Assembly (NCBI RefSeq): GCF_011603255.1
Contig: NZ_JAANCM010000001.1
Span: 434,001-498,000, forward strand
Direction of reading: 5' to 3'
DNA from: Ferranicluibacter rubi
Lineage (GTDB): Bacteria > Pseudomonadota > Alphaproteobacteria > Rhizobiales > Rhizobiaceae
Length of the DNA: 64,000 bases
Part shown: in pieces, positions 1-64,000 of the stretch
Layout: every line of letters starts with the position of its first letter
Position numbering within the stretch: position 1 is the first letter of the stretch
Notes under the pieces: generated by a model
The model's database searches: none
What the model saw: only the letters and a program-made list of their open reading frames with translations
What the model was told of the DNA's origin: nothing
Position numbers and translations under genes: made by a program

Positions 1-1257
1 GTGCGCGCTTCCACGATCAACGAAGAGATGAAGATCGCCGCGGCCCGGGCGCTGGCGAGCCTTGCCAAGGAAGACGTGCCGGACGACGTCGCGGCAGCCT
101 ATCAGGGCAACCGTCCGCGCTTCGGGGCTCAGTACATCATCCCCGTTCCCTTCGATCCGCGCCTGATCTCATCCATTCCGGTCGCCGTCGCCAAGGCGGC
201 GATGGAGAGCGGCGTGGCGCAGAAGCCGATCACCGACCTTGCCGCCTATGGCCACCAGCTCTCGATGCGCCGCGACCCGATCGCCTCGACGCTGGCGCGG
301 ATCTACGAGCGCGTGCGGCTCGCGCCGAAGCGGATCGTCTTCACCGAGGGCGAGGAAGTGCCGATGATGCGCTCGGCCCTTGCCTATGCCAACCAGAAGC
401 TCGGCACCGCGCTGCTGCTCGGCCGCGAGGACCGCATGCGCGAAACGGCGGCGCGCGAGGGCATCGATCTCGACCGCCCCGGGATCAAGCTCGTCAATGC
501 GCGCATTTCCGATCGCACCGGCGCCTATACGGATTATCTCTATGCCCGCCTGCAGCGGGAGGGCTACCTCTTCCGCGATGCGCAGCGGCTGATCAACAAT
601 GACCGCAATCACTTCGCCGCCTGCATGGTCGCGCTGGGTGACGCCGACGGCATGGTGACGGGCATCACCCGCAACTATTCGACCGCGCTCGACGACGTCA
701 GGCGCTGCATCGACGCCAAGCCCGGCCACCGGGTCATCGGCGTGTCGATCGCGCTCTGCCGGGGCCGCACGGTTCTGGTGGCGGATACGGCGGTGCACGA
801 CATGCCCTCGTCGGAAGAACTCGCCGACATCGCCGTGGAGGCCGCAGGCCTTGCCCGACGCCTCGGCTATGTGCCGCGCGTGGCGATGCTCGCCTATTCC
901 ACCTTCGGCCATCCGCAGGGTGAACGGTCGGAGCGGGTTCGCGAGGCGGTCAAGATCCTCGACCGGCGGCGCGTCGATTTCGAATATGACGGCGAAATGG
1001 CGGCCGATGTCGCGCTGAATATGAAGGTGATGGAGCAGTACCCGTTCTGCCGCCTGTCCGGCCCGGCAACCGTGCTCGTCATGCCGGCGTTCCACTCCGC
1101 GTCCATCTCGACCAAGATGCTGCAGGAACTCGGCGGCGCCACGATTATCGGCCCGCTGCTGGTCGGCCTCGACAAGTCCGTGCAGATCGTCTCGCTGACC
1201 GCCAAGGACTCCGAGATCGTCAACATGGCGGCACTGGCGGCTTATAACGCCGGGTAA
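1..1257 (+). CDS. maeB: NADP-dependent malic enzyme, C-terminal part (5' truncated by window edge)
   Basis: Malic enzyme decarboxylates malate to pyruvate, linking the TCA cycle to gluconeogenesis. The visible 418 residues hold the end of the NAD(P)-binding domain (about residues 1-90) followed by a full phosphotransacetylase-like domain (from about residue 95, starting near RIVFTEGEE, with GMVTGITRNYSTALDD further on). This malic-PTA fusion is normally about 760 residues, so roughly 340 N-terminal residues lie outside the window; the GTG at base 1 is simply an internal codon. The PTA-like domain of this family does not carry phosphotransacetylase activity and is thought to be regulatory. In rhizobia the NADP form (tme) sits next to olsB, as here; the NAD form (dme) is a close paralogue and cannot be excluded from this half. 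Confidence 0.9.
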   Translation: MRASTINEEMKIAAARALASLAKEDVPDDVAAAYQGNRPRFGAQYIIPVPFDPRLISSIPVAVAKAAMESGVAQKPITDLAAYGHQLSMRRDPIASTLARIYERVRLAPKRIVFTEGEEVPMMRSALAYANQKLGTALLLGREDRMRETAAREGIDLDRPGIKLVNARISDRTGAYTDYLYARLQREGYLFRDAQRLINNDRNHFAACMVALGDADGMVTGITRNYSTALDDVRRCIDAKPGHRVIGVSIALCRGRTVLVADTAVHDMPSSEELADIAVEAAGLARRLGYVPRVAMLAYSTFGHPQGERSERVREAVKILDRRRVDFEYDGEMAADVALNMKVMEQYPFCRLSGPATVLVMPAFHSASISTKMLQELGGATIIGPLLVGLDKSVQIVSLTAKDSEIVNMAALAAYNAG

Positions 1258-1292
1258 AGGGCGATCGGGTCTGCCTGATATGTACGAAAACC

Positions 1293-1326
1293 GCCCTTCC
1301 CTGATTGGGGAGGGCTTGAGTGTTTT
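1293..1326 (+). terminator. Probable intrinsic terminator of the malic enzyme gene
   Basis: GCCCTTCCC (1293-1301) pairs with GGGGAGGGC (1307-1315) across a 5-base loop with one G-T pair, followed by a T-rich stretch ending in TTTT at 1323-1326. It lies 36 bases after the stop codon. Confidence 0.6.
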
Positions 1327-1429
1327 ATGCTTCAGGCCTCGTGTGGAGGTTCATCGTCCCCCGGCATGCCGCGGCTCACATGAGCAACCCGTCAAGTTCG
1401 CGACCGTATCGGAGCGACCTTTTCGCCGT

Positions 1430-2338
1430 TTAGAGGGCGAAGCGGGTCGCGTCCGCGCCGTAGTAGTTGAGGTAGCGGCCGGCGATGTTGGTGATCGGCA
1501 GGACGACGAGAACGTCGGTCGTGCGGAAGGCCTCGTCCACCACGGCCCCGTCGCCGACCATGGCGCCGATGCGCAGATATCCCTTGATCAAGGGCGGCAT
1601 GGCCGAGAGGGCGGCGCGGGCCTGGATGGCCTCGACAGGCATCAGGTCCATGACGCGGTAGAGTTCCGGCCGCGCCTTCACCTGCCACTCGCCGCTTGCC
1701 GGCACCGTGTGGTGCAGGAAGGACAGAGCCAGCGCGTGATGTTCGGGGACGGTACCGGGAAACGAGGCGCAGCCGAACATGGCGTCGATGCCGTGCTTCA
1801 GCGCATAGGCCCAGTTGCCCTGCCAGAGAAGCTCCACCGTGCGCTTGGTGCGATAGGAGGGCAGCACGCAGGAGCGGCCGAGTTCCATGAAGCGCTTGCC
1901 GGGGTGACGGGCGATCAGCGGGTCTACGAGAAATTCGGAGGCGGAATAGAAGCCCTCGGCAGCCGCCGCCACGTCCTGGCGCAGCAGCCTGTAGGTTCCC
2001 ACGATCTGCGCCTCGGACTGGCCCGGCAGCGATGTGTCCAGCACCAGAAGATGGTCGCAGACGGCATCCCAGCCGTCGATATCGCGGCCGATCAAGGCGG
2101 CACCGGCCGGCACGCGGGCGCCCATCTCCTCGACGAACACCTTGTAGCGCAACGCCTGTGCGGCATCGATTTCGGAGGCCGTGCGGGCGATCCGGGTTTC
2201 AAGCGGCCCGATGCGACCGAGCACGTCGCTGGCCGGCGCCGTCTCGCGCGGCGGACGCGAACGGACGATAGTCGGGCTCGGTACGGGCACGGACATGGTG
2301 CGGAGAGCCGAAACGGATTCCAGAATTTCGATCGTCAT
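1430..2338 (-). CDS. olsB: L-ornithine N(alpha)-acyltransferase OlsB (lyso-ornithine lipid synthesis)
   Basis: OlsB transfers a 3-hydroxyacyl chain from acyl carrier protein to ornithine, the first step of ornithine lipid synthesis. The protein has 302 residues, close to the family length of about 295-300. GNAT-type motifs are visible: RYKVFVEEMGA around residue 65 and FMELGRSCVLPSYR around residue 150, followed by the family's LLWQGNWAYALKHG segment. The first about 45 residues are low-complexity and weakly conserved, so an internal ATG at 2296 is possible. It converges with the malic enzyme gene. In Sinorhizobium olsB responds to phosphate limitation; a weak repeat upstream (see separate entry) is compatible with that but not convincing. 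Confidence 0.88.
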   Translation of the reverse strand: MTIEILESVSALRTMSVPVPSPTIVRSRPPRETAPASDVLGRIGPLETRIARTASEIDAAQALRYKVFVEEMGARVPAGAALIGRDIDGWDAVCDHLLVLDTSLPGQSEAQIVGTYRLLRQDVAAAAEGFYSASEFLVDPLIARHPGKRFMELGRSCVLPSYRTKRTVELLWQGNWAYALKHGIDAMFGCASFPGTVPEHHALALSFLHHTVPASGEWQVKARPELYRVMDLMPVEAIQARAALSAMPPLIKGYLRIGAMVGDGAVVDEAFRTTDVLVVLPITNIAGRYLNYYGADATRFAL

Positions 2339-2483
2339 CGCAGATTACCCCTAATCGCGAGCATGCGTCTGCACGTTGGCCGCGAACGCCTGGAAAAGAC
2401 GACGGGCATTTTCCCGACATTTTCCGAATCGCACTCGGGCCGCGGTGGCAGTCCGCTTCCTGCAGGCCTTTAAGCATGTCACT

Positions 2484-2501
2484 GCAACAAGACCGTGACA
2501 A
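2484..2501 (-). promoter_or_regulatory. Weak PhoB-box-like direct repeat upstream of olsB
   Basis: On the minus strand TTGTCAC (2495-2501) and TTGTTGC (2484-2490) are spaced 11 bases apart, the spacing of PhoB half sites, about 145 bases upstream of the olsB start. The second half site is a poor match. Offered only because olsB is phosphate-regulated in Sinorhizobium. Confidence 0.25.
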
Positions 2502-2518
2502 GGCTTACGGACCGATCC

Positions 2519-4813
2519 TTAGCCGGCGATCAATCGGGCGACCCGCTCGATCAGGGATTTGGGATCGGCGGGCTTTGCAAGGACGGCGTCCGCACCTGCC
2601 TCCAGCAGATCACGGTGCGTTTCGGGGCGACGATCCGACGTCTGTACGATGACGGGGAGCCGTGATGCGCCGTCCGTCAACCGTTCGGAGAGGCGTAGAC
2701 GGCGCAGCATCGTCAGGCCGTCGCCATGGGGCATATTGAGGTCGGTGATCAGGATCTTCGGCGCCTGCCCCTCGCCCGCGGCATTTGACAGCCCGTGATC
2801 GAGGATATCGCCCATGGCGGCGAAATCGACGACGTGCCGCACGGTGTAACCGGCGCGCTCCAGCGTGCTGCGGAGGATTGCGGCATTGACCGGATCGTCC
2901 TCGCCGAGGAGCACGGTTTGCACGGCAAGCGGTACGGGTTCGCAAGAGGTTTCCACCACGTCCCTGAGGACCGGACGATTGTCGTTGATCGCATCGCGAA
3001 CCTCGATGCCCTTCAGCTGCCCCTTGAGCACTGCCACCAGCGAGCGCTCCCGCAGGGGGCGGATCAGCCAGGCGTGGAAGCCGTCGGTCTGGTGCAGCGG
3101 CTGCTGGATGCGCTCTTCCGGATTGACCAGATAGGTTCTGCGCAGCGGCAAGGCTTCGAGGTCGGGCCTGTCGTCGCAGATCCGCCGGAAGAGGGCAGCA
3201 CAGCGGTGATCGACGATGATGTCGGTGAGACGCTCCTCGCTACCCGCATCCATTGCGATCTTCAGAAAATGACTGGTCTGCTCGATGGTCGAGACGATGC
3301 GGCAGCGGCCGCCGAGCGTCTCGATCGTCGCGGCCAGCGCTTCGGAGGCGGGGCCTTTCGGCGCGACGAGGAGCACGCGGGAGGTGGCGAGCGTCCGGGT
3401 GCGGGCCGTGGCCAGCGGCGTTGGGGATGCCTTCAGGGGAAAGCGGATCTCGAAGATGCTGCCGATCCCAAGGCGGCTGGAGACGGTGATATCGCCCCCG
3501 AAGGCCCTGATGATCCGACGCGATATGGCAAGGCCGAGACCCGTTCCGCCGGCTTTCGAGGCGGTATCGCCGGCCTGCTCGAAGGCGTCGAAGATGCGGG
3601 ACTGGTCGTCAGGGGTCATGCCCGGCCCCGTGTCGGTCACCCGCAGCACAAGTGCGCCCTGCTGCTCGGCGCAGCTGACGAGGACGCCGCCGGTCGTCGT
3701 GAACTTGACGGCGTTGCCCACCACGTTGAACAGGACCTGCTTCAGCCGAGGACCGTCGATCTGCAGCGTGTCCGGCACATCGGCGGCGATCGTGGAGGCG
3801 ATCTCGATGCCCTTTGCATGAGCGCGATGCGATAGCATCTCCACGACGCTCTCGACCAGCGGCCGCAAGGCTTGGCGCGTCGGCCGCAGGGCAAACCGCC
3901 CGGCTTCCATAGAGGCGCAATCGAGGAGGTCGTCGACCAGTTGCACGAGATCGTGGCCGGACTGGCGCATGCCGGCGAGATAGTTCGCCTGCTGAGCGCT
4001 CAGCCGGGTCTGGTCGAGGAGATCGCTCATTCCGAGAATACCGGAGAGCGGCGTGCGGATCTCGTGGCTGACGGTTGCCAGCAGGTGGGATTTCGCTTGG
4101 CTTTCGGCCTCGACCCTCCGGAGCGCCGCCTCACTGCTACGCGCCGCGCTGACATTGTCGGTGATATCCCGCCCGACGCTGACGATACGCAGCGTGCCCG
4201 TGTCCGCCTCGCGTATCAGCACGTCATGCCAGTCGAAAGAGCGCAGGCCATCTGCGGTCGTGACCTCGACCGTATAGCGACCGGAGGTGCCGGCGGGCCG
4301 GAGTTCGAGCCCCAGCGCCTCGCAACGCTGTCCCTCGGGCTCCGGCGCTCCGGCCAAGGCCCGGAAGGTCTCGTTTGCCTCAAGAATAACGCCCCTGGCG
4401 TCGCGCAGGATCGCCATATCGCCAAGCGCATCGTGGATTGCGAACCGCGACATGCTGGCTTCGCGGGCTTCCCAGGCACGGTCGCCGGACCGTTCGAATG
4501 TTGCGCCGGTGCCGTGCCGGCTGCGGCGCCAGTCACTGACAAGAATGGCTGTTCCGGCGATACCCGCAATGGCAAGCCCGATAGGGAGCAGGAGGAGATT
4601 TTCTTCCAGACCGACCGCGACGATGGCAGCGGAGGCGAGAAGGCCGGCGCCGGCAATGGCCGGGCGAAAGGCGGAGACGCGGGTGGTGCCGGGGTTCGTT
4701 TCAGCGGCGCCATGCTCCGGAAAGGGCGTGCGTGGCGGGAGAACATCCGGCGCTGCGGTGTGCTGCGACAGTTTCCGTATGATCTCGCGCTGCAGTTTCG
4801 ACGGCTCGCTCAT
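2519..4813 (-). CDS. Hybrid sensor histidine kinase with pseudo-receiver and receiver domains
   Basis: A 764-residue membrane sensor. Two adjacent transmembrane helices lie at about residues 51-68 and 73-92 with almost no periplasmic loop. A PAS-like region follows (about 120-235), then HisKA with the phospho-acceptor His250 in ATVSHEIRTPL, then HATPase_c with the N box near 365 (NVVGNAVKF), DTGPGM (394-399) and GTGLGLAI (423-430). Residues 478-600 look like a degenerate receiver. The C-terminal receiver (634-764) is intact: acidic pocket in LLGEDDP, phospho-Asp691 in LITDLNMP, Lys747 in LAKPAD. The gene stands between olsB and lspA and no response regulator is adjacent, so its partner and signal are unknown. 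Confidence 0.9.
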   Translation of the reverse strand: MSEPSKLQREIIRKLSQHTAAPDVLPPRTPFPEHGAAETNPGTTRVSAFRPAIAGAGLLASAAIVAVGLEENLLLLPIGLAIAGIAGTAILVSDWRRSRHGTGATFERSGDRAWEAREASMSRFAIHDALGDMAILRDARGVILEANETFRALAGAPEPEGQRCEALGLELRPAGTSGRYTVEVTTADGLRSFDWHDVLIREADTGTLRIVSVGRDITDNVSAARSSEAALRRVEAESQAKSHLLATVSHEIRTPLSGILGMSDLLDQTRLSAQQANYLAGMRQSGHDLVQLVDDLLDCASMEAGRFALRPTRQALRPLVESVVEMLSHRAHAKGIEIASTIAADVPDTLQIDGPRLKQVLFNVVGNAVKFTTTGGVLVSCAEQQGALVLRVTDTGPGMTPDDQSRIFDAFEQAGDTASKAGGTGLGLAISRRIIRAFGGDITVSSRLGIGSIFEIRFPLKASPTPLATARTRTLATSRVLLVAPKGPASEALAATIETLGGRCRIVSTIEQTSHFLKIAMDAGSEERLTDIIVDHRCAALFRRICDDRPDLEALPLRRTYLVNPEERIQQPLHQTDGFHAWLIRPLRERSLVAVLKGQLKGIEVRDAINDNRPVLRDVVETSCEPVPLAVQTVLLGEDDPVNAAILRSTLERAGYTVRHVVDFAAMGDILDHGLSNAAGEGQAPKILITDLNMPHGDGLTMLRRLRLSERLTDGASRLPVIVQTSDRRPETHRDLLEAGADAVLAKPADPKSLIERVARLIAG

Positions 4814-4867
4814 GCGCGTTATCTATCACGCAGCCGTTGGAAATGATTTCAGGCGATCGTTCGCATT

Positions 4868-5395
4868 CTAACGATCGCGTTTTTTTGCCTGCAGGATTTC
4901 GTCCAGCACGATCGCGCCGGCCCCGACGGTGATGAAGGCATCGGCAAGGTTGAAGACGGCGAAGGACCATGTCTCGGTGTAGAACAGGATATAGTCGATC
5001 ACATACCCATAGAGAAACCGGTCGACCAGATTGCCGAGCGCGCCGGCGATGATCATCGCGTAGCCGAGATGAGCAAAGAACCGGTCCTTCGGCGTCTTGC
5101 GCCAAAGCCAGAGCACGAAGCAAACCACGACGAGGCGCATGCCGACGATGAACCAGCCCTCCATGCCCGACAGCATGGAGAAGGCGACGCCGTAATTATA
5201 GACCCGATAGAGCGCCAGCATGGGGATGACGTGAACGGCCTCCTCCATCGGCAGGTAAGCCTCGACCGCCTGCTTGATCGCCTGATCGAGCAGGAGGGCG
5301 ATGATGATGAAGATCGCGATCGGCCAGGGTCGTGAAAACAAGGTCGGACGGCGGTCGGGCGCGGCCGGCGAAAGAGGCGTCTGGCTTTCGGTCAT
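4868..5395 (-). CDS. lspA: Lipoprotein signal peptidase LspA
   Basis: LspA is the inner-membrane aspartic protease that removes signal peptides from diacylglyceryl-modified prolipoproteins. The 175-residue protein has four predicted transmembrane helices and the family signatures: [11 protein letters not shown] (N-x-GVAFS motif), [18 protein letters not shown] with the first catalytic Asp, and [14 protein letters not shown] with the second. Its ATG overlaps the stop of the upstream TrmH-type methyltransferase by four bases (ATGA), so the two are translationally coupled. Confidence 0.96.
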
Positions 5396-6276
5396 CCGCG
5401 ATCGTCCAGTGTCAGCAGGTGTCGACGGGCCTCGAAGAGCATGACGCCGGTCGCAATGGCGAGGTTGAGCGAATCCGCGCGTCCCGCCTGCGGAATGCGG
5501 GCAAGCTTGTCGGCCTTCGCTGCAAGCTCGTCCGGAAGGCCCGCCTGTTCGTTGCCCATGAGAACGACGACCGGGCGGGGGCGGTAATCGATCGTGCGGT
5601 AATCGACGGCACCGGCGAGATGCGTTCCCACAACCATGACGCCCGCCTGCTTCTGCCAGGCGAGAAACTCGGCCACGCTGGCGCGGAACACCGGCACGGC
5701 AAAGACCGAGCCCATGGTCGCGCGCACGGTTTCGAGCGAGAAGGGATCCGTCGTCTCGCCGATGAGGATGACACCGGAGACGCCGGCCGCATCCGCCGTG
5801 CGGATGATGGTGCCGAGATTGCCGGGATCACGCACCCTGTCGAGCGCCACATAGGTCTCGTTCGCGCGCGGTTTGATGTCCCTCAAGTTTCCGTAGCGCT
5901 GCTCGAACACGCCGACGACCATCTGCGGATTGTCGCGGCGGGTGACGGTGGCGATGACCTTTTCGCTGACCTCCAGCACGAGGCCGCCCCGGGCCACGGT
6001 GCGTGCGGCGATATCATCAACCGGCTTCTTGCCCTTGGCGGCCTTGGCATAAACCAGCGTGCGGATGGTCCAGCCGAGTTCGACCGCATCGATGACGAGC
6101 TTCAGCCCTTCGGCGATGAAGGTGCCGCTCTCGTCGCGCGCCTTCTTCTGCGTCAGCGCGCGGATGTCCTTGATGATCGGATTGGCGAGGCTCGTGACCT
6201 CCTTCACCTGCCCGACCCGGCCCTCGCCGCGTCCCACCTGTCCGCGCGGATTGCCATCGCTGTAATCGCTGCTCAT
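5392..6276 (-). CDS. TrmH/SpoU-family RNA 2'-O-methyltransferase
   Basis: A SPOUT-class RNA ribose methyltransferase of about 294 residues. The C-terminal half carries the three trefoil-knot motifs: [20 protein letters not shown] (motif 1, RNA and SAM contact), [13 protein letters not shown] (motif 2) and [18 protein letters not shown] (motif 3). The N-terminal part resembles the SpoU substrate-binding domain ([22 protein letters not shown]). The specific target nucleotide cannot be told from sequence. I chose the ATG at 6276 because it overlaps the upstream stop as ATGA; an ATG at 6288 is also in frame. Confidence 0.9.
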
Positions 6277-7454
6277 TTCGGCACCCATCGGCTGAAGAGG
6301 GAGGTGGACAGCGCCCGGCCGGAGCCGGCCTCGCCATCCTGTTTCGACCCGGCGGATTCGCGCAGGATCAGCTCGCCGGACTCGACGACGCCCCCGCGGC
6401 CGCGCATGACTTCACGCATCAGCTCGTGGATCGAATAGAAGCTTGCCCGGATGGAATAGGCCGTCAGCACGAGACCGCGCGCATCGTCGGACAGGAGTTC
6501 GCGGCAGATATCGAGCATGCCGGAGAGATGATCGAAGAGGTGCCAGACCTCGCCGTTCGGACCACGGCCGAACTTCGGCGGGTCGGTGAGGATGATATCG
6601 TAGCGGCTGCCGCGGCGCTCCTCGCGCTGGATGAATTTCATGGCGTCGTCGCAGATCCAGCGGATCGGCAGGCTTTCGCCCCGGCCGAGCGCCTGGTTTT
6701 CGCGTCCCCAGCCGATGGCCTTCTTCGAGGCATCGACGTGTGTCACCTCCGCCCCGGCCTTCGCCGCGATCAGCGAGGCGACGCCGGTATAGCCGAAGAG
6801 GTTCAGCACCTTCAGTGGTCGTCCCGCATCCTCGACCTGCGTCTTCATCCAGCGCCAGTGCGCCAGTTGCTCCGGGAAGACGCCGACGTGGCGGAAGGAG
6901 GTGAAACGGCCGTAGAATTCGGCATCGAGCAGGCGCATCGGCCAGGTTTCGCCGAGCATTTCGCGCGGGAACCGCCAGCGGCCCATGCCGTCTTCATCGG
7001 TATCGCCGGTGAAGATCGCATCCGCGCGCTCCCAAAGCGGGGCTTGCGACTTCGGCCACAGAGCCTGCGCCTCGGGGCGAACGATCGTGTAGGGGCCGTA
7101 TTGCTCGAGCTTGAGCGCGTCTCCACTGTCGACCAGGCGATAATCGGCCTCGCCTGCGGTTTCCAGAATGACGGGCACGCGCTCGGCGGGTTTGTCTCCG
7201 GTTCGCGGGCGCATGGTCACGGGCGCAAGCGCTTCCTGCCGGGGCTCAGACGGGGATGGGCGCGGCGAGGCCGGCTGCGGGCGGCTTGAGGAACGCTGTC
7301 CGTGCGGCTCCTGCGCTGCGGGCTTTGCCCCTGCCTTGAGAGGCGGCACAACGGCGGCATCCGACCGGGAGGGTCCGGCGAGCGGAGCGCTCGTGCGGGA
7401 GGGACCGGATTTCGGTGGCGCCTTGCCGGGCGATCGTCTCTGCTTGTCCTTCAA
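6273..7454 (-). CDS. Class I SAM-dependent rRNA methyltransferase (RlmI/RlmK-like core)
   Basis: A 393-residue protein. Residues 1-95 are a basic, Pro/Ser-rich and probably disordered extension. The catalytic Rossmann core follows, with SAM-binding LNLFGYTGVASLIAAKAGAE around residue 215 and ILTDPPKFGRG around 285, the DPPK type of motif seen in rRNA cytosine-C5 and guanine-N2 methyltransferases of the RlmI/RlmK group. It is the first gene of a tightly overlapping operon with the TrmH-type enzyme and lspA. The long N-terminal tail is unlike RlmI, which starts with a PUA domain, so the exact substrate is open. Confidence 0.85.
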   Translation of the reverse strand: MKDKQRRSPGKAPPKSGPSRTSAPLAGPSRSDAAVVPPLKAGAKPAAQEPHGQRSSSRPQPASPRPSPSEPRQEALAPVTMRPRTGDKPAERVPVILETAGEADYRLVDSGDALKLEQYGPYTIVRPEAQALWPKSQAPLWERADAIFTGDTDEDGMGRWRFPREMLGETWPMRLLDAEFYGRFTSFRHVGVFPEQLAHWRWMKTQVEDAGRPLKVLNLFGYTGVASLIAAKAGAEVTHVDASKKAIGWGRENQALGRGESLPIRWICDDAMKFIQREERRGSRYDIILTDPPKFGRGPNGEVWHLFDHLSGMLDICRELLSDDARGLVLTAYSIRASFYSIHELMREVMRGRGGVVESGELILRESAGSKQDGEAGSGRALSTSLFSRWVPK

Positions 7455-7604
7455 GGGGCGTCGTTTCCCGTTTCTTCAGCGTGTCGCGTGCAAATAGCAC
7501 CGCAACTGCTCTTGGCAAAGTAGTTTCCACCCGTAGATTCCGGAGCACACTGCGGCAGGGCTCAGCGCCTGTCGTCGCAAAGCATGAGATCGAGGAGGAT
7601 ATCC

Positions 7605-8057
7605 ATGGACATGACCGGTGAAGAGCGGATCTCCGCACCGCGCGACGCCGTCTGGGCAGCGCTCAACGATCCCGAGGTGCTCAAAGACTGCATTCCCGGC
7701 TGCACGCGCCTCGAATGGACCTCCCCGACGACGCTCGATGCGGTGGTCACCGTGAAGTTCGGCTTCATGTCGATGGCATTTTCGGGCGTCATCACGCTGT
7801 CGAACATGAACCCGCCCGAGAGCTACACGATTTCGGGTGAAGGCAAAGGCGGCCTTGCCGGATACGCGAAAGGCGGCGCGGATGTGCGGCTGGTGGAGGA
7901 CGGCGACGAGACTATTCTACATTACGCCATCGTCGCGGATGTCTCCGGCAAGATCGCGTCGCTCGGATCGAAGCTCGTGCAATCCGGCGCAAACCGGATC
8001 GCGAGCCGCTTCTTTTCCGATTTCACCGCGGCCGCCAATGCAAAAGCGGCGGCCTGA
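7605..8057 (+). CDS. CoxG-like SRPBCC-domain protein
   Basis: A 150-residue START/SRPBCC-fold protein of the 'CO dehydrogenase subunit G' family: it starts MDMTGEERISAPRDAVW and has the LKDCIPGCTRLEW segment typical of the family. CoxG helps insert or recruit carbon monoxide dehydrogenase-type molybdo-hydroxylases to the membrane, but stand-alone copies without cox genes are common in Rhizobiaceae and their role is not established; no cox genes are present here. The start is fixed by GAGGAGGA at 7592-7599, five bases before the ATG. Confidence 0.85.
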   Translation: MDMTGEERISAPRDAVWAALNDPEVLKDCIPGCTRLEWTSPTTLDAVVTVKFGFMSMAFSGVITLSNMNPPESYTISGEGKGGLAGYAKGGADVRLVEDGDETILHYAIVADVSGKIASLGSKLVQSGANRIASRFFSDFTAAANAKAAA

Positions 8058-8060
8058 GGA

Positions 8061-8456
8061 TTATTTCTGCTGAGCAGCGATCATCGTCGGGGTCGAGCCC
8101 TGGAAGGCCGGGCGATCGGCCACAGGATTTGCTGCCTGGGCGGAAACGATCGCCTCCTGTTGCAGGCGGCGCTTTTCAGCTTCCGTGTGCCACTTCAGCG
8201 CTTCCTTCGCCTCGACGCGCGAGCGCTTGCGATACTTGCCCTGGCTGAACCAGACGGCAAAGGCGCCGATGACGAGGCCAAGGATGACAGCCAGGAACAG
8301 GAAGACGAAGAAGGGGCCGGAAATGGCCAGGACCGTGTCGGACGGGTCGAATGGATTGAAGCCCAGCGTGACCTGCTGCCGGTTGGCGACACAGAGGACG
8401 ATGAGCACGATCCCGAGCGGAACGAGGACGACGATGTTCAGAATTTTACGCAGCAT
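8061..8456 (-). CDS. LapA (DUF1049) domain inner-membrane protein
   Basis: A 131-residue protein with two transmembrane helices (about residues 6-23 and 46-70) separated by a short periplasmic loop, then a charged cytoplasmic tail that probably forms a coiled coil (KYRKRSRVEAKEALKWHTEA). This is the layout of the lipopolysaccharide assembly protein A domain family. In enterobacteria LapA works with LapB to control LpxC turnover; no LapB is adjacent, so that role is not shown here. It lies just downstream of ihfB, an arrangement common in proteobacteria. Confidence 0.85.
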   Translation of the reverse strand: MLRKILNIVVLVPLGIVLIVLCVANRQQVTLGFNPFDPSDTVLAISGPFFVFLFLAVILGLVIGAFAVWFSQGKYRKRSRVEAKEALKWHTEAEKRRLQQEAIVSAQAANPVADRPAFQGSTPTMIAAQQK

Positions 8457-8557
8457 GCGAGCCGGTCTCCGCGTCTATCAAGGCTTGACGACAACATGGG
8501 CGGCAAACGTGCCGGGTCAAGATCAGATCGCCATGGACAAGGACGGCGACCGCGAGA

Positions 8558-8872
8558 TCAGTCTTCGTCTTCCTCGTCCACATCCGCGTCGGAGCCCGGG
8601 TTCAGCCGCTCGCGCAGCTCCTTGCCGGTCTTGAAGAACGGCACCCATTTTTCCTCGACGAAGACGCTGTCGCCGGTGCGCGGGTTGCGACCCGAGCGGG
8701 ACGGACGATTCTTGACGGAGAAGGCGCCGAAGCCGCGCAGCTCGACGCGGTTGCCCGCCGCCAGCGCATCCGTAATCTCGTCGAGAACGGCATTGACGAT
8801 ATTCTCGACATCGCGGTGGTAGAGGTGCGGATTTCGCGCCGCCACGATCTGCACCAGTTCCGACTTGATCAC
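8558..8872 (-). CDS. ihfB: Integration host factor subunit beta
   Basis: A 104-residue HU/IHF-family DNA-bending protein. It begins [20 protein letters not shown] and contains [20 protein letters not shown] and [20 protein letters not shown], the beta-arm and proline region of IHF-beta. The C-terminal tail after residue 95 is acidic ([10 protein letters not shown]). IHF-beta pairs with IHF-alpha (encoded elsewhere) and supports sigma-54 promoters, which fits the presence of rpoN nearby. The gene order sppA-ihfB-lapA is widely conserved. Confidence 0.95.
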
Positions 8873-8988
8873 CCTCTGCCCCCTTTGACGACGTTCTTCG
8901 CGATACGCCCGTCATCCGCGGGCAACGATCAAGATCCATTCGCGAAACGGACACGCCTCAGGGCGGGTTGCCCCGCGCCCGGCGTCTC

Positions 8989-9939
8989 TCAATCGCGGCC
9001 AACCTGCCAAACGGAAACGAGACCGTCAAGAAACAACTTGTCCTGCGACAGATTTCCCGAAAACGGAAAACCGTCAAATCCCAACGATTTGGCGAAGATT
9101 GCGGCCAGCGAGCCCAGCCCGAAGGGCAGCGTGGTCTGCGGCTTTTCCCAATCGACGATCGGCAGGGTGTCGGCCACGTCCCGGCTCTTGAAATAGTCCC
9201 GGATCTCGCGTTCGCCGCCAAGTTCGTCGATAAGGTTCAGGCCGATCGCCTGCCGCCCTGTGAAAATGCGGCCATCGCCGAGACGTAGCGCTTCTTCGCG
9301 CGGGATCTCCCGGCGTTCGGCCACGAGATCGACGAACCAGGCGTAGCTGTCGTCGATCATCGACTGGATGACGGCCTTTGCCGCATCGCTCGGCGGATGG
9401 AACGGCGACGGCTCGGCCTTCAGCGGTGCAGACTTGATCTCCTCGAGCGACACGCCGAGCTTGTCGAGCAGCGTCTTGACCTGCGGATACTGGAAGAGGA
9501 CGCCGATGGAGCCGGTGATGGAGGTGTCGCCGGCGATGATCCGGTCGCCAGCCAGCGCCACCATGTAGCCAGCGGACGCGGCCAGCGTGCGGACGTCGGA
9601 CACGACCGGCTTCTTCTCCGCGACCTTGCGGATCGCATCGTAGAGCGTCTCGCCGCCGAAGGTGGAGCCGCCGGGCGAATTGATGCTGACGATCAGGCCC
9701 TTGACCTGATCGGCCTTGGCAATGCGGTCGAGCCGTTCGATCAGCTCGCGATCATCGAGAATAACGCCGGAGATGGTGACACGCGCGACCTGGCTTGCGC
9801 CGAGCACGCCCGAGCGCGACTGCGCGATGGCGACATAGGCACCGATGGCGACGAGCACGATGAGGCCGATCGCCACGAGGCGCCAGAAACCAAGCTTGCG
9901 ACGAAGCTGCCGCCGATCGACGAATGCGAGAGGATCCAT
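8989..9939 (-). CDS. sppA: Signal peptide peptidase SppA (S49 family)
   Basis: A membrane-anchored serine protease that degrades cleaved signal peptides. The 316-residue protein has one N-terminal transmembrane helix (about residues 20-40) and the single-domain S49 fold. The nucleophile region is TLAASAGYMVALAGD and the general base Lys lies in EEIKSAPLKAEPSPF; SPGGSTFGGE precedes them. The length matches the short SppA type of alphaproteobacteria, not the 600-residue duplicated enterobacterial form. Confidence 0.93.
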   Translation of the reverse strand: MDPLAFVDRRQLRRKLGFWRLVAIGLIVLVAIGAYVAIAQSRSGVLGASQVARVTISGVILDDRELIERLDRIAKADQVKGLIVSINSPGGSTFGGETLYDAIRKVAEKKPVVSDVRTLAASAGYMVALAGDRIIAGDTSITGSIGVLFQYPQVKTLLDKLGVSLEEIKSAPLKAEPSPFHPPSDAAKAVIQSMIDDSYAWFVDLVAERREIPREEALRLGDGRIFTGRQAIGLNLIDELGGEREIRDYFKSRDVADTLPIVDWEKPQTTLPFGLGSLAAIFAKSLGFDGFPFSGNLSQDKLFLDGLVSVWQVGRD

Positions 9940-10239
9940 TCCACATTTCCCTGTTCAGCGCGCAGCAGGACAAGCCGGCACCGTCTGTTTCGACGATGAC
10001 TCCTACTGCATAAACGCGGGGACAGGTATCGGCGCGCGCGTAAAAATTCCATCGCCATCGAGAGCCGGTGATGATGTTTCAGATAAGATCGATTGACGCT
10101 TGCCCGGTGCAGCGACAAAGAATTTCAAGCCTCCATTGTATGGCGACATAAAAATCTCCATATTCCGCATTCTTGACACCATCGCTGACGCAGCACGGAC
10201 CTCGACTTCGTCATCGCCCCTGGATTTACGGAACCGCTC
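9940..10239. other. Intergenic region between divergent sppA and lptC
   Basis: 300 bases with no convincing gene. It must hold the promoters of both divergent genes. A TTGACA lies at 10173-10178 on the plus strand but I found no good -10 at the right spacing. The stretch 10090-10170 is noticeably more AT-rich than its surroundings. Confidence 0.5.
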
Positions 10240-10908
10240 ATGGCGAACGATGTGCATTTTCCCGGCGCCCTGCCGCATACGGGGCCGACGGTCAACGACG
10301 CCTATGAACGGGCGGCGCGGCATTCGCGCCGGGTCAAGCGGCTGAAGATCGTCCTGCCGATCGTCGCCGTCGTCATCGCCGTGATCTTCGCTGCCGTCTC
10401 CATCGTGCGCACCATGTTGCCGGAGGAACTGCATATCGAGAACGCGACGATCGAGAACGGCAAGATCGTCATGCAGAATCCCGCAATTTCCGGGCGCAAC
10501 AAGCAGGATATCAGCTATTCGATGAAGGCCGAGCGGGCGCTGCAGGACATCGCCAATCCGGATCTCATCACGCTCGAGAAGATCCACGCGGAAATGCCGG
10601 TCAACGACAAGACGATCGCGACCGTGGATGCAACGAGCGGGCTTTACGACCGCGGCGGCAATACGCTCGATATGAACGCTCCCTTTACCATCTCCATGAA
10701 CAATGGCGTCATCGCCGATTTCCAGTCCGCCTATCTGGATATCAATGCGGGCGAGATGCAAAGCAAGAAGCCGATCGCCATCCGGATGTCCGGTGGGTCG
10801 ATTGTTGCGCAAGAGATGAGAATGACGGATAAAGGGCGGGTTATTTCCTTTGAAGGCATGGTGAAGGTCGTCGTCGAGCCGAGCACCATTCGCAAGAACG
10901 CAAATTAG
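10240..10908 (+). CDS. lptC: LPS export ABC transporter periplasmic protein LptC
   Basis: A 222-residue bitopic protein: a short cytoplasmic N-terminus, one transmembrane helix at about residues 37-57 (IVLPIVAVVIAVIFAAVSIV) and a periplasmic beta-jellyroll of the LptC/YrbK type. LptC receives LPS from LptB2FG and passes it to LptA. It is the first gene of lptC-lptA-lptB, with only six bases before lptA. The sequence is divergent from enterobacterial LptC, so identity rests partly on gene order. Confidence 0.9.
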   Translation: MANDVHFPGALPHTGPTVNDAYERAARHSRRVKRLKIVLPIVAVVIAVIFAAVSIVRTMLPEELHIENATIENGKIVMQNPAISGRNKQDISYSMKAERALQDIANPDLITLEKIHAEMPVNDKTIATVDATSGLYDRGGNTLDMNAPFTISMNNGVIADFQSAYLDINAGEMQSKKPIAIRMSGGSIVAQEMRMTDKGRVISFEGMVKVVVEPSTIRKNAN

Positions 10909-10914
10909 GATCCG

Positions 10915-11493
10915 GTGCCATCCATGTCGACCCTCCATGCCTCCTTCCCCCGCCGCAGCCTTTCTCTCGCGGGCATCCTCGCGTCTTCGCTGGCCTGTCT
11001 CTGCCTGACCATCGCCCCGGCGTCTGCCCAGCAGAAAAGCCGGATGAACGGCATGAAGCTGTCCAACGACCAGCCGATCCAGATCGAGAGCGACAAGCTG
11101 GAGATCAAGGATCCTGAGAGCAAGGCGATCTTCACCGGCAACGTGAAGGTCGTGCAGGGCGCGACGACACTGCAGGCGGGCAGCATGGTCGTCTACTACA
11201 AGTCCGGCGGCGGCTCGATTTCGGGCGGCAATGCCGAGATCGACCGGATCGAGGTCGACAACAAGGTCTTCCTGCAATCCGGCACGCAGCAGGCGACGGC
11301 CGATAGCGGCCAGTTCAACATGGCGGCGCAGACGCTGGTGCTGAAGGGCAAGCAGGTCGTGCTGTCGGAAGGCAAGAACGTCTTCAGCGGCTGCCAGCTC
11401 AATGTGCAGATGGAGACCGGAGAGGCACAGCTGGACTCCTGTGGCGGCCGCGTCCAGATCCAGCTCGATCCGAAATCCCAGAAGACCAACTGA
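10915..11493 (+). CDS. lptA: LPS transport periplasmic protein LptA
   Basis: LptA forms the periplasmic bridge that carries LPS to the outer membrane. The protein has a signal peptide (hydrophobic LAGILASSLACLCLTIAP, cleavage likely after ASA) and then the OstA-like repeat domain starting at PIQIESDKLEIKDPESKAIF. GTG at 10915 follows AGGATCC at a good distance; an ATG at 10924 is an alternative and would shorten the signal peptide by three residues. A Cys pair (FSGCQLNVQ and LDSCGGRVQ) near the C-terminus could form a disulfide. Confidence 0.92.
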   Translation: MPSMSTLHASFPRRSLSLAGILASSLACLCLTIAPASAQQKSRMNGMKLSNDQPIQIESDKLEIKDPESKAIFTGNVKVVQGATTLQAGSMVVYYKSGGGSISGGNAEIDRIEVDNKVFLQSGTQQATADSGQFNMAAQTLVLKGKQVVLSEGKNVFSGCQLNVQMETGEAQLDSCGGRVQIQLDPKSQKTN

Positions 11494-11507
11494 CGCAGCC
11501 CCAGATC

Positions 11508-12344
11508 GTGAACATTTCCTTCAAGCGCAAGCGCGGCGCCGAGCCGGCCGACACCTCCCATGCCAAGGATCCCGGCACCGCCGTCTTCGATGACCGGTCG
11601 CCCGAGGATAAGGCACGCTACGACGGCACGTTGATCGCGCGTGGCCTGACCAAGAGCTATCGCGACCGCAGGGTGGTGAACGGCGTTTCCCTCGTCGTGC
11701 GACGTGGCGAGGCCGTCGGCCTGCTGGGGCCGAACGGCGCCGGCAAGACGACCTGCTTCTACATGATCACCGGCCTCGTCCCCGTCGATGAGGGCTCCAT
11801 CGAGATCAACGGCAACGACGTCACGTCCATGCCGATGTATCGACGGGCGCGGCTCGGCGTCGGCTACCTGCCGCAGGAAGCCTCGATTTTCCGCGGGCTT
11901 TCGGTCGAGGACAACATTCGTGCCGTGCTGGAGCTGCACGAGCCCAAGCGCGCGACGCAGGACGCCAAGCTGAATGCGTTGCTCGACGAATTCAACATCA
12001 CGCATCTGCGCAAGGCTGCGGCGATCTCGCTGTCGGGCGGCGAACGGCGTCGGCTGGAAATCGCACGCGCGCTGGCGACCGACCCGACCTTCATGCTGCT
12101 CGACGAGCCCTTTGCGGGCGTCGATCCCATTTCGGTCGCGGACATTCAGGCGCTCGTGCGCCACCTCACCTCGCGCGGCATCGGCGTGCTCATCACGGAC
12201 CACAACGTCCGCGAGACGCTGGGCCTCATCGACCGTGCCTACATCATCCATGCGGGCGAGGTGCTGACCCACGGGCGCGCCAACGACATCGTCAACAATC
12301 CGGACGTGCGCCGGCTCTATCTCGGCGATAATTTCAGTCTGTAG
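11508..12344 (+). CDS. lptB: LPS export ABC transporter ATP-binding protein LptB
   Basis: The cytoplasmic ATPase of the LptB2FG exporter, 278 residues. Walker A is GLLGPNGAGKTTCF, signature LSGGERRRLEIARAL, Walker B FMLLDEPFAGVD, and the H-loop follows in LITDHNVRET. An N-terminal extension of about 40 residues precedes the core (starting near LIARGLTKSY), which is usual in Rhizobiaceae. The start is GTG at 11508, 14 bases after lptA. Confidence 0.96.
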   Translation: MNISFKRKRGAEPADTSHAKDPGTAVFDDRSPEDKARYDGTLIARGLTKSYRDRRVVNGVSLVVRRGEAVGLLGPNGAGKTTCFYMITGLVPVDEGSIEINGNDVTSMPMYRRARLGVGYLPQEASIFRGLSVEDNIRAVLELHEPKRATQDAKLNALLDEFNITHLRKAAAISLSGGERRRLEIARALATDPTFMLLDEPFAGVDPISVADIQALVRHLTSRGIGVLITDHNVRETLGLIDRAYIIHAGEVLTHGRANDIVNNPDVRRLYLGDNFSL

Positions 12345-12861
12345 GATATTTCTGCCTGTAGGACCGGGAGCGCCGAGAAGGCCGGGCATGTATCATGCGC
12401 CGGCCAGACGCGCGGCGCATCTCTCCCCTTGACGTTGCCGGGGGATTGCGCGACGTTCGACCATCGATGCCGCGGGGGCGGCGCCACCGGAAAGATGCGC
12501 TTCCATCCCTTGGCGATGCCCTGACATCCTTAATGGTTAGTAAGCGGTATCGAAGGTCGTGGAGCATGGCGGATCATGCTGCCTCTCTCATCTGCCGTTT
12601 CATCCGGCATCATGCTTTCCCCAGCGGCAACCTTATCAAATTTACGACAGCCGCTTGACCAAACCTCTGTAATAAGCAATTTTCGGGCCAGTTGACAAAG
12701 CGGGCTGAAATTTCGCGTCAGAGCGAGCAGTGTGCCGGATATCCGGAACTTTGCGCGTCGTCCTTCACGACACCGAGATGGCTCCGCAGCTTTGCGCTGA
12801 TGCAGTGGTCGCGATGCCGTTTCCGGTCTTGAGATGTCTGCGGTAGGGGAGTTTTGCGTTC
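12345..12861. other. Intergenic region upstream of rpoN
   Basis: 517 bases between lptB and rpoN with no credible gene; short reading frames here lack ribosome-binding sites and typical codon use. It should contain the lptB terminator and the rpoN promoter and leader. AT-richer sequence at 12580-12720 is the likeliest promoter zone. Confidence 0.5.
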
Positions 12862-14403
12862 ATGGCACTTTCGGCCAGCCTGTATCTGCGCCAGTCCCAG
12901 ACCCTGGCTATGACGCCGCAGCTGATGCAGTCGATCCAGCTGTTGCAGATGACGCATTTCGAGCTGACGCAGTTCATCGAGCAGGAGGTCGAGAAGAACC
13001 CCCTCCTCGAATTCGTCTCCGAAGCCGACCAGCCGGGCGAAAGTACCCGCGAGGACATGCCGTCCGAAGGCAGTGACGGCGAGGATTTTTCCGGCCTGAC
13101 CGACGTCTACGACGGCACGACGCGCGACGATTCCCTGCGCATGAGCGAGACGCTGGACGCCAATTTCGAGAACGTTTTCCCGGACGACACCTCCCCCCAG
13201 CGCGCCGATGCGCCGGAGCTGCTCAGCCAGTGGAAATCCATGTCCGGCGGGGGAGACGGGGAGACCAGCGAGGGCTACGATCTCGAGGATTTCGTCGCCA
13301 ACCGGCTGACCTTGCGCGACGTGCTGAACGAGCAGCTGATCCTCAGCATTCACGGTGCCCGCGATCGGCTGATCGCCCAGGCGCTGATCGACCAGCTCGA
13401 TGATGCGGGCTATCTGCACGCCGACACGGCTGAAACGGCCGACCAGCTCGGCTGCACGGTGCGCGATGTCGAGGCGGTGCTTGCCACCCTGCAACGCTTC
13501 GATCCGCCCGGCGTTTTCGCCCGAAGCCTCAGCGAATGTCTCGCGATCCAGCTGCGCCAGAAGAACCGGCTGGACCCGGCGATGTCGGCCCTGATCGGCA
13601 ATCTGGAACTGCTCGCGCGGCGGGATTTCGCGACGCTGAAGAAGCTCTGCGGCGTCGATGAAGAAGATCTGATCGACATGCTCGGCGAGATCCGCAAGCT
13701 CGACCCGAAGCCGGGCACGAGCTTCGAGTTGACGCCCTGCGAGGCGATCGTGCCGGATATCGTCGTGCGTGCCGCACCCGACGGCACCTGGGCCGTAGAG
13801 CTCAATCCGGAGACGCTGCCACGCGTGCTCGTCAACCAAGTCTACTACACAACGGTTTCGCGGCATGCGCCGAAGAACAGCGGCGACCACGCCTTCCTGT
13901 CGGAGTGCCTGCAGACCGCCAACTGGCTGACCCGCAGCCTCGACCAGCGCGCCAAGACCATCATGAAGGTGGCGACCGAGATCGTGCGCCAGCAGGACGC
14001 CTTCCTCGTCAACGGCGTCGATCACCTGCGGCCGCTCAACCTCAAGACCATCGCCGATGCGATCAAGATGCACGAGTCGACCGTCAGCCGCGTGACCTCC
14101 AACAAGTACATGCTGACGCCGCGCGGTCTGTTCGAGCTGAAATATTTCTTCACCGTCTCGATCGGCTCGGCAGAGGGCGGAGACGGGCATTCGGCGGAAT
14201 CGGTTCGCCACCGTATCCGCAACATGATCGTGCTCGAAAGCCCGGAGGCTGTGCTGTCGGACGACGACATCGTGGAGATCCTGAAGAAGGGCGGCGTCGA
14301 TCTCGCCCGCCGGACGGTCGCAAAATATCGTGAAGCGATGAACATCCCCTCATCCGTACAGCGCCGGCGCGAAAAACGCGCCATGGCAAAGGTTTCCGCC
14401 TAA
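12862..14403 (+). CDS. rpoN: RNA polymerase sigma-54 factor RpoN
   Basis: Sigma-54 directs transcription of nitrogen, C4-dicarboxylate and other activator-dependent genes. The 513-residue protein shows all regions: the Gln/Leu-rich activator-interacting region I (LRQSQTLAMTPQLMQSIQLL), an acidic region II (about residues 55-125), the core-binding domain, the helix-turn-helix (MHESTVSRVTSNKYM) and the RpoN box RRTVAKYREAMNIPSS near the C-terminus. The start is preceded by GTAGGGGAG. It is followed by hpf and ptsN, the conserved rpoN cluster. Confidence 0.97.
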   Translation: MALSASLYLRQSQTLAMTPQLMQSIQLLQMTHFELTQFIEQEVEKNPLLEFVSEADQPGESTREDMPSEGSDGEDFSGLTDVYDGTTRDDSLRMSETLDANFENVFPDDTSPQRADAPELLSQWKSMSGGGDGETSEGYDLEDFVANRLTLRDVLNEQLILSIHGARDRLIAQALIDQLDDAGYLHADTAETADQLGCTVRDVEAVLATLQRFDPPGVFARSLSECLAIQLRQKNRLDPAMSALIGNLELLARRDFATLKKLCGVDEEDLIDMLGEIRKLDPKPGTSFELTPCEAIVPDIVVRAAPDGTWAVELNPETLPRVLVNQVYYTTVSRHAPKNSGDHAFLSECLQTANWLTRSLDQRAKTIMKVATEIVRQQDAFLVNGVDHLRPLNLKTIADAIKMHESTVSRVTSNKYMLTPRGLFELKYFFTVSIGSAEGGDGHSAESVRHRIRNMIVLESPEAVLSDDDIVEILKKGGVDLARRTVAKYREAMNIPSSVQRRREKRAMAKVSA

Positions 14404-14464
14404 CCGACGAGACCGGCCGGGTGCACTGCAGCACCGACAACACGCAATGGATGTTAAGCTTTCA

Positions 14465-14493
14465 TTGACATTTGGCGGCAGCCCGCTTATAGG
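14465..14493 (+). promoter_or_regulatory. Probable housekeeping promoter of hpf
   Basis: TTGACA (14465-14470), a 17-base spacer, then TATAGG (14488-14493), about 150 bases upstream of the hpf ATG. The -35 is a perfect match and the spacing is ideal. Confidence 0.6.
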
Positions 14494-14644
14494 GCGCGCC
14501 GACAGTCATGAACGATGGGCTCCTTTTTCTCCTCCCCTGACATCGCCGATCACGTGCAAAGTGAAAACGGCTGCGTGAAAGGCTTGGAGGTAGAAGGCGC
14601 TTGGAATAAACTGGACACGCAAATCATGAAAGAGAGGAAACTCC

Positions 14645-15217
14645 ATGAATGTGCGTGTATCCGGTAAACATATGGAAATCGGCGAGAGCTTTCGTCTTCG
14701 AATCGAGGACCAGATCACTCAGGCGGTCACCAAGTATTTCGACGGAGGGTATTCGAGCCAGGTCACGGTGGTGAAGTCGGGACCGCGTTTCAGCGCGGAC
14801 TGCATGATCCATCTCGACACGGGTGCTACGTTGCATGCAAACGGCGAGGCTTCGGAGCCGCAGGCCGCATTCGACGCAGCATCGGAACGGATCTCAAAGC
14901 GCATTCGTCGGTACAAGCGCAGGCTGAAGGATCACCACAATGGCAGTGGTCATGCCGGCCTCGAAGTCGCCTACACCGTGATGGACTCGGTGCCGGACGA
15001 AGAGGACGAACTGCCGGAGGATTACGCACCGACGATCGTTGCGGAAAGCTCCAAGCAAATCCGGACCATGTCGGTGGCGAATGCCGTCATGGCGCTCGAC
15101 ATGACGGACAATCCGGTGCTGATGTTCCGCAATCCCGGCAATGACGAACTCAACATCGTCTATCGCCGGACGGACGGGAATATCGGCTGGATCGACGCCG
15201 CCAGCATGAAGAGCTGA
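14645..15217 (+). CDS. hpf: Ribosome hibernation promoting factor, long form
   Basis: A 190-residue long-form HPF that dimerises 70S ribosomes into 100S particles in stationary phase. The N-terminal S30AE domain starts MNVRVSGKHMEIGESFRLRI. After an acidic linker (about 100-128) comes the C-terminal dimerisation domain, with NAVMALDMTDNPVLMFRNPG and LNIVYRRTDGNIGWID. It lies between rpoN and ptsN as in most alphaproteobacteria. The RBS AGAGAGGAAA precedes the ATG. Confidence 0.95.
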   Translation: MNVRVSGKHMEIGESFRLRIEDQITQAVTKYFDGGYSSQVTVVKSGPRFSADCMIHLDTGATLHANGEASEPQAAFDAASERISKRIRRYKRRLKDHHNGSGHAGLEVAYTVMDSVPDEEDELPEDYAPTIVAESSKQIRTMSVANAVMALDMTDNPVLMFRNPGNDELNIVYRRTDGNIGWIDAASMKS

Positions 15218-15480
15218 CGCATAAGGACGGAGCGCTGCTTCGGGATTGCCTCTATAGAGCGACCGGACGGCGCATGAAACAGAGACCGGGCCTGCCCGGG
15301 ACGCTTCGTCCCGAGGCAGACGGTCAAGACAAGCGAGGCGGCGCGCGAGGAGCGGCCGCCTCGTTGATCGACGGTGAATGGCAGGCACGGGGATGAGGCC
15401 TGTCGAGCATCGAGGGAAATGGGCCGCAGGGCCGGCACGTCGTGCCGCCCGACGCGACCCTGTCAACAAGGTAAGACAAA
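15218..15480. other. hpf-ptsN intergenic region with hairpins
   Basis: Contains two strong inverted repeats: CGGGACG (15297-15303) with CGTCCCG (15307-15313) over a 3-base loop, and GAGGCGGC (15335-15342) with GCCGCCTC (15355-15362). Neither has a U-run after it, so they may be mRNA-stabilising or processing hairpins rather than terminators. Confidence 0.5.
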
Positions 15481-15945
15481 ATGGCATTGGCAGGTCTGCT
15501 GCAGCAAGATGCGATATTTCCGACCCTTCGGGTCCAGTCCAAGAAGCAACTGCTTCAGGAACTGGCCATCAAGGCTTCCAAGCTGACCGGCCTGCCCGAG
15601 CGCGAGATCTTCGACGTCATTCTGCAACGCGAGCGGCTGGGCTCGACGGGCGTCGGTAACGGTATCGCCATTCCGCACGGCAAGCTGCCCGGCGTCACCG
15701 CCATCGTCGGCATTTTCGCGCGGCTGGAAACGCCCGTAGATTTCGAAGCGCTTGATGACCAGCCGGTCGATCTCGTCTTCCTGCTGCTCGCCCCGGAAGG
15801 TGCTGGCGCCGACCATCTGAAGGCGCTGTCGCGCATTGCCCGCGTGCTACGCGACCCCGACATGGTCGCACGCCTGCGCGGCACCGAGTCCGCCTCAGCC
15901 ATCTACACCTTCCTCAGCGACGACCAGACCTCCAACGCGGCCTGA
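15481..15945 (+). CDS. ptsN: Nitrogen-regulatory phosphotransferase EIIA(Ntr), PtsN
   Basis: The terminal phospho-acceptor of the PTS-Ntr chain, which regulates potassium transport and metabolism by protein contact, not sugar uptake. The 154-residue protein has the EIIA(Fru)-type fold with active-site His in GNGIAIPHGKLPG and the preceding family motif RERLGSTGVG. It ends the rpoN-hpf-ptsN cluster. Confidence 0.95.
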   Translation: MALAGLLQQDAIFPTLRVQSKKQLLQELAIKASKLTGLPEREIFDVILQRERLGSTGVGNGIAIPHGKLPGVTAIVGIFARLETPVDFEALDDQPVDLVFLLLAPEGAGADHLKALSRIARVLRDPDMVARLRGTESASAIYTFLSDDQTSNAA

Positions 15946-16051
15946 TTTCAACTCGGTTTGAGCGGATCTTTTCCGTCAATCCTGCACGTTGATATCGACA
16001 GCGTCCGGCTCCGGGTGAATACTCTCGTTCGACAACGGGAGACGAGAGTGG

Positions 16052-16831
16052 ATGACGGGAACGGGTTCGGGACGATTGGCGGGCAAGATTGCCCTGATCA
16101 GCGGCGGTGCCGGCGGCTGCGGCCTTGCGGCATCGGAGCTCTTTGCTCAGGAGGGCGCGAAGGTCGGCATCGTCGATCTGCCGTCGAGCCGCGGTGAAGA
16201 GGTTGCCGCGGGCATTCGTGCCGCCGGTGGCGAGGCGATCTTCGCGCCCGCCGATGTTTCCGTCTCGCGCGACGTGACGGCAGCCGTCAAGGCCGTGGAA
16301 GCAGCCTTCGGAGCCATTACCGTCCTCTTCAATCATGCCGGCATTCTGGCCGTCGGGCCGTTTCTCGAAACGGAAGAGGACGAGTGGGACCGGCTGATGG
16401 CGGTCAATGTCCGCTCCATGTTCCTGATGACCAAGGCCGTGCTGCCGGGCATGATCGTAGCCGGTGGCGGCAGCATCGTCTCGACCTCCTCGATTTCGGC
16501 CGTGGCCGCAACGCCGATGGAAGTGCTCTACGACACGACGAAGGGCGCCTGCCATATGTTCGCCCGCGCCATCGCGGTGGAGTTCCGCGACCGCAATATC
16601 CGCTCCAACGCCGTCTGCCCAGGCTTCATCGCCACCGACCATGGCAAGCGCGAACTGGTCGGCCTTGCCAAATACGGCATCGACGTTTCGGATGCGGCCA
16701 TCGCCGCACAGCAAGGGCGCCTCTGCGAGCCGATCGAGGTGGCGCGTGCCGCCCTGTTTCTCGCGAGCGATGAGGCGAGCTTCATCAATGGCACCCACTT
16801 GTTCGTCGACAATGGCTTTACCGCCGTCTGA
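16052..16831 (+). CDS. Short-chain dehydrogenase/reductase
   Basis: A 259-residue classical SDR. The cofactor motif is SGGAGGCGLAASELF (a variant of TGxxxGxG), followed by the NHAG motif (LFNHAGIL), Ser in STSSISAVAA and the catalytic YDTTK. The C-terminus (FINGTHLFVDNGFTAV) is typical of this family. The substrate is unknown; an aldonolactone oxidase gene starts only 11 bases downstream, so a sugar or sugar-lactone substrate is plausible by context. Confidence 0.88.
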   Translation: MTGTGSGRLAGKIALISGGAGGCGLAASELFAQEGAKVGIVDLPSSRGEEVAAGIRAAGGEAIFAPADVSVSRDVTAAVKAVEAAFGAITVLFNHAGILAVGPFLETEEDEWDRLMAVNVRSMFLMTKAVLPGMIVAGGGSIVSTSSISAVAATPMEVLYDTTKGACHMFARAIAVEFRDRNIRSNAVCPGFIATDHGKRELVGLAKYGIDVSDAAIAAQQGRLCEPIEVARAALFLASDEASFINGTHLFVDNGFTAV

Positions 16832-16842
16832 GGGGACCCGTC

Positions 16843-18093
16843 ATGGACACGACGATATCACGGCAGGCCGGTGGCCTCTGGCGCAACTGGGTCGGAAACC
16901 AAGCCTGCATCGTGCGGGCCCGCGGTGCCCCCGGAAGCGAGGCGGAACTGTCGGAGATGGTGCGGGCGGCAGCGGCCGAGGGGATGGCCGTCCGTTGTGC
17001 CGGCTCCGGTCACTCCTTCACGCCCGTGGCGCTGACCAGCGGCCTGCACCTGACGCTCTCGGGCATGCAGGGCGTGACCGGCATCGACCGGGCGCGCAAA
17101 CGGGTTTCCGTTTCGGCAGGGACCACCATCAATGCGCTCGGCAAGGTGCTGAAGGAAAACGGCCTCTCACTGATCAACCAAGGCGACATCGACAGCCAGG
17201 CGCTGGCCGGCGCTCTGACGACTGGCACGCATGGCACGGGCGCGACGCTCGGCAACATGGCCTCGCAGATCGTCGGCATGCGGATCGTCCAGCCGGATGG
17301 CAGCATTCTGATTGCGGACGAAAGCAATCCGGATCTGCTGAACGCCGCGCGCGTTTCCATCGGCATGCTGGGCGTGATCTCGGAGATCACCTTGCAGGCG
17401 ATGGACAGCTACCGCCTGCACGAAAAGCTCTGGCGCTGCAGTTTCGACGAGTGCATGGAGAGCCATGACGAACTGGCCGCGAAACACCGGCATTTCGGTT
17501 TCTTCTGGTGCCCCGTGCCCGAAAGCCGGCACTGCTACTGCCTGCCGGACACCGCCTCGGTCTCGACCACGCAGAGCCTCTCCGACGTCTGCGAGATGAA
17601 GGTCATCGACATCACGGACGCCGAACCGATGGAGCGGGGGTTCGAGAAGATTGCCTATTCCTCGGAAATCTATCCGATCGAATATGTGCCGAACTTTCAC
17701 GAGCTGGAATATGCCGTGCCGGTGCGGCATGGCAAAGAGGCATGCCGGGCGGTGCGCGAGCTGATGCTCACCAAGCACCCGACCTGCATCTACCCGATCG
17801 AATACCGCTTCACGGCCGGCGATCCCGGCTGGATCAGTCCGTTCTTCGAACAGGATTCGATCACCCTCTCCGTCTCCGGCGAGCCGGGTACGGACTACTG
17901 GGCGTATCTGTCGGATGTCGATGCGATCCTGCGGCAGTTCGGCTCGCGGCCGCACTGGGGAAAGCTGCATTTTCTGACGGGTGACGACGTGACGGCGCTC
18001 TATCCCCGTGCAGGAGACTTCCGCGCCTTGCGGGAGAAACTTGATCCCGGCGGCGTATTTCTAAACGACCACCTGCGGCAGCTGTTCGGATAG
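16843..18093 (+). CDS. FAD-linked aldonolactone oxidase (D-arabinono-1,4-lactone oxidase family)
   Basis: A 416-residue flavoprotein of the VAO/PCMH fold. The N-terminal FAD domain has the flavin-linking His region in CAGSGHSFTPVAL and the pyrophosphate-binding stretch ALTTGTHGTG. The C-terminal ALO domain has the signature SRPHWGKLHFL. Members oxidise sugar-1,4-lactones or alditols with oxygen. It is in an operon with the upstream SDR; together they could oxidise a sugar to an aldonate-derived product, but nothing in the sequence names the sugar. Confidence 0.85.
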   Translation: MDTTISRQAGGLWRNWVGNQACIVRARGAPGSEAELSEMVRAAAAEGMAVRCAGSGHSFTPVALTSGLHLTLSGMQGVTGIDRARKRVSVSAGTTINALGKVLKENGLSLINQGDIDSQALAGALTTGTHGTGATLGNMASQIVGMRIVQPDGSILIADESNPDLLNAARVSIGMLGVISEITLQAMDSYRLHEKLWRCSFDECMESHDELAAKHRHFGFFWCPVPESRHCYCLPDTASVSTTQSLSDVCEMKVIDITDAEPMERGFEKIAYSSEIYPIEYVPNFHELEYAVPVRHGKEACRAVRELMLTKHPTCIYPIEYRFTAGDPGWISPFFEQDSITLSVSGEPGTDYWAYLSDVDAILRQFGSRPHWGKLHFLTGDDVTALYPRAGDFRALREKLDPGGVFLNDHLRQLFG

Positions 18094-18140
18094 ACCAAAC
18101 AGCGGCAACGGAGCGCTATCTCGATAGCGCGGGCAAGACC

Positions 18141-18176
18141 GGAAGCCGGAGAGGTTGCTTACCCTCCCCGGCCTCC
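18141..18176 (-). terminator. Hairpin at the end of grpE
   Basis: GGAAGCCGGAGAGG (18141-18154) pairs with CCTCCCCGGCCTCC (18163-18176) with a few mismatches over an 8-base loop, between the convergent oxidase and grpE genes. A second perfect inverted repeat, GCGCTATC (18113-18120) with GATAGCGC (18123-18130), lies beside it. No T-run follows either, so termination is only likely. Confidence 0.45.
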
Positions 18177-18184
18177 GTCGATTG

Positions 18185-18820
18185 TCAGTTGGCCGAGGCT
18201 TCGCCTTCGGCAACGACGACCTTCGGGCCGCCCTTGGCGACGCCCACCATGGCGGGACGCAGAACGCGCTCGCCGATCGTAAAGCCGGCCTGGACGACCT
18301 GAACGACCGTGTTGTGGGGCACGTCCGGGTTCGGGATTTCGAACATGGCCTGATGGAAGTTCGGATCGAACTTCTGGCCTTCGGGCTCGAGCTTGCGAAC
18401 GCCGTGGCGCTCAAGTGTCGAGAGCATGGACCGCTCGGTCAGCTCGACACCTTCGATCAGGGTGCTGAGGCCCGCATCGGCACCGGCCCGCACGTCGGCC
18501 GGAATGGCATCCAGCGCACGACGGAGATTGTCGGACACGGCCAGCATGTCGCGGGCAAAGCCTGCCACGGAGTAGGACTTGGCGTCCTTGACTTCGCGCT
18601 CGGTGCGACGGCGCAGATTGTCCATGTCGGCGGCCAGCCGCATATAGCGATCACGGAAATCGGCCGCTTCGGCGCGCGCGGCCTCCAGCTCTTCGGCTTC
18701 GGCCTGAGCCGCCTCATCGGCGTCTTCAAACATGTCGTGCACATCTGCCTCGGCCGGCGTGACGATGTCTTCCGCCCGCTTGCTGGCTTCGGCACCGTGT
18801 TTGTTTGTTTCGTCGGTCAT
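18185..18820 (-). CDS. grpE: Nucleotide exchange factor GrpE
   Basis: GrpE promotes ADP release from DnaK. The 211-residue protein has an acidic, Glu/Ala-rich coiled-coil N-terminal half (about 25-85), the [16 protein letters not shown] helix and the C-terminal beta domain with [20 protein letters not shown] and [20 protein letters not shown]. The start at 18820 (MTDETNK) is chosen because earlier codons in frame extend into non-conserved intergenic sequence. It lies downstream of hrcA, the usual heat-shock pair. Confidence 0.96.
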
Positions 18821-18937
18821 GACGTCTCCGCATTCAGGATCGTTTCGGGAATTTGATGCCGATATCGAGGTTCGGGCGCCAAAAATCAAGGGTCGTTGCG
18901 CCCGATCGCCCGCCGCCCCGGGCATCGTCGGGGTCGG

Positions 18938-20047
18938 CTATCGTGAAAGGCGCGACATGAGCTGTGCCGTATAGTCCACCATCGGCACGATCCGCGCGTA
19001 ATTCAGCCGCGTAGGGCCGATGACGCCGACCGCGCCGATGATCCGGTCGTCACCATCCTTATAGGGCGCGACGATGAGCGACGAGCCGGACAGCGAGAAC
19101 AGCTTGTTCTCCGATCCGATGAAAATTCGCACGCCCGGCCCGGTTTCCGCAAGACTGAGAAGCTCGATCATACTGTCCTTCTTCTCAAGGTCATCGAACA
19201 GCATGCGCAGCCGATCGATATCCTCCGCGCCGGCAAGACCTTCGAGAAGATTGGCACGGCCGCGCACGATCAGCTGGGTCGGGCTCTTGTCGTCGGCATC
19301 GCCGCCGGACCAGCTGGCAAGGCCACGCTCGACCAGATCCTGCGACAGGACGTCGAGTTCGGTGCGGACCGTCTCCTTGACCTTCTGTAGCTGTCCGCGC
19401 ACCTCGGCAAGCGTTTGGCCGGCCAGATGCGCATTCAGGAAATTCGCCGCTTCCGTCAGCTGCGAACTCGTGACGCCGGCGGGCAGCTCGATGATGCGGT
19501 TTTCCACCTGATCGTGCTCGCCGACCAGCACCGCCAAGGCCTTGGTGGGGGCAAGGCGCATGAATTCGACATGCTTGAGCACAGGATCGTTCTTCGCCGT
19601 GATGACGAGGCCGGCACCGCGCGACATGCCGGACAGGACCTGGCTTGCTACGTTGAACAATTGCTCCACCGGCTGGTCCCGGTCGCTCCGCCGCACCTGG
19701 CGGTCGATCGAGGCGCGGTCTTCTGCCGAGAGATTGCCGACCTGCATGAAGGCGTCCACAAAGAAGCGCAGCCCGATCTGCGTCGGCAGACGCCCGGCGC
19801 TGACATGCGGCGAGTAGATGAGGCCCAGCTCCTCGAGGTCGCTCATGACATTGCGCACCGAGGCCGGCGAAAGCGACATCGGGAGAAGCCTCGACAGGCT
19901 GCGGGAGCCCAGCGGCTCGCCGCTGTCCAGATAGCTTTCAACGATGCGGCGGAAGACCTCGCCGGAGCGCTCGTCGAGGGCCGAGAGCCTGTCGCGCATT
20001 GCCGATGTCAGCGCCGCCGTGTCGGCGGATCGTTCCTTTTGTACCAT
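18938..20047 (-). CDS. hrcA: Heat-inducible transcription repressor HrcA
   Basis: HrcA represses groESL and related operons at CIRCE elements. The 369-residue protein has an N-terminal winged helix ([20 protein letters not shown], then [19 protein letters not shown]) and the GAF-like dimerisation domain. It ends [20 protein letters not shown], the HrcA hallmark. The frame stays open upstream over the rph gene, but ATG at 20047 gives the normal length. I did not see a CIRCE palindrome near hrcA or grpE, consistent with alphaproteobacteria where CIRCE is mostly at groESL. Confidence 0.95.
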
Positions 20048-20203
20048 AACCGAAATATAGTGAGAGGCCGTCGGATCGACAAAGGGAAAATTGGCGTTGA
20101 GGCACCTCAGAGCGACTTTGACGACCCTATTTCGCTCCTCGTATTTCCTTTGCGCGACAACATAGGCTAGAAGGCACGCAACCTTAAGACCTAGGAGTCC
20201 ACG

Positions 20204-20920
20204 ATGCGGCCGTCCGGCAGAAAAACAGATCAGATGCGCAAGGTCACCTTCGAGCGCAACGTCTCCAAGCATGCCGAAGGCTCCTGCCTGGTCAAGTTTG
20301 GCGATACGCATGTGCTGTGCACGGCGAGCCTTGAAGAAAAGACGCCGCCATGGCTGCGCAACAGCGGCAAGGGCTGGGTAACAGCGGAATACGGCATGCT
20401 GCCGCGCGCGACCGGCGACCGTATGAAGCGCGAAGCCGCAACCGGCAAGCAGAGCGGCCGCACGCAGGAAATCCAGCGCCTCATCGGCCGCTCGCTCCGC
20501 TCGGTCGTCGACCTGCAGGCGCTCGGCGAACGCCAGATCTCGCTCGATTGCGACGTGATCCAGGCCGATGGCGGCACCCGCACGGCATCCATCACCGGCG
20601 CATGGATCGCGCTGCACGACTGCCTGAAGTGGATGGAAGCACGCAATATGACGAAGGTCGAGCGTGTGCTGAAGGATCACGTCGCGGCGATTTCCTGCGG
20701 CATCTTTGCCGATCAGGCCGTGATCGATCTCGATTATCTGGAAGATAGCGCCGCCGAGACGGATGCGAACTTCGTCATGACCGGCTCCGGCGGCATCGTC
20801 GAAATTCAGGGCACGGCCGAAGGTAAGCCTTTCTCCGAAGCCGAATTCGCGAGCCTGATGGGTCTGGCGAAGAACGGCATCTCCGAGCTGGTCGCCCTGC
20901 AGAAGCAGACGATCGCTTAA
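20204..20920 (+). CDS. rph: Ribonuclease PH
   Basis: RNase PH is a phosphorolytic 3'-5' exonuclease that trims tRNA precursors. The 238-residue protein begins [18 protein letters not shown] and contains [17 protein letters not shown], the phosphate-binding and catalytic [15 protein letters not shown], and the C-terminal [20 protein letters not shown]. It is divergent from hrcA with about 155 bases between the starts. Confidence 0.97.
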
Positions 20921-20936
20921 GAACGGAGGCCAAGCG

Positions 20937-21362
20937 GTGGCGGATAGGACTCAGGTACTCGAAGGCATTCTGGAAACGGCGCTTTACGCGTCGGATCTGG
21001 ATGCGGCCGACCGCTTCTACGGCGAGGTGCTCGGACTGGAGCGCATCGCCCGCGTCGATGGCCGACACCTGTTCTTTCGCTGCGGACAGGGCGTTCTCCT
21101 GATCTTCAATCCGACCGAGACTCTGAAGCCTACGGAGGCCCCTGCTTTGCCTGTCCCGGTGCACGGCACGACCGGCCCCGGCCATGTTTGCTTCCGGGTG
21201 TCGCGCGACAATCTGACATCCCTGCAGGAGAGACTTGCGACGGATGGCGTGATGATCGAGAGTGAGATCACCTGGCCAACGGGCGCGCGATCCTTTTATT
21301 TTCGCGACCCGGCCGGCAACAGCCTGGAATGCGCCGAACCGGGCCTCTGGTCCATCGGCTGA
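20937..21362 (+). CDS. VOC-family (glyoxalase/bleomycin resistance) protein
   Basis: A 141-residue single VOC domain with the paired beta-alpha-beta-beta-beta motifs: [19 protein letters not shown] at the N-terminus and [15 protein letters not shown] then [19 protein letters not shown] at the C-terminus. Metal ligands in such proteins are His/Glu; here His in GPGHVCF and Glu in SLECAE are candidates. It starts with GTG at 20937, 16 bases after rph, and sits in the rph-rdgB-hemW cluster. The substrate is unknown. Confidence 0.85.
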
Positions 21363-21483
21363 ACCGATCTTCTCCATGCCGTGCGTCAACCGTTCGCTTT
21401 CATGCGGATCGGACGACCCATATTCACCGACCCACGTTTCCGCGGCGTTTCGACGTCCTCCGGTTCACACTTCGAGACCCACC

Positions 21484-22131
21484 ATGACACGCACGCTTGA
21501 CGACAAGACCCTGATCGTCGCCAGCCACAATGCCGGCAAGATTCGCGAAATCCGCGATCTGATCGGTCCGCTCGGCTTTTCCGCGAAATCCGCCGCCGAC
21601 CTCAACTTCATCGAGCCGGACGAGACCGGGACGACGTTCGAGGAAAACGCGACCATCAAGGCGCTCGCCTCCGCACAGGCCTCCGGCCTGCCGGCCCTGT
21701 CCGACGATTCCGGACTGGTCGTGGACGCCCTGAACGGCGATCCGGGTGTCTACACCGCGAACTGGGCCGAGACGGCCGACGGGACGCGCGACTTCGCCAT
21801 GGCCATGCACAAGGTGGAAGTCGCCCTGCAGGCGGCTGGCGCGACGACGCCGGAGACCCGCTCCGCCCGCTTCGTCTCCGTGCTCTGCCTTGCCTGGCCG
21901 GATGGGCATGTAGAGCTTTTTCGCGGCGAAGTGGAAGGCACCGTGGTGTGGCCGCCGCGCGGCAGCCAAGGTTTTGGCTATGATCCGGTCTTCCAGCCGG
22001 AAGGACACGAGCGCACCTTCGGCGAAATGAGCGCCGACGAGAAGCACGGCTGGAAGCCGGGCGATGCCGACGCCCTCTCCCATCGCGCCCGCGCCTTCAA
22101 GGTGTTTGCCGAGACCTGCCTCGGCGCCTGA
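21484..22131 (+). CDS. rdgB: dITP/XTP pyrophosphatase RdgB
   Basis: A house-cleaning NTPase that hydrolyses dITP, ITP and XTP. The 215-residue protein opens with [13 protein letters not shown] (the SHNxGK motif), has FEENATIKA and [13 protein letters not shown] (metal-binding Asp pair), and ends with [20 protein letters not shown] and the [18 protein letters not shown] segment. The ATG at 21484 gives the family length; the frame is open upstream through the end of the VOC gene without conservation. Confidence 0.95.
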
Positions 22132-22136
22132 CGGAT

Positions 22137-23312
22137 ATGGCTGACTTCTCCTTTATCGGCGACAAGACGGACCCTGGCTTCGGGGTCTATGTCCATTGGC
22201 CGTTCTGCGCGGCCAAGTGCCCCTATTGCGACTTCAACAGTCATGTGCGCCACCAGGGCGTCGATCAGGCCCGCTATGTCTCCGCCTTCCTGAAGGAGAT
22301 GGAGGAAGCGCGCCGGCTGTCGGGCCCGCGCACCGTGACCAGCATCTTCCTCGGCGGCGGCACCCCCTCGCTGATGGATCCCGCGACGGTCGATGCCATC
22401 ATGAACGGCATTGCGCGCTTCTGGCATGTGCCCGATGGCATCGAGATTACGCTGGAGGCCAACCCTTCAAGCGTGGAGGCGACGCGGTTTCGTGGCTACC
22501 GTGCCGCCGGCGTCAACCGTGTGTCCCTCGGCGTGCAGGCGCTGAACGATCGCGACCTCAAGTTCCTCGGGCGGCTTCACAATGTGGAGGATGCGCTGAA
22601 GGCGATTGGGCTTGCGCGCGATATCTTCCCGCGCATGTCCTTCGACCTGATCTATGCCCGGCCGAAGCAGACCGTCGAGGAGTGGGAAGCGGAGCTGAAA
22701 CAGGCCGTCTCCTATGCCGTCGATCATCTGTCGCTCTACCAGTTGACGATCGAGGAGGGCACGCCCTTCTATGGCCTTCACAAGGCAGGCAAGCTCGTCG
22801 TGCCCGATGGCGACCAGTCGGCGCTTCTCTACGAGGCGACGCAGGACATCACGGCAGCGATCGGCATGCCGGCCTACGAGGTTTCCAACCACGCGGTGCC
22901 CGGGGCGGAGAGCCGACATAACCTGACCTATTGGCGCTATGGCGACTACGCCGGCATCGGCCCCGGTGCCCATGGCCGCCTGACGATCGGCCGGGAGAAG
23001 CTGGCGACGGCGACGGAGCGCAAGCCGGAGACCTGGCTCGACCTCGTCGAGGCCAATGGCCATGGGATGATCGATCAGGAGGTGCTCGGCTATGCCGAGC
23101 AGTCCGACGAGTTGTTGCTGATGGGCTTGCGCCTCAAGGAAGGCATCGACCTCGTACGCTGGGAAGCACTATCGGGTCGCGCGCCCGATCCGGAAAAGGA
23201 ACGCTTCCTGATCGAGCACGGGTTCATCGAGCGGATCGGCAATTCCCGGCTGCGCTGTACCCCCTCCGGCATGCTGATCCTCGACGCCGTCGTTGCGGAT
23301 CTCGCCTGCTGA
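22137..23312 (+). CDS. hemW: Radical SAM heme chaperone HemW
   Basis: HemW binds heme and a [4Fe-4S] cluster and delivers heme to respiratory enzymes; it was long misnamed oxygen-independent coproporphyrinogen III oxidase. The 391-residue protein has the radical SAM triad in CAAKCPYCDF (three Cys), IFLGGGTPSLM and the C-terminal HemW domain. The four-Cys start of true HemN (CxxxCxxCxC) is absent, which favours HemW. It starts five bases after rdgB. Confidence 0.93.
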   Translation: MADFSFIGDKTDPGFGVYVHWPFCAAKCPYCDFNSHVRHQGVDQARYVSAFLKEMEEARRLSGPRTVTSIFLGGGTPSLMDPATVDAIMNGIARFWHVPDGIEITLEANPSSVEATRFRGYRAAGVNRVSLGVQALNDRDLKFLGRLHNVEDALKAIGLARDIFPRMSFDLIYARPKQTVEEWEAELKQAVSYAVDHLSLYQLTIEEGTPFYGLHKAGKLVVPDGDQSALLYEATQDITAAIGMPAYEVSNHAVPGAESRHNLTYWRYGDYAGIGPGAHGRLTIGREKLATATERKPETWLDLVEANGHGMIDQEVLGYAEQSDELLLMGLRLKEGIDLVRWEALSGRAPDPEKERFLIEHGFIERIGNSRLRCTPSGMLILDAVVADLAC

Positions 23313-23328
23313 GGAAAATCAGAGGTGA

Positions 23329-23456
23329 GGTGACCGGCTCTAGAATCTGTTAGGTTCATTCTGAACCCGACAGATTCTCGTTTTCTTTGATGTCGTTTGC
23401 CTTTTGAGGATAACCGGTTTCCACTTATCCCTGACAAACTCTGAGGCCGGTCACAG
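23329..23456. repeat. Palindromic intergenic element and hemW terminator
   Basis: AGAATCTGT (23342-23350) pairs with ACAGATTCT (23370-23378), and inside it GGTTCA (23353-23358) pairs with TGAACC (23362-23367) over a 3-base loop; a T-rich run follows at 23380-23388, so it can terminate hemW. Outside, GTGACCGG near 23330 and CCGGTCAC near 23449 form an outer inverted repeat about 110 bases apart. The nested structure resembles the short palindromic intergenic elements known in rhizobia. Confidence 0.55.
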
Positions 23457-23461
23457 GACGA

Positions 23462-24724
23462 TCAAGCCCACTCGCCGCCGCGCATCACGGGCACCGCCGT
23501 GCCATCCTCCCGAACACCGTCGATATCGACCTTGTCGGAGCCGATCATCCAGTCGATGTGGATGAGGCTGGAATTGCCGCCTTGTGCGGCGATCTGCTCC
23601 TGGCTGAGGGACGCGCCGTCGAGGAAGCATTTCGAGTAGCACTGGCCGAGCGCGATATGGCACGAGGCGTTCTCGTCGAAGAGCGTGTTGTAGAATAGGA
23701 TGCCGCTGGCCGAAATCGGCGAGGAATGCGGCACAAGGGCAACCTCCCCGAGACGCCGGGCGCCTTCATCCGTATCCAGAACCTTGTTTAGAACCGATTC
23801 GCCTTTCGACGCTTTCGCCTCGATGATCCGACCGCCTTCGAAACGAACCTGGATATCGTCGATCAACGTTCCCTGATGCGACAGCGGCTTCGTGCTGGAC
23901 ACATGGCCTTCGACCCGCAAGGCATGGGGCGTGGTGAAGACCTCCTCGGTCGGGATGTTAGGATTGCAGGTGATGCCGTTCTTGGCGGTGGACGCGCCGC
24001 CGTGCCACTCGTGCCCGTCTGCAAGGCCGACCGTCAGATCCGTTCCCGGACCGGTGAAATGAAGCGCAGAAAAGCGTTCGCCGTTCAGCCAGGTCGAGCG
24101 CTTGCGCAGGTTGGCGTTGTGCTCCTCCCAGGCTGCGACCGGATCCTCGACATCGACGCGGGATGCCGCGAAGATGGCGTTGGCCAGTTTCTCCACGGCC
24201 ACGTTCTCGGGATCGTTCGGAAACATCTGCTGTGCCCATGACGGATTGGGGTAGGAGACGATGTTCCAGTTGATGTCGAAGTTCGAGATCTTCTCCAGCG
24301 CCGGCTTGTAAGCGATGGACATCGCCTTGTTTGCCCGCGCGACCTTCGACGGGTCCTGCGTTGCCAGCATCATGGGATTGTCGCCGGAGATCGCCAAGCG
24401 CGCCGCGTTGCCGGCATAGGCCTTCGCCATGCCCTCATAGAGCCAATTGCTGGCACGATCGAAGCTCTCGTCGGGCGCATGTTCGTAGCGCGCCAGCGTG
24501 CTTTCCTCATCGGAATAGAACGTCGTGACCAGACCAGCACCGGCGAGATAGGCGTGCTTGGTGATCAACCGAACCATCGGCAGAGCCGCGATGGGCGCCG
24601 TGATCACCAGATCCTGGCCTCGTTCCAGACCAAGGCCGATCTTGACGGCCACCTCGGCCAGTTTTTCGAGTTTCCGGTAGTCGATTGGCTGGGTGTCTGT
24701 CGCAGGTGCTGGCATGTCGAACAT
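23462..24724 (-). CDS. M29-family aminopeptidase (thermophilic aminopeptidase type)
   Basis: A 420-residue metallo-aminopeptidase of family M29. It has the early KIGLGLERGQDLVITAP segment, GTDLTVGLADGHEWHGG, the metal-ligand region NIPTEEVFTTP with its Glu pair, RVEGHVSSTKPL, VPHSSPIS, and the C-terminal SSLIHIDWMIGSDKVDIDG with further His/Asp ligands. It releases N-terminal amino acids from peptides in the cytoplasm. An ATG at 24715 is an alternative start. Confidence 0.92.
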   Translation of the reverse strand: MFDMPAPATDTQPIDYRKLEKLAEVAVKIGLGLERGQDLVITAPIAALPMVRLITKHAYLAGAGLVTTFYSDEESTLARYEHAPDESFDRASNWLYEGMAKAYAGNAARLAISGDNPMMLATQDPSKVARANKAMSIAYKPALEKISNFDINWNIVSYPNPSWAQQMFPNDPENVAVEKLANAIFAASRVDVEDPVAAWEEHNANLRKRSTWLNGERFSALHFTGPGTDLTVGLADGHEWHGGASTAKNGITCNPNIPTEEVFTTPHALRVEGHVSSTKPLSHQGTLIDDIQVRFEGGRIIEAKASKGESVLNKVLDTDEGARRLGEVALVPHSSPISASGILFYNTLFDENASCHIALGQCYSKCFLDGASLSQEQIAAQGGNSSLIHIDWMIGSDKVDIDGVREDGTAVPVMRGGEWA

Positions 24725-24792
24725 CTTTCACTGGGAAACGAGGTTCGAAGTTAGGGCATGCGAGCCGCTATTTGAAGAGGGAGATGGCGGGA

Positions 24793-25587
24793 TCAGTGCC
24801 CTGCCCGGTGGTTGCGAAGGACCCGCTCCAAAGCCAGGCCCAGGATCAGCACGGCTGCCGTCCAGCAACCGATATAGGTCACGGACAGAAGATGGGTCGG
24901 ATAGGTCGGATAGAAGCCGGTGCGAAACAGCGAAACGAAGTGCATCATCGGATTATAGGCAACGATGTTCCGCAATTCGGGCGGCATGTATTCGGGAATG
25001 AAGAACACGGCGCTCAGGAAAATCTGAACACGCGAAAAGAAGCCCCAAAACAGCTTCCAGGGATGAAACAGGAACGTGATGAAGGAATTCACCAGACCGA
25101 TCCCGAAGGAGAAAACCGTCAGCATCAAAATGGAGACGATGATGGGTGTGAAATCGTAGGGAATGGCGAAACGGGATAATCCGAGCGCGTAGATCATCAC
25201 GAAGCCCAGCCCGAACATGATCGTGAAGGATAGAAACTCCACGAAGCTCCGCGCGAGCGAATAGTCCAGCGCTTCGACATAGGGGATACTGGTGACCGAC
25301 TTCGCAGCCTCCAGCGCCGTCGCTGTCTTGACGCTGATGGTTCGGAAAAACAGCACCGGCAGAATGCCCGTGCTGATGAACAGCAGCAAGCTGTCTCCGA
25401 TAAGGAGATGCCTGTGCATGAACGTGAAGATCGCCCAGTGAATGATGATGAAAACAATCGCTTCCAGCAGATCGAAGAGCTGGCCGAAGGCGTGTTTGCT
25501 GTTCCGCAGACGAACTTCACGTATCGTCAATGCACTCACGATCCGCAGCTGCCGGGAGATCCCGACGGGAATGACACCCATGCTCAT
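24793..25587 (-). CDS. kpsM: Capsule/polysaccharide ABC transporter permease (KpsM-like)
   Basis: A 264-residue ABC-2 type permease with about six transmembrane helices (for example residues 41-60, 68-88, 117-140, 147-170, 180-200 and 232-252). The KpsM/Wzm layout fits, including LTIREVRLRNSKHAFGQLFD at the N-terminus and the IVAYNPMMHFVSLFRTGFYP loop before the last helix. It would form the inner-membrane channel with the KpsT-like ATPase encoded at 31915-32640. It is the last gene of kpsE-kpsM, 24 bases after kpsE. Confidence 0.88.
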   Translation of the reverse strand: MSMGVIPVGISRQLRIVSALTIREVRLRNSKHAFGQLFDLLEAIVFIIIHWAIFTFMHRHLLIGDSLLLFISTGILPVLFFRTISVKTATALEAAKSVTSIPYVEALDYSLARSFVEFLSFTIMFGLGFVMIYALGLSRFAIPYDFTPIIVSILMLTVFSFGIGLVNSFITFLFHPWKLFWGFFSRVQIFLSAVFFIPEYMPPELRNIVAYNPMMHFVSLFRTGFYPTYPTHLLSVTYIGCWTAAVLILGLALERVLRNHRAGH

Positions 25588-25611
25588 TGGCAGCTCTCCG
25601 GTCGCGCCAAA

Positions 25612-26910
25612 CTACGCGTGGTCTCTGATGCTGTAGTAGACGAGCGTCATCACGATCCAGAGACCAAGCGCCGACAAGAAGACGAGGAACGTGTCGAAAA
25701 CGACCTTGGGATAGGCAGCGATCTGCGCGATACCGGGCTGAACATATGTCGCCAGGTAGATCTGGTTGTTGCTGGCGAGCATGCGCGCATTTTCGTAATT
25801 CGTCAGCGACGAGGTGTAGAGCTTGGTCGCGATATCGAGATCGCTCTGGATCTTGTCGTACTGCGTCATCAGCTGCGCGTCTGCCAGCATGGCTTTGTTC
25901 GAAACGCCATCGCCCGTTGACCGAACCTGGGACTGGAGACGATCGAGTTCCTGCTGCGTCGCATTGATCTGGGATTTCAGCACGGTCAGACGCGGCGACT
26001 TGGCATCCATATAGCTTCCCAGCGCCGTGTACTGCGCCTGAAGGTCGGCAAGGCTACCGTGGAGCTTGGTGATCAACTGGATCTTGCCGTCGGCTTCCTT
26101 GCGTGCGTCGATGCTCTTCTGGCCGGTGCGCAGTTCCGTTTCCTGGCTGCGAACGTTCGTCAGGCGGGCTTCGGAGCGATCGAGCTCCGCCTTGGCGAAT
26201 GCGAGCTGGCTCTGGCGCGCCTTTTCGGACAGATCGTTGACCAGCTTTTCGCAGAGGTCCTTCAGCGCCGTCGAGATACGGAATGCGTCCTGCGGCGAGA
26301 ATGCCGCCACTTCGATCGTGTTGATCCCGGTGGTCAGGTCGTAGCTGGTCGACAACCGGTTGTTCCAGTATTTGACCAAGCCTTCGAGGGACACATCGGA
26401 GCTTAGCCGGGACAGAAAATCGACGTCGGGGCGCGAGTAGATTTCCCGCAAGCCGACATCTTTTTCCAGCGACTCCACCGCATCGCGGCTCATGGCGTAA
26501 TCGGACACGATGTAGCTGTTCGACATCGTCAATGCGAGTTCGGCAGCGCTCGAACCACCGCCCCCTTCGCCCGGACGAACCGAGAAGCGAAACTCCGAGA
26601 CGTAACGCGGCGAGGCGACGGCGGCGTAATAAAGACCGCCGATAATGGTGGGGATGATGACGACGAGAAGAAAGGCAAGCTTCGCGCCCGAAAAACCACT
26701 CTTCGCCTTCGTTACGAAGCCGGTCATCTTTTCGGATTTATAGGTAACCGTGGTCTTGCGAACCGGCTTCGCCGGCAGATCCGGCATGCGCTTCGGCACC
26801 GCCGCCATCTGACGGTTCGGTCGAACCTCATCCAGCCTCAGAACAAGCGCGCCATCCTCCTGCCGTGATTTCAGCTTGTCGGCTCTCGCGGTCTTGGACG
26901 CGTCGCTCAT
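25612..26910 (-). CDS. kpsE: Capsule export inner-membrane protein (KpsE/polysaccharide co-polymerase family)
   Basis: A 432-residue protein with a cytoplasmic N-terminal arm (1-75), a transmembrane helix (about 78-98), a long periplasmic coiled-coil region rich in Glu/Lys/Gln (roughly 215-370) and a second transmembrane helix near the C-terminus (about 403-425). This is the KpsE/CtrB arrangement, which links the ABC exporter to the outer-membrane channel. The N-terminal arm is longer than in E. coli KpsE. Start at 26910 is supported by AGGAG five bases upstream; upstream in-frame ATGs lack this. Confidence 0.88.
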   Translation of the reverse strand: MSDASKTARADKLKSRQEDGALVLRLDEVRPNRQMAAVPKRMPDLPAKPVRKTTVTYKSEKMTGFVTKAKSGFSGAKLAFLLVVIIPTIIGGLYYAAVASPRYVSEFRFSVRPGEGGGGSSAAELALTMSNSYIVSDYAMSRDAVESLEKDVGLREIYSRPDVDFLSRLSSDVSLEGLVKYWNNRLSTSYDLTTGINTIEVAAFSPQDAFRISTALKDLCEKLVNDLSEKARQSQLAFAKAELDRSEARLTNVRSQETELRTGQKSIDARKEADGKIQLITKLHGSLADLQAQYTALGSYMDAKSPRLTVLKSQINATQQELDRLQSQVRSTGDGVSNKAMLADAQLMTQYDKIQSDLDIATKLYTSSLTNYENARMLASNNQIYLATYVQPGIAQIAAYPKVVFDTFLVFLSALGLWIVMTLVYYSIRDHA

Positions 26911-26949
26911 TGGCACTCCTGAAGGGGTCTTCGGCCTGTTTCGCAGCAT

Positions 26950-26958
26950 GTATACCAT
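26950..26958 (-). promoter_or_regulatory. Candidate extended -10 element upstream of kpsE
   Basis: On the minus strand ATGGTATAC, giving TGGTATACA, an extended -10-like sequence 40 bases upstream of the kpsE start. A -35-like TTCCGA lies 17 bases further up. The same nine bases recur in the other capsule promoter region at 30610-30618. Confidence 0.35.
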
Positions 26959-27072
26959 GACTTACGGCCATTCGGAAGATCACCGCTACAAAGCGCGGCG
27001 ATCCTGTCCTGGGACAGCTTTTGCCCGGAGATGAAGGCATTATTGCGGCGCAACAATGCCTTCTCTTTTTCA

Positions 27073-28227
27073 CTACTTGAAGTTGTTCAGCGTGCTGCCG
27101 ACAGACGCGGCCTGCGCGACGGGCGCTGCGGTCGAGCTGACCAGAGTTGCGAATTTGCGCACCTCGGCAAGCGAAGAGTTGGCGATATAGATCAGGTCGC
27201 GGTTTCGCAGGCTAAAGCCCTTGAGGAGGAAGAAGCCGTTCGGATCCTTCAGGTCGATCTGGTAGATGACGTTCGTCGTCGCACCGGAGGATGCGACCTT
27301 GCCCGGTACCATGCGCTGCACGAGCGATGTCGGCTCTGTGCGGTAGATGAAGACGCCGCGCGCATTGGCCCGCTCGTCGTTCAGGCCGCCGACCTTGGCA
27401 AGTGCCTGGTTGAGGAAGAGCTGAGATTCGTCGAACTGGATGGACGCATTGGCCGTCGCGGCACCGAACACGGTGAAGCTTCGTGGCTGGCGAATGAGCG
27501 CAATGACGTCGTCCGACTGGACGTAGATGTTCTCGCTCGGGTCCGAAATCAGCCGCTCCATCGGAACGGTTTCCGTGCGTCGGCCGCGCGTGATCTGGAC
27601 GGAGAGCTGATGCGATTCGATGCGCGGTCCGCCTGCCATGGCGATGACGTCGAGCAGCTTCTCGCCGCGGGGCGAAAGAGCGATGCGGCCACTGCTGGCG
27701 ACTTCGCCGGTGACGGTGACGGTGTTGGAAACGTTCTTGACGACGCTGACGAGAACCTGCGGCTGGATCGCGATGCGCGCGAGCGCATTCTCGATGGCGG
27801 CCTTGACCTGCTGTGGCGTGCGGTTGGCAGCCTTCACGGTGCCGGCATAGGGCACGGAAATCGTGCCGGATTCGGACACCGGCTGTTCCGGTATCTGCGT
27901 CGCGCCCTTGGCGGAACCGCCGGAGAAGAGACCGTCAGGCGACGCTTCCCAAATGGAGACGACGACCGTGTCGCCGACGCCGATGATGGACGAGCTTCGC
28001 TTGCGCGTATTGCCCAGTGTTTCGGCGAGCTGCGTGTCGAGGCTGCTGGAGAGAAGCGAGACGATACCCTGGGTGACCGGAATCACCGTGTAGGGGGAAT
28101 AGCTATCCTTGGCTTCCTGGAGAATCTGCCCGGAGCTCGGTCCGGAGCTCGGCATAACCGTGCAGGACGTGGTGCTCAGGCAGATGGCGGCCAGCGACAA
28201 ACTGGTGAATTTGGTCAAGAACGGCAT
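27073..28227 (-). CDS. Outer-membrane polysaccharide export lipoprotein (OPX, Wza/KpsD family)
   Basis: A 384-residue OPX protein. The signal peptide ends in a lipobox-like STTSC near residue 22, so it is probably lipidated. The Poly_export domain begins around IIGVGDTVVVSIWEA and has SESGTISVPYAGTVKAANRT; SLBB-type repeats follow (VTVTGEVASSGRIALSPRG; FTVFGAATANASIQFDES). It would form the outer-membrane channel for the polysaccharide handed on by KpsE and KpsM. I use the ATG at 28227 because GAGGG sits five bases upstream; a TTG at 28239 is poorer. It is transcribed toward kpsE. Confidence 0.9.
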   Translation of the reverse strand: MPFLTKFTSLSLAAICLSTTSCTVMPSSGPSSGQILQEAKDSYSPYTVIPVTQGIVSLLSSSLDTQLAETLGNTRKRSSSIIGVGDTVVVSIWEASPDGLFSGGSAKGATQIPEQPVSESGTISVPYAGTVKAANRTPQQVKAAIENALARIAIQPQVLVSVVKNVSNTVTVTGEVASSGRIALSPRGEKLLDVIAMAGGPRIESHQLSVQITRGRRTETVPMERLISDPSENIYVQSDDVIALIRQPRSFTVFGAATANASIQFDESQLFLNQALAKVGGLNDERANARGVFIYRTEPTSLVQRMVPGKVASSGATTNVIYQIDLKDPNGFFLLKGFSLRNRDLIYIANSSLAEVRKFATLVSSTAAPVAQAASVGSTLNNFK

Positions 28228-28242
28228 GGGCACCCTCAAGCG

Positions 28243-28268
28243 CAGATCCTTCAGACGAAGATGATCTG
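28243..28268 (-). promoter_or_regulatory. Hairpin in the leader just upstream of the OPX gene
   Basis: CAGATC (28243-28248) plus CTTC (28249-28252) pair with GAAG (28257-28260) and GATCTG (28263-28268) over an AGAC loop with a 2-base bulge. It lies five bases upstream of the GAGGG ribosome-binding site, so it could influence translation or mRNA stability. Confidence 0.4.
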
Positions 28269-28386
28269 CTCCCCCGAAATAGTGGTGTCGTTTTGGTTAT
28301 CTCAACACCAACTGGTAAACAATGACTTCAAGGTCGCACCAGACAAAAACAAACAGGCCTCTGCAAAAAGGGCACAGTGCCTGAGG

Positions 28387-29442
28387 TCAGTATCGGTTGG
28401 ACTCCAGGATTTCGGTTGGACAGGTCCACACGGAATCCTTGAATTTTACGGCCTTGCGAAGCGGAAATGCCTTGAACAGCGCTTCTCCGGTATAGGTCAG
28501 TCCCTTCCAGTTTCGATCGATGAAGCCGATGGCATCGGCCCAATCGGTTGGTTCCATCAATGGCTGAAGATAGCTCAGCACGGTCTCGCGATCGGCACCG
28601 CCATAAAAGTCGATCATACGATGATCGATCGGCTGCGGGCCATCGAAAGGTAAGGCCGCAGCCTCGCCGCGACCGGTCGAAAACCAGGCGCAGGGGATGT
28701 TGTAAGTTTCAGCTATGACCAAACCGTGAAGACTGGTGGAGAGAATCCGGCGGCAGGCGGCGATCTCGCGCACCTTTCGCTCGAAACCCTCCATGGTCGC
28801 ATCCGTGTACGTGTTGATGATCGTAATGTCGTCCGCCAGTTCCGGGGGAATGGCATATCGGGTCAGCTGCGCCTTGACGGTTGCCGCCGCCGTCGCCTCA
28901 TCAAGCTCGGAAATATGGACGATCACGCCCAGTTCAAAGCGCTTCTCAAGGTCGGGAAAGGGGAAAATGCGCGGCAGGAACCAGACGGGATCGCCGAAGA
29001 CCTCGGGTACATCCAGACCCAGAGCCCGCAGACCGGTGGCCGTTTGCCGTCCACGAACCGCGTGCACGACGAGTTCCGTTTCAGGGGGCACAGCGTAAGG
29101 CGAGAGCGCGCCGGATGGCCCGCGATTGAGGTCGAACCCCGTGCCCCACAGATGCACACGCGCACCCTGCTGGGCATGCCCAATGGTGCCGACCGCCGCT
29201 AGTCTCTCTCTCGGTTGATCGAACGCGGCCGGCTCGATCCGCAGGCCGGACATCACGGAAACGACCACCGCGCTCAGGGCATCCCCGAGATTGGCGTCGG
29301 GATGGCGGTCTGTCGTCCAGACCCAGGAGAGACGCACAGCTTCGGCCGCACCCCGGTCACTTGTCACCAAGGCACCGGAAGCTGCCGATCTGTCGGGAGA
29401 GACGGAACGACGGAAAAGTCTTTTGGCTGCTTTTAGAGGCAC
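28387..29442 (-). CDS. Polysaccharide pyruvyl transferase family protein (copy 1)
   Basis: A 351-residue member of the PF04230 family, which adds pyruvate ketals to sugars in exopolysaccharides. It contains the family's DANLGDALSAVVVSVMSG near residue 50, the FGDPVWFLPR segment and the hallmark RRILSTSLHGLVIAETYNIP. It starts with GTG at 29442 (GGAG seven bases upstream), one base after the stop of copy 2, so the two form an operon. Paralogous copies 2 and 3 in this locus share the same motifs. The sugar modified is unknown. Confidence 0.85.
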   Translation of the reverse strand: MPLKAAKRLFRRSVSPDRSAASGALVTSDRGAAEAVRLSWVWTTDRHPDANLGDALSAVVVSVMSGLRIEPAAFDQPRERLAAVGTIGHAQQGARVHLWGTGFDLNRGPSGALSPYAVPPETELVVHAVRGRQTATGLRALGLDVPEVFGDPVWFLPRIFPFPDLEKRFELGVIVHISELDEATAAATVKAQLTRYAIPPELADDITIINTYTDATMEGFERKVREIAACRRILSTSLHGLVIAETYNIPCAWFSTGRGEAAALPFDGPQPIDHRMIDFYGGADRETVLSYLQPLMEPTDWADAIGFIDRNWKGLTYTGEALFKAFPLRKAVKFKDSVWTCPTEILESNRY

Positions 29443-29443
29443 G

Positions 29444-30556
29444 TCAAACTCCGCTCAGGCCACGGGCGTGCGCCGCCAGTTTTGAAAGCCAGCCGCGCGA
29501 TGGCGACACGCCTTCGGTTGGCGGCCGATGACGCTCCATGGGAAGCGAAGCAATGAGAGGATGATCGAAGGCGCTGCCGGTCGGACCCTTGTCGAGCATC
29601 GTCCCCGGCAAGGGGAAGGCATCGATCAGTTCTTCTCCGGTAAACGTCTTCTGGTACCAGATGTCGTCGATCGCCCGGATCAGCGCGCCCCAGTCCGTCG
29701 CCGTGCGGCGGGGCTGGTACCAGACATCGAGGCTTTCCTGACCGATGCCCTGGTAAAGATCGACGAAGCGAAGGTCGAGCCCCTCCTCCTCCATCAGGTC
29801 GATTTTTCCCGGACCCGCCTGTGCAGCGCGGGGGGAAAAGTAAAGACAGGGGATGCCGTAGGATTCGGCAAAGACCATGCCGTGAAGGCTGGTGGAGACG
29901 ATGCGCTTGCAGGAAAGGATTTCGTCGAGCCGTTCCCGGAGCGCGCCAACGGAAATCGGGGTCACCGTATTGATCAGGCGGACGCTCGACCGGTCGGCGT
30001 CCGAGACATGATGACGCAGCGATTCCGGCTTGGGATGCGCTTCGTAAGCGCGATCTTCCAGCTCGGACAGATGCAGGATAACGCCGAGTTCGCAGGTCTT
30101 TTCGACCGGTGCGGTGTGAAACCGCGGCAGCAGCCAGAGCGGATCGCCGAACACGCCGGCCCCTTGTGCATCCGGCGCCAGCAGGCGGCGACTGAACGGA
30201 CCGCGCGTCGCATAGGTCGTGATCCGGGTGTCTGCCGGCGTCTGATAAGCGATCTTCGGCTTGTCGCCCTGATGCGGATTGAGGTTGGGCGAGGTGCCTG
30301 TTCCCCAGAAAGAAACGTCGCCGCCCGCAAACATGTGACCGATCGTGCCGACCGCCGCCAGCCGCGTGGCCTGGGACTTGGCAGCCATGTGATGCACCGG
30401 CAGGCCCGACATCATCGAAACGATAACGGCGGACAGGGCGTCACCAAGGTTGAGATAGGATTCCTTACCCGTCGTGGTCACCCAGGAGAGCGGAATGGTG
30501 CCCTCCGATTTAACAATATCAATGAGTTTTTGAGACAAATTCCACCATCGCGGCAT
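29444..30556 (-). CDS. Polysaccharide pyruvyl transferase family protein (copy 2)
   Basis: A 370-residue paralogue of the neighbouring copy: LNLGDALSAVIVSMMSGLP near the N-terminus, VFGDPLWLLPRFHTAPVEK in the middle and CKRIVSTSLHGMVFAESYGIP toward the C-terminus. It is closer to copy 3 (36146-37207) than to copy 1 by eye (both share LLPRF..PVEKT and STSLHGMVFAESY). It is the first gene of the leftward capsule arm and divergent from a glycosyltransferase gene. Confidence 0.85.
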   Translation of the reverse strand: MPRWWNLSQKLIDIVKSEGTIPLSWVTTTGKESYLNLGDALSAVIVSMMSGLPVHHMAAKSQATRLAAVGTIGHMFAGGDVSFWGTGTSPNLNPHQGDKPKIAYQTPADTRITTYATRGPFSRRLLAPDAQGAGVFGDPLWLLPRFHTAPVEKTCELGVILHLSELEDRAYEAHPKPESLRHHVSDADRSSVRLINTVTPISVGALRERLDEILSCKRIVSTSLHGMVFAESYGIPCLYFSPRAAQAGPGKIDLMEEEGLDLRFVDLYQGIGQESLDVWYQPRRTATDWGALIRAIDDIWYQKTFTGEELIDAFPLPGTMLDKGPTGSAFDHPLIASLPMERHRPPTEGVSPSRGWLSKLAAHARGLSGV

Positions 30557-30736
30557 TACTGAAATGGGCTTACCGGCCGCCCGGTATCGCCTTGGCCCTT
30601 TGGCCGAGCGTATACCATAGGCGAATAGTGTGCGAAAGTGGCGCGAGTAAGCCTATCCTTGCGGGGCGATCCCGCGCTTTTCCTACCGGCTTTGCGTGAC
30701 CTGCAGGCGCGCAGCCGCAACGCCTGACGAGTTTTC
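30557..30736. promoter_or_regulatory. Divergent promoter region of the capsule locus
   Basis: 180 bases between the leftward pyruvyl transferase operon and the rightward glycosyltransferase operon. GTATACCAT at 30610-30618 reads as an extended -10-like TGGTATACG on the minus strand with TTCGCA 16 bases upstream, so it could drive copy 2. No clear plus-strand promoter was found. Confidence 0.4.
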
Positions 30737-31918
30737 ATGTATCGCCTTTCCATGACGCCGCTGACGATCGAGACGCCGAGCGTGCTCTTCGATCTTTCGC
30801 GACTGGTGCGCAGCCGCCACAAGCCGTTCGGCACCGGCGTCGATCGCATCGACCTCGCCATCGGCCTCGACCTTGTCGCGCGCTTCGGCACCAACTGCCA
30901 TTTTCTGCATGCAGGCATCCACGGCATCTGCCGGCTCGATCATTCCCTCGGCCGCGCCGTCCTCAGCCATCTCGATGCCGCCTGGAACGGCAGTCCCGGC
31001 GAACGCCTGGAGAAAAGTACCGATTGGCGCCTCTCGGTCATGCCCTTCGTCGATCGCATGTCACATCGCTTGCCCCGCTCGATCATCAACCGGCAGACCA
31101 CCTATGTCGTTGCCTCCCATTCCGGCCTCGGCAAGGTGAAGGGTGGCATGAAGCGGCTCGATCCCAAGGCCGAGATGAAGCGGGTCGTCTATATCCACGA
31201 TCTCATTCCGATCGATTTTCCGGAGTATCAGCGGCCGCAGACCTACAAGCAGTTCACCGCCTATCTCGATGAACTTTTCGATGCACCGGTTCAGGTCGTC
31301 GCAAATTCGAAGGATACGGCGCTGCGCATGCAGGCCTATGCCGCAGCGCAGGGCATGAGGCTCTCGGGCACGGAGGTGATCATTCCCACCCTGACATTCG
31401 GTGCCGCGGCTTCAGCGCCGGTCGCACCTGCCGTTCGCGCCATCATTGAGGATCCCAACCCCTATTTCGTGACGCTCGGCACCATCGAACCCAGAAAAAA
31501 CCATCTTCTGCTGCTGGAGATCTGGCGCATGATGGCGGATCGACAACAGATCCCGCGCCTTTGCATTATCGGCAAGCGCGGATGGGAGAACGAGAACGTC
31601 ATCGACATGCTGGAACGGTCGCCGGTCATCCGGGAACATGTGCTGGAGTTCGGCGGTCTCGGCGATCACGAGGTTCAGTTGCTGCTCAAGGGTGCGAGAG
31701 CCCTGCTCTTTCCCTCCTTTGCGGAAGGCCTTGGCATTCCTCTTCTGGAAGCGGGAGCACTGGGCGTTCCCGCCATCGTGTCGGACATTCCCGTGTTTCA
31801 CGAGATTGCACCTTCGGATACTGTCTTTCTCAACCCGATCGACGGTTTGGGATGGATGCGCGAGATCCTTGCCCGAAGCGGGGAAGGCACAACAAACGAG
31901 ACGGAAGGCCAGGCGTGA
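30737..31918 (+). CDS. Glycosyltransferase family 4 (capsule locus)
   Basis: A 393-residue retaining GT-B glycosyltransferase. The N-terminal domain starts VLFDLSRLVRSR..GVDRIDLA and contains RVVYIHDLIPIDFPEYQRP. The C-terminal nucleotide-sugar domain has GTIEPRKNHLLLLEIWR and PSFAEGLGIPLLEAGALGVP, the EX7E motif of GT4. It is the first gene of an operon: its TGA overlaps the GTG of the KpsT-like gene. It probably adds a sugar of the capsule repeat unit; the donor is unknown. Confidence 0.88.
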   Translation: MYRLSMTPLTIETPSVLFDLSRLVRSRHKPFGTGVDRIDLAIGLDLVARFGTNCHFLHAGIHGICRLDHSLGRAVLSHLDAAWNGSPGERLEKSTDWRLSVMPFVDRMSHRLPRSIINRQTTYVVASHSGLGKVKGGMKRLDPKAEMKRVVYIHDLIPIDFPEYQRPQTYKQFTAYLDELFDAPVQVVANSKDTALRMQAYAAAQGMRLSGTEVIIPTLTFGAAASAPVAPAVRAIIEDPNPYFVTLGTIEPRKNHLLLLEIWRMMADRQQIPRLCIIGKRGWENENVIDMLERSPVIREHVLEFGGLGDHEVQLLLKGARALLFPSFAEGLGIPLLEAGALGVPAIVSDIPVFHEIAPSDTVFLNPIDGLGWMREILARSGEGTTNETEGQA

Positions 31919-32640
31919 GCGTTACCTTTACCAATGTGCATAAGACGCTTCGTCAGAAAAACGAGAAGACGAAGGTGCTGGACGATGCCAGCGCTCTGTT
32001 CCCCGGCGACAAGATCACCGGAATCCTGTCGCCGCCCGGCGGCGGGAAGACGAGCACCGTGCAGCTGACCACGGGCAAGCTTCGTCCGGACCTCGGCAGC
32101 GTGCGCCGGGAATCGCTCGTTTCCTTTCCGGTCGCCGGTGGCGGTGTTTTCAACAATGCCCTGACGGGGCGGGAAAACCTCGCCTTTCTCTGCCGCGTCT
32201 TCGGTTTCGACCCCTTGCCGATCATCCGTTTCGTGATCGACTTTGCCGAGGTGGGCAAGGCGATCGACAAGCCGATGAAGCTGCTCAACCGCGACGAACG
32301 CACGCGCCTGCTGTTCACCTCGTGCTATGCGATTCCGTTCGAGACCTATATCGTCGACGAGACGCTTCTGGGTGGCCGCGGTGCGTTTCGCGAGCGGTGC
32401 GTGGAACTGGTCGAGGAGCGGATGCAGACGTCGGGATTCCTGATCTTCACCTCGTCGCCCGTGCTGCTGCGCCGCTATTGCAACGCATTCTTCACCATAG
32501 ACCGCATGAAAATCACGCCGATGGACAGCACCGACGATGCCGTGGCCGCCATCGGCGAGGATCGCCTGAAGTTCGGCGCCGGCGATATCGAAGGCATTGA
32601 CGAGAGCAGCGACGACACGTCCGTGATCAATCCGGGATGA
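31915..32640 (+). CDS. Divergent ABC ATPase, KpsT-like (capsule export)
   Basis: A 241-residue single ABC domain. Walker A is altered (SPPGGGKT at residues 39-46, first Gly replaced by Ser) and Walker B is present (TYIVDE, Asp148-Glu149). The LSGGQ-type signature expected between them is not recognisable: residues 123-132 read LLNRDERTRL where KpsT has YSxGMxxRL. A region matching the KpsT H-loop is also unclear (IFTSSPVLL). Position and size argue that it powers the KpsM-like permease, whose gene has no other ATPase partner here. It overlaps both neighbours by four bases (GTGA and ATGA). Confidence 0.78.
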   Translation: MSVTFTNVHKTLRQKNEKTKVLDDASALFPGDKITGILSPPGGGKTSTVQLTTGKLRPDLGSVRRESLVSFPVAGGGVFNNALTGRENLAFLCRVFGFDPLPIIRFVIDFAEVGKAIDKPMKLLNRDERTRLLFTSCYAIPFETYIVDETLLGGRGAFRERCVELVEERMQTSGFLIFTSSPVLLRRYCNAFFTIDRMKITPMDSTDDAVAAIGEDRLKFGAGDIEGIDESSDDTSVINPG

Positions 32641-33965
32641 GACCCGCCTTAGATCCACAAACCGACAGCCTGCCGGTCCTCACCTATGCCTTTCATATGC
32701 AGGCTTGGAAGAGAGAAGTGCTGCGCCGCTATTTTCCGGAGCGGACCTTCCTTTTCGTTCCCTTTTTCCTGAGCGAAACGCAGCTTCGGAAGGATTGGCT
32801 GGACCGGATCGATCTCGCAGCCTCGCCCGAGATTTTCGTCTGGAGCCTGAACCTGCCGGAAACGGTCCGGGCATTCGCACGTCGCAACGAAATCCCCGTC
32901 CATGTCGTGGAGGATGGTTTCATCCGTTCGGCCGTTCCGCATGCCGGTCGCACGCCGCCGCTATCGCTGATCGTGGACAGGCAGACGCCCTATTTCGACA
33001 GCCGGACCGCCTCCGATCTCGAAGACATCCTGCAACATCACGATTTCGAGGGAGATCCCCTGTTGATGGAGCGGGCGCGTCAAGGGATGGCGCTGCTTCT
33101 GTCGACGGGGATCAGCAAGTACAACGCGCCCTGGCGTGAGGTCGCCTTGCCATACGGACCCAAGCGCAAGCGACGGGTGCTGGCGCTGGGCCAAGTGGAT
33201 GGCGATGCATCGATCCGTTATGGCTGCCCGCGGCCCGTGACCAACGAGGACATGGTGCGGCAAGCCGTTGCCGAAAACCCCGATGCCGAGGTTATCTACA
33301 AGCCGCACCCCGACGTGCTGAGCGGTGTTCGAAGCTCGTCCGCAGACCTTTCCGAACTGGCGCGCATCTGCACCGTCCTCACAGACCGCATCCCCCTGTC
33401 CCGTGCCTTCGAGACGATCGACCATGTCTACGCCATCACGTCTCTTGCCGGGTTCGAGGCGCTGCTTCGGGGGCTGCCCGTCACCGTTCTCGGCCTGCCC
33501 TTCTATGCCGGATGGGGTCTGACGGAGGATCGGCAGACAACGGCGCGCCGGCAGCGGCGCCTGACCATCGAGCAGGTGTTCGCCGCGACATATCTGCTGT
33601 ATCCTCGCTATTTCCAGCCGGAGACGGGTGAGAACACGACGTTCGAGGCCGTCATCGGCGATCTCCGCCGCCCTGTCGCGCCTGCCTTTGCTTATCGGAA
33701 GCCCCCTTCGTGGCACGCCTCCGGCCCTTATGGGGTTCTGGGTTGGCGCCACGCACTGGCGCCGATCGTCGCCGCTGCCGTCAGACAGGTCGCAACGGCC
33801 GAAGATGCCGTTTACTACCGGCACTACCCGATCGACTTCTTTCGCGAGCGGCCCGAACGCGCCTTCCGCACCATCGGACGTCTCCTTTATCCTTTCGACG
33901 AAAGGCCGGACCGACAGAGCGATGCACCCTTCCGGTTGCTTCCGGAATGTCAATCGCCTAGATAA
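32637..33965 (+). CDS. Capsule polysaccharide protein, single-domain KpsC-like (Kdo transferase family)
   Basis: A 442-residue protein of the capsule synthesis family PF05159. Motifs match one KpsC repeat: VVEDGFIRS, ALGQVDGDASIRYG, EVIYKPHPDVLSG, YAITSLAGFEALLRGLPV and GLPFYAGWGLTEDR. E. coli KpsC has two such domains that add the beta-Kdo linker between capsule and lipid; this protein has one, followed by about 100 residues of different sequence. It may add one Kdo-type linker residue, but the activity is inferred only from the family. Its ATG overlaps the upstream ATPase stop. Confidence 0.82.
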   Translation: MRPALDPQTDSLPVLTYAFHMQAWKREVLRRYFPERTFLFVPFFLSETQLRKDWLDRIDLAASPEIFVWSLNLPETVRAFARRNEIPVHVVEDGFIRSAVPHAGRTPPLSLIVDRQTPYFDSRTASDLEDILQHHDFEGDPLLMERARQGMALLLSTGISKYNAPWREVALPYGPKRKRRVLALGQVDGDASIRYGCPRPVTNEDMVRQAVAENPDAEVIYKPHPDVLSGVRSSSADLSELARICTVLTDRIPLSRAFETIDHVYAITSLAGFEALLRGLPVTVLGLPFYAGWGLTEDRQTTARRQRRLTIEQVFAATYLLYPRYFQPETGENTTFEAVIGDLRRPVAPAFAYRKPPSWHASGPYGVLGWRHALAPIVAAAVRQVATAEDAVYYRHYPIDFFRERPERAFRTIGRLLYPFDERPDRQSDAPFRLLPECQSPR

Positions 33966-34086
33966 CCAACGCAGTTTCGCTTCAGGACGTGGTCTTCCCA
34001 TCCTTACAGACACATCTCCCCCTCGAGATGTGGGCTCGCCGCCCGCACCGCATTCGAGGGGACGAAGACAGGACGATAAGCATTCG

Positions 34087-35406
34087 ATGACCAAGCCCCG
34101 CGTGATGATCGACGGTTACAATCTGGCCCTGGAAAAGGGGACGGGCATCGCCACCTATGCCCGCAATCTCAGCGGCCACCTGTCCGAACTCGGCTACCCC
34201 ATCGACCTTCTCTATGGCGTTCGCGCTTCGGTCGGCAAAAATGCCCTGCTTTCGGAAGTCGGGTTCTTCGACCCGTCGACGCGGGCGCTGAAACCGACCG
34301 AGGTCATCAAGCGGCTGGCGACGTCGCCGCTCGGCACCACGGCGCGCCAGGTGCCGATCACCGGCAAGGTCATCGCGCGGCATGTGCCGGGCGGATTGCC
34401 CAAGCACGAGCGCATCTTCAACTCGCGCAATCTCTATACGATTTCGCGCTGGCACTTCCGCACCTACGGCCAGTTCATGCAGACGAGCTACGACCAGTCC
34501 GCCGACATCGCCCACTGGACGTATCCGCTGCCGATCAAGTTGAAGAATGCGGCGAACATCTACACGATCCACGACCTCGTGCCGCTGCGCCTGCCCTATG
34601 CCACGCTCGACAACAAACGCGAGTTCCTGAAGACCGTCCGCAAGATCGCCGACAAGGCCGATCACATCGTCACGGTCTCGGAGGTCTCGAAGCGCGATAT
34701 CGTCGAACTCCTCGGCGTGGACGAAAGCCGGGTGACCAACACCTACCAGGCGGTCAACCTGCCGAGCCATATCCTCAACCGCGACGAGGACGAGGTGCGC
34801 AACGAGGTCGCGTCGATCTTCGGACTGGAGCACAAGAAATTCTTCCTGTTCTTCGGCGCGATCGAGCCGAAGAAGAACATCGGCCGGATCATCGAGGCCT
34901 ATCTGGCGAGCCAGGTCAGCTATCCCCTCGTGATCGTCGGCCAGCTGGTGTGGAAGAACGCCAACGACCTCCGGCTTCTCGGCGTTCCCGGCGGCGGCAA
35001 GAAGACGGACGTCTATGACCCGACGATCGGTCACGTGACGCGCTCCTCCTCGATCGTACGCCTCGAATATCTACCGCTGAGCCTGCTGATGTCCCTGATC
35101 CGCTGCGCCCGCTCCGTCGTCTTTCCGTCGCTCTACGAAGGATTCGGCCTGCCGATCCTCGAAGCCATGCAGCTGGGAACGGCCGTCATCACCGGCAGCG
35201 AAGGCGCCAATCCGGAAATTGCAGGCGATAGCGCCATCGTGGTCGATCCCTATGACGTCAATGCGATCGCGCAGGCCATTCGCGATGTCGCACATGACGA
35301 TGCCCTGATGCGGTACTACGAGGCCGAGGGCCTCGAGCGGGCGAAATTGTTTTCGCCGGAGCGCTATGCAGAGCGGCTCGATTCGCTCTACACCACATTG
35401 AAGTGA
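34087..35406 (+). CDS. Glycosyltransferase family 4 (capsule locus, second)
   Basis: A 439-residue GT4 protein: MIDGYNLALEKGTGIATYAR at the N-terminus (residues 7-26), YTIHDLVPLRLPYATLD mid-protein, FFGAIEPKKNIGRIIEAYL and VFPSLYEGFGLPILEAMQLG in the C-terminal nucleotide-sugar domain. It resembles the mannosyl/rhamnosyl transferases of the MtfB/WbaZ kind. It follows the KpsC-like gene after 121 bases. The two GT4 proteins of this locus share the IHDLvP and IEPrKN motifs but are not near-identical. Confidence 0.88.
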   Translation: MTKPRVMIDGYNLALEKGTGIATYARNLSGHLSELGYPIDLLYGVRASVGKNALLSEVGFFDPSTRALKPTEVIKRLATSPLGTTARQVPITGKVIARHVPGGLPKHERIFNSRNLYTISRWHFRTYGQFMQTSYDQSADIAHWTYPLPIKLKNAANIYTIHDLVPLRLPYATLDNKREFLKTVRKIADKADHIVTVSEVSKRDIVELLGVDESRVTNTYQAVNLPSHILNRDEDEVRNEVASIFGLEHKKFFLFFGAIEPKKNIGRIIEAYLASQVSYPLVIVGQLVWKNANDLRLLGVPGGGKKTDVYDPTIGHVTRSSSIVRLEYLPLSLLMSLIRCARSVVFPSLYEGFGLPILEAMQLGTAVITGSEGANPEIAGDSAIVVDPYDVNAIAQAIRDVAHDDALMRYYEAEGLERAKLFSPERYAERLDSLYTTLK

Positions 35407-35438
35407 CACCTTGATGCAGTCGATACGGAAGAGCAGCG

Positions 35439-36113
35439 ATGAGTGACGAAAAGGCTCGGCTGGACGGTCTCGTGGCGCGTGCGCGCGAGACGGCAATTTC
35501 GGGTGCCAGCCCGGAGATCTCGGCCGTTCTCCTTGACATGGCGGCAGCGCTGGATGCAGCGCATAGCGCCGAGGAGACCGTTCGTCGCGAGGCTTTCCGC
35601 GAGGGTATCCGTGGTGCGGCCAAGGTCATCCGCAACCGGCAGGCAACCCCTGGCTCTCCCCTCGGCGACCTTCTCTCCTCGGCCAATGCCGATCCCGAAG
35701 CCTTCGCGAACGAAGTGTTGAAGGTCTCGGGCGGGGAACCCGTGACGGTGGCCGATCTGCGGCGGCTGCGCCAGAAGGTCAATACGGCGACCGAAGGCTC
35801 CGACGATATCGATGACGATCTGAAGCAGATCTATTATTCCGTGATGAACGAGCGAAATCCGACGGCCGCCGACATCCTGCCGCCGGGCTCCCCGTCCCGC
35901 TCGCTCGATGTGGCCACGTTCATTCTGGAGCGTATCCTGCGGGATGGCTGGTGGACGCTCGGCAATAGCGGCATCAATGCCAGCGATCAGCCGGTGGGCA
36001 AGGTCGGGCTGTCGCCGGCGCAGAGCTCGAAGCCCCAGATGGCGCCGACCCCGCCGCTCGCGCTGCTGTCCGCCCTCGTTCTCACGCTGATCGAGACCAG
36101 CAAGGGGCGCTGA
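35439..36113 (+). CDS. Unrecognised protein of the capsule locus
   Basis: I do not recognise this 224-residue protein. It has no signal peptide. Residues 1-60 are Ala/Glu/Arg-rich and probably helical; residues 60-150 are charged. The segment SLDVATFILERILRDGWWTLG near residue 155 looks like an amphipathic helix, and the C-terminus ends with a hydrophobic stretch (PLALLSALVLTLIE) that may form a membrane-associated helix. It begins 32 bases after the second glycosyltransferase, so it is probably the last gene of that operon and may act in capsule assembly or regulation; that is inference from position only. Confidence 0.7.
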   Translation: MSDEKARLDGLVARARETAISGASPEISAVLLDMAAALDAAHSAEETVRREAFREGIRGAAKVIRNRQATPGSPLGDLLSSANADPEAFANEVLKVSGGEPVTVADLRRLRQKVNTATEGSDDIDDDLKQIYYSVMNERNPTAADILPPGSPSRSLDVATFILERILRDGWWTLGNSGINASDQPVGKVGLSPAQSSKPQMAPTPPLALLSALVLTLIETSKGR

Positions 36114-36145
36114 CGCAGGCGGCGCGGTGCCGAGCGCTTGCGCGC

Positions 36146-37207
36146 TTAGGCCTTGTTGCGCAGCCTGTCGGCGAGGTTCAGTTCCTTCACGTCATGCTGC
36201 AGCACCAGCCCCTGAAGCACCGGGTGCTCCCAGATGGTTTCGCCCGGACGGGCTTCAAGCGGTGCGACATCGAGCGGAAAGGCTGCGATCAACGCTTCCG
36301 CATCGAACGCCTTCGGCGTCCAGGCGCGGTCGATGGCGGAGATGAGATCGTCCCAATCGGTCAGTTCCGTGCGGGGCAAAGCATAGACGGGCAGTTCGGT
36401 GAGGCCGAGACCGCGGTAGAGATCGATAACCCGGGGATCGAGGTCGCAGGTCTCGTCGAGCTTTCGCATGTGCAGCCCGTTCACCGGACCATGCGTAGCA
36501 AAATGCAGACAGGGAATATTGTAGCTTTCGGCAAATACCATGCCGTGCAGGCTGGTGGAGACGATGCGTTCGCAGGCGAGGATCTCGTCGATCCGGGCTT
36601 TCATGTCGTCCATACCGATGGGCGTGACCGTGTTGATCAGGCGGACATGCGGAGCGAACGCCTCCGGTATTTTGTAACGCAGCAGCGTTTCCTTCAGGTG
36701 TGCTTCCGGATCGCGATCGGCCAGTTCCGACAGGTGGACGATGACGCCGAGCTTCCAGGTCTTTTCGACCGGTGGCGCATAGAACCGCGGCAGCAGCCAG
36801 ACGGGATCGCCATAGATGCCGACCGTGCCTTCCGCCGAGCCGGTGATCAGCGCCTCCGACAGGGGCCCCCGCGTTGCCGTGACGTGAAACGTTGAGTCTT
36901 CGGAAGGCGCGAACGGGATCAACTCCTCCTTTGCCGCCGATGGATTGGTCCAGCGCGAGGACCCCGTACCCCAGAACCAGACCTCACCGCCGGAAACGCC
37001 ATGCGCGATGGTGCCGACGCAGGCCATGCGCATCGTCTTGGAGCGGGAGGGAACCCGATGAACCGGCTTTCCGCTGAGGAGCGCCACCATGACCGGGCTC
37101 AGGGCATCGCCGATATTCAGGTAATCCATGGCCATCGTCGATCCCGCCCAGGAGAGCGGCACGGAGCCTGTCTTGCGGACCTGCTCGGCGAGCCTGTTCA
37201 TCTTCAT
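36146..37207 (-). CDS. Polysaccharide pyruvyl transferase family protein (copy 3)
   Basis: A 353-residue PF04230 member: YLNIGDALSPVMVALLSGKP, IYGDPVWLLPRFYAPPVEK and CERIVSTSLHGMVFAESYNIP. It is oriented opposite to the adjacent rightward capsule operon and converges with it, about 5.6 kb from copies 1 and 2. The start at 37207 is preceded by GGAAGG. The spread of three copies over the locus suggests duplication followed by divergence, perhaps with different acceptor sugars. Confidence 0.85.
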   Translation of the reverse strand: MKMNRLAEQVRKTGSVPLSWAGSTMAMDYLNIGDALSPVMVALLSGKPVHRVPSRSKTMRMACVGTIAHGVSGGEVWFWGTGSSRWTNPSAAKEELIPFAPSEDSTFHVTATRGPLSEALITGSAEGTVGIYGDPVWLLPRFYAPPVEKTWKLGVIVHLSELADRDPEAHLKETLLRYKIPEAFAPHVRLINTVTPIGMDDMKARIDEILACERIVSTSLHGMVFAESYNIPCLHFATHGPVNGLHMRKLDETCDLDPRVIDLYRGLGLTELPVYALPRTELTDWDDLISAIDRAWTPKAFDAEALIAAFPLDVAPLEARPGETIWEHPVLQGLVLQHDVKELNLADRLRNKA

Positions 37208-37328
37208 CTATCGACCTTCCCTGTTCCGAGCCCCGAGGGCGCGGCGGATCATACGTAAGTCATAAGGCAGAAATCGGAAGGCTGGCTGCGGATGCAGGCA
37301 CCTTTCCCGCTTGCCTTCTGTCTGTCGT

Positions 37329-38549
37329 TCACACGTCCGTTTCCGGCACCGGCATGAGGGTGAAAAGTTCCTGCGCCAGCTTCACGCCGCGCAAGGCATA
37401 GCGGCCGATGGAGACCACCTCCCTGTCGCCGGGTGGCGGTGCCGCGGCCACGAAGGGCGAGGACATGACGACCGTGCGATCGACGAAACGGCAGAGCGAG
37501 GCGATGCGGCTGACCTCGTTGACGGCGGGTCCGATGACCGTGAAATCGAGGCGATCGGCGCTGCCGATATTGCCATAGAAGACGTCCCCGATATGCAGCC
37601 CGAGATAGACTTCGGTGGTCGGGCGGCCTTCCATGGCGCGGCGTGCGTTGAGATCGGCAAGCTTGCCCCGCAGGCGCCGTTCGGCGTCCAGCGCCCGACG
37701 ACAGGCATCTTCCCGCTCTTCCGCCTTGAAGATCGCGAGCGTGCCGTCGCCGATCAGCTTTAGCACATTGCCCCCGGCCTCGTGGATGGAGGTGATGACC
37801 GCATCGGCGTAATCGTTGAGGAACGGAATAATCTCGTCCGGGGCGAGGCTTTCGGTGATGCGGGTGTAGTTCTGCAGGTCGGAAAACCAGAGCACTGCCG
37901 AAATCCGCTCGGCCTTGCCCCGGGTGATGCGCCCCTCGAGCACGTGGCTTGCGGCGTCTTCGCCGAGATAGACTTCGGCAATCGTCCGCGTGACGCGGCT
38001 GAGCGATCCTGCCTTGATGGCAAGGGCGAGGACGGGCACCAGTGAGCGCAGTGCATCGACCTCCTGATCCGAAAAACCACCCTCGTCGGCCGTCGTCCAG
38101 TGCGAGTAGAAACAGTCCATATCGCCGATATGGGCGTCCGGCGAGAAGCGGTGGATCATGGCGATATAGTCGCGATGACCGTCCGCCAGCAGCGTGTCCA
38201 GCGCATAGAAATCGGTGGGATCGCCGAAGCCGATCCGGCGGCGCAACTCGTTGCCGTTGGTTTCGCGCAGGTGGTAGAACGGCGAGCGCTTCCAGTTTTC
38301 CTCGGAGACGCCCTCGTTCGTCGGGCCGTATTCGAACATGCCCTTGCCCGGCTCGCGGCTGTCCCACTGGAAGGCGCGCCCTTCATAGACAGGGTGGAGG
38401 GTGTCGATGAGTGCGAGCCCCCTGTCGAGCGGCAGCCCGGCCTCGCGCAGATGCTCGCAGAAGCCACGCATGATCTCCATCTCGTCGGAGCCCTTGAGAC
38501 CCTGCGTCGTCAGCCATGCGGAGATGCGTGCGATTTCGCCTGAGTCCAT
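37329..38549 (-). CDS. Class III adenylate/guanylate cyclase
   Basis: A 406-residue cytoplasmic cyclase. Residues 1-200 are the alphaproteobacterial N-terminal region seen in many rhizobial cyclases, GAF-like by its position. The C-terminal class III catalytic domain has the first metal Asp in VLWFSDLQNYTRITE, the second in VLKLIGDGTLAIF, and DFTVIGPAVNEVSRI, the conserved dimer-interface region. Rhizobia carry dozens of such cyclases. I use the ATG at 38549 (AGGGAG eight bases upstream) over the GTG at 38558. The role relative to the capsule and apiose neighbours is unknown. Confidence 0.88.
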   Translation of the reverse strand: MDSGEIARISAWLTTQGLKGSDEMEIMRGFCEHLREAGLPLDRGLALIDTLHPVYEGRAFQWDSREPGKGMFEYGPTNEGVSEENWKRSPFYHLRETNGNELRRRIGFGDPTDFYALDTLLADGHRDYIAMIHRFSPDAHIGDMDCFYSHWTTADEGGFSDQEVDALRSLVPVLALAIKAGSLSRVTRTIAEVYLGEDAASHVLEGRITRGKAERISAVLWFSDLQNYTRITESLAPDEIIPFLNDYADAVITSIHEAGGNVLKLIGDGTLAIFKAEEREDACRRALDAERRLRGKLADLNARRAMEGRPTTEVYLGLHIGDVFYGNIGSADRLDFTVIGPAVNEVSRIASLCRFVDRTVVMSSPFVAAAPPPGDREVVSIGRYALRGVKLAQELFTLMPVPETDV

Positions 38550-38724
38550 GTCCGCCACTCCCTGTACCCGTCGTCATGATGCTGCGGTTCCCGGCCCTCG
38601 GCTTCGAAACGGAACGGCAAGAAATTGTTCGAGGGTGTCGGGTTCTACTGCATATTCCGCCAAACCGGAATCGTTTTCAGTCCGATTTCCGAAAGGTCAG
38701 ACGAACATTAAAATGCGTCGGGGT

Positions 38725-39438
38725 TTATGCCTCCTTCGACGTGTAGAGCGCGCGGGAGCGTTCGAGGTGGCGCAGCATGGCCTGCTCCGTGGCATCGGCG
38801 TCGCGGGCGACGATGCAGTCGATGATGGATTGGTGCTCGGAAAGCGTCACGGTTTCCTTGCCGGTCCAGATCAGCATGTGCGTGTGGTAGCCGCGCAACC
38901 AGGCGAGCATAGCTTCGCTGACGGCGATATAGATAGGATTTCCGGAGATGCGGGCGATGCGGGTGTGAAACTCCATGTCGGCGGCGATGAAGGCGGCAGC
39001 ATCGTCCAGTGCCGCCTCCTGCCGAACGAGGATCGCCGCGAGGTCTGCGATATCGGCTTCAGTGGCCTTCACTGCGGCTTCCCGCGCCATGCCCCGCTCG
39101 AAGAAGATACGAGCGCTTTTCAGGTGCTCCAGCGTGTCGGAGGATTTCGCGAGCATCATCTGGGCCGTCGTATCCACCTGACGCAGGATCGACCGGGCCG
39201 TAAGCTCCAGCACCCGGGCGCGTTCTCCATGGGAGATGACGACGAGGCCCATATTGGCCAGTGCCTGCATCGCCTCGCGGATCGCCGGCCGCCCGACGCC
39301 GAAACGCTCCATCAGCTCCCGCTCCGAGGGCATTTCGTCGCCGGGATTAAGTTCGCCGGACGTGATCATCGCCTGCAGGCGGGAAAAGACCTCGTCGGAC
39401 AGTTTTCGGCGCGTGATGGTTTCGGTCGGCTGGCTCAT
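38725..39438 (-). CDS. FadR/GntR-family transcriptional regulator of the apiose-type cluster
   Basis: A 237-residue regulator. The N-terminal GntR winged helix is ITRRKLSDEVFSRLQAMI, then PGDEMPSERELMERFGVGRP and AIREAMQALANMGLVVISHG. The C-terminal FCD domain carries metal-ligand His/Asp candidates in ADMEFHTRIARISGNP and TLSEHQSIIDCI. It is divergent from the RuBisCO-like gene with 217 bases between the starts and is the obvious local regulator. In this family the effector is usually a small organic or sugar acid; an intermediate of the pathway is likely. The start at 39438 fits family length; ATG at 39468 is possible. Confidence 0.9.
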   Translation of the reverse strand: MSQPTETITRRKLSDEVFSRLQAMITSGELNPGDEMPSERELMERFGVGRPAIREAMQALANMGLVVISHGERARVLELTARSILRQVDTTAQMMLAKSSDTLEHLKSARIFFERGMAREAAVKATEADIADLAAILVRQEAALDDAAAFIAADMEFHTRIARISGNPIYIAVSEAMLAWLRGYHTHMLIWTGKETVTLSEHQSIIDCIVARDADATEQAMLRHLERSRALYTSKEA

Positions 39439-39587
39439 GAGGTTCCGGATATTTGTTCGATCCTGCATCTTCGCATGCCGCAACGCGCTTGGAAAAGGGA
39501 AACGCGTCCGCGCCTCGCTTTCTCCCCTGTCGCAACGCCTGCTGCTTCTGCGCATTTTCCGGTCATCGATACTTGCGTCATTGTTAT

Positions 39588-39602
39588 ACTCATTATACCA
39601 GT
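39588..39602. promoter_or_regulatory. Candidate FadR-type operator, copy 1
   Basis: The 15 bases ACTCATTATACCAGT recur identically at 42254-42268. On the minus strand TGGTATAATGA fits five of six fixed positions of the FadR/VanR-type consensus TnGTnnnACnA. Here the box overlaps a -10-like TATACT (39585-39590) upstream of the RuBisCO-like gene, as expected for a repressor site. Confidence 0.6.
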
Positions 39603-39655
39603 TCATCAACGACGATCTGCCGGAGCCGACAGGTCGAGACGGGGAGGAGAAGCCG

Positions 39656-40909
39656 ATGATCACCGTGACCTATCGCATCGAGACGACGGGAAGCGTCGAG
39701 GCCATGGCTGCCAAAATCGCCAGCGACCAGTCTACAGGGACCTTCGTGCCGGTTCCGGGTGAAACGGAAGAACTGAAAGCACGGGTTGCTGCACGGGTGA
39801 TCGCGATCCGGCCGCTTGAGCCCGCGACGACGCCGAGCTGGCCGGAAGCGCCATCGGATCACGGAACCATCCACCGGGCCGATGTGGACATCGCCTTTCC
39901 GCTCGATGCCGTGGGCACGGACCTCTCGGCGCTGATGACGATCGCCATCGGCGGCATCTTCTCCATCAAGGGCATGACGGGGCTTCGTGTCGTGGATCTC
40001 AAGCTGCCACCGGAATATGGTGCCGCCTATCCCGGCCCCCAGTTCGGCCTGCCGGGCAGCCGGCGGCTGACGGGCGTCGAGGGCCGGCCGATCATCGGCA
40101 CGATCGTCAAGCCGGCCCTGGGTTTGAGACCGATGGAAACGGCCGAACTGGTCGGCGAACTGATCGGCTCCGGCGTCGATTTCATCAAGGACGACGAAAA
40201 GCTGATGAGCCCGGCCTATTCGCCGCTGAAGGAGCGCGTCGCCGCCATCATGCCGCTGATCCTCGAGCATGAACAAAAGACCGGCAAGAAGGTGATGTAC
40301 GCCTTCGGCATCTCGCATACGGACCCCGACGAGATGATGCGCAACCACGACATGGTGCTCAGCGCCGGTGGCAATTGCGCCGTCGTCAATATCAACTCGA
40401 TCGGCATGGGCGGCATGGCGTTCCTCCGCAAGCGCTCCGGCCTCGTGCTGCATGCGCATCGCAACGGCTGGGATGTTCTGACCCGGCATCCCGGCATCGG
40501 CTTCGACTTCAAGGTCTGGCAGCAGTTCTGGCGGTTGCTTGGCGTCGATCAGTTCCAGATCAACGGTATCGGCGTAAAATACTGGGAGCCGGACGAGAGC
40601 TTCGTCGAATCCTTCAAGGCCGTGTCCACACCGCTCTTTTCGCCGGCGGATTGCCCGCTTCCGGTTGCCGGATCCGGGCAGTGGGGTGGGCAGGCGCCCG
40701 AAACCTATCGACGCACGGGACGGACGACCGATCTTCTCTACCTCTGCGGCGGCGGCATCGTCAGCCATCCCGGCGGACCGGCCGCGGGCGTGCATGCCGT
40801 GCAGCAGGCCTGGGAGGCCGCCGTTGCCGACATCCCGCTCGAAACCTACGCGCTCGACCACCCTGAGCTTGCTGCATCCTTGAAGACCTTCGGCGGAAAG
40901 GATGCCTGA
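39656..40909 (+). CDS. oiaX: RuBisCO-like protein, probable 3-oxo-isoapionate-4-phosphate transcarboxylase/hydrolase (OiaX)
   Basis: A 417-residue RuBisCO large-subunit homologue. It keeps GTIVKPALGL with the Lys equivalent to Lys175 (K152), and the carbamylation and metal motif IKDDE (K178, D180, E181 equivalent to K201, D203, E204). H268 in LHAHRN matches His294. It lacks the second Lys of KPKxG (A154) and any loop-6 Lys (PVAGSGQWGG), so it is not a carboxylase. Known OiaX enzymes cleave 3-oxo-isoapionate-4-phosphate to 3-phosphoglycerate and glycolate, with a carbamylated Lys. The sugar-acid kinase, dehydrogenase and lactonase genes downstream support this role; the methionine-salvage RLP (MtnW) is less likely since no mtn genes are present. 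The ATG at 39656 gives family length. Confidence 0.85.
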   Translation: MITVTYRIETTGSVEAMAAKIASDQSTGTFVPVPGETEELKARVAARVIAIRPLEPATTPSWPEAPSDHGTIHRADVDIAFPLDAVGTDLSALMTIAIGGIFSIKGMTGLRVVDLKLPPEYGAAYPGPQFGLPGSRRLTGVEGRPIIGTIVKPALGLRPMETAELVGELIGSGVDFIKDDEKLMSPAYSPLKERVAAIMPLILEHEQKTGKKVMYAFGISHTDPDEMMRNHDMVLSAGGNCAVVNINSIGMGGMAFLRKRSGLVLHAHRNGWDVLTRHPGIGFDFKVWQQFWRLLGVDQFQINGIGVKYWEPDESFVESFKAVSTPLFSPADCPLPVAGSGQWGGQAPETYRRTGRTTDLLYLCGGGIVSHPGGPAAGVHAVQQAWEAAVADIPLETYALDHPELAASLKTFGGKDA

Positions 40910-40910
40910 C

Positions 40911-42254
40911 ATGGCAGCGCCCCTGCTTCTCAGCTATTACGGCGATGATTTCACCGGCTCGACCGACGTCATGGAGGCGCTGGCCTCCCATGGCGTGGAG
41001 ACCGTGCTCTTCCTGCGCATTCCCGATGACGCGCTGCTGCAGCGCTTTGCCCATTGCCGCGCCATCGGCCTTGCCGGCACCAGCCGCAGCGAGACGCCGG
41101 CGTGGATGGATGAACACCTGACGCCGATCTTTCAATGGCTGAAAGCGCGGGAAGCGACCGTCTGCCACTACAAGGTTTGCTCGACCTTCGATTCGGCCCC
41201 TGCGGTCGGCAATATCGGCCGGGCGATCGAGATCGGGCTCGATGTCTTCGGACAGGGTCTCGCACCCCTTGTCGTCGGGGCACCGCAGCTCAAGCGCTAC
41301 ACGGCCTTCGGCCATTTGTTCGCCGGCTATCAAGGCGACGTCTATCGTATCGATCGCCATCCCGTCATGAGCCGGCATCCGGTGACACCGATGAACGAGG
41401 CCGATCTTACGCAGCATCTCGGGCACCAGACAGAACTGCCGGTGGCGCTGGCCGATCTCACCATGCTCACGGATGCGCAGATCGATGCGCGCGCCGCAAC
41501 GCTTGCCGGCAAGGGCATTCTGATGCTGGATGTGGACGGACCGGAGACGCAGAAGGCGGCAGGCGCGCAACTTCTCCGGCTTGCCAACCACGGTTCGCGG
41601 TTCATGGCGGGATCGTCGGGCGTCGAATATGCGCTGCTCCAGGCTTGGCGCTCCGCAGGGCTGGTCGAGGGCGCACGGGACTTTCCGTCTCCGGGTAAAG
41701 CAGACCGGATCGCGGTCGTCTCCGGCAGTGTCTCGCCGACCACGGAGCGGCAGATCCGGCAGGCGACCGGGGCGGACGGCTTCGACGGCGTGGCGCTCGA
41801 TCCTCTGGCTCTTCTCGGGGAGGATGGCGAAAGCGTTATCGACCGCGCGATCCGGGAGGCGCAGACGAGCCTTGCCGCCGGCCGCAGCGTCATCCTGCAT
41901 ACCGCGCTTGGTCCGCAGGCCGACCGTGGCGGCGAGATCGACCGGGTGGTGGGCAGCCGGCATCGGCTGGGTCAGATGCTTGGCCGGATTCTTCTACAGT
42001 TGATCGAGAGGGAGGCCCTTGGCCGTGCCGTCATCGCCGGGGGCGACACGTCGAGCCATGCGCTCGGTGCGCTGAAGGTCGATGCCCTCACGACCCTGCT
42101 GCCGCTGCCGGAAACGCCGGGATCGCCGCTTTGCACCGCCCATGGCTTGCATGCCCCGACCAACGGATTGCAGATTGCATTGAAGGGCGGACAGGTGGGA
42201 CGCGATGGCTACTTCGCCCAGATCCGCGACGGACGCGCGACATCGGCTGGTTGA
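40911..42254 (+). CDS. oiaK: Four-carbon acid sugar kinase family protein, probable 3-oxo-isoapionate kinase (OiaK)
   Basis: A 447-residue kinase of the DUF1537 family (N-terminal substrate-binding and C-terminal nucleotide-binding domains). The N-terminus has YYGDDFTGSTDVMEAL with conserved Asp residues; the C-terminus has VIAGGDTSSHALGALKVDAL, the nucleotide-binding GGDTS. Family members phosphorylate threonate, erythronate, and related acids; beside a RuBisCO-like protein they act on 3-oxo-isoapionate. Its start at 40911 is preferred: GGAAAGG (40895-40901) is nine bases upstream, while the overlapping ATG at 40902 abuts it. Confidence 0.85.
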   Translation: MAAPLLLSYYGDDFTGSTDVMEALASHGVETVLFLRIPDDALLQRFAHCRAIGLAGTSRSETPAWMDEHLTPIFQWLKAREATVCHYKVCSTFDSAPAVGNIGRAIEIGLDVFGQGLAPLVVGAPQLKRYTAFGHLFAGYQGDVYRIDRHPVMSRHPVTPMNEADLTQHLGHQTELPVALADLTMLTDAQIDARAATLAGKGILMLDVDGPETQKAAGAQLLRLANHGSRFMAGSSGVEYALLQAWRSAGLVEGARDFPSPGKADRIAVVSGSVSPTTERQIRQATGADGFDGVALDPLALLGEDGESVIDRAIREAQTSLAAGRSVILHTALGPQADRGGEIDRVVGSRHRLGQMLGRILLQLIEREALGRAVIAGGDTSSHALGALKVDALTTLLPLPETPGSPLCTAHGLHAPTNGLQIALKGGQVGRDGYFAQIRDGRATSAG

Positions 42255-42268
42255 CTCATTATACCAGT
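42254..42268. promoter_or_regulatory. Candidate FadR-type operator, copy 2, in a promoter upstream of apsD
   Basis: Second copy of ACTCATTATACCAGT, in the 82-base gap between oiaK and the dehydrogenase gene. It overlaps a -35-like TTGACT (42251-42256); 17 bases on is a -10-like TTACAT (42274-42279). This suggests a second, separately controlled promoter inside the cluster. Confidence 0.55.
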
Positions 42269-42336
42269 CGCCCTTACATAGCCTGACCTGATCGGCTGGG
42301 CTGGACCCTGAACGACACTTTTCAAGGACATTGACC

Positions 42337-43371
42337 ATGCCGAGTTTTCGAGGAGCGCTGATCGGTTGCGGCTTCTTTGCCGTCAACCAGATGCATGCCT
42401 GGCAGGATGTGGAAGACGCCGAGATCGTCGCCATCTGCGACCGCGACCCGGAGCGCCTGCGGATCGTCGGCGACCAGTTCGGGATCGCGCGCCGCTATAG
42501 CGACGCCGCGCAGATGATGGCGGATGGCGGCTTCGATTTCGTCGACATCGCCACCACGGTCAACAGTCACCGCGCGCTGGTGGAGATGGCGGCTTCGCAC
42601 AGCCTGCCGGTCATCTGCCAAAAGCCTTTCGCGCCGACGCTCCGCGATGCCAAAGCCATGGTCGCGGCCTGCGAGGCAGTGGCCGTTCCCCTGATGATCC
42701 ACGAGAATTTCCGCTGGCAGACGCCGATCCAGGCGGTGCGCAAGGCGCTCGAAACGGCCCAGATCGGCACGCCATTCTGGGGCCGCTTCTCGTTCCGCTC
42801 CGGCTATGACGTGTTCTCGGGCCAGCCCTATCTGGCCGAAGGCGCGCGCTTCATCATCGAGGATCTGGGCATCCACACGCTCGACATCGCCCGCTACATT
42901 CTGGGCGACGTCACGACGCTCACTGCCCGCACCAAGCGCGTCAATCCTGCGATCAAGGGCGAGGATGTCGCGACGATCCTGCTCGATCACGAAAACGGCG
43001 CGACCTCGGTCGTCGATGTCAGCTATGCCACCAAGGCCTCCGTCGAGCCTTTCCCGGAGACTCTGATCGAGCTGGATGGGACCGAAGGCTCGTTGCGGCT
43101 GATGCAAGGGTACCGGCTGGAGATCACGAATGCATCCGGCACGGAGATCCACGACGTATCACCGACCCTCCTCCCCTGGGCATCGCGCCCGTGGCACAAT
43201 ATCCAGGAAAGCGTCCTTGCCATCCAGCAGCACTGGACGGAACGACTGGCGAGCGGCGCGGAAACCTCGACGTCCGGAGCCGACAATCTGAAGACCTTCG
43301 CACTGGTGGAAGCGGCCTATGAAAGTGCGGCGACGCTGCAGCCGGTCGCGATCGGGCCGCTGATCGCATGA
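42337..43371 (+). CDS. apsD: Gfo/Idh/MocA-family dehydrogenase, probable D-apiose dehydrogenase (ApsD)
   Basis: A 344-residue NAD(P)-dependent oxidoreductase. Rossmann motif ALIGCGFFAVNQMHAW at the N-terminus, then AICDRDPERL. The usual catalytic EKP is CQKPFAPT here. The second half has the substrate-binding beta-sheet domain with FIIEDLGIHTLDIARYI (conserved Asp/His pair). ApsD oxidises D-apiose to D-apionolactone, the first pathway step; assignment rests on the neighbours. The ATG at 42337 follows AAGGA by nine bases and is better than the TTG at 42331. The stop overlaps the next start (ATGA). Confidence 0.8.
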   Translation: MPSFRGALIGCGFFAVNQMHAWQDVEDAEIVAICDRDPERLRIVGDQFGIARRYSDAAQMMADGGFDFVDIATTVNSHRALVEMAASHSLPVICQKPFAPTLRDAKAMVAACEAVAVPLMIHENFRWQTPIQAVRKALETAQIGTPFWGRFSFRSGYDVFSGQPYLAEGARFIIEDLGIHTLDIARYILGDVTTLTARTKRVNPAIKGEDVATILLDHENGATSVVDVSYATKASVEPFPETLIELDGTEGSLRLMQGYRLEITNASGTEIHDVSPTLLPWASRPWHNIQESVLAIQQHWTERLASGAETSTSGADNLKTFALVEAAYESAATLQPVAIGPLIA

Positions 43372-45311
43372 CGGACGATGCGCTCGCGTTCCGCCTGACC
43401 GGCACCGTTCGCACTGAGCCGGCTTCCCGCGTGCTCGCGGCTGGAGGACTTTCGGCGGAGCTTTCCGGCGGCGCACTGCGCAACATCCGCTTTGACGGTG
43501 TGGAGGTGCTTCGCGCCGTGTCCTTCCTCGTGCGCGATCGTGACTGGGGCACCTACGATCCCGAGATCGAAGATCTTGTCGTGGATCAGCGCGCGGACGG
43601 ATTCACCGTCATTTACAGCGCGACATGCCATGGCCCGGAGGGGACGCAGCTCGTGCTTCAGGCCCGGATCGAAGGCGACGACCATGGTCGGCTCGGCTTT
43701 TCCGGCACGGCTCGGTCCGAAACAGGATTCGAGACCAATCGCTGCGGCTTCTGCGTGCTCCACCCGATCGTCGGCGTCGCGGGAACGCCGGTTCGGGTCG
43801 AGCATGTCGACGGGACCCTTGAGGCGACCGTCCTGCCGGACCTTATCGAACCCTGGCAGCCCTTCAAGGAGATGCGCGCCATCACCCATCAGGCTCTACC
43901 GGGCGTCAGCGTGGAATGCCGGATGGAGGGCGATACGTTCGAGATGGAGGATCAGCGAAACTGGTCGGATGCCTCTTACAAGACCTATGTCCGCCCGCTT
44001 GCTCTGCCTTGGCCCTACCGGGTAGAGGCGGGCGTGGATGTTGCACAGCAGGTCACGTTGCAGGTCGTGGATGAGCGGTCTCGCCATGCTGATTCACGCT
44101 CGGCGCAGCCGGAAGGGCCGGTGAAACTAAGGCTTCAGGAAGGCCTTGCACAACCGCTGCCGCCCATCGGGCTCGTCGTCACGCCTGAGGAAGCGGCAGC
44201 GACGCAAGCCTTGCTTGACGCCGGCCTCGGCCCGCAGGCGCAGGCGTTGCTCTTCCATTTCGATCCGCTCGCGGGCCACGATGGTTCGGCATTCGATGCC
44301 TTCGCGACTTTTGCGCGCAAACATCCGGGATCGTCCACGCTGGAGATCGCGCTGCCCTGCCGGGAGCCCTTTGGTGACGAACTGCGTGCGATGGCGGCAG
44401 CGATGAACAAAGCAGGCTTCACGCCTGATGCCGTCATGGTGTCTCCCGCCGTCGATCGGCAATCGACACCGCCCGGCAGCGCATGGCCGGACTGCCCGCC
44501 GCTCGACGACATCTATGCCGCAGCGCGGGCGGCATTCCCATCCCAAGCGCTCGGTGGCGGCATGCTCAGCTACTTCACCGAACTGAACCGCAAGCGCGTG
44601 CCGGCGGCAGCACTCGATTTCATCAGCCATTGCACCAACCCGATCGTGCATGCGGCGGACGATCGCAGCGTCATGCAGACGCTGGAGGCGCTGCCCTTCA
44701 TCACCCGCTCGGTGCGCGCGATCTACAGCGACCGGCGCTATCGCATCGGGCCCTCCACGATCCCCATGCGCCAGAACCCCTATGGCAGCCGGACGATGGA
44801 CAATCCGGATGGCAGCCGGATTCCGATGGCGAACCGGGACCCGCGGCAGAACGGCCTTTTCGCCGCCGCCTACGCCATCGGCTATGCCATCTCGGTCGCA
44901 CCGGCCGGGCTCGACCAGTTGACGCTTTCGGCCCTGACGGGCCCGTTCGGCCTGATCGCCGGCGCAAACGAACCCATTCCCGAGGGCGGGCGGCGACCGC
45001 TGTTTCATGCCGTCGCCATGCTTGCGGATCTCGCCGGCGCGAAGGCCACCATCATTTCATCCAACCGGCCAGATGCGGTTCTCGCAATGTGCGCGCAGAG
45101 AAAGGATGGCCGGACGATCCTTGCGGTCAACCTGACGCCGCTGCCGCAGGCACTCGATCTGTCGGCGCTCGGCATCGCTCCTGACGCATCGGCCTATCGG
45201 CTGGATGCGGAAACGATGATCGATGCTGCGGTCGGTGCGCTGAAAGCCGAACGGCTCGGCACCGGGGACGTTCGGCTCGGCGCCTATGGCGTGCTGCGGA
45301 TCGACGGCTGA
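43368..45311 (+). CDS. apnL: Probable D-apionate lactonase (ApnL)
   Basis: A large 647-residue cytoplasmic protein without a signal peptide. The N-terminal third (1-215) looks like a beta-sandwich, and the middle (about 230-500) has alternating beta/alpha segments like a TIM barrel (for example PIGLVVTPEEA, FHFDPLAGHDG, GGGMLSYFTELNRKR). ApnL proteins, which open D-apionolactone to D-apionate, have this size and are encoded next to ApsD. I see no conventional lipase or SMP-30 lactonase motif. The function is therefore mainly inferred from context, with a translationally coupled ATGA overlap to apsD. Confidence 0.72.
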   Translation: MTDDALAFRLTGTVRTEPASRVLAAGGLSAELSGGALRNIRFDGVEVLRAVSFLVRDRDWGTYDPEIEDLVVDQRADGFTVIYSATCHGPEGTQLVLQARIEGDDHGRLGFSGTARSETGFETNRCGFCVLHPIVGVAGTPVRVEHVDGTLEATVLPDLIEPWQPFKEMRAITHQALPGVSVECRMEGDTFEMEDQRNWSDASYKTYVRPLALPWPYRVEAGVDVAQQVTLQVVDERSRHADSRSAQPEGPVKLRLQEGLAQPLPPIGLVVTPEEAAATQALLDAGLGPQAQALLFHFDPLAGHDGSAFDAFATFARKHPGSSTLEIALPCREPFGDELRAMAAAMNKAGFTPDAVMVSPAVDRQSTPPGSAWPDCPPLDDIYAAARAAFPSQALGGGMLSYFTELNRKRVPAAALDFISHCTNPIVHAADDRSVMQTLEALPFITRSVRAIYSDRRYRIGPSTIPMRQNPYGSRTMDNPDGSRIPMANRDPRQNGLFAAAYAIGYAISVAPAGLDQLTLSALTGPFGLIAGANEPIPEGGRRPLFHAVAMLADLAGAKATIISSNRPDAVLAMCAQRKDGRTILAVNLTPLPQALDLSALGIAPDASAYRLDAETMIDAAVGALKAERLGTGDVRLGAYGVLRIDG

Positions 45312-45399
45312 GCGCGCATTTTTCCGAAGCGGCGGCGTGCCGTTTGGGCTATCCTCATCGCTCGCGACTGTGATCGCCGCCCCCGGAGGAGCCCCGCTT

Positions 45400-47139
45400 A
45401 TGACCCTCATCCGCACCCCTCTCGTGCATCTGACCCTTGCGATCGGCCTTGCCGTATCCCCTGCACAGGCGGCCTCGCCGCAGCCGGTTGCGGGCGAGAA
45501 CGGCATGGTCGTCACGGCCCAGCATCTGGCGTCGGATGTCGGCGTGGAGATCCTGAAGCAGGGCGGCAATGCGGTGGATGCCGCAGTTGCGGTCGGCTAT
45601 GCGCTGGCCGTCGTCTATCCCACGGCCGGCAATATCGGCGGCGGCGGCTTCATGACGGTGCGCCTTGCCGACGGCCGCACCAGCTTTCTTGATTTCCGCG
45701 AGCGGGCGCCACTAGCCGCGACCAAGACGATGTATCTCGACGAAAAGGGCGAGATCGCCAAGGGCCGCAGCACGGATGGCTATCTCGCCGTCGGCGTGCC
45801 CGGATCGGTGGCCGGTTTCGAGGCCGCGCGCACCCGCTTCGGCACCCTGTCGCGCGAGGCACTTCTGGCACCGGCGGTCAAACTCGCTGAGCAGGGCTTC
45901 ACCCTCGATGGCGGCGATGTCACTTCCCTCGGCAACAGCCTGAAGAAGCTCGGCCGCGACCCCGCCGCCGCCGCGATCTTCCTGACGCCCGACGGCCAAG
46001 CCCCGAAGATCGGTGCGACTCTGGTTCAGCCGGACCTGGCGCGCAGCCTGGCTGCGATCTCGAAGACGGGGCCGGACGCGTTCTACAAGGGCGCGATCGC
46101 GGACGATATCGTCAAGGCGAGCGCGGAGAAGGGCGGCATCCTGAAGAAGGCAGATTTCGAGCGCTACGCGGTGCGCGAATTGAAGCCGGTCACCTGCACC
46201 TATCGCGGCTACGAGATCATCTCCTCCCCTCCGCCGAGCTCCGGCGGCGTCATCCTCTGCGAAATCCTCAACATTCTCGAAGGCTATCCGCTCGGTGAAC
46301 TCGGCTCCGGTTCGGCGGCGACGGCGCATGTGATGATCGAGGCGATGCGCTATGCCTATGTCGACCGCAACTCGGCGCTCGGCGACCCCGACTTCGTCGA
46401 GAACCCGGTGGAGAAGCTGCTCGACAAGGCCTATGCGCAGGAGATCCGCGGCAAGATCGACCTTGAGAAGGCCGGCATTTCCGCCCAGCTTGCACCCAAG
46501 GGGCTCGGGGAAAGCCACGAGACGACGCATTACTCGATCATGGACAGCGCAGGCAACGCGGTCTCGGTCACCTATACACTCAACGGCTCCTTCGGCGCAG
46601 GCGTCGTCGCGCCCGGCACCGGCATCCTGCTCAACAACGAAATGGACGACTTCACCTCCAAGCCCGGCGCACCGAACCTCTACGGGCTCGTGCAGGGAGA
46701 GGCCAATGCGATCGCTCCGGGCAAGACGCCGCTCTCCTCCATGAGCCCGACCATCGTGACCAAGGACGGCAAACCGTTCATGGTCATCGGCAGCCCCGGC
46801 GGCGCCCGCATCATCACCATCACGCTCGAAGCCATCCTCAACGTCATCGACCATGGCATGACGCTGCAGGAGGCGATCGATGCGCCGCGGCTTCATCACC
46901 AATGGATGCCGGACACGGTGGCGATCGAGCCCTTCGCCTTGTCCGCCGACACGTTGAAGGTGCTTCAGGGCATGGGGCACGATGTCGGCCCGGACAAGAA
47001 CTGGCCGGTCTGGGGTCAGGCCGCCGGCATCCTCGTCGGCGGCAGGACGGCGGCGGAGGCGGGCGAAGGTTCGACAGGCGCCCGATATTACGGCACCATG
47101 GACAGCCGCGCCGCCTCGGGCGCGGCGCGGGGGTATTGA
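45400..47139 (+). CDS. ggt: Gamma-glutamyltransferase
   Basis: A 579-residue periplasmic enzyme that cleaves or transfers the gamma-glutamyl group of glutathione. It has a signal peptide (LVHLTLAIGLAVSPAQA), the large subunit with ILKQGGNAVDAAVAVGYAL and NIGGGGFMTVR, and the autoprocessing site before Thr375 in HETTHYSIMD, which becomes the catalytic N-terminal Thr of the small subunit. GSPGGARIITITLEAILNV follows. The start at 45400 has GGAGGA nine bases upstream. It starts 88 bases after apnL but is not obviously part of that pathway. Confidence 0.95.
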   Translation: MTLIRTPLVHLTLAIGLAVSPAQAASPQPVAGENGMVVTAQHLASDVGVEILKQGGNAVDAAVAVGYALAVVYPTAGNIGGGGFMTVRLADGRTSFLDFRERAPLAATKTMYLDEKGEIAKGRSTDGYLAVGVPGSVAGFEAARTRFGTLSREALLAPAVKLAEQGFTLDGGDVTSLGNSLKKLGRDPAAAAIFLTPDGQAPKIGATLVQPDLARSLAAISKTGPDAFYKGAIADDIVKASAEKGGILKKADFERYAVRELKPVTCTYRGYEIISSPPPSSGGVILCEILNILEGYPLGELGSGSAATAHVMIEAMRYAYVDRNSALGDPDFVENPVEKLLDKAYAQEIRGKIDLEKAGISAQLAPKGLGESHETTHYSIMDSAGNAVSVTYTLNGSFGAGVVAPGTGILLNNEMDDFTSKPGAPNLYGLVQGEANAIAPGKTPLSSMSPTIVTKDGKPFMVIGSPGGARIITITLEAILNVIDHGMTLQEAIDAPRLHHQWMPDTVAIEPFALSADTLKVLQGMGHDVGPDKNWPVWGQAAGILVGGRTAAEAGEGSTGARYYGTMDSRAASGAARGY

Positions 47140-47143
47140 GCGA

Positions 47144-47746
47144 TCACGCAAACAGCGTGCGCATCGCCTCGATTTCGTTCTCGCGGATATCATGGCCGCC
47201 ATTGTGCCACGCGAGCTGCGTGGTTGCGCCCTGCGCCGTGAAGTAGTCGGCCAACACGATGGTCAGCGGTGTCGGGCAGATGGGGTCGCGCTCGCCAGCG
47301 GTGACGAGGATGCGACGGCCAGCCAGCCCCTGTGCGGGTTTCGGCTGAAACGGAATCAGCGGATGCAGGAGTGCGGCCCGGTCGAAGAGATCGGGAAACT
47401 CCACCAGCACGTTCGCCAGAATGTTGGCGCCGTTGGAGAAGCCGAGGCCGAAGATCTCCGACGCCCCGACCGTTTCGGCCGTCTTCCGCACGAAATCGGC
47501 AAGCTTCTGCGTGCCGCGTGCGAGATCCGCCATATCGTAGACGCCTTCGCCGGTGCGGCGGAAGAAGCGGGCCGCCCCGTGTTCCGAGACATCGCCGCGC
47601 GGCGACAGGATGGTTGCGTCGGGACGCATCTGGCTGGCGAAGGTGAAGAACTGGTTCTCGTCTCCGCCCGTGCCGTGCAGCGGCACGAGAAGCGGCGCGC
47701 CGGTCGCGCCCTTTTTGATGAGGTGCTTATAGTCCGTGTCGGTCAT
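47144..47746 (-). CDS. Carboxylesterase/phospholipase family hydrolase (MhqD-like)
   Basis: A 200-residue alpha/beta hydrolase of the phospholipase/carboxylesterase (abhydrolase_2) group. The oxyanion-side motif is LVPLHGTGGDENQF, the nucleophile elbow GLGFSNGAN, the acid Asp in TAGERDPICPTPL and the His in HNGGHDI near the end. In Bacillus MhqD is co-expressed with the dioxygenase MhqO to deal with quinones, and here a ring-cleaving dioxygenase homologue lies just upstream on the same strand. GGAGGAG precedes the ATG at 47746. Confidence 0.85.
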   Translation of the reverse strand: MTDTDYKHLIKKGATGAPLLVPLHGTGGDENQFFTFASQMRPDATILSPRGDVSEHGAARFFRRTGEGVYDMADLARGTQKLADFVRKTAETVGASEIFGLGFSNGANILANVLVEFPDLFDRAALLHPLIPFQPKPAQGLAGRRILVTAGERDPICPTPLTIVLADYFTAQGATTQLAWHNGGHDIRENEIEAMRTLFA

Positions 47747-47831
47747 GACAAAACTCCTCCGGTATTGCCGCCGCATGTCCTGCGACGGCTCCGGTTCTGT
47801 GTGATTTCCTAATCGTTGGCGGTGGAAGCGC

Positions 47832-48761
47832 TCAGTCGAGCTTTTCCAGCTGCTGCTCCAGGATCGGCCGCAGGTGCTTGTGCTGCTGCGGCAGCTTCAG
47901 CGCCTCGCCCAGATGCGCCCGTTCCTCGTCGCGCTCGAAACCCGGCTCGTTGGTCGCGACCTCGAACAGAACGCCGCCGGGCGTGCGGAAATAGATCGCC
48001 CAGAAGTAATCGCGGTCGATGACCGGGGTGACCTGATAGCCCGTATCCATCAGCGCCTTGCGCACCTCCAGCTGGGCCGCACGGTTGTCGACGGCGAAGG
48101 CGACATGGTGGACGGAGCCTGCGCCCTGCCGGCTACCGGGTGCATCGGCCAAAGTCTCGATGTCGATGACACCGGCGGCCTGCGCGCCGGGTACGAGGAG
48201 GCGGGTGACGCCGTCGCGCGTCTCCAGCGTGTCATAGCCCATGAAGCCGAGCAGTTCCGATGTCGCGCCGGCATCCCGCAGCCGCAGGGCGACCGAGTGG
48301 AAACCGCGAATGGCGTGATCCTCGCTGATACCGCCTGCCGTCCATGGCGTGCGCGGATCATCGGCCGTCTCCACCAGCGCGAAGCCGTCGCCATCCGGCC
48401 CGTTGAAGGACAGGCGCTTCTCGCCGAAGGTCTCGCTCGGAGTCACCCCGGTCACGCCCTTCTTGGTCAGGCGATCGGCCCAGTAGGGAAGCGAGCCCTG
48501 CGGCACCGCGAAGACGGTCGTGCCGACTTCACCGGTTCCAGGACGGCCACGTGCGATGTGGGGGAACGGGAAATAGGTCATGACGGTGCCGGGCGTGCCG
48601 ATCTCGTCGCCATAATAGAGGTGGTAGACGTCGGGCGCGTCGAAGTTGACGGTCTTCTTGATCCGGCGGAGGCCGAGGACATCCGTGAAGAACGCGTTGT
48701 TGACGCGGGCGTTTGCAGCCATCGACGTAACGTGATGGAGGCCCTTGATTTGGTCGATCAT
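47832..48761 (-). CDS. VOC-family ring-cleaving dioxygenase (MhqO-like)
   Basis: A 309-residue protein with two VOC domains. The first starts IKGLHHVTSMAANARVNNAF and the second includes IRGFHSVALRLRDAGATSEL. Metal ligands are likely His in GLHHVT, His in VHHVAFAV and Glu in LFEVATNEPGF. The family (MhqO/LinE-related) cleaves hydroquinone-type rings; the MhqD-like esterase gene 85 bases downstream fits a quinone-detoxification pair. No MarR-type MhqR gene is adjacent. Start at 48761 has AAAGGA upstream. Confidence 0.85.
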   Translation of the reverse strand: MIDQIKGLHHVTSMAANARVNNAFFTDVLGLRRIKKTVNFDAPDVYHLYYGDEIGTPGTVMTYFPFPHIARGRPGTGEVGTTVFAVPQGSLPYWADRLTKKGVTGVTPSETFGEKRLSFNGPDGDGFALVETADDPRTPWTAGGISEDHAIRGFHSVALRLRDAGATSELLGFMGYDTLETRDGVTRLLVPGAQAAGVIDIETLADAPGSRQGAGSVHHVAFAVDNRAAQLEVRKALMDTGYQVTPVIDRDYFWAIYFRTPGGVLFEVATNEPGFERDEERAHLGEALKLPQQHKHLRPILEQQLEKLD

Positions 48762-48964
48762 GATCTCATCCTTTCCTGCCCGAAGGTTTTGCCATTGTGG
48801 CGGCGACCGGGCGTTTGATGAGGTCAAGATGGTGCAGGATAGCCGGCCGCGATAGAGGATCGATACAGGACGGATTGTTCTCAAATCGAGAACGATCACG
48901 TTTCGTTGTTCACCTCTCAGGCAGCGGCGGCGAAGGTCTCTCCGCCGCCCAGGTCCTCCGTTTT

Positions 48965-50767
48965 CTAGGCGCGGTCGAGGGCGAACAGGACCGAGAGGGG
49001 CGCCATGCCCTGCGTGCTGTGCGTGCCGTAGAGCGTTTCGCCGGTTGCCGGCGGCAGGTCCGCGGCTACATCGCCGAAATTGGCGCGCAGCTGCAGGCGG
49101 CGGTCACCGAGCTGCCAGTCGATGGCAAGCAGCCTGCCTTCCGCCATAAGGACCGTGCCGGCCGAGAGCGTGTTGGGAGCGGCAACCAGCAGGGGGATGA
49201 TGGCCCGTTTGCGGATGGCAATCAGCTCACGATAGAGGGCACGCCATTTCTGGCCTTCGTCGGTTTCGGACTTGGCCCAGTCGAGGCGCGTGTTCTCCAT
49301 CGTCTCAATGGCGTTGGGGTCGGCAACGTCCTCGACGGATTTGCCGTCCGGAAGGCCGCCAAAATTGTCCATATCCGTGCGCCGGCCTTCGCGCACGGCC
49401 TTGCCGAGTTCGCCGTCATAGTCGGTGAAGAACAGGAAGGGACGCGTCTCGCCATATTCCTCGCCCATGAACAGCATGGGGATATGCGGCGCCAGCATGG
49501 TGACGACGGTGAGCGCCTCTAGCATCTCCTTCGACGTCAGCGTGATCAGCCGATCGCCGAAGGCCCGGTTGCCGATCTGGTCGTGGTTCTGAAGAAAGCC
49601 GACGAAAGCTTCCATCGGCACCGGCTCGCTCATTTCCACCGGCTTCTGCCCGGGATAGATATAGCCTTCGGTCAACGCGCGGGCGAAGTTTTCGACCGGC
49701 TTGTCGATGAACTTGCCGTAGTAACCGTTCTTCTCACCCGTCGCGACCACATGGGCCGCGTGGTGATAGTCGTCGTTCCAGTCGGCATCATAGAGCAGCG
49801 CTTCATTGTCGTCGCTGCGGCGCAGTTCGATGTGGTTTTCCGGATCCTCGGTGACAAGGTGGATGTGGCGGCCTTCGAACTCCGAGCGGGCGCGGCGCGC
49901 GATCTCGATCAGGACATGCGTTTCCGCATCGTCGAAGATCATGTCGATCGCATCGAAGCGCAGGCCGTCAAGCCGGAACTCGCGCAGCCAGTAGAGCGCG
50001 TTTTCGACGAAGAAATCGCGCACCGGCTGCTTGTTGTAGGCGATGGCCGCACCCCAGGGTGTCTTCTTCCCCTCGCGGAAGAAGTCGGGTGCATAGGCGC
50101 TCAGATAATTCCCGTCGGGTCCGAAGTGATTGTAGACGACATCCATGTAGACCATGAGGCCGAGCCCGTGCGCTGCATCGATGAAGGCTTTGAGATCATC
50201 CGGCGAGCCATAGGCATTGTGCGGCGCGTAGGGATAGACGCCATCATAGCCCCAGCCCCGCGTGCCGCCGAAGTGCGAGACCGGCATGAGCTCGACGGCC
50301 GTGATGCCGGTGTCCGCGATATCGGCCAGCTTGTCGATGGCCGCCCGGAAGGTGCCTTCCGGCGTGAACGTACCGACATGGAATTCATAGAGGATTGTTT
50401 CGGCCCAGGGCATGCCGGTCCAGCCGGCATGCTGCCACTGGTAGGCGTCGGGATCGACCAGCACAGCGGGGCCATGAACGTCTTCCGCCAGCGCGCGCGC
50501 TGCCGGGTCCGGCACGACCTTTCCATCCGGCAGGACGAAGGCGTACGTTGCGCCGGGCTTTGCGTCGGGAATGACGGCCTCGAACCAGCCCTCGCCAGCC
50601 TTGGCCATCTCGTGGTCCTTGCCATCCAGCCGCAGCGTCAGCGTGTCTTCACCCGGCGCCCAGAGGCGGAACCGGGCGCCGCCCTCGGCCAAAAGTTCAG
50701 GTCCCCAGGCTGTCGTCTGCCGGTTTTCGGAAGGTCGTACGCTCTCGGTTGTCATCAGGGAGTTCAT
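48965..50767 (-). CDS. treZ: Malto-oligosyltrehalose trehalohydrolase
   Basis: TreZ (GH13) releases trehalose from maltooligosyl-trehalose. The 600-residue protein has an N-terminal CBM48-like domain (ARFRLWAPGEDTLTLRL), then the GH13 barrel: ELMPVSHFGGTRGWGYDGVY, MDVVYNHFGPDGNYL, the nucleophile Asp in LDGLRFDAIDMI, the acid Glu in LVTEDPENH, and the late FLQNHDQIGNRAFGDR. TreZ-specific GWGYDGVYPYAPHNAYG is present. Start at 50767 (GAGGA four bases upstream of CAGG); ATG at 50755 is possible. It is divergent from glgX. Confidence 0.93.
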   Translation of the reverse strand: MNSLMTTESVRPSENRQTTAWGPELLAEGGARFRLWAPGEDTLTLRLDGKDHEMAKAGEGWFEAVIPDAKPGATYAFVLPDGKVVPDPAARALAEDVHGPAVLVDPDAYQWQHAGWTGMPWAETILYEFHVGTFTPEGTFRAAIDKLADIADTGITAVELMPVSHFGGTRGWGYDGVYPYAPHNAYGSPDDLKAFIDAAHGLGLMVYMDVVYNHFGPDGNYLSAYAPDFFREGKKTPWGAAIAYNKQPVRDFFVENALYWLREFRLDGLRFDAIDMIFDDAETHVLIEIARRARSEFEGRHIHLVTEDPENHIELRRSDDNEALLYDADWNDDYHHAAHVVATGEKNGYYGKFIDKPVENFARALTEGYIYPGQKPVEMSEPVPMEAFVGFLQNHDQIGNRAFGDRLITLTSKEMLEALTVVTMLAPHIPMLFMGEEYGETRPFLFFTDYDGELGKAVREGRRTDMDNFGGLPDGKSVEDVADPNAIETMENTRLDWAKSETDEGQKWRALYRELIAIRKRAIIPLLVAAPNTLSAGTVLMAEGRLLAIDWQLGDRRLQLRANFGDVAADLPPATGETLYGTHSTQGMAPLSVLFALDRA

Positions 50768-51128
50768 CCTGTCCTCGTATCGGTTCTGGGTTCGGCGCAC
50801 TGTCTGCGCCCGTCCGGCTGGCCTGCGATCCGCCCTTCAACAAGCGGATCCGGGCAAAGGTTCCGGGCGCACTCGCGTGTTTGCTGCATTGCGAAGGAAA
50901 TGCGTCGCGTGGCCACGAAATCCAGTCCACGAAGCGACGGACAGGCAATGTTTATTGCTGACTGAACTTGTTCATGCTCCGGCCGTTAGCATGCGATAGA
51001 CGCAGACCGGCACCTTCCGGCTCCCGGCAGGCCAGCACGACGTCGCCGAAAAACAAGATTCCCTCTTCGAGAGGGAACAAAATGATGCGACGCACAATTT
51101 CTGATCCGATCAACACAGGGGACGTTTC
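50768..51128. other. Intergenic region between divergent treZ and glgX
   Basis: 361 bases with no gene that I can support. It must contain the promoters for treZ and glgX. Around 51050-51110 it turns AT-richer before the glgX RBS (GGGGACG). No operator-like palindrome was evident. Confidence 0.5.
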
Positions 51129-53219
51129 ATGGACGCCAAAGTCAATCAATACGCGGTCGAGCCGGGATCGTGGCATACGCTCGGGGCAACGCCCGACAAG
51201 GACGGCGTCAATTTCGCGATCTTTTCGGCACATGCCGAACGCATCGAACTCTGCCTTTTCGATGACAGTGGCGCCGTCGAAGTTGCCCGCATCGAGCTTC
51301 CCGAATACACGAACGAGATCTGGCACGGCTACATCCCCGGCCTGAAGCCCGGCGCTCTCTATGGCTATCGTGTCCACGGACCGTTTGATCCGGAGCGAGG
51401 GCATCGCTTCAATCCGAACAAGCTTCTGGTGGACCCCTACGCCCGCGAACTGGTTGGCGACGTGGAATGGTCGAAGGCGCATTTCGCCTATGACATGGAC
51501 GCCGAGACCGACAAGGATCTGACCTTCAACACGCTCGACAGCGCGTCGGTGACGCCGAAGGGCCGCGTCATCGATCCGAAGACCTACGACTGGAAGGGCG
51601 ATCGCGGCCCAATCATCCCCTGGTCGAAGACGATCTTTTACGAAACGCATGTGAAGGGCTTCACCAAGCTGCACCCGGCCATTCCGGAAAACATGCGTGG
51701 CACCTTCGACGGCATGGGCCACAAGGCAGCCGTCGACTATTTGAAGAGCCTCGGCATTACCTCGGTCGAACTGCTACCGACCCACTTCTTCCCCGATGAC
51801 AGCATGCTGGTCGACAAGGGGCTGCACAATTACTGGGGCTACAACACGCTCGGCTTCTTCGCACCAGCCACGCGTTATTACGGTCCACGCGCTCTCGATG
51901 GCTTCCGCGACATGGTTCGCGCCCTGCATGATGGCGGGCTCGAGGTCATTCTCGACGTGGTCTACAACCACACGGCCGAAGGCAACGAGCTTGGGCCGAC
52001 GCTCTCCTTCAAGGGCATCGATAACTTCTCCTACTACCGCACCCTGCCCGACAATCACCGCTACTACATCAACGACACCGGCACCGGGAACACGGTCAAC
52101 ACCTCGCATCCGCGCGTGCTGCAGATGGTGACGGATTCTCTGCGCTACTGGGTCGAGGAAATGCATGTCGATGGCTTCCGTTTCGACCTCGGCACCATTC
52201 TCGGCCGCGAGCCGGAAGGTTTCGACGAGCGCGGTGGTTTCTTCGATGCGGTCTCGCAGGATCCGGTTCTCTCCAAAGTCAAGCTCGTCGGCGAACCCTG
52301 GGACATCGGTCCCGGCGGCTATCAGGTCGGAGGCTTTCCGCCCGGCTGGGCCGAGTGGAACGACAAGTATCGCGACACGGTCCGCGATTACTGGATGGAC
52401 ACAGACGGCACGGCGCCCGACTTCGCGGCTCGCCTGTTCGGCTCCGGCGATATCTACGACCTTCGCGGCCGTCGCCCCTGGGCGAGCGTCAACTTCGTCG
52501 CCGCACATGATGGCTTCACCATCAACGATCTCGTTTCCTACAACGAGAAGCACAACGATGCGAATGGCGAAGACAACAAGGACGGCCACGGCGACAACCG
52601 CAGCTTCAACTACGGCGCCGAGGGTCCGACCGAAGACGAGACCATCAACGCCACCCGCGAACGTCAAAAGCGGAACTTCCTTGCGACGCTGCTGCTGTCG
52701 CACGGCACGCCGATGATTCTCGGCGGTGACGAGTTCGGCCGCAGCCAGATGGGCAACAATAACGGCTACTGCCAGGACAGTGATATCAGCTGGATCCACT
52801 GGGAGAACCTGCCGCCCAGCGCCGATGTGCTACGCGACTTCGTCCGCCGGCTGACGACACTGCGCGCGACCCAGCCGCTGCTGCACCGCGAGAACTGGCG
52901 CGACGGCATGGTCATCACCTGGCTGAATGCAGGTGGCGGCGAGCAGACCGAGGAGCAGTGGCAGGACGGCGGCGGCACCACCATCGGCGCCCTGATCTCG
53001 CGCGACGATCTCGTCGGAAAGGACGGCGTCTGGTCGCATATTCTGATGATCTTCAACCCGCATGATGGCGTCGTTCCCTTCGCCCTTCCCGAGTCGCCCA
53101 GCGGCAGCTGGGTGCTGGAACTGACGACGGACGATCCGGCTGTCGAAGCGCAGCCTGTGGATGCAGGAGAAGCGTTCGACATGCAGGCCCGCAGCCTCGC
53201 GGTCTTCCGCCCGGCCTGA
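51129..53219 (+). CDS. glgX: Glycogen debranching enzyme GlgX
   Basis: An isoamylase-type GH13 enzyme that removes short branches from phosphorylase-limit glycogen. The 696-residue protein has the CBM48 domain with LGATPDKDGVNFAIFSAHAE at the N-terminus, and catalytic motifs VELLPTHFF, LDVVYNHTAEGNELG, nucleophile Asp in VDGFRFDLGTIL, acid Glu in KLVGEPWDIG and NFVAAHDGFTINDLVSYNEK. The late MILGGDEFGRSQMGNNNGYC is diagnostic of GlgX. It faces glgA, giving the glycogen pair together with treZ. Confidence 0.95.
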   Translation: MDAKVNQYAVEPGSWHTLGATPDKDGVNFAIFSAHAERIELCLFDDSGAVEVARIELPEYTNEIWHGYIPGLKPGALYGYRVHGPFDPERGHRFNPNKLLVDPYARELVGDVEWSKAHFAYDMDAETDKDLTFNTLDSASVTPKGRVIDPKTYDWKGDRGPIIPWSKTIFYETHVKGFTKLHPAIPENMRGTFDGMGHKAAVDYLKSLGITSVELLPTHFFPDDSMLVDKGLHNYWGYNTLGFFAPATRYYGPRALDGFRDMVRALHDGGLEVILDVVYNHTAEGNELGPTLSFKGIDNFSYYRTLPDNHRYYINDTGTGNTVNTSHPRVLQMVTDSLRYWVEEMHVDGFRFDLGTILGREPEGFDERGGFFDAVSQDPVLSKVKLVGEPWDIGPGGYQVGGFPPGWAEWNDKYRDTVRDYWMDTDGTAPDFAARLFGSGDIYDLRGRRPWASVNFVAAHDGFTINDLVSYNEKHNDANGEDNKDGHGDNRSFNYGAEGPTEDETINATRERQKRNFLATLLLSHGTPMILGGDEFGRSQMGNNNGYCQDSDISWIHWENLPPSADVLRDFVRRLTTLRATQPLLHRENWRDGMVITWLNAGGGEQTEEQWQDGGGTTIGALISRDDLVGKDGVWSHILMIFNPHDGVVPFALPESPSGSWVLELTTDDPAVEAQPVDAGEAFDMQARSLAVFRPA

Positions 53220-53228
53220 TCATTTGAG

Positions 53229-53260
53229 ACCGGCCCGCACTACGCGGGCCGGTTCAATTT
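53229..53260 (+). terminator. Intrinsic terminator of glgX
   Basis: ACCGGCCCGC (53229-53238) pairs perfectly with GCGGGCCGGT (53244-53253) over a 5-base loop, followed by TCAATTT. It lies nine bases after the glgX stop codon. Confidence 0.75.
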
Positions 53261-53272
53261 CCGAACAAGAAA

Positions 53273-53303
53273 AAGCCGGTCAGACGCAAGGTCAGGCCGG
53301 CTT
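53273..53303 (-). terminator. Terminator of glgA
   Basis: AAGCCGG (53273-53279) pairs with CCGGCTT (53297-53303); on the minus strand the stem is followed by T-rich TTTTTC. It ends the glgA transcript that converges with glgX. Confidence 0.6.
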
Positions 53304-53327
53304 CTTTGGTTCAATACGATGATAGGA

Positions 53328-54785
53328 TCAGGCCGTCGCCTTTTGCGCCTTTGCGATCACCTTGCCATACAGCTCAGCATATTGCTCGGCGCTGCGCTCC
53401 CAGGAGAAATTGGCCTTCATGCCCTGGTTCTGCAGACGAGCCCATTTCTTCGGGTCGCGATAGGCGTGGAAGGCCCGGTGGATGGCGAGGCGGAGATTGT
53501 CGCTGGTGGCAGGGTGGAACTGGAAACCGGTGGCGACGCGCGCGGACATGGCGGCGTCGTTGGCGTCGATGATCGTTTCCGACAAGCCGCCCGTGCGGGA
53601 GACGACGGGTACGGCACCATAGCGCAGTGCATAGAGCTGCGTCAGGCCGCAAGGCTCGAAGCGGGAGGGCTGGATGATAATATCCGTGCCGCCGTGCACG
53701 AGATGCGCCGTTTCCTCGTCATAGCCGATACGGACGCCGATTTTGCCAGGATGTCGCCCCGCAGCGAGCAGTAGCTGCGTTTCGATGTCCTTGGAGCCCT
53801 TGCCCAGCACGATCAACTTGCCGCCGAGCGCCGCAATCTCCTCCGCGACCTCAGCCAGCATGTCGCCGCCCTTCTGCCAGGTAAGGCGGGTGACGGCTGC
53901 GAGAACAGGTCCGGGGGTCGCGTCCAGCCGGAACGTCTCGAGCAGCCGGGCCCGGTTGATGCCCCGGTTACGGATATGGCGGACGTCGTATCGTGCCGGC
54001 AGATAGGGGTCGGTGGCAGGGTCCCAGATCTCGCTGTCGATGCCGTTGACGATACCGGTGAAGGTATCGAGACGCGACAGAAGCGCGCCTTCCATGCCCA
54101 TTCCGAGTTCCGGCGAAACGATCTCGCGGGCATAGGTCGGGCTGACGGTGGTGATCGCGCTCGCGGTGCGGATGCCACCCTTGAGATAGCTCATGTCGCC
54201 GTAATATTCGAGGCAATCGATCGACAGCGCCTCGGGCGGAAGACCGATATCCTTCAGGTGGGCGGCGGAATACTGGCCCTGAAATGCGAGATTATGGATG
54301 GTGAGAACCGACGGGATCGCCCGGGCATTGGCGGAGTAGCGCATATAGACGGATGTCAGCGCCGTCTGCCAGTCATGGGTGTGCACGAGATCCGGCGTCC
54401 AGTCCGGCAGAAGCCCGCCTGCGACGGCCGAGGCCACGTAGGAGAGAACCGCGAAGCGCTTCCAGTTGTCGGGGTGGTCGATGCCATCCTCGCCGACATA
54501 GGGGCCGCCGGGACGATCATAGAGCGACGGTGCGTTCAACACGAGAAGATCGAGACCCTGGCATTCCGCTTCGAGCAGCCAGGCAGGGTTACCGAAGAGA
54601 TCCGGGAAAAAATGCACCGGCCGCGCATCTCTTACCTCGGCGAGAACGGAGGTATAGCCGGGGATCAGGCTGCGGGTGCGATACCCGCGCGCGGAAAGGA
54701 CTTTCGGCAGTGCCCCGGTCACGTCGGCAAGGCCGCCGGTCTTGATCAGGGGGAAGATTTCCGACGTCACAGACAGTACGTTCAC
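53328..54785 (-). CDS. glgA: Glycogen synthase GlgA
   Basis: ADP-glucose:glycogen glucosyltransferase (GT5), 485 residues. The N-terminus VNVLSVTSEIFPLIKTGGLADV contains the ADP-glucose-binding KTGGL. Later it has WQTALTSVYMRYSA, AITTVSPTYAREI, the second KxGG-like RLTWQKGGDML and GGTDIIIQPSRFEPCGLTQL near the C-terminus. The start is a GTG at 54785 with GAGGA 11 bases upstream; it gives family length, while the open frame continues a further 39 codons upstream without conservation. The other glg genes (glgB, glgC, glgP) are not in the window. Confidence 0.95.
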   Translation of the reverse strand: MNVLSVTSEIFPLIKTGGLADVTGALPKVLSARGYRTRSLIPGYTSVLAEVRDARPVHFFPDLFGNPAWLLEAECQGLDLLVLNAPSLYDRPGGPYVGEDGIDHPDNWKRFAVLSYVASAVAGGLLPDWTPDLVHTHDWQTALTSVYMRYSANARAIPSVLTIHNLAFQGQYSAAHLKDIGLPPEALSIDCLEYYGDMSYLKGGIRTASAITTVSPTYAREIVSPELGMGMEGALLSRLDTFTGIVNGIDSEIWDPATDPYLPARYDVRHIRNRGINRARLLETFRLDATPGPVLAAVTRLTWQKGGDMLAEVAEEIAALGGKLIVLGKGSKDIETQLLLAAGRHPGKIGVRIGYDEETAHLVHGGTDIIIQPSRFEPCGLTQLYALRYGAVPVVSRTGGLSETIIDANDAAMSARVATGFQFHPATSDNLRLAIHRAFHAYRDPKKWARLQNQGMKANFSWERSAEQYAELYGKVIAKAQKATA

Positions 54786-55029
54786 GCAGGTCACGTTCCT
54801 CTTTGCAATCCGGTTGGATTGCCGGCTGAAATGGAGGTCGGGAGAAAAGCGAAACACCTCTTGCTCCGATGATGGAGGAAAGCGGACCCCGTGTCCGCAC
54901 AAAAATTGAGGAGCAGGTGAGAAACTTGTGCAGTGCGATTGGGAGGTGCGCCGCGTGCGCAGAATGTCGGGCGGGAGCCGTCGTCGCGAAGAAAATCAGG
55001 CACCGGGCAATGCCGGCGCCTGTGCGGTC

Positions 55030-55302
55030 TCAGACCGTCTTGCGCTTGCGCTTTGCACCGGGATTTCCAGCAGCGCCGCCGTCCACAACCGACAGCGGAG
55101 GCTTTGCCTTATCGGCATTGGCAGGCTTGTCGACAGGTGCGGCATCCTCCTCAGGCTCACCGAGCACGGAGGTGTTTTCGGCATTGGCAAGCTCTTGATA
55201 GGCTTGGCCCCAATGCTCGTCATGCCGACCTTCCGGCCGGCCTTCGGATTCCCACAAGGCATAAGCCCGCTTCTTGATCAGGTCTTCGTCTTTCTCGGTC
55301 AT
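55030..55302 (-). CDS. DUF2934 small protein
   Basis: A 90-residue soluble protein with the DUF2934 core at the N-terminus: IKKRAYALWESEGRPEGRHD EHW-type residues 10-32, where Trp, Gly and His are the conserved positions. The C-terminal half is low-complexity, Ala/Pro/Lys-rich, and ends in a basic cluster (RKRKTV). Such proteins are often found beside glycogen or trehalose and stress genes in Rhizobiaceae, but their function is unknown. GGGAGAAGG precedes the ATG. Confidence 0.85.
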   Translation of the reverse strand: MTEKDEDLIKKRAYALWESEGRPEGRHDEHWGQAYQELANAENTSVLGEPEEDAAPVDKPANADKAKPPLSVVDGGAAGNPGAKRKRKTV

Positions 55303-55589
55303 GGCCTTCTCCCTTTGATAATCGGACTACCGCCACTCCCAAATCAGGGAGGGTCAATTTGGTTCCAGATCAGACAGAAATTTTACCTATTCCGGCGCTC
55401 TTTTAGAGGGAGCGACGAAGGTCCTTGGAGACAGAGTGTCCGCGTGGCCCCTGCGGTCGACACGACGGCTGGATGACGGTCGAAACCGCCCTATCTAGCG
55501 CTCACGGATCGTCTCGGCGCAGGCCCTTATCGCCGACGCGAAGAATCCGCCAAGTCACTGCCGCAACATGCGGCTTTCCGGAGTGTGTC

Positions 55590-55976
55590 ATGAGAAAACG
55601 GATTGTTCTAGCCATTGCTGCCGCATCAGCTTTTGCCGGCCTGTCGCCAGCCGCCGCGCAAACGCCCAAGATCGAGGACGTCTGCGTGCAGGTCGCAAAG
55701 CACCTGCTTCTTGCCGAGACCTTTCAGACCGGCGTCGTCCAGTCCTTTCCGGAACTGAAGCCGCCGGGCGCCCGCCTCACCTTCTCCACCCGCGAAGGCG
55801 TCGAGAAGAAGGACATGGTGGATTCCATCGAGTGCGAATTCCAGAACACCGCCGCACCGTTCGACCTGCAGCGCTTCTGCGTGTCCAGCACCTGCTATGG
55901 CCCGAACGAGCGCAACGAGGCCAACAAGCGCCGCTTCGAAGAAGTTCGCGCGCTTCTGAAACGCGACGGCCTTTAG
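55590..55976 (+). CDS. Small secreted protein of unknown function
   Basis: A 128-residue protein not recognised. A signal peptide is clear (MRKRIVLAIAAASAFAGLSP, cleavage likely after AAA or AAAQ), so the mature protein is periplasmic. It has four Cys in the mature part (VCVQVA, IECEFQ, RFCVSSTCYG), likely two disulfides. The ATG at 55590 has GGAG seven bases upstream. It stands alone, divergent from the DUF2934 gene. Confidence 0.78.
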   Translation: MRKRIVLAIAAASAFAGLSPAAAQTPKIEDVCVQVAKHLLLAETFQTGVVQSFPELKPPGARLTFSTREGVEKKDMVDSIECEFQNTAAPFDLQRFCVSSTCYGPNERNEANKRRFEEVRALLKRDGL

Positions 55977-56056
55977 TTCAACGCAAAGCGCCATCGCGAC
56001 CCCGCCGCGATGGCTCTTTCTTTCGAACGATATGTAGGGATGAGGCGGCTACCGCT

Positions 56057-56716
56057 TCAGGACGTGCCGACGCCGAAAGCCGTCAGCGTGTTGCGGCAGG
56101 CGCGCTGGAAACACTGGGCGGGGCCTTCGAGGCCTGAAGCCTGGCGGCTGACGCGGGCGCCTTCCAGCAAGAGGAGCAGGGTATCGGCAAGGGTTTCGGG
56201 CTCCTCGATGCCCGTCCGCCGGCAGAGATCCGTCAGTTTTTTGCGCTGCAGGATCTTGAATGTCTCGATGACGGCATGGGCCGGATGGCCCGCCTCCTTG
56301 AGTTCCACCGCGGCATTGGCAATGTCGCAACCGAACTGGTCGCGCTGGAGACAATCCGAAAGGGCCGTCACCCAGGCACCAAGCTGGGCGTTCGCATTAT
56401 CGGAAAACCGCGTCTCAATGTCCGCCCACATCGCGCCGCTCTTTTCGGAGGTCACGCGAAGCGTCTCGCAGACAAGGTCGTCCTTGGAGCCGAAATGCCG
56501 GTAGAGCGTCATCTTGTTGGTCGACGCCGCCTCGGCGATCGCATCGACGCCGATGCCGCGGATGCCGTGCTGGCGAAACAGTTCGCAGGCACTGGTGACG
56601 ATACGGTCACGTGGAGCGACCTTTACGGAGGACAGACCGGGGGGCGATGTCGATTCCTGGTCCGGCTTCACAGTAGAGCCACGTTTGGCGTTTTTATTCA
56701 CGACAGCGATTGACAT
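56057..56716 (-). CDS. TetR-family transcriptional regulator
   Basis: A 219-residue regulator. Residues 1-30 are a basic/polar leader; the TetR helix-turn-helix follows (DRIVTSACELFRQHGIRGIG, then AIAEAASTNKMTLYRHFGSK). The C-terminal ligand domain has FGCDIANAAVELKEAGHPAH, a segment common in the AefR/YcdC-like group. It is divergent from an 88-residue protein gene, with a 22-base palindrome between them that is the likely operator for both. The ligand is unknown. Confidence 0.9.
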   Translation of the reverse strand: MSIAVVNKNAKRGSTVKPDQESTSPPGLSSVKVAPRDRIVTSACELFRQHGIRGIGVDAIAEAASTNKMTLYRHFGSKDDLVCETLRVTSEKSGAMWADIETRFSDNANAQLGAWVTALSDCLQRDQFGCDIANAAVELKEAGHPAHAVIETFKILQRKKLTDLCRRTGIEEPETLADTLLLLLEGARVSRQASGLEGPAQCFQRACRNTLTAFGVGTS

Positions 56717-56742
56717 GGGTGTGACCGTTCGGTAACAAATGA

Positions 56743-56764
56743 CGTGTTACTTACCGGTAACACG
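56743..56764. promoter_or_regulatory. Palindromic operator between the TetR gene and the 88-residue protein gene
   Basis: CGTGTTAC (56743-56750), six-base spacer TTACCG, GTAACACG (56757-56764): a perfect 8-bp inverted repeat. The spacer and right arm also form the 10-base palindrome TTACCGGTAA (56751-56760). It begins 27 bases upstream of the TetR start, the usual place for TetR autoregulation. Confidence 0.7.
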
Positions 56765-56836
56765 CTAAAGCATTTCGGTCAAGGACAGGCCCAACCCCAC
56801 CTGCCCTCGGCTGTGGACGACACGAAGGAGAAGGCC

Positions 56837-57103
56837 ATGAACATGGCACATGACGATCTGACCCTAAACGAGGTGCTGACCGATCCGATGATCCGCGCCG
56901 TGATGCGGGCCGATGGCGTGACCTCCTCGCAGTTCAAGACGCTGCTCTATTCAGCAGCGAACGCGCTGGAGCATGCCAAGCCCGAACCCGGCGGCGCCCG
57001 CACCCATGCAGCCAAGCTTCTGGCCGCACCGAAACGCCGCCTGCTCGCCATGGTGCATCCGCTGGCGGTGCGCTCCGGCTCCGCCTGCGCTGCCTGTTAT
57101 TGA
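56837..57103 (+). CDS. Small unrecognised protein, divergent from the TetR regulator
   Basis: An 88-residue protein that I do not recognise. It is helical by composition, starts LNEVLTDPMIRAVMRADGV, and ends with a Cys-bearing tail, SACAACY. There is no signal peptide or membrane helix. Its RBS AGGAGAAGG precedes the ATG at 56837, and a good terminator follows, so it is likely a real gene. The TetR operator in its promoter region makes it the probable target of that repressor. Confidence 0.75.
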   Translation: MNMAHDDLTLNEVLTDPMIRAVMRADGVTSSQFKTLLYSAANALEHAKPEPGGARTHAAKLLAAPKRRLLAMVHPLAVRSGSACAACY

Positions 57104-57173
57104 TTGTCGTCTCGCTGGCTTGGCTTCGATCAAATCAGCCCGTGAGGCACACGCCCTGTTCCCGGGCGAATGA

Positions 57174-57210
57174 AACCCGACCGGAAGGACCTCCTCCGTT
57201 CGGGTTTTTT
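57174..57210 (+). terminator. Terminator of the small TetR-divergent gene
   Basis: AACCCGA (57174-57180) and CGGA (57182-57185) pair with TCCG (57195-57198) and TCGGGTT (57200-57206) with one mismatch; the T-run continues to 57210. It lies about 70 bases after the stop. Confidence 0.75.
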
Positions 57211-57233
57211 GTGTCTGCTGCAGGGTGATGGTG

Positions 57234-58538
57234 TCAGACGCGGACGGCGAGTTCCTCGAAGTCCTGCGTTCCGAAGAATTTCAGGTAACGCTCGACCTCG
57301 GCCGGGTCGCCCGTCGCCTTGCGGGGGTTGTCGGACAGCTTGACGGCCGGGCGGCCGTTGGCGTCGATGACCTTGCAGACGATGGAGATGGGGTTGAGAC
57401 CGCTGACCTCCGTCGGTGCGCAATCGGCAAAGTCGTTGGTAAGGTTGGTGCCCCAGCCGAAGCTCATGCGCACCCGGCCCTCGAAATGCCGGTAGGTCTT
57501 GACGATCATCTCGACATCGAGCCCGTCGGAGAAGATCAGCAGCTTTTCCCTGGGGTCGCGGCCATGGGCGCGCCACCAGTCGAGGATGCGCTCGCCGCCC
57601 TCGATCGGCGGGGCGCTGTCGGGGCGGAAACCGGTCCAGTCGGCGACCCAGTCGGGCGCATTCTTGAGGAAGGCCGCCGTTCCGAAGGCGTCCGGCAGGA
57701 CGATCAGCAGGTTGCCGCCATAAAGACGGTTCCAGTCCTGCAGGACCTTGTAGGGCGCATCCGCAAGTTCGGCATCGGTCTTGGCAAGGGCTGCTGCCAC
57801 CATCGGCAATTCATGGGCATTGGTGCCGAGCGCCTCGAGATCGGTATCCATGGCGAGGAGCACATTGCTGGTGCCGGAGAAAGACTCGCCGATGCCTTCC
57901 TTCAACGCCTCGACGCACCAGCGCTGCCACAGAAACGAATGACGGCGGCGGGTGCCGAAATCGGAGATGCGCAGGTCAGGCACCGCCCGCAGCTGCTCCA
58001 CCTTCGACCACATCTTCGCCTTGGCGCGGGCATAGAGAACGTCGAGTGCAAAGGGGCCCATGCCCTTCATGGCCGTGCGCGAGCGCAGTTCGTTGACGAT
58101 GGCGAGCGCCGGGATTTCCCACATGCTCGTATGCGTCCACTTGCCGGGAAAGGTCAGCTCATACTGGCCGTGGCGGCGCGAAAGCTCGTAGTCCGGCAGC
58201 TGGAAATCGGCCAGCCAGTCGAGGAAGTCGGGTGAGAAGATCTGCTTTCGACCATAGAAGGTGTTGCCGGCGAGCCAGATCATTTCCTTCTTGGTGAAGC
58301 GCATCGTGCGGACGTGATCCAGCTGCTCGCGCAGTTCCTGCTCATCGATCTCCTCCGTCAGAAGCACCGTCTTGGTGCGGTTGATCAGCGAAAAGGTCGC
58401 ATCGACATCCGGGTAAAGACGCCAGATCATCTGCAACATCAGGAGCTTGTAGAAGTCCGTATCCAGGAGGCTGCGCACGACTGGGTCGAGCTTCCAGGCA
58501 TTGTCGTAGACGCGCCGCGCAATATCCGTCTTCGTCAT
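57234..58538 (-). CDS. pncB: Nicotinate phosphoribosyltransferase
   Basis: PncB converts nicotinate and PRPP to nicotinate mononucleotide in NAD salvage. The 434-residue protein begins [20 protein letters not shown] and contains [16 protein letters not shown], the [12 protein letters not shown] region, [20 protein letters not shown] with the conserved Arg cluster, [10 protein letters not shown] and the phosphate-binding [12 protein letters not shown] and [12 protein letters not shown]. The start at 58538 gives the standard rhizobial length. Confidence 0.96.
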
Positions 58539-58746
58539 GCCGTATCCTCGCATCCGCGCGAACGGTGAAACCGCAGCGGATATTCCTCCGGCGCTGCACT
58601 CTTGATGGCGCAACGAACTGCATCTTCATGCCACGCCAAACCGCTGCCTGCAACACGTGCGGGCCATCGAATACTCCCCACAACATAACATTCAATCGTC
58701 ACATAATATCATTCATAATGTTGTATTTCTGCACGAGACTGTTTAT

Positions 58747-59535
58747 ATGGCTCTGAGGATGGAGATCGCAGTGGCTTTGAAACCGGACGATCGGCGGCAG
58801 GAGATCATGGATATTCTGATGGAGGCAGGCTCTGCTTCCGTCGAGGATCTGTCTCTGCGCTTTTCCGTCAGCAAGATGACCATCCATCGCGACCTCGACG
58901 ATCTCGAGCAGGCGGGCCTCTTGCGCAAGGTCCATGGCGGGGCGTCCATCCAGTCGAGCGCGCAGTTCGAGAGCGACTTTCGCTACCGCGAGAAGATGGC
59001 GGCCGAGGAGAAACGGCAGCTCGCATCCCATGCCGCAACACTGGTGGAGCCCGGGCAGATCATCATCATCGACGACGGCTCGACGGCCGGCGGGCTTGCC
59101 GATCATCTCGCGACCATCCGGCCGCTGACGGTGATCACCAACAACCTCTCCGTCATCGTCAAGCTCACCGCCATTCCCGGCATCGAGGTCATCTCGCTCG
59201 GGGGGCAGTACAGCCGCAAGTTCAACGGTTTCTTCGGTATCGTCACGGAGGAAACGCTGTCGTCGCTGCGGGCCGACATCGCCTTTCTCTCCTCATCCGC
59301 CATTCAGGGGGCCGCCGCCTATCATCAGGATCAGGAAGTGGTGAAGACCAAGCGCCAGATGATGCGCTCGGCAAGCCGCAGCTACCTGCTGGTGGACCAC
59401 GCGAAATTCGGCAAGCCGGCCCTGCACTTCCTGACGGGACTGGACGGTTTCAGCGCCGTTATCACCAGCGACCGCATCGACGCCGGCCACGAGGCTGCGC
59501 TGAGCGATGCCGGCATTTCGATCATCAAGGTCTGA
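58747..59535 (+). CDS. DeoR-family transcriptional regulator (EryR-like by context)
   Basis: A DeoR/GlpR-type regulator of about 262 residues. The N-terminal helix-turn-helix is EIMDILMEAGSASVEDLSLR, then VSKMTIHRDLDDLEQAGLLR; the C-terminal DeoRC sugar-phosphate sensor has IIIDDGSTAGGLADHL and TVITNNLSVIVKL. It sits directly upstream of tpiA and rpiB homologues, the order seen in the erythritol (ery) operon tail of Brucella and rhizobia, where the regulator is EryR. The start is uncertain: ATG 58747, ATG 58759 and GTG 58771 (GGAG six bases upstream) are all possible. Confidence 0.88.
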   Translation: MALRMEIAVALKPDDRRQEIMDILMEAGSASVEDLSLRFSVSKMTIHRDLDDLEQAGLLRKVHGGASIQSSAQFESDFRYREKMAAEEKRQLASHAATLVEPGQIIIIDDGSTAGGLADHLATIRPLTVITNNLSVIVKLTAIPGIEVISLGGQYSRKFNGFFGIVTEETLSSLRADIAFLSSSAIQGAAAYHQDQEVVKTKRQMMRSASRSYLLVDHAKFGKPALHFLTGLDGFSAVITSDRIDAGHEAALSDAGISIIKV

Positions 59536-59565
59536 CGACCGGGACTTCACGACGAGGAGCATGCA

Positions 59566-60333
59566 GTGAAAACGAACGGCATCTGGGTTGGAACGAGCTG
59601 GAAGATGAACAAGACGCTCAGCGAGGCCATGGCCTTCGCCGACGGCCTGGGGACGAGCGACGCCGCGCGCGATCCGCGCATCCAGCGCTTCGTCATCCCG
59701 CCCTTCACCGCCGCGCGCGAGGTCAAGCAGCGGCTGTCCGGCACCAGCGTCAAGGTGGGCGCGCAGAACATGCACTGGGACGATGCCGGCGCCTGGACCG
59801 GCGAAATCTCCGCACCGATGCTGACCGATTGCGGGCTCGATCTCGTGGAGCTCGGTCATAGCGAACGGCGCGAGCATTTCGGCGAGACCGACCGGACCGT
59901 CGGCCTGAAGACCGCAGCCGCCGTTCGTCACGGCCTGACGCCGCTGATCTGCATCGGTGAGACGCTGCCCGAGCGCGAGGCCGGCGAGGCGGACGCCGTT
60001 CTCAAGCGGCAGGTCGAAGGCGCGCTGTCCGGGCTCACCGGCGCTGACCGGGAAAAGCCGGTCCTTCTCGCCTACGAGCCCGTCTGGGCCATCGGCGTCA
60101 ACGGCATTCCGGCATCGGCCGACTATGCCGACGACCGCCATGCCCGCATCGCCGAGGTGGCGAAGGCCTGTCTCGGCGTTTCCGTGCCCGTTCTCTATGG
60201 CGGCAGCGTCAATCCCGGCAATTGCGCGGAGTTGATCGCCAAGCCCCATATCGACGGCCTCTTCATCGGCCGTTCCGCCTGGAATGTCAGTGGTTATCTC
60301 GACATCCTGACCCGCGTTTCATCCGCTCTCTGA
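59566..60333 (+). CDS. Triose-phosphate isomerase family protein (TpiA2/EryH-like)
   Basis: A 255-residue TIM barrel: TSWKMNKTLSEA (catalytic Lys in WKMNK), LVELGHSERREHFGET (catalytic His), LAYEPVWAIGVNGIPAS (catalytic Glu), and the phosphate-binding PVLYGGSVNPGNCAELI. Residue spacing fits TpiA. Between a DeoR regulator and rpiB it matches EryH, an isomerase of L-tetrulose/erythrulose-phosphate in erythritol catabolism, not the glycolytic enzyme; sequence alone cannot separate them. The start is GTG at 59566, with AGGAG six bases upstream. Confidence 0.85.
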   Translation: MKTNGIWVGTSWKMNKTLSEAMAFADGLGTSDAARDPRIQRFVIPPFTAAREVKQRLSGTSVKVGAQNMHWDDAGAWTGEISAPMLTDCGLDLVELGHSERREHFGETDRTVGLKTAAAVRHGLTPLICIGETLPEREAGEADAVLKRQVEGALSGLTGADREKPVLLAYEPVWAIGVNGIPASADYADDRHARIAEVAKACLGVSVPVLYGGSVNPGNCAELIAKPHIDGLFIGRSAWNVSGYLDILTRVSSAL

Positions 60334-60362
60334 CATCAACAAAAGCCTGAAAGGAAACAGCC

Positions 60363-60800
60363 ATGAAAATCGCCATCGGAGCCGACAGCGCCGGCAAGCC
60401 GCTTCTCGACGTCATCGCCAAGCATCTCGCGACCCGCAATGATATCGAGGTCACCGACCTCAGCCAGCAGGGCTTCTATGCGGACCTGTCGCAGAAGCTC
60501 GCACAGACCATCGTCGACGGCGAGAACGAGCGCGGCATCCTCTTCTGCGGCACCGGCATCGGCGTCAGCATTTCTGCCAACAAGGTGCCCGGCATCCGGG
60601 CGGCGCTGACGCACGATACCTATTCGGCGGAACGCGCCGCAAAGTCGAACAATGCCCAGATCATTACCATGGGCGCCCGCGTCATCGGGCCGGAACTCGC
60701 CAAGGCGATCGTCGATACCTGGCTTGCTTCCGAGTTCGATCCGAGTGGCTCGTCGGCCGACAACGTAAAGGCGATCGATCGTCTCGACACCGCGAAATAA
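60363..60800 (+). CDS. rpiB: RpiB/LacAB family sugar-phosphate isomerase (EryI-like)
   Basis: A 145-residue isomerase of the RpiB/LacAB fold. It starts [15 protein letters not shown] with a typical GADSAG-type motif and contains [20 protein letters not shown], with the catalytic Cys in FCGTGIG. Then [20 protein letters not shown] and [13 protein letters not shown]. In the ery operon this enzyme (EryI) isomerises D-erythrose-4-phosphate; ribose-5-phosphate is the substrate of ordinary RpiB. It is 29 bases after the TpiA-like gene and ends the operon, followed by a terminator. Confidence 0.88.
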
Positions 60801-60851
60801 CATTCCCTTCCGCCGGTCGCGCAGATCCTCCCTCGCGATCCCGGAAACAGA

Positions 60852-60878
60852 CGCCCGGCAGCGATGCCGGGCGTTTTT
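60852..60878 (+). terminator. Intrinsic terminator after rpiB
   Basis: CGCCCGGCA (60852-60860) pairs perfectly with TGCCGGGCG (60865-60873) over a GCGA loop, followed by TTTTT at 60874-60878. This is a textbook rho-independent terminator. Confidence 0.85.
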
Positions 60879-60891
60879 CGTTGCACATCGA

Positions 60892-63174
60892 TCAGGCGCG
60901 GACGCGCAGGAGGCGTAAAGCGTTGATGGTGACGAGCACCGTCGCCCCGGTATCCGCCAGGATGGCCGGCCACAGGCCTGTGATGCCAACCACGGTCGTC
61001 ACGAGAAACACGGCCTTCAGACCGAGCGCGACGGCGATGTTCTGGCGAATGTTGGCCATGCAGCGTTTCGACAGATCGATCAGCGCCGCGACATCGGCGA
61101 TGCGCCCGTGGAGAATGGCGGCATCCGCGGTTTCCAGCGCCACATCCGTACCGCCGCCGATGGCGATGCCGATATCGGCGGCCGCCAGTGCCGGCGCATC
61201 GTTGATGCCGTCTCCGACCTTGGCAACCGTCGCGCCCTGCGCCTTCAGTTCGCGCACGATGGTCTGCTTGTCCTCAGGCATCAGTTCGGCCCGCACGTCG
61301 ATGCCGAGGTCACGCCCGACGGCCTCTGCGACGCGGCGGTTGTCGCCGGTGAGCATCACGGTGCGGATGCCGGCTGCCTTCAGTGCCACAAGTGCCTGCC
61401 GTGCGTCCTTGCGCGGCTCGTCGCGCATGGCGATGGCGCCGGCCACCTGACCATCGATGACAAGTACCGACACGGTCTTGCCATCGTCGTTGAGCGCTTG
61501 GATCGCACTTGACTGCTCGGCGGAGAGCGGCGCGATCTCGCCTGCGGCACGGGGCGAGCCGAGGAAAAGCTTTTGCTGGCCGACCGTGCCCGTGACCCCT
61601 TTGCCGCCCAAGGCTGATGCGCCTTCGGCTGTGGGATAGGCAATGCCCTCCGCCTCCGCCCGGGCGAGGATGGCGAGCGCCAGAGGATGGCTCGACTCCG
61701 CATCGAGCGCGGCCGAGAGCCGCAGGATGTCGCTCTCCGCAACCGCGAAGGCAAGAATATCGGTGACGACGGGACGGCCTTCGGTCAGCGTCCCCGTCTT
61801 GTCGAAGGCGACGGTATCGACCGTGCCGAGCTTTTCGAGGACGGCGCCGCCCTTGACCAGCAGGCCTCGGCGGGCGCCTGCCGACAGGGAGGCGGCGATG
61901 GCGGCCGGCGTCGAGATGACCAGCGCGCAGGGGCAGCCGATGAGCAGGATGGCGAGACCCTTGTAGACCCACTCCGACCAGGATCCTCCCGCCAGAAGCG
62001 GCGGCAGGATGGCGACCAGCGCGGCGACCACGACCACGCCCGGCGTGTAGTAACGCGAGAAACGATCGATGAAGCGCTCGGTCGGCGCCTTTGCCTCCTG
62101 CGCTTCCTCCACGAGGCGCACGACCCGGGCGATGGTGTTATCGGCCGCTGCCGCCGTCACCGTGACGCGCAACACGCCTTCGCCATTGACGGTGCCGGCA
62201 AAGACCGGATCATTCGCGGTCTTGCGGACGGGCACGCTTTCGCCCGTCACCGGCGCTTCGTCGATCGCGCTTTCGCCGGAGATGATATCGCCATCGGCCG
62301 GAATGCGGTCGCCGGGGCGGATGCGGATGATGTTGCCGGGAACGAGCGTGTCTGCCGGCACCTCGCGCGTGGCGCCGTTGTCATCGAGGAAAGCCGTTTT
62401 CGGCACGAGATCCGACAAGGCCTGGATGCTGCGCCGCGCCCGGCTGGCCGCTACACCCTCCAGCAGTTCGCCGACGAGAAACAGGAAGACGACGGCCGCC
62501 GCCTCCTCGCCCGCATCGATGATGACGGCGCCGATTGCCGCGATGGTCATCAGCATTTCGATCGAAAAGGGCGTTCCCGCCAGCGCCGCCATGATGGCGC
62601 GCCGGCCGATGGGCACGAGGCCGACGAGAAGCGCAATGAGGAAGGCGTTCGAGGCGAGCGGGGGGAAGAGGTGCCCGACCGCATAGGCCAGCACCAGGGC
62701 ACCGCCGCAGAGAAGTGTCAGCCGGCCCTTGTCGGAGGCCCACCAGGGCCCGGACGTTGGCCCGTGGTCGTGCCCGTGCAGGCCCGAGGATGGAGCGGCA
62801 GCCGCGTTTGCCGGACTCTGATCATGTTGATGATGCTTGTGGTCATGGTCGCCTTGGCCGTGGCTTTCATGTTCATGGTCGTCATGGGCGTGCCCTCCGC
62901 AGCAGGCCGAGGCCTGCGGAGCCGTTTTTACCGGCGTCCGGTTTGCGGGCACGGTCTTGTAGCCGAGACCCGACACCTTGCGGGCCAAAGCGGGAAGGTC
63001 CGTCGTCTCGTCATGGTGGACGGTCATGGCCTGCGTTGTCACCGAGACCGCGACATCGGCGACGCCCGGTAGCCGCCGGACGGCTGTGTCGATCTTGGAC
63101 GCGCAGGAGGCGCAGTCCATGCCTGAAACGTCGAATCGTGTTTGCCGCATCTCGCCCATCATCATCTCCGTCAC
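60892..63174 (-). CDS. Heavy-metal-translocating P1B-type ATPase (Zn/Cd/Pb exporter)
   Basis: A 760-residue efflux ATPase. Residues 12-75 are an HMA domain with GMDCASCASKID (Cys21, Cys24), followed by a Cys pair (91-92) and a His-rich stretch up to about 138 (HAHDDHEHESHG and DHDHKHHQHD). Eight membrane helices are expected; the ion site is CPC (414-416) in IGCPCALVIS. Phospho-Asp458 lies in FDKTGTLTEG. The last helix has ILADTGATVLVTINALRLLR, the DxG pattern of the ZntA/CadA subgroup (Zn, Cd, Pb) rather than Cu pumps. A MerR-type operator lies upstream (63195-63211). Confidence 0.93.
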   Translation of the reverse strand: MTEMMMGEMRQTRFDVSGMDCASCASKIDTAVRRLPGVADVAVSVTTQAMTVHHDETTDLPALARKVSGLGYKTVPANRTPVKTAPQASACCGGHAHDDHEHESHGQGDHDHKHHQHDQSPANAAAAPSSGLHGHDHGPTSGPWWASDKGRLTLLCGGALVLAYAVGHLFPPLASNAFLIALLVGLVPIGRRAIMAALAGTPFSIEMLMTIAAIGAVIIDAGEEAAAVVFLFLVGELLEGVAASRARRSIQALSDLVPKTAFLDDNGATREVPADTLVPGNIIRIRPGDRIPADGDIISGESAIDEAPVTGESVPVRKTANDPVFAGTVNGEGVLRVTVTAAAADNTIARVVRLVEEAQEAKAPTERFIDRFSRYYTPGVVVVAALVAILPPLLAGGSWSEWVYKGLAILLIGCPCALVISTPAAIAASLSAGARRGLLVKGGAVLEKLGTVDTVAFDKTGTLTEGRPVVTDILAFAVAESDILRLSAALDAESSHPLALAILARAEAEGIAYPTAEGASALGGKGVTGTVGQQKLFLGSPRAAGEIAPLSAEQSSAIQALNDDGKTVSVLVIDGQVAGAIAMRDEPRKDARQALVALKAAGIRTVMLTGDNRRVAEAVGRDLGIDVRAELMPEDKQTIVRELKAQGATVAKVGDGINDAPALAAADIGIAIGGGTDVALETADAAILHGRIADVAALIDLSKRCMANIRQNIAVALGLKAVFLVTTVVGITGLWPAILADTGATVLVTINALRLLRVRA

Positions 63175-63185
63175 GTGATGAACCC

Positions 63186-63216
63186 CTTGTAAAGGCTCTA
63201 GCGACTAGAGCTACAA
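63186..63216 (-). promoter_or_regulatory. MerR-family operator and promoter of the metal ATPase gene
   Basis: The perfect 17-base dyad GCTCTAG-CGA-CTAGAGC (63195-63211) lies between a -35-like TTGTAG (63211-63216) and a -10-like TACAAG (63186-63191) read on the minus strand, with a 19-base spacer. Overlong spacers with a central dyad are the hallmark of ZntR/CadR/PbrR-controlled promoters. The ATPase start is 12 bases further on. Confidence 0.75.
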
Positions 63217-63299
63217 GACCGAAAATGATGGGACATGCGTTTCCTGCATCCGAGCCGGACGCGCAGGCGTAAGACGGGCAGCATAAGGATACGAGGATC

Positions 63300-63854
63300 A
63301 TGGCCGAGAGCGAGGACGAACAACGCGACGAGGCGCGCTCAGCGGATCTCGACCATCGGCCCCTGATTGTCACGGTCGAGATGGAGGCGGCGGCGCAGGC
63401 ACATTTCGATCATCTGCGGAGCCGGTATTTCCCGCCGGAGCGAAACTGGCTTTCCGCGCATATCACGCTGTTTCATGCCCTGCCGGGCAAGGAACGAGAG
63501 GCCATAGCGCAGCATCTCGCGCAGGCTGTTGCCGGGCGATCGCCGATCACGGTGACGGTCGAGCGTGTGCGCTTCCTTGGAAACGGCGTTGCCTTTGCGC
63601 TGTCGAGCCCGGCACTACAGGGCCTGCGAGCCTTGCTCGCCCAGCGTTTTCAGCCATGGCTGACGCGGCAGGACGAGCAGGGCTTCCGGCCGCATGTGAC
63701 GGTGCAGAACAAAGTTCCGGCGGAGACGGCGCGTGCGCTTCAGGCCACCTTGTCCGAAGACTTCGCGCCGTGGGATTTTACCGTCACCGGCCTTTCCCTC
63801 TGGCACTATGACGGTGGCCCCTGGGAGAAGGCGGCCCGCTTTCCGCTCTGCTGA
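63300..63854 (+). CDS. 2H phosphoesterase (2'-5' RNA ligase/CPDase family)
   Basis: A 184-residue protein with the two HxTx motifs of the 2H superfamily: LSAHITLFHALPG near residue 58 and FRPHVTVQNKVPA near residue 135. Members (ThpR, LigT) hydrolyse 2',3'-cyclic phosphates or ligate tRNA halves. The N-terminal 20 residues are acidic and variable. It is divergent from the metal ATPase gene; the two are probably unrelated in function. The substrate is unknown. Confidence 0.85.
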   Translation: MAESEDEQRDEARSADLDHRPLIVTVEMEAAAQAHFDHLRSRYFPPERNWLSAHITLFHALPGKEREAIAQHLAQAVAGRSPITVTVERVRFLGNGVAFALSSPALQGLRALLAQRFQPWLTRQDEQGFRPHVTVQNKVPAETARALQATLSEDFAPWDFTVTGLSLWHYDGGPWEKAARFPLC

Positions 63855-63859
63855 CGGCG

Positions 63860-64000
63860 TCACGTGCGGGCGCGGTGACCGGTCTCCGGGTCGGCATCGG
63901 CGCCGGCTTCCAGGCGCTCGGTGTAGCGGCGCATCATTTCGAGCTGAACTTCGGTCTGGAAGTCCATGACCTGATGGTGGATATCGTCCTCGTCACAGCC
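63860..64000 (-). CDS. C-terminal end of an unidentified gene (truncated by the window edge)
   Basis: The minus-strand frame is open from base 64000 to a TGA at 63860-63862 and encodes 46 residues, including VMDFQTEVQLEMMRRYTERL, a hydrophilic helical tail, with an Ala/Asp-rich end. It converges with the 2H phosphoesterase gene with five bases between the stops. I cannot name it from this fragment. Confidence 0.5.
   Translation of the reverse strand, partial: GCDEDDIHHQVMDFQTEVQLEMMRRYTERLEAGADADPETGHRART

What the first reader, a model, noticed from the sequence alone, without database searches (positions are those of the whole stretch)
38725..45311. D-apiose-type catabolic cluster built on a RuBisCO-like protein, with ApnO and a transporter missing
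Seen: a FadR-type regulator, RuBisCO-like protein, DUF1537 kinase, Gfo/Idh/MocA dehydrogenase and a large lactonase-like protein in one cluster. Established: in the bacterial D-apiose pathways ApsD, ApnL, ApnO, OiaK and OiaX convert apiose to 3-phosphoglycerate and glycolate. Four of those five fit here. Inference: the oxidoisomerase step (ApnO) and uptake must be encoded elsewhere, or this set handles a related branched sugar acid with a different intermediate step. Apiose is a plant cell-wall sugar, so this suits a plant-associated bacterium.
Basis: partly seen in the sequence, partly recalled or inferred. Interest (0 to 1): 0.75.

Follow-up and report, generated by a model that had tools for sequence, protein, structure and literature searches.

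The report
Apiose pathway split between two replicons
This is the chromosomal half of a known bacterial pathway for eating the plant cell-wall sugar D-apiose; the 'missing' enzyme and sugar importer lie elsewhere in the same genome behind the same short control site, so one operon seems to have been broken in two without losing its shared switch.

Summary
The five genes are real and form a D-apiose cluster: NanR-like regulator, OiaX, OiaK-type kinase, ApsD, ApnL. The 'missing' ApnO and ABC transporter are in the same genome, on contig C33, in the gene order seen in unsplit relatives. Two isomerases that the OiaX route would need (LerI-like, DerI) lie in the window at 59566-60800. OiaX is filed as a decarboxylase, so the expected product is L-erythrulose 1-phosphate, not 3-phosphoglycerate plus glycolate. 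One congener, and 68 of 80 related loci, keep oiaX to apsD collinear. In five of seven genomes of the genus, the window's included, the apnO-transporter block lies on another contig (a repC-bearing one in the best assembly); a sixth has apnO in both places. A 15-base site, ACTCATTATACCAGT, stands before oiaX, before apsD and before the relocated apnO: three exact copies in each of these six genomes, two in the unsplit seventh. Best reading: an operon divided into unlinked operons that one repressor still controls. The pathway is known; the split and the inferred operator were not found in ten paper searches, but the primary 2018 paper was not available. Nothing was assayed; repressor binding, reactions and the order of events are inferred.

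The parts
38725..39438 (-). NanR-like GntR/FCD regulator, divergent from oiaX
   Evidence: start ATG checked
39588..39602 (.). Operator-like site 1, ACTCATTATACCAGT, between the regulator and oiaX
   Evidence: a site with at most 2 mismatches is found here in 80 of 80 loci. Binding not tested
39656..40909 (+). oiaX, 3-oxo-isoapionate-4-phosphate decarboxylase (RuBisCO-like protein)
   Evidence: NF042437 774.5 of 700 bits; only copy in the genome
40902..42254 (+). oiaK-type kinase, DUF1537/four-carbon acid sugar kinase family
   Evidence: Best model OiaK, 448.1 bits, below cut-off 700; kinases of whole clusters score 462 and 473
42254..42268 (.). Operator-like site 2 at the oiaK-apsD junction, where apnO and the transporter stand in unsplit relatives
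   Evidence: compare L122 and L124
42337..43371 (+). apsD, Gfo/Idh/MocA dehydrogenase (alternative start TTG 42331)
   Evidence: 619 bits to PDB 5uhw; 5uhw equals the apsD of the Rhizobium rhizogenes cluster L047 but for residue 1
43368..45311 (+). apnL, D-apionate lactonase
   Evidence: NF049900 950.9 of 750 bits
58657..59535 (+). DeoR-type regulator upstream of lerI-derI; link to apiose not shown
59566..60333 (+). lerI-like gene, triose-phosphate-isomerase family
   Evidence: 75% to the TIM-type gene inside the R. etli apiose cluster; the generic triose-phosphate isomerase model is also passed (417 of 293 bits)
60363..60800 (+). derI, D-erythrulose-4-phosphate isomerase
   Evidence: NF051858 257.2 of 240 bits; 88% to the R. 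etli cluster gene

Best explanation
The window holds the chromosomal part of a complete D-apiose pathway. Proposed steps: the ABC transporter encoded on contig C33 imports D-apiose; ApsD oxidises it to a lactone; ApnL opens the lactone to apionate; ApnO (C33) rearranges apionate to 3-oxo-isoapionate; the OiaK-type kinase phosphorylates it; OiaX decarboxylates it to L-erythrulose 1-phosphate; the LerI-like enzyme and DerI turn this into D-erythrose 4-phosphate. In the ancestor of the genus the genes oiaX to apnL formed one cluster with a second promoter/operator region before apnO. Operator, apnO and transporter were copied to another replicon; the transporter and then apnO were lost from the chromosome, which left the old operator in front of apsD-apnL. 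One NanR-like regulator would now serve three equal sites in two places of the genome. Shown by sequence: gene families, places, site copies, gene trees. Inferred: reactions in this organism, uptake of apiose, repressor binding, and the order copy then loss. Reaction steps and product names are recalled pathway knowledge apart from the enzyme names in NCBIfam and PMC11747546.
For: Family scores. ApnO candidate and transporter on C33 in relatives' order; ApnO candidate 421 bits to PDB 5t57. The R. etli cluster's mature binding protein is the crystallised 5ibq/4ry0. G013 has the whole cluster at this chromosomal place between the same neighbours; 68 of 80 loci are collinear. Five of seven genus genomes are split with the same new neighbours, G010 has apnO in both places. 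G008: cluster on a 3.67 Mb contig without repC, block on a 1.17 Mb contig with repC. Site: three exact copies in each of six rearranged genomes, two in G013, reversed-pattern control 0 in 7 of 7. Core and transporter trees both place the six as sister to G013, support 1.0.
Against: No assay. No NCBIfam model for ApnO or ApsD rang, so these two names rest on position, PDB relatives and recollection. The kinase is below the OiaK cut-off. LerI/DerI have no copy of the site within 3 mismatches and may serve another pathway. G010 as the intermediate has support 0.78 in the core tree and is unresolved in the block tree, and its apnO copies look rearranged. The replicon of C33 is not proven for the window's own genome: repC matches lie on C1, C14 and C39. 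The promoter scan found nothing at the sites. The empty insertion site was not seen.
Confidence: 0.8

Rival explanations
1. The C33 block did not move within the lineage: the chromosomal apnO and transporter were lost and a block from another strain came in on a plasmid.
For: The block lies on a repC-bearing contig in G008 and G010; block tree is poorly resolved inside the six.
Against: In the transporter tree (76 taxa) and the ApnO tree (82 taxa, G010 not included) the genus blocks form one clade with G013, supports 1.0 and 0.995; the insertion neighbours are shared. Import from a close congener is not excluded.
Confidence: 0.15
2. The RLP here is a transcarboxylase/hydrolase giving 3-phosphoglycerate and glycolate.
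For: That activity exists in the same wider family (PMC6302742, passage).
Against: OiaX decarboxylase model passed (774.5 of 700), as by the R. rhizogenes and R. johnstonii proteins (777.5, 780.2, 776.5); LerI- and DerI-type genes stand in 19 of 80 related loci and in the window. No model for the other enzyme appeared among the hits, so the two were not compared directly.
Confidence: 0.07
3. The set handles a related branched sugar acid with another intermediate step and needs no ApnO.
For: No ApnO beside the cluster; ABC binding proteins of this kind are annotated as ribose-type.
Against: ApnO candidate and transporter exist in the genome with the same site before them and sit inside the cluster in G013 and 68 of 80 loci.
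Confidence: 0.04
4. The split is an assembly artefact.
For: The assembly has 42 contigs and the block lies 2 kb from a contig end.
Against: The oiaK-apsD junction is inside an 807 kb contig; the same junction and the same block neighbours occur in four other assemblies, one of seven contigs.
Confidence: 0.02

Closest known systems
D-apiose pathway through an RLP decarboxylase (Carter et al. 2018, not held and not read; known here from NCBIfam names and passages of PMC6302742 and PMC11747546)
   Same: Enzyme set ApsD, ApnL, ApnO, OiaK, OiaX; PMC11747546 (passage) lists the same five activities in one gene cluster of a Rhodobacteraceae strain that grew on D-apiose
   Different: Here the genes lie in two unlinked places, with the site copied to both
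Whole apiose clusters of R. etli CFN 42 p42f, R. johnstonii pRL12, Pararhizobium qamdonense p2
   Same: Same genes, same order, same regulator; binding protein of the R. etli one is PDB 5ibq/4ry0
   Different: apnO and transporter stand between oiaK and apsD; R. etli also has TIM- and RpiB-type genes inside the cluster
Apiose cluster of Escherichia/Pectobacterium (PMC13001218, section on apiose read)
   Same: Bacterial growth on D-apiose from a gene cluster
   Different: Isomerase-type route with apsI or putative oxidoreductases; no RLP was found by the term search in that paper
NanR of E. coli (PMC8012715, start of abstract in a listing)
   Same: GntR-type repressor; its operator repeats GGTATA, and the site here reads TGGTATA on the other strand
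   Different: E. coli operator is a threefold repeat for sialic-acid genes; here single sites before apiose genes
Movement of chromosomal DNA to a second replicon in Sinorhizobium meliloti (PMC5940162, abstract)
   Same: Genes from the chromosome now on another replicon and tied into regulation across replicons
   Different: There a large region; here one operon is cut and its control site is present in both parts

Membership tests
OiaX | Curated equivalog score | tested here: met
   774.5 bits, cut-off 700
OiaX | RuBisCO-type active-site motifs | tested here: met
   KDDE and H-x-H-R align with RuBisCO 3kdo; which residues are catalytic is recalled
OiaX | Decarboxylation of 3-oxo-isoapionate 4-phosphate | not testable with these tools
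   Needs an assay
OiaK | Curated equivalog score | tested here: not met
   448.1 of 700; R. etli and Pararhizobium kinases from whole clusters also fail at 473 and 462. Filed only as OiaK-type
ApnL | Curated equivalog score | tested here: met
   950.9 of 750
ApsD | Close match to the dehydrogenase of a rhizobial apiose cluster | tested here: met
   619 bits to 5uhw, which equals the L047 cluster protein but for residue 1; that 5uhw is D-apiose dehydrogenase is recalled
ApnO | Member of the PGDH_C family at the apnO position | tested here: met
   PF16896 249.7 bits; 5t57 421 bits; 83% to the cluster gene of P. qamdonense
ApnO | Curated ApnO model | tested here: inconclusive
   No such model appeared among NCBIfam hits for it or for the P. 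qamdonense gene
Apiose ABC transporter | Binding protein close to the apiose-cluster one of R. etli | tested here: met
   547 bits to 5ibq, which equals the mature R. etli cluster protein
Apiose ABC transporter | Binds D-apiose | not testable with these tools
   That 5ibq holds apiose is recalled; no title showing it was returned
Complete decarboxylase-type apiose pathway | All steps from uptake to erythrose 4-phosphate encoded | tested here: met
   Window plus C33, by family only; LerI also passes the generic triose-phosphate isomerase model
One regulon | Same site before each transcription unit and nearly nowhere else | tested here: met
   Exact copies 3 in six genomes, 2 in G013; one extra one-mismatch site in G009; control 0 in 7 of 7
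One regulon | Regulator binds the site | not testable with these tools
   No binding data

The most novel reading that the evidence does not exclude
A natural series of operon fission in one genus: whole operon on the chromosome (G013), moved copy plus left-behind apnO (G010), and a clean split between replicons (five genomes), with the operator present in both parts so that one chromosomal repressor governs a pathway that needs both replicons. The same site would also mark uptake of apiose-containing sugars and an apiosidase in other rhizobia (L079), a wider apiose regulon.
Probability: 0.55. Interest if true: 0.5.

Novelty: new variant of a known kind. Interest (0 to 1): 0.42.

Why it matters
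It turns a 'missing step' into a located one and corrects the expected products. It offers a testable case of how an operon can be divided between replicons and stay under one switch, which bears on how bacteria come to depend on a second replicon. The inferred site is a handle for finding apiose-related genes in other plant-associated bacteria.

Tried and rejected
Empty site: G013 and three genomes of other genera (G022, G042, G024) were searched for the exonuclease gene beside the block; no match in 4 of 4, and as the tool warns this shows little. So the site before insertion was not seen.

Promoters: the scan gave 0 promoter-like matches in window 39400-45500 (shuffles 1.0) and 0 in the C33 stretch (shuffles 1.1). 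A TTGACT, 17 bases, TTAGAT/TTACAT arrangement seen by eye at the apnO and apsD sites is only a suggestion. Folding the 82-base oiaK-apsD gap gave z -1.6, nothing notable.

ApnL structure (mean pLDDT 79.2, pTM 0.85) resembles glycoside hydrolases of the barrel plus beta-sandwich kind, but TM by query is 0.29-0.44 in the 50 rows shown; no function was drawn from it. A threonate or oxo-tetronate kinase reading of the kinase was rejected on scores.

Papers: the ten searches listed no report of a split apiose operon or an apiose operator. They saw listings only; Carter et al. 2018 is not held, so what it prints on rhizobial clusters or regulators was not checked. Seen of papers: passages of PMC11747546, PMC6302742, PMC13001218 (35, plus one section), PMC8112048, PMC7535918; abstract and outline of PMC5940162; start of abstract of PMC8012715 in a listing.

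Rows and biases: the 80 loci are the best 80 of 417, so close relatives are favoured. L003, L004, L005 lie at the same coordinates as the clusters of G011, G012, G009 and are not counted twice. Trees: of 86 taxa, 62 had all five core genes, 76 all four transporter genes, 82 an unbroken ApnO; G010 is missing from the ApnO tree. Supports are FastTree's local ones. Sites (up to 2 mismatches): 7 of 80 loci have none before apnO: L003-L005 (split), L023 and L079 (apnO lies outside the fetched stretch; exact sites before it in L132 and L131), L036 and L058 (3 mismatches). Eight sites are near none of oiaX, apnO, apsD; one search printed seven of them, six before a binding-protein gene and one (L068:15921) not. 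With 3 mismatches 66 loci have two sites, 10 three, 3 four, 1 one.
Full report
What is there. The five genes are present and contiguous. OiaX (774.5 of 700 bits) and ApnL (950.9 of 750) pass curated models; the kinase matches OiaK best but at 448 of 700; the regulator passes the 'NanR' model, 349.6 of 260. The dehydrogenase is closest to PDB 5uhw, 619 bits, and the apsD of the Rhizobium rhizogenes cluster L047 equals 5uhw but for residue 1. The low kinase score is shared: kinases of the whole R. etli and Pararhizobium clusters score 473 and 462. All 20 of 20 rhizobial kinases scanned match the OiaK model, best E 2.3e-143, and also, more weakly, the oxo-tetronate kinase model, best E 1.3e-49.

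The missing parts. In R. etli CFN 42, P. qamdonense and R. johnstonii the cluster also holds a PGDH_C-type gene and a four-gene ABC transport set between the kinase and the dehydrogenase. In the window's own genome these lie on contig C33: ApnO candidate 2043-2870 (83%), binding protein 2973-3914 (95%), then DUF2291, ATPase and permease genes up to 7250. The ApnO candidate has no curated model; its name rests on PF16896, 421 bits to PDB 5t57, position and recollection. The mature R. etli binding protein is identical to 5ibq and 4ry0; the 4ry0 title names it RHE_PF00037 of R. etli, in a search made with the model of a relative's protein, L008. That 5ibq holds D-apiose is recalled. OiaX occurs once in the genome.

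The lower half. OiaX is named a decarboxylase. A review passage gives decarboxylation and transcarboxylation/hydrolysis of the same substrate for the RLPs of Agrobacterium radiobacter K84 and Xanthobacter (PMC6302742). The decarboxylase product, L-erythrulose 1-phosphate (recalled), needs two isomerases. A LerI-like gene (59566-60333) and DerI (60363-60800, 257.2 of 240 bits) are in the window, 14 kb downstream, behind a DeoR-type regulator. The LerI-like protein also passes the ordinary triose-phosphate isomerase model; its name rests on 75% identity to the gene in the R. etli cluster and on its neighbour. Both genes occur in the fetched stretch of 19 of 80 loci. They have no copy of the shared site.

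How the operon was divided. Of 80 loci, 68 are collinear from oiaX to apsD with apnO and transporter between, 6 have apnO but not this transporter, 3 are split like the window, 2 are inverted or cut by a contig end, 1 lacks oiaK beside oiaX. The genus has seven held genomes. G013 keeps the whole operon at this chromosomal place, between the same flanking genes. G000, G008, G009, G011 and G012 carry the block on another contig, next to shared neighbours. In G008 the cluster is on a 3.67 Mb contig and the block on a 1.17 Mb contig that also carries repC. In the window's genome C33 itself showed no repC. G010 has apnO in both places and no chromosomal transporter; both copies look rearranged in that draft, about 97-100% alike in pieces. 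The core tree (62 taxa) and the transporter tree (76) both put the six rearranged genomes as sister to G013, support 1.0; G010 branches first in the core tree (0.78) but not in the transporter tree. Copying followed by loss fits best; import from a close congener is not excluded.

The shared site. ACTCATTATACCAGT stands before oiaX, at the oiaK-apsD junction and before the C33 apnO. With at most 2 mismatches it is before oiaX in 80 of 80 loci, before apnO in 73 of 80, before apsD in the 3 split loci. Twenty shuffled motifs gave 0.1 hits per locus in five loci at 3 mismatches. Whole genomes, one mismatch allowed: three exact in each of G000, G008, G009, G010, G011, G012, two exact in G013, and one further inexact site in G009; reversed pattern 0 in 7 of 7. 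In the window there are two, both exact, against 0.20 expected at 3 mismatches; 1 of 100 shuffles also reached two. E. coli NanR binds GGTATA repeats (PMC8012715, listing) and the site reads TGGTATA on the other strand, so the adjacent NanR-like protein is the likely ligand. Binding is inferred.

Wider use of the site. In L032, L057, L066, L068, L075 and L079 a site with 1 or 2 mismatches stands before another kind of solute-binding-protein gene (Pfam checked in L032 and L079; the others by similarity). In L079 an apiosidase-like gene (PF13204) follows in the same run; L075 also has a relative of it. In L079's genome other pathway genes lie on another contig, with an exact site before apnO (L131): it looks like a separate scattering of the cluster.

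Judgement. The pathway is known and this is a member of it by the tests that could be run, with the kinase only OiaK-type. The two-place arrangement with a shared site is the new part. Interest is moderate. Main doubts: no assay, draft assemblies, and the unread primary paper. On checking I lowered the probability of the bold reading from 0.60 to 0.55, because the order of events rests on G010, whose placement and apnO copies are uncertain.

Noticed in passing
L079:11299-16049; L032:18310, L057:18266, L066:18341, L068:18271, L075:16781: The same site stands before another type of sugar-binding-protein gene; in L079 an apiosidase-like gene (PF13204) follows, which hints at a wider apiose regulon.
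   Followed up: partly
L122:7648-8491 and L123:9505-10924 (genome G010): Two apnO copies, both with repeated or missing pieces in the draft; real rearrangement or assembly tangle cannot be told apart.
   Followed up: partly
43368-45311: ApnL has no Pfam or PDB sequence match; its predicted fold resembles glycoside hydrolases weakly (TM by query up to 0.44).
   Followed up: partly
L131 and L079 (one genome, G004): Another genus with apiose genes on two contigs in a different arrangement, each part with the site.
   Followed up: partly
40902-42254: Rhizobial OiaK-type kinases fall far below the cut-off of the NCBIfam OiaK model in each of the three scored here; the model looks narrow.
   Followed up: partly
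45286-47139: A gamma-glutamyltransferase ORF starts inside the end of apnL on the same strand and is a constant neighbour in the genus.
   Followed up: no
48965-54902: ORFs that look like glycogen/trehalose metabolism genes (from reading and 43 translations; not searched).
   Followed up: no
60892-63174: An ORF that looks like a heavy-metal P-type ATPase (from reading the translation; not searched).
   Followed up: no
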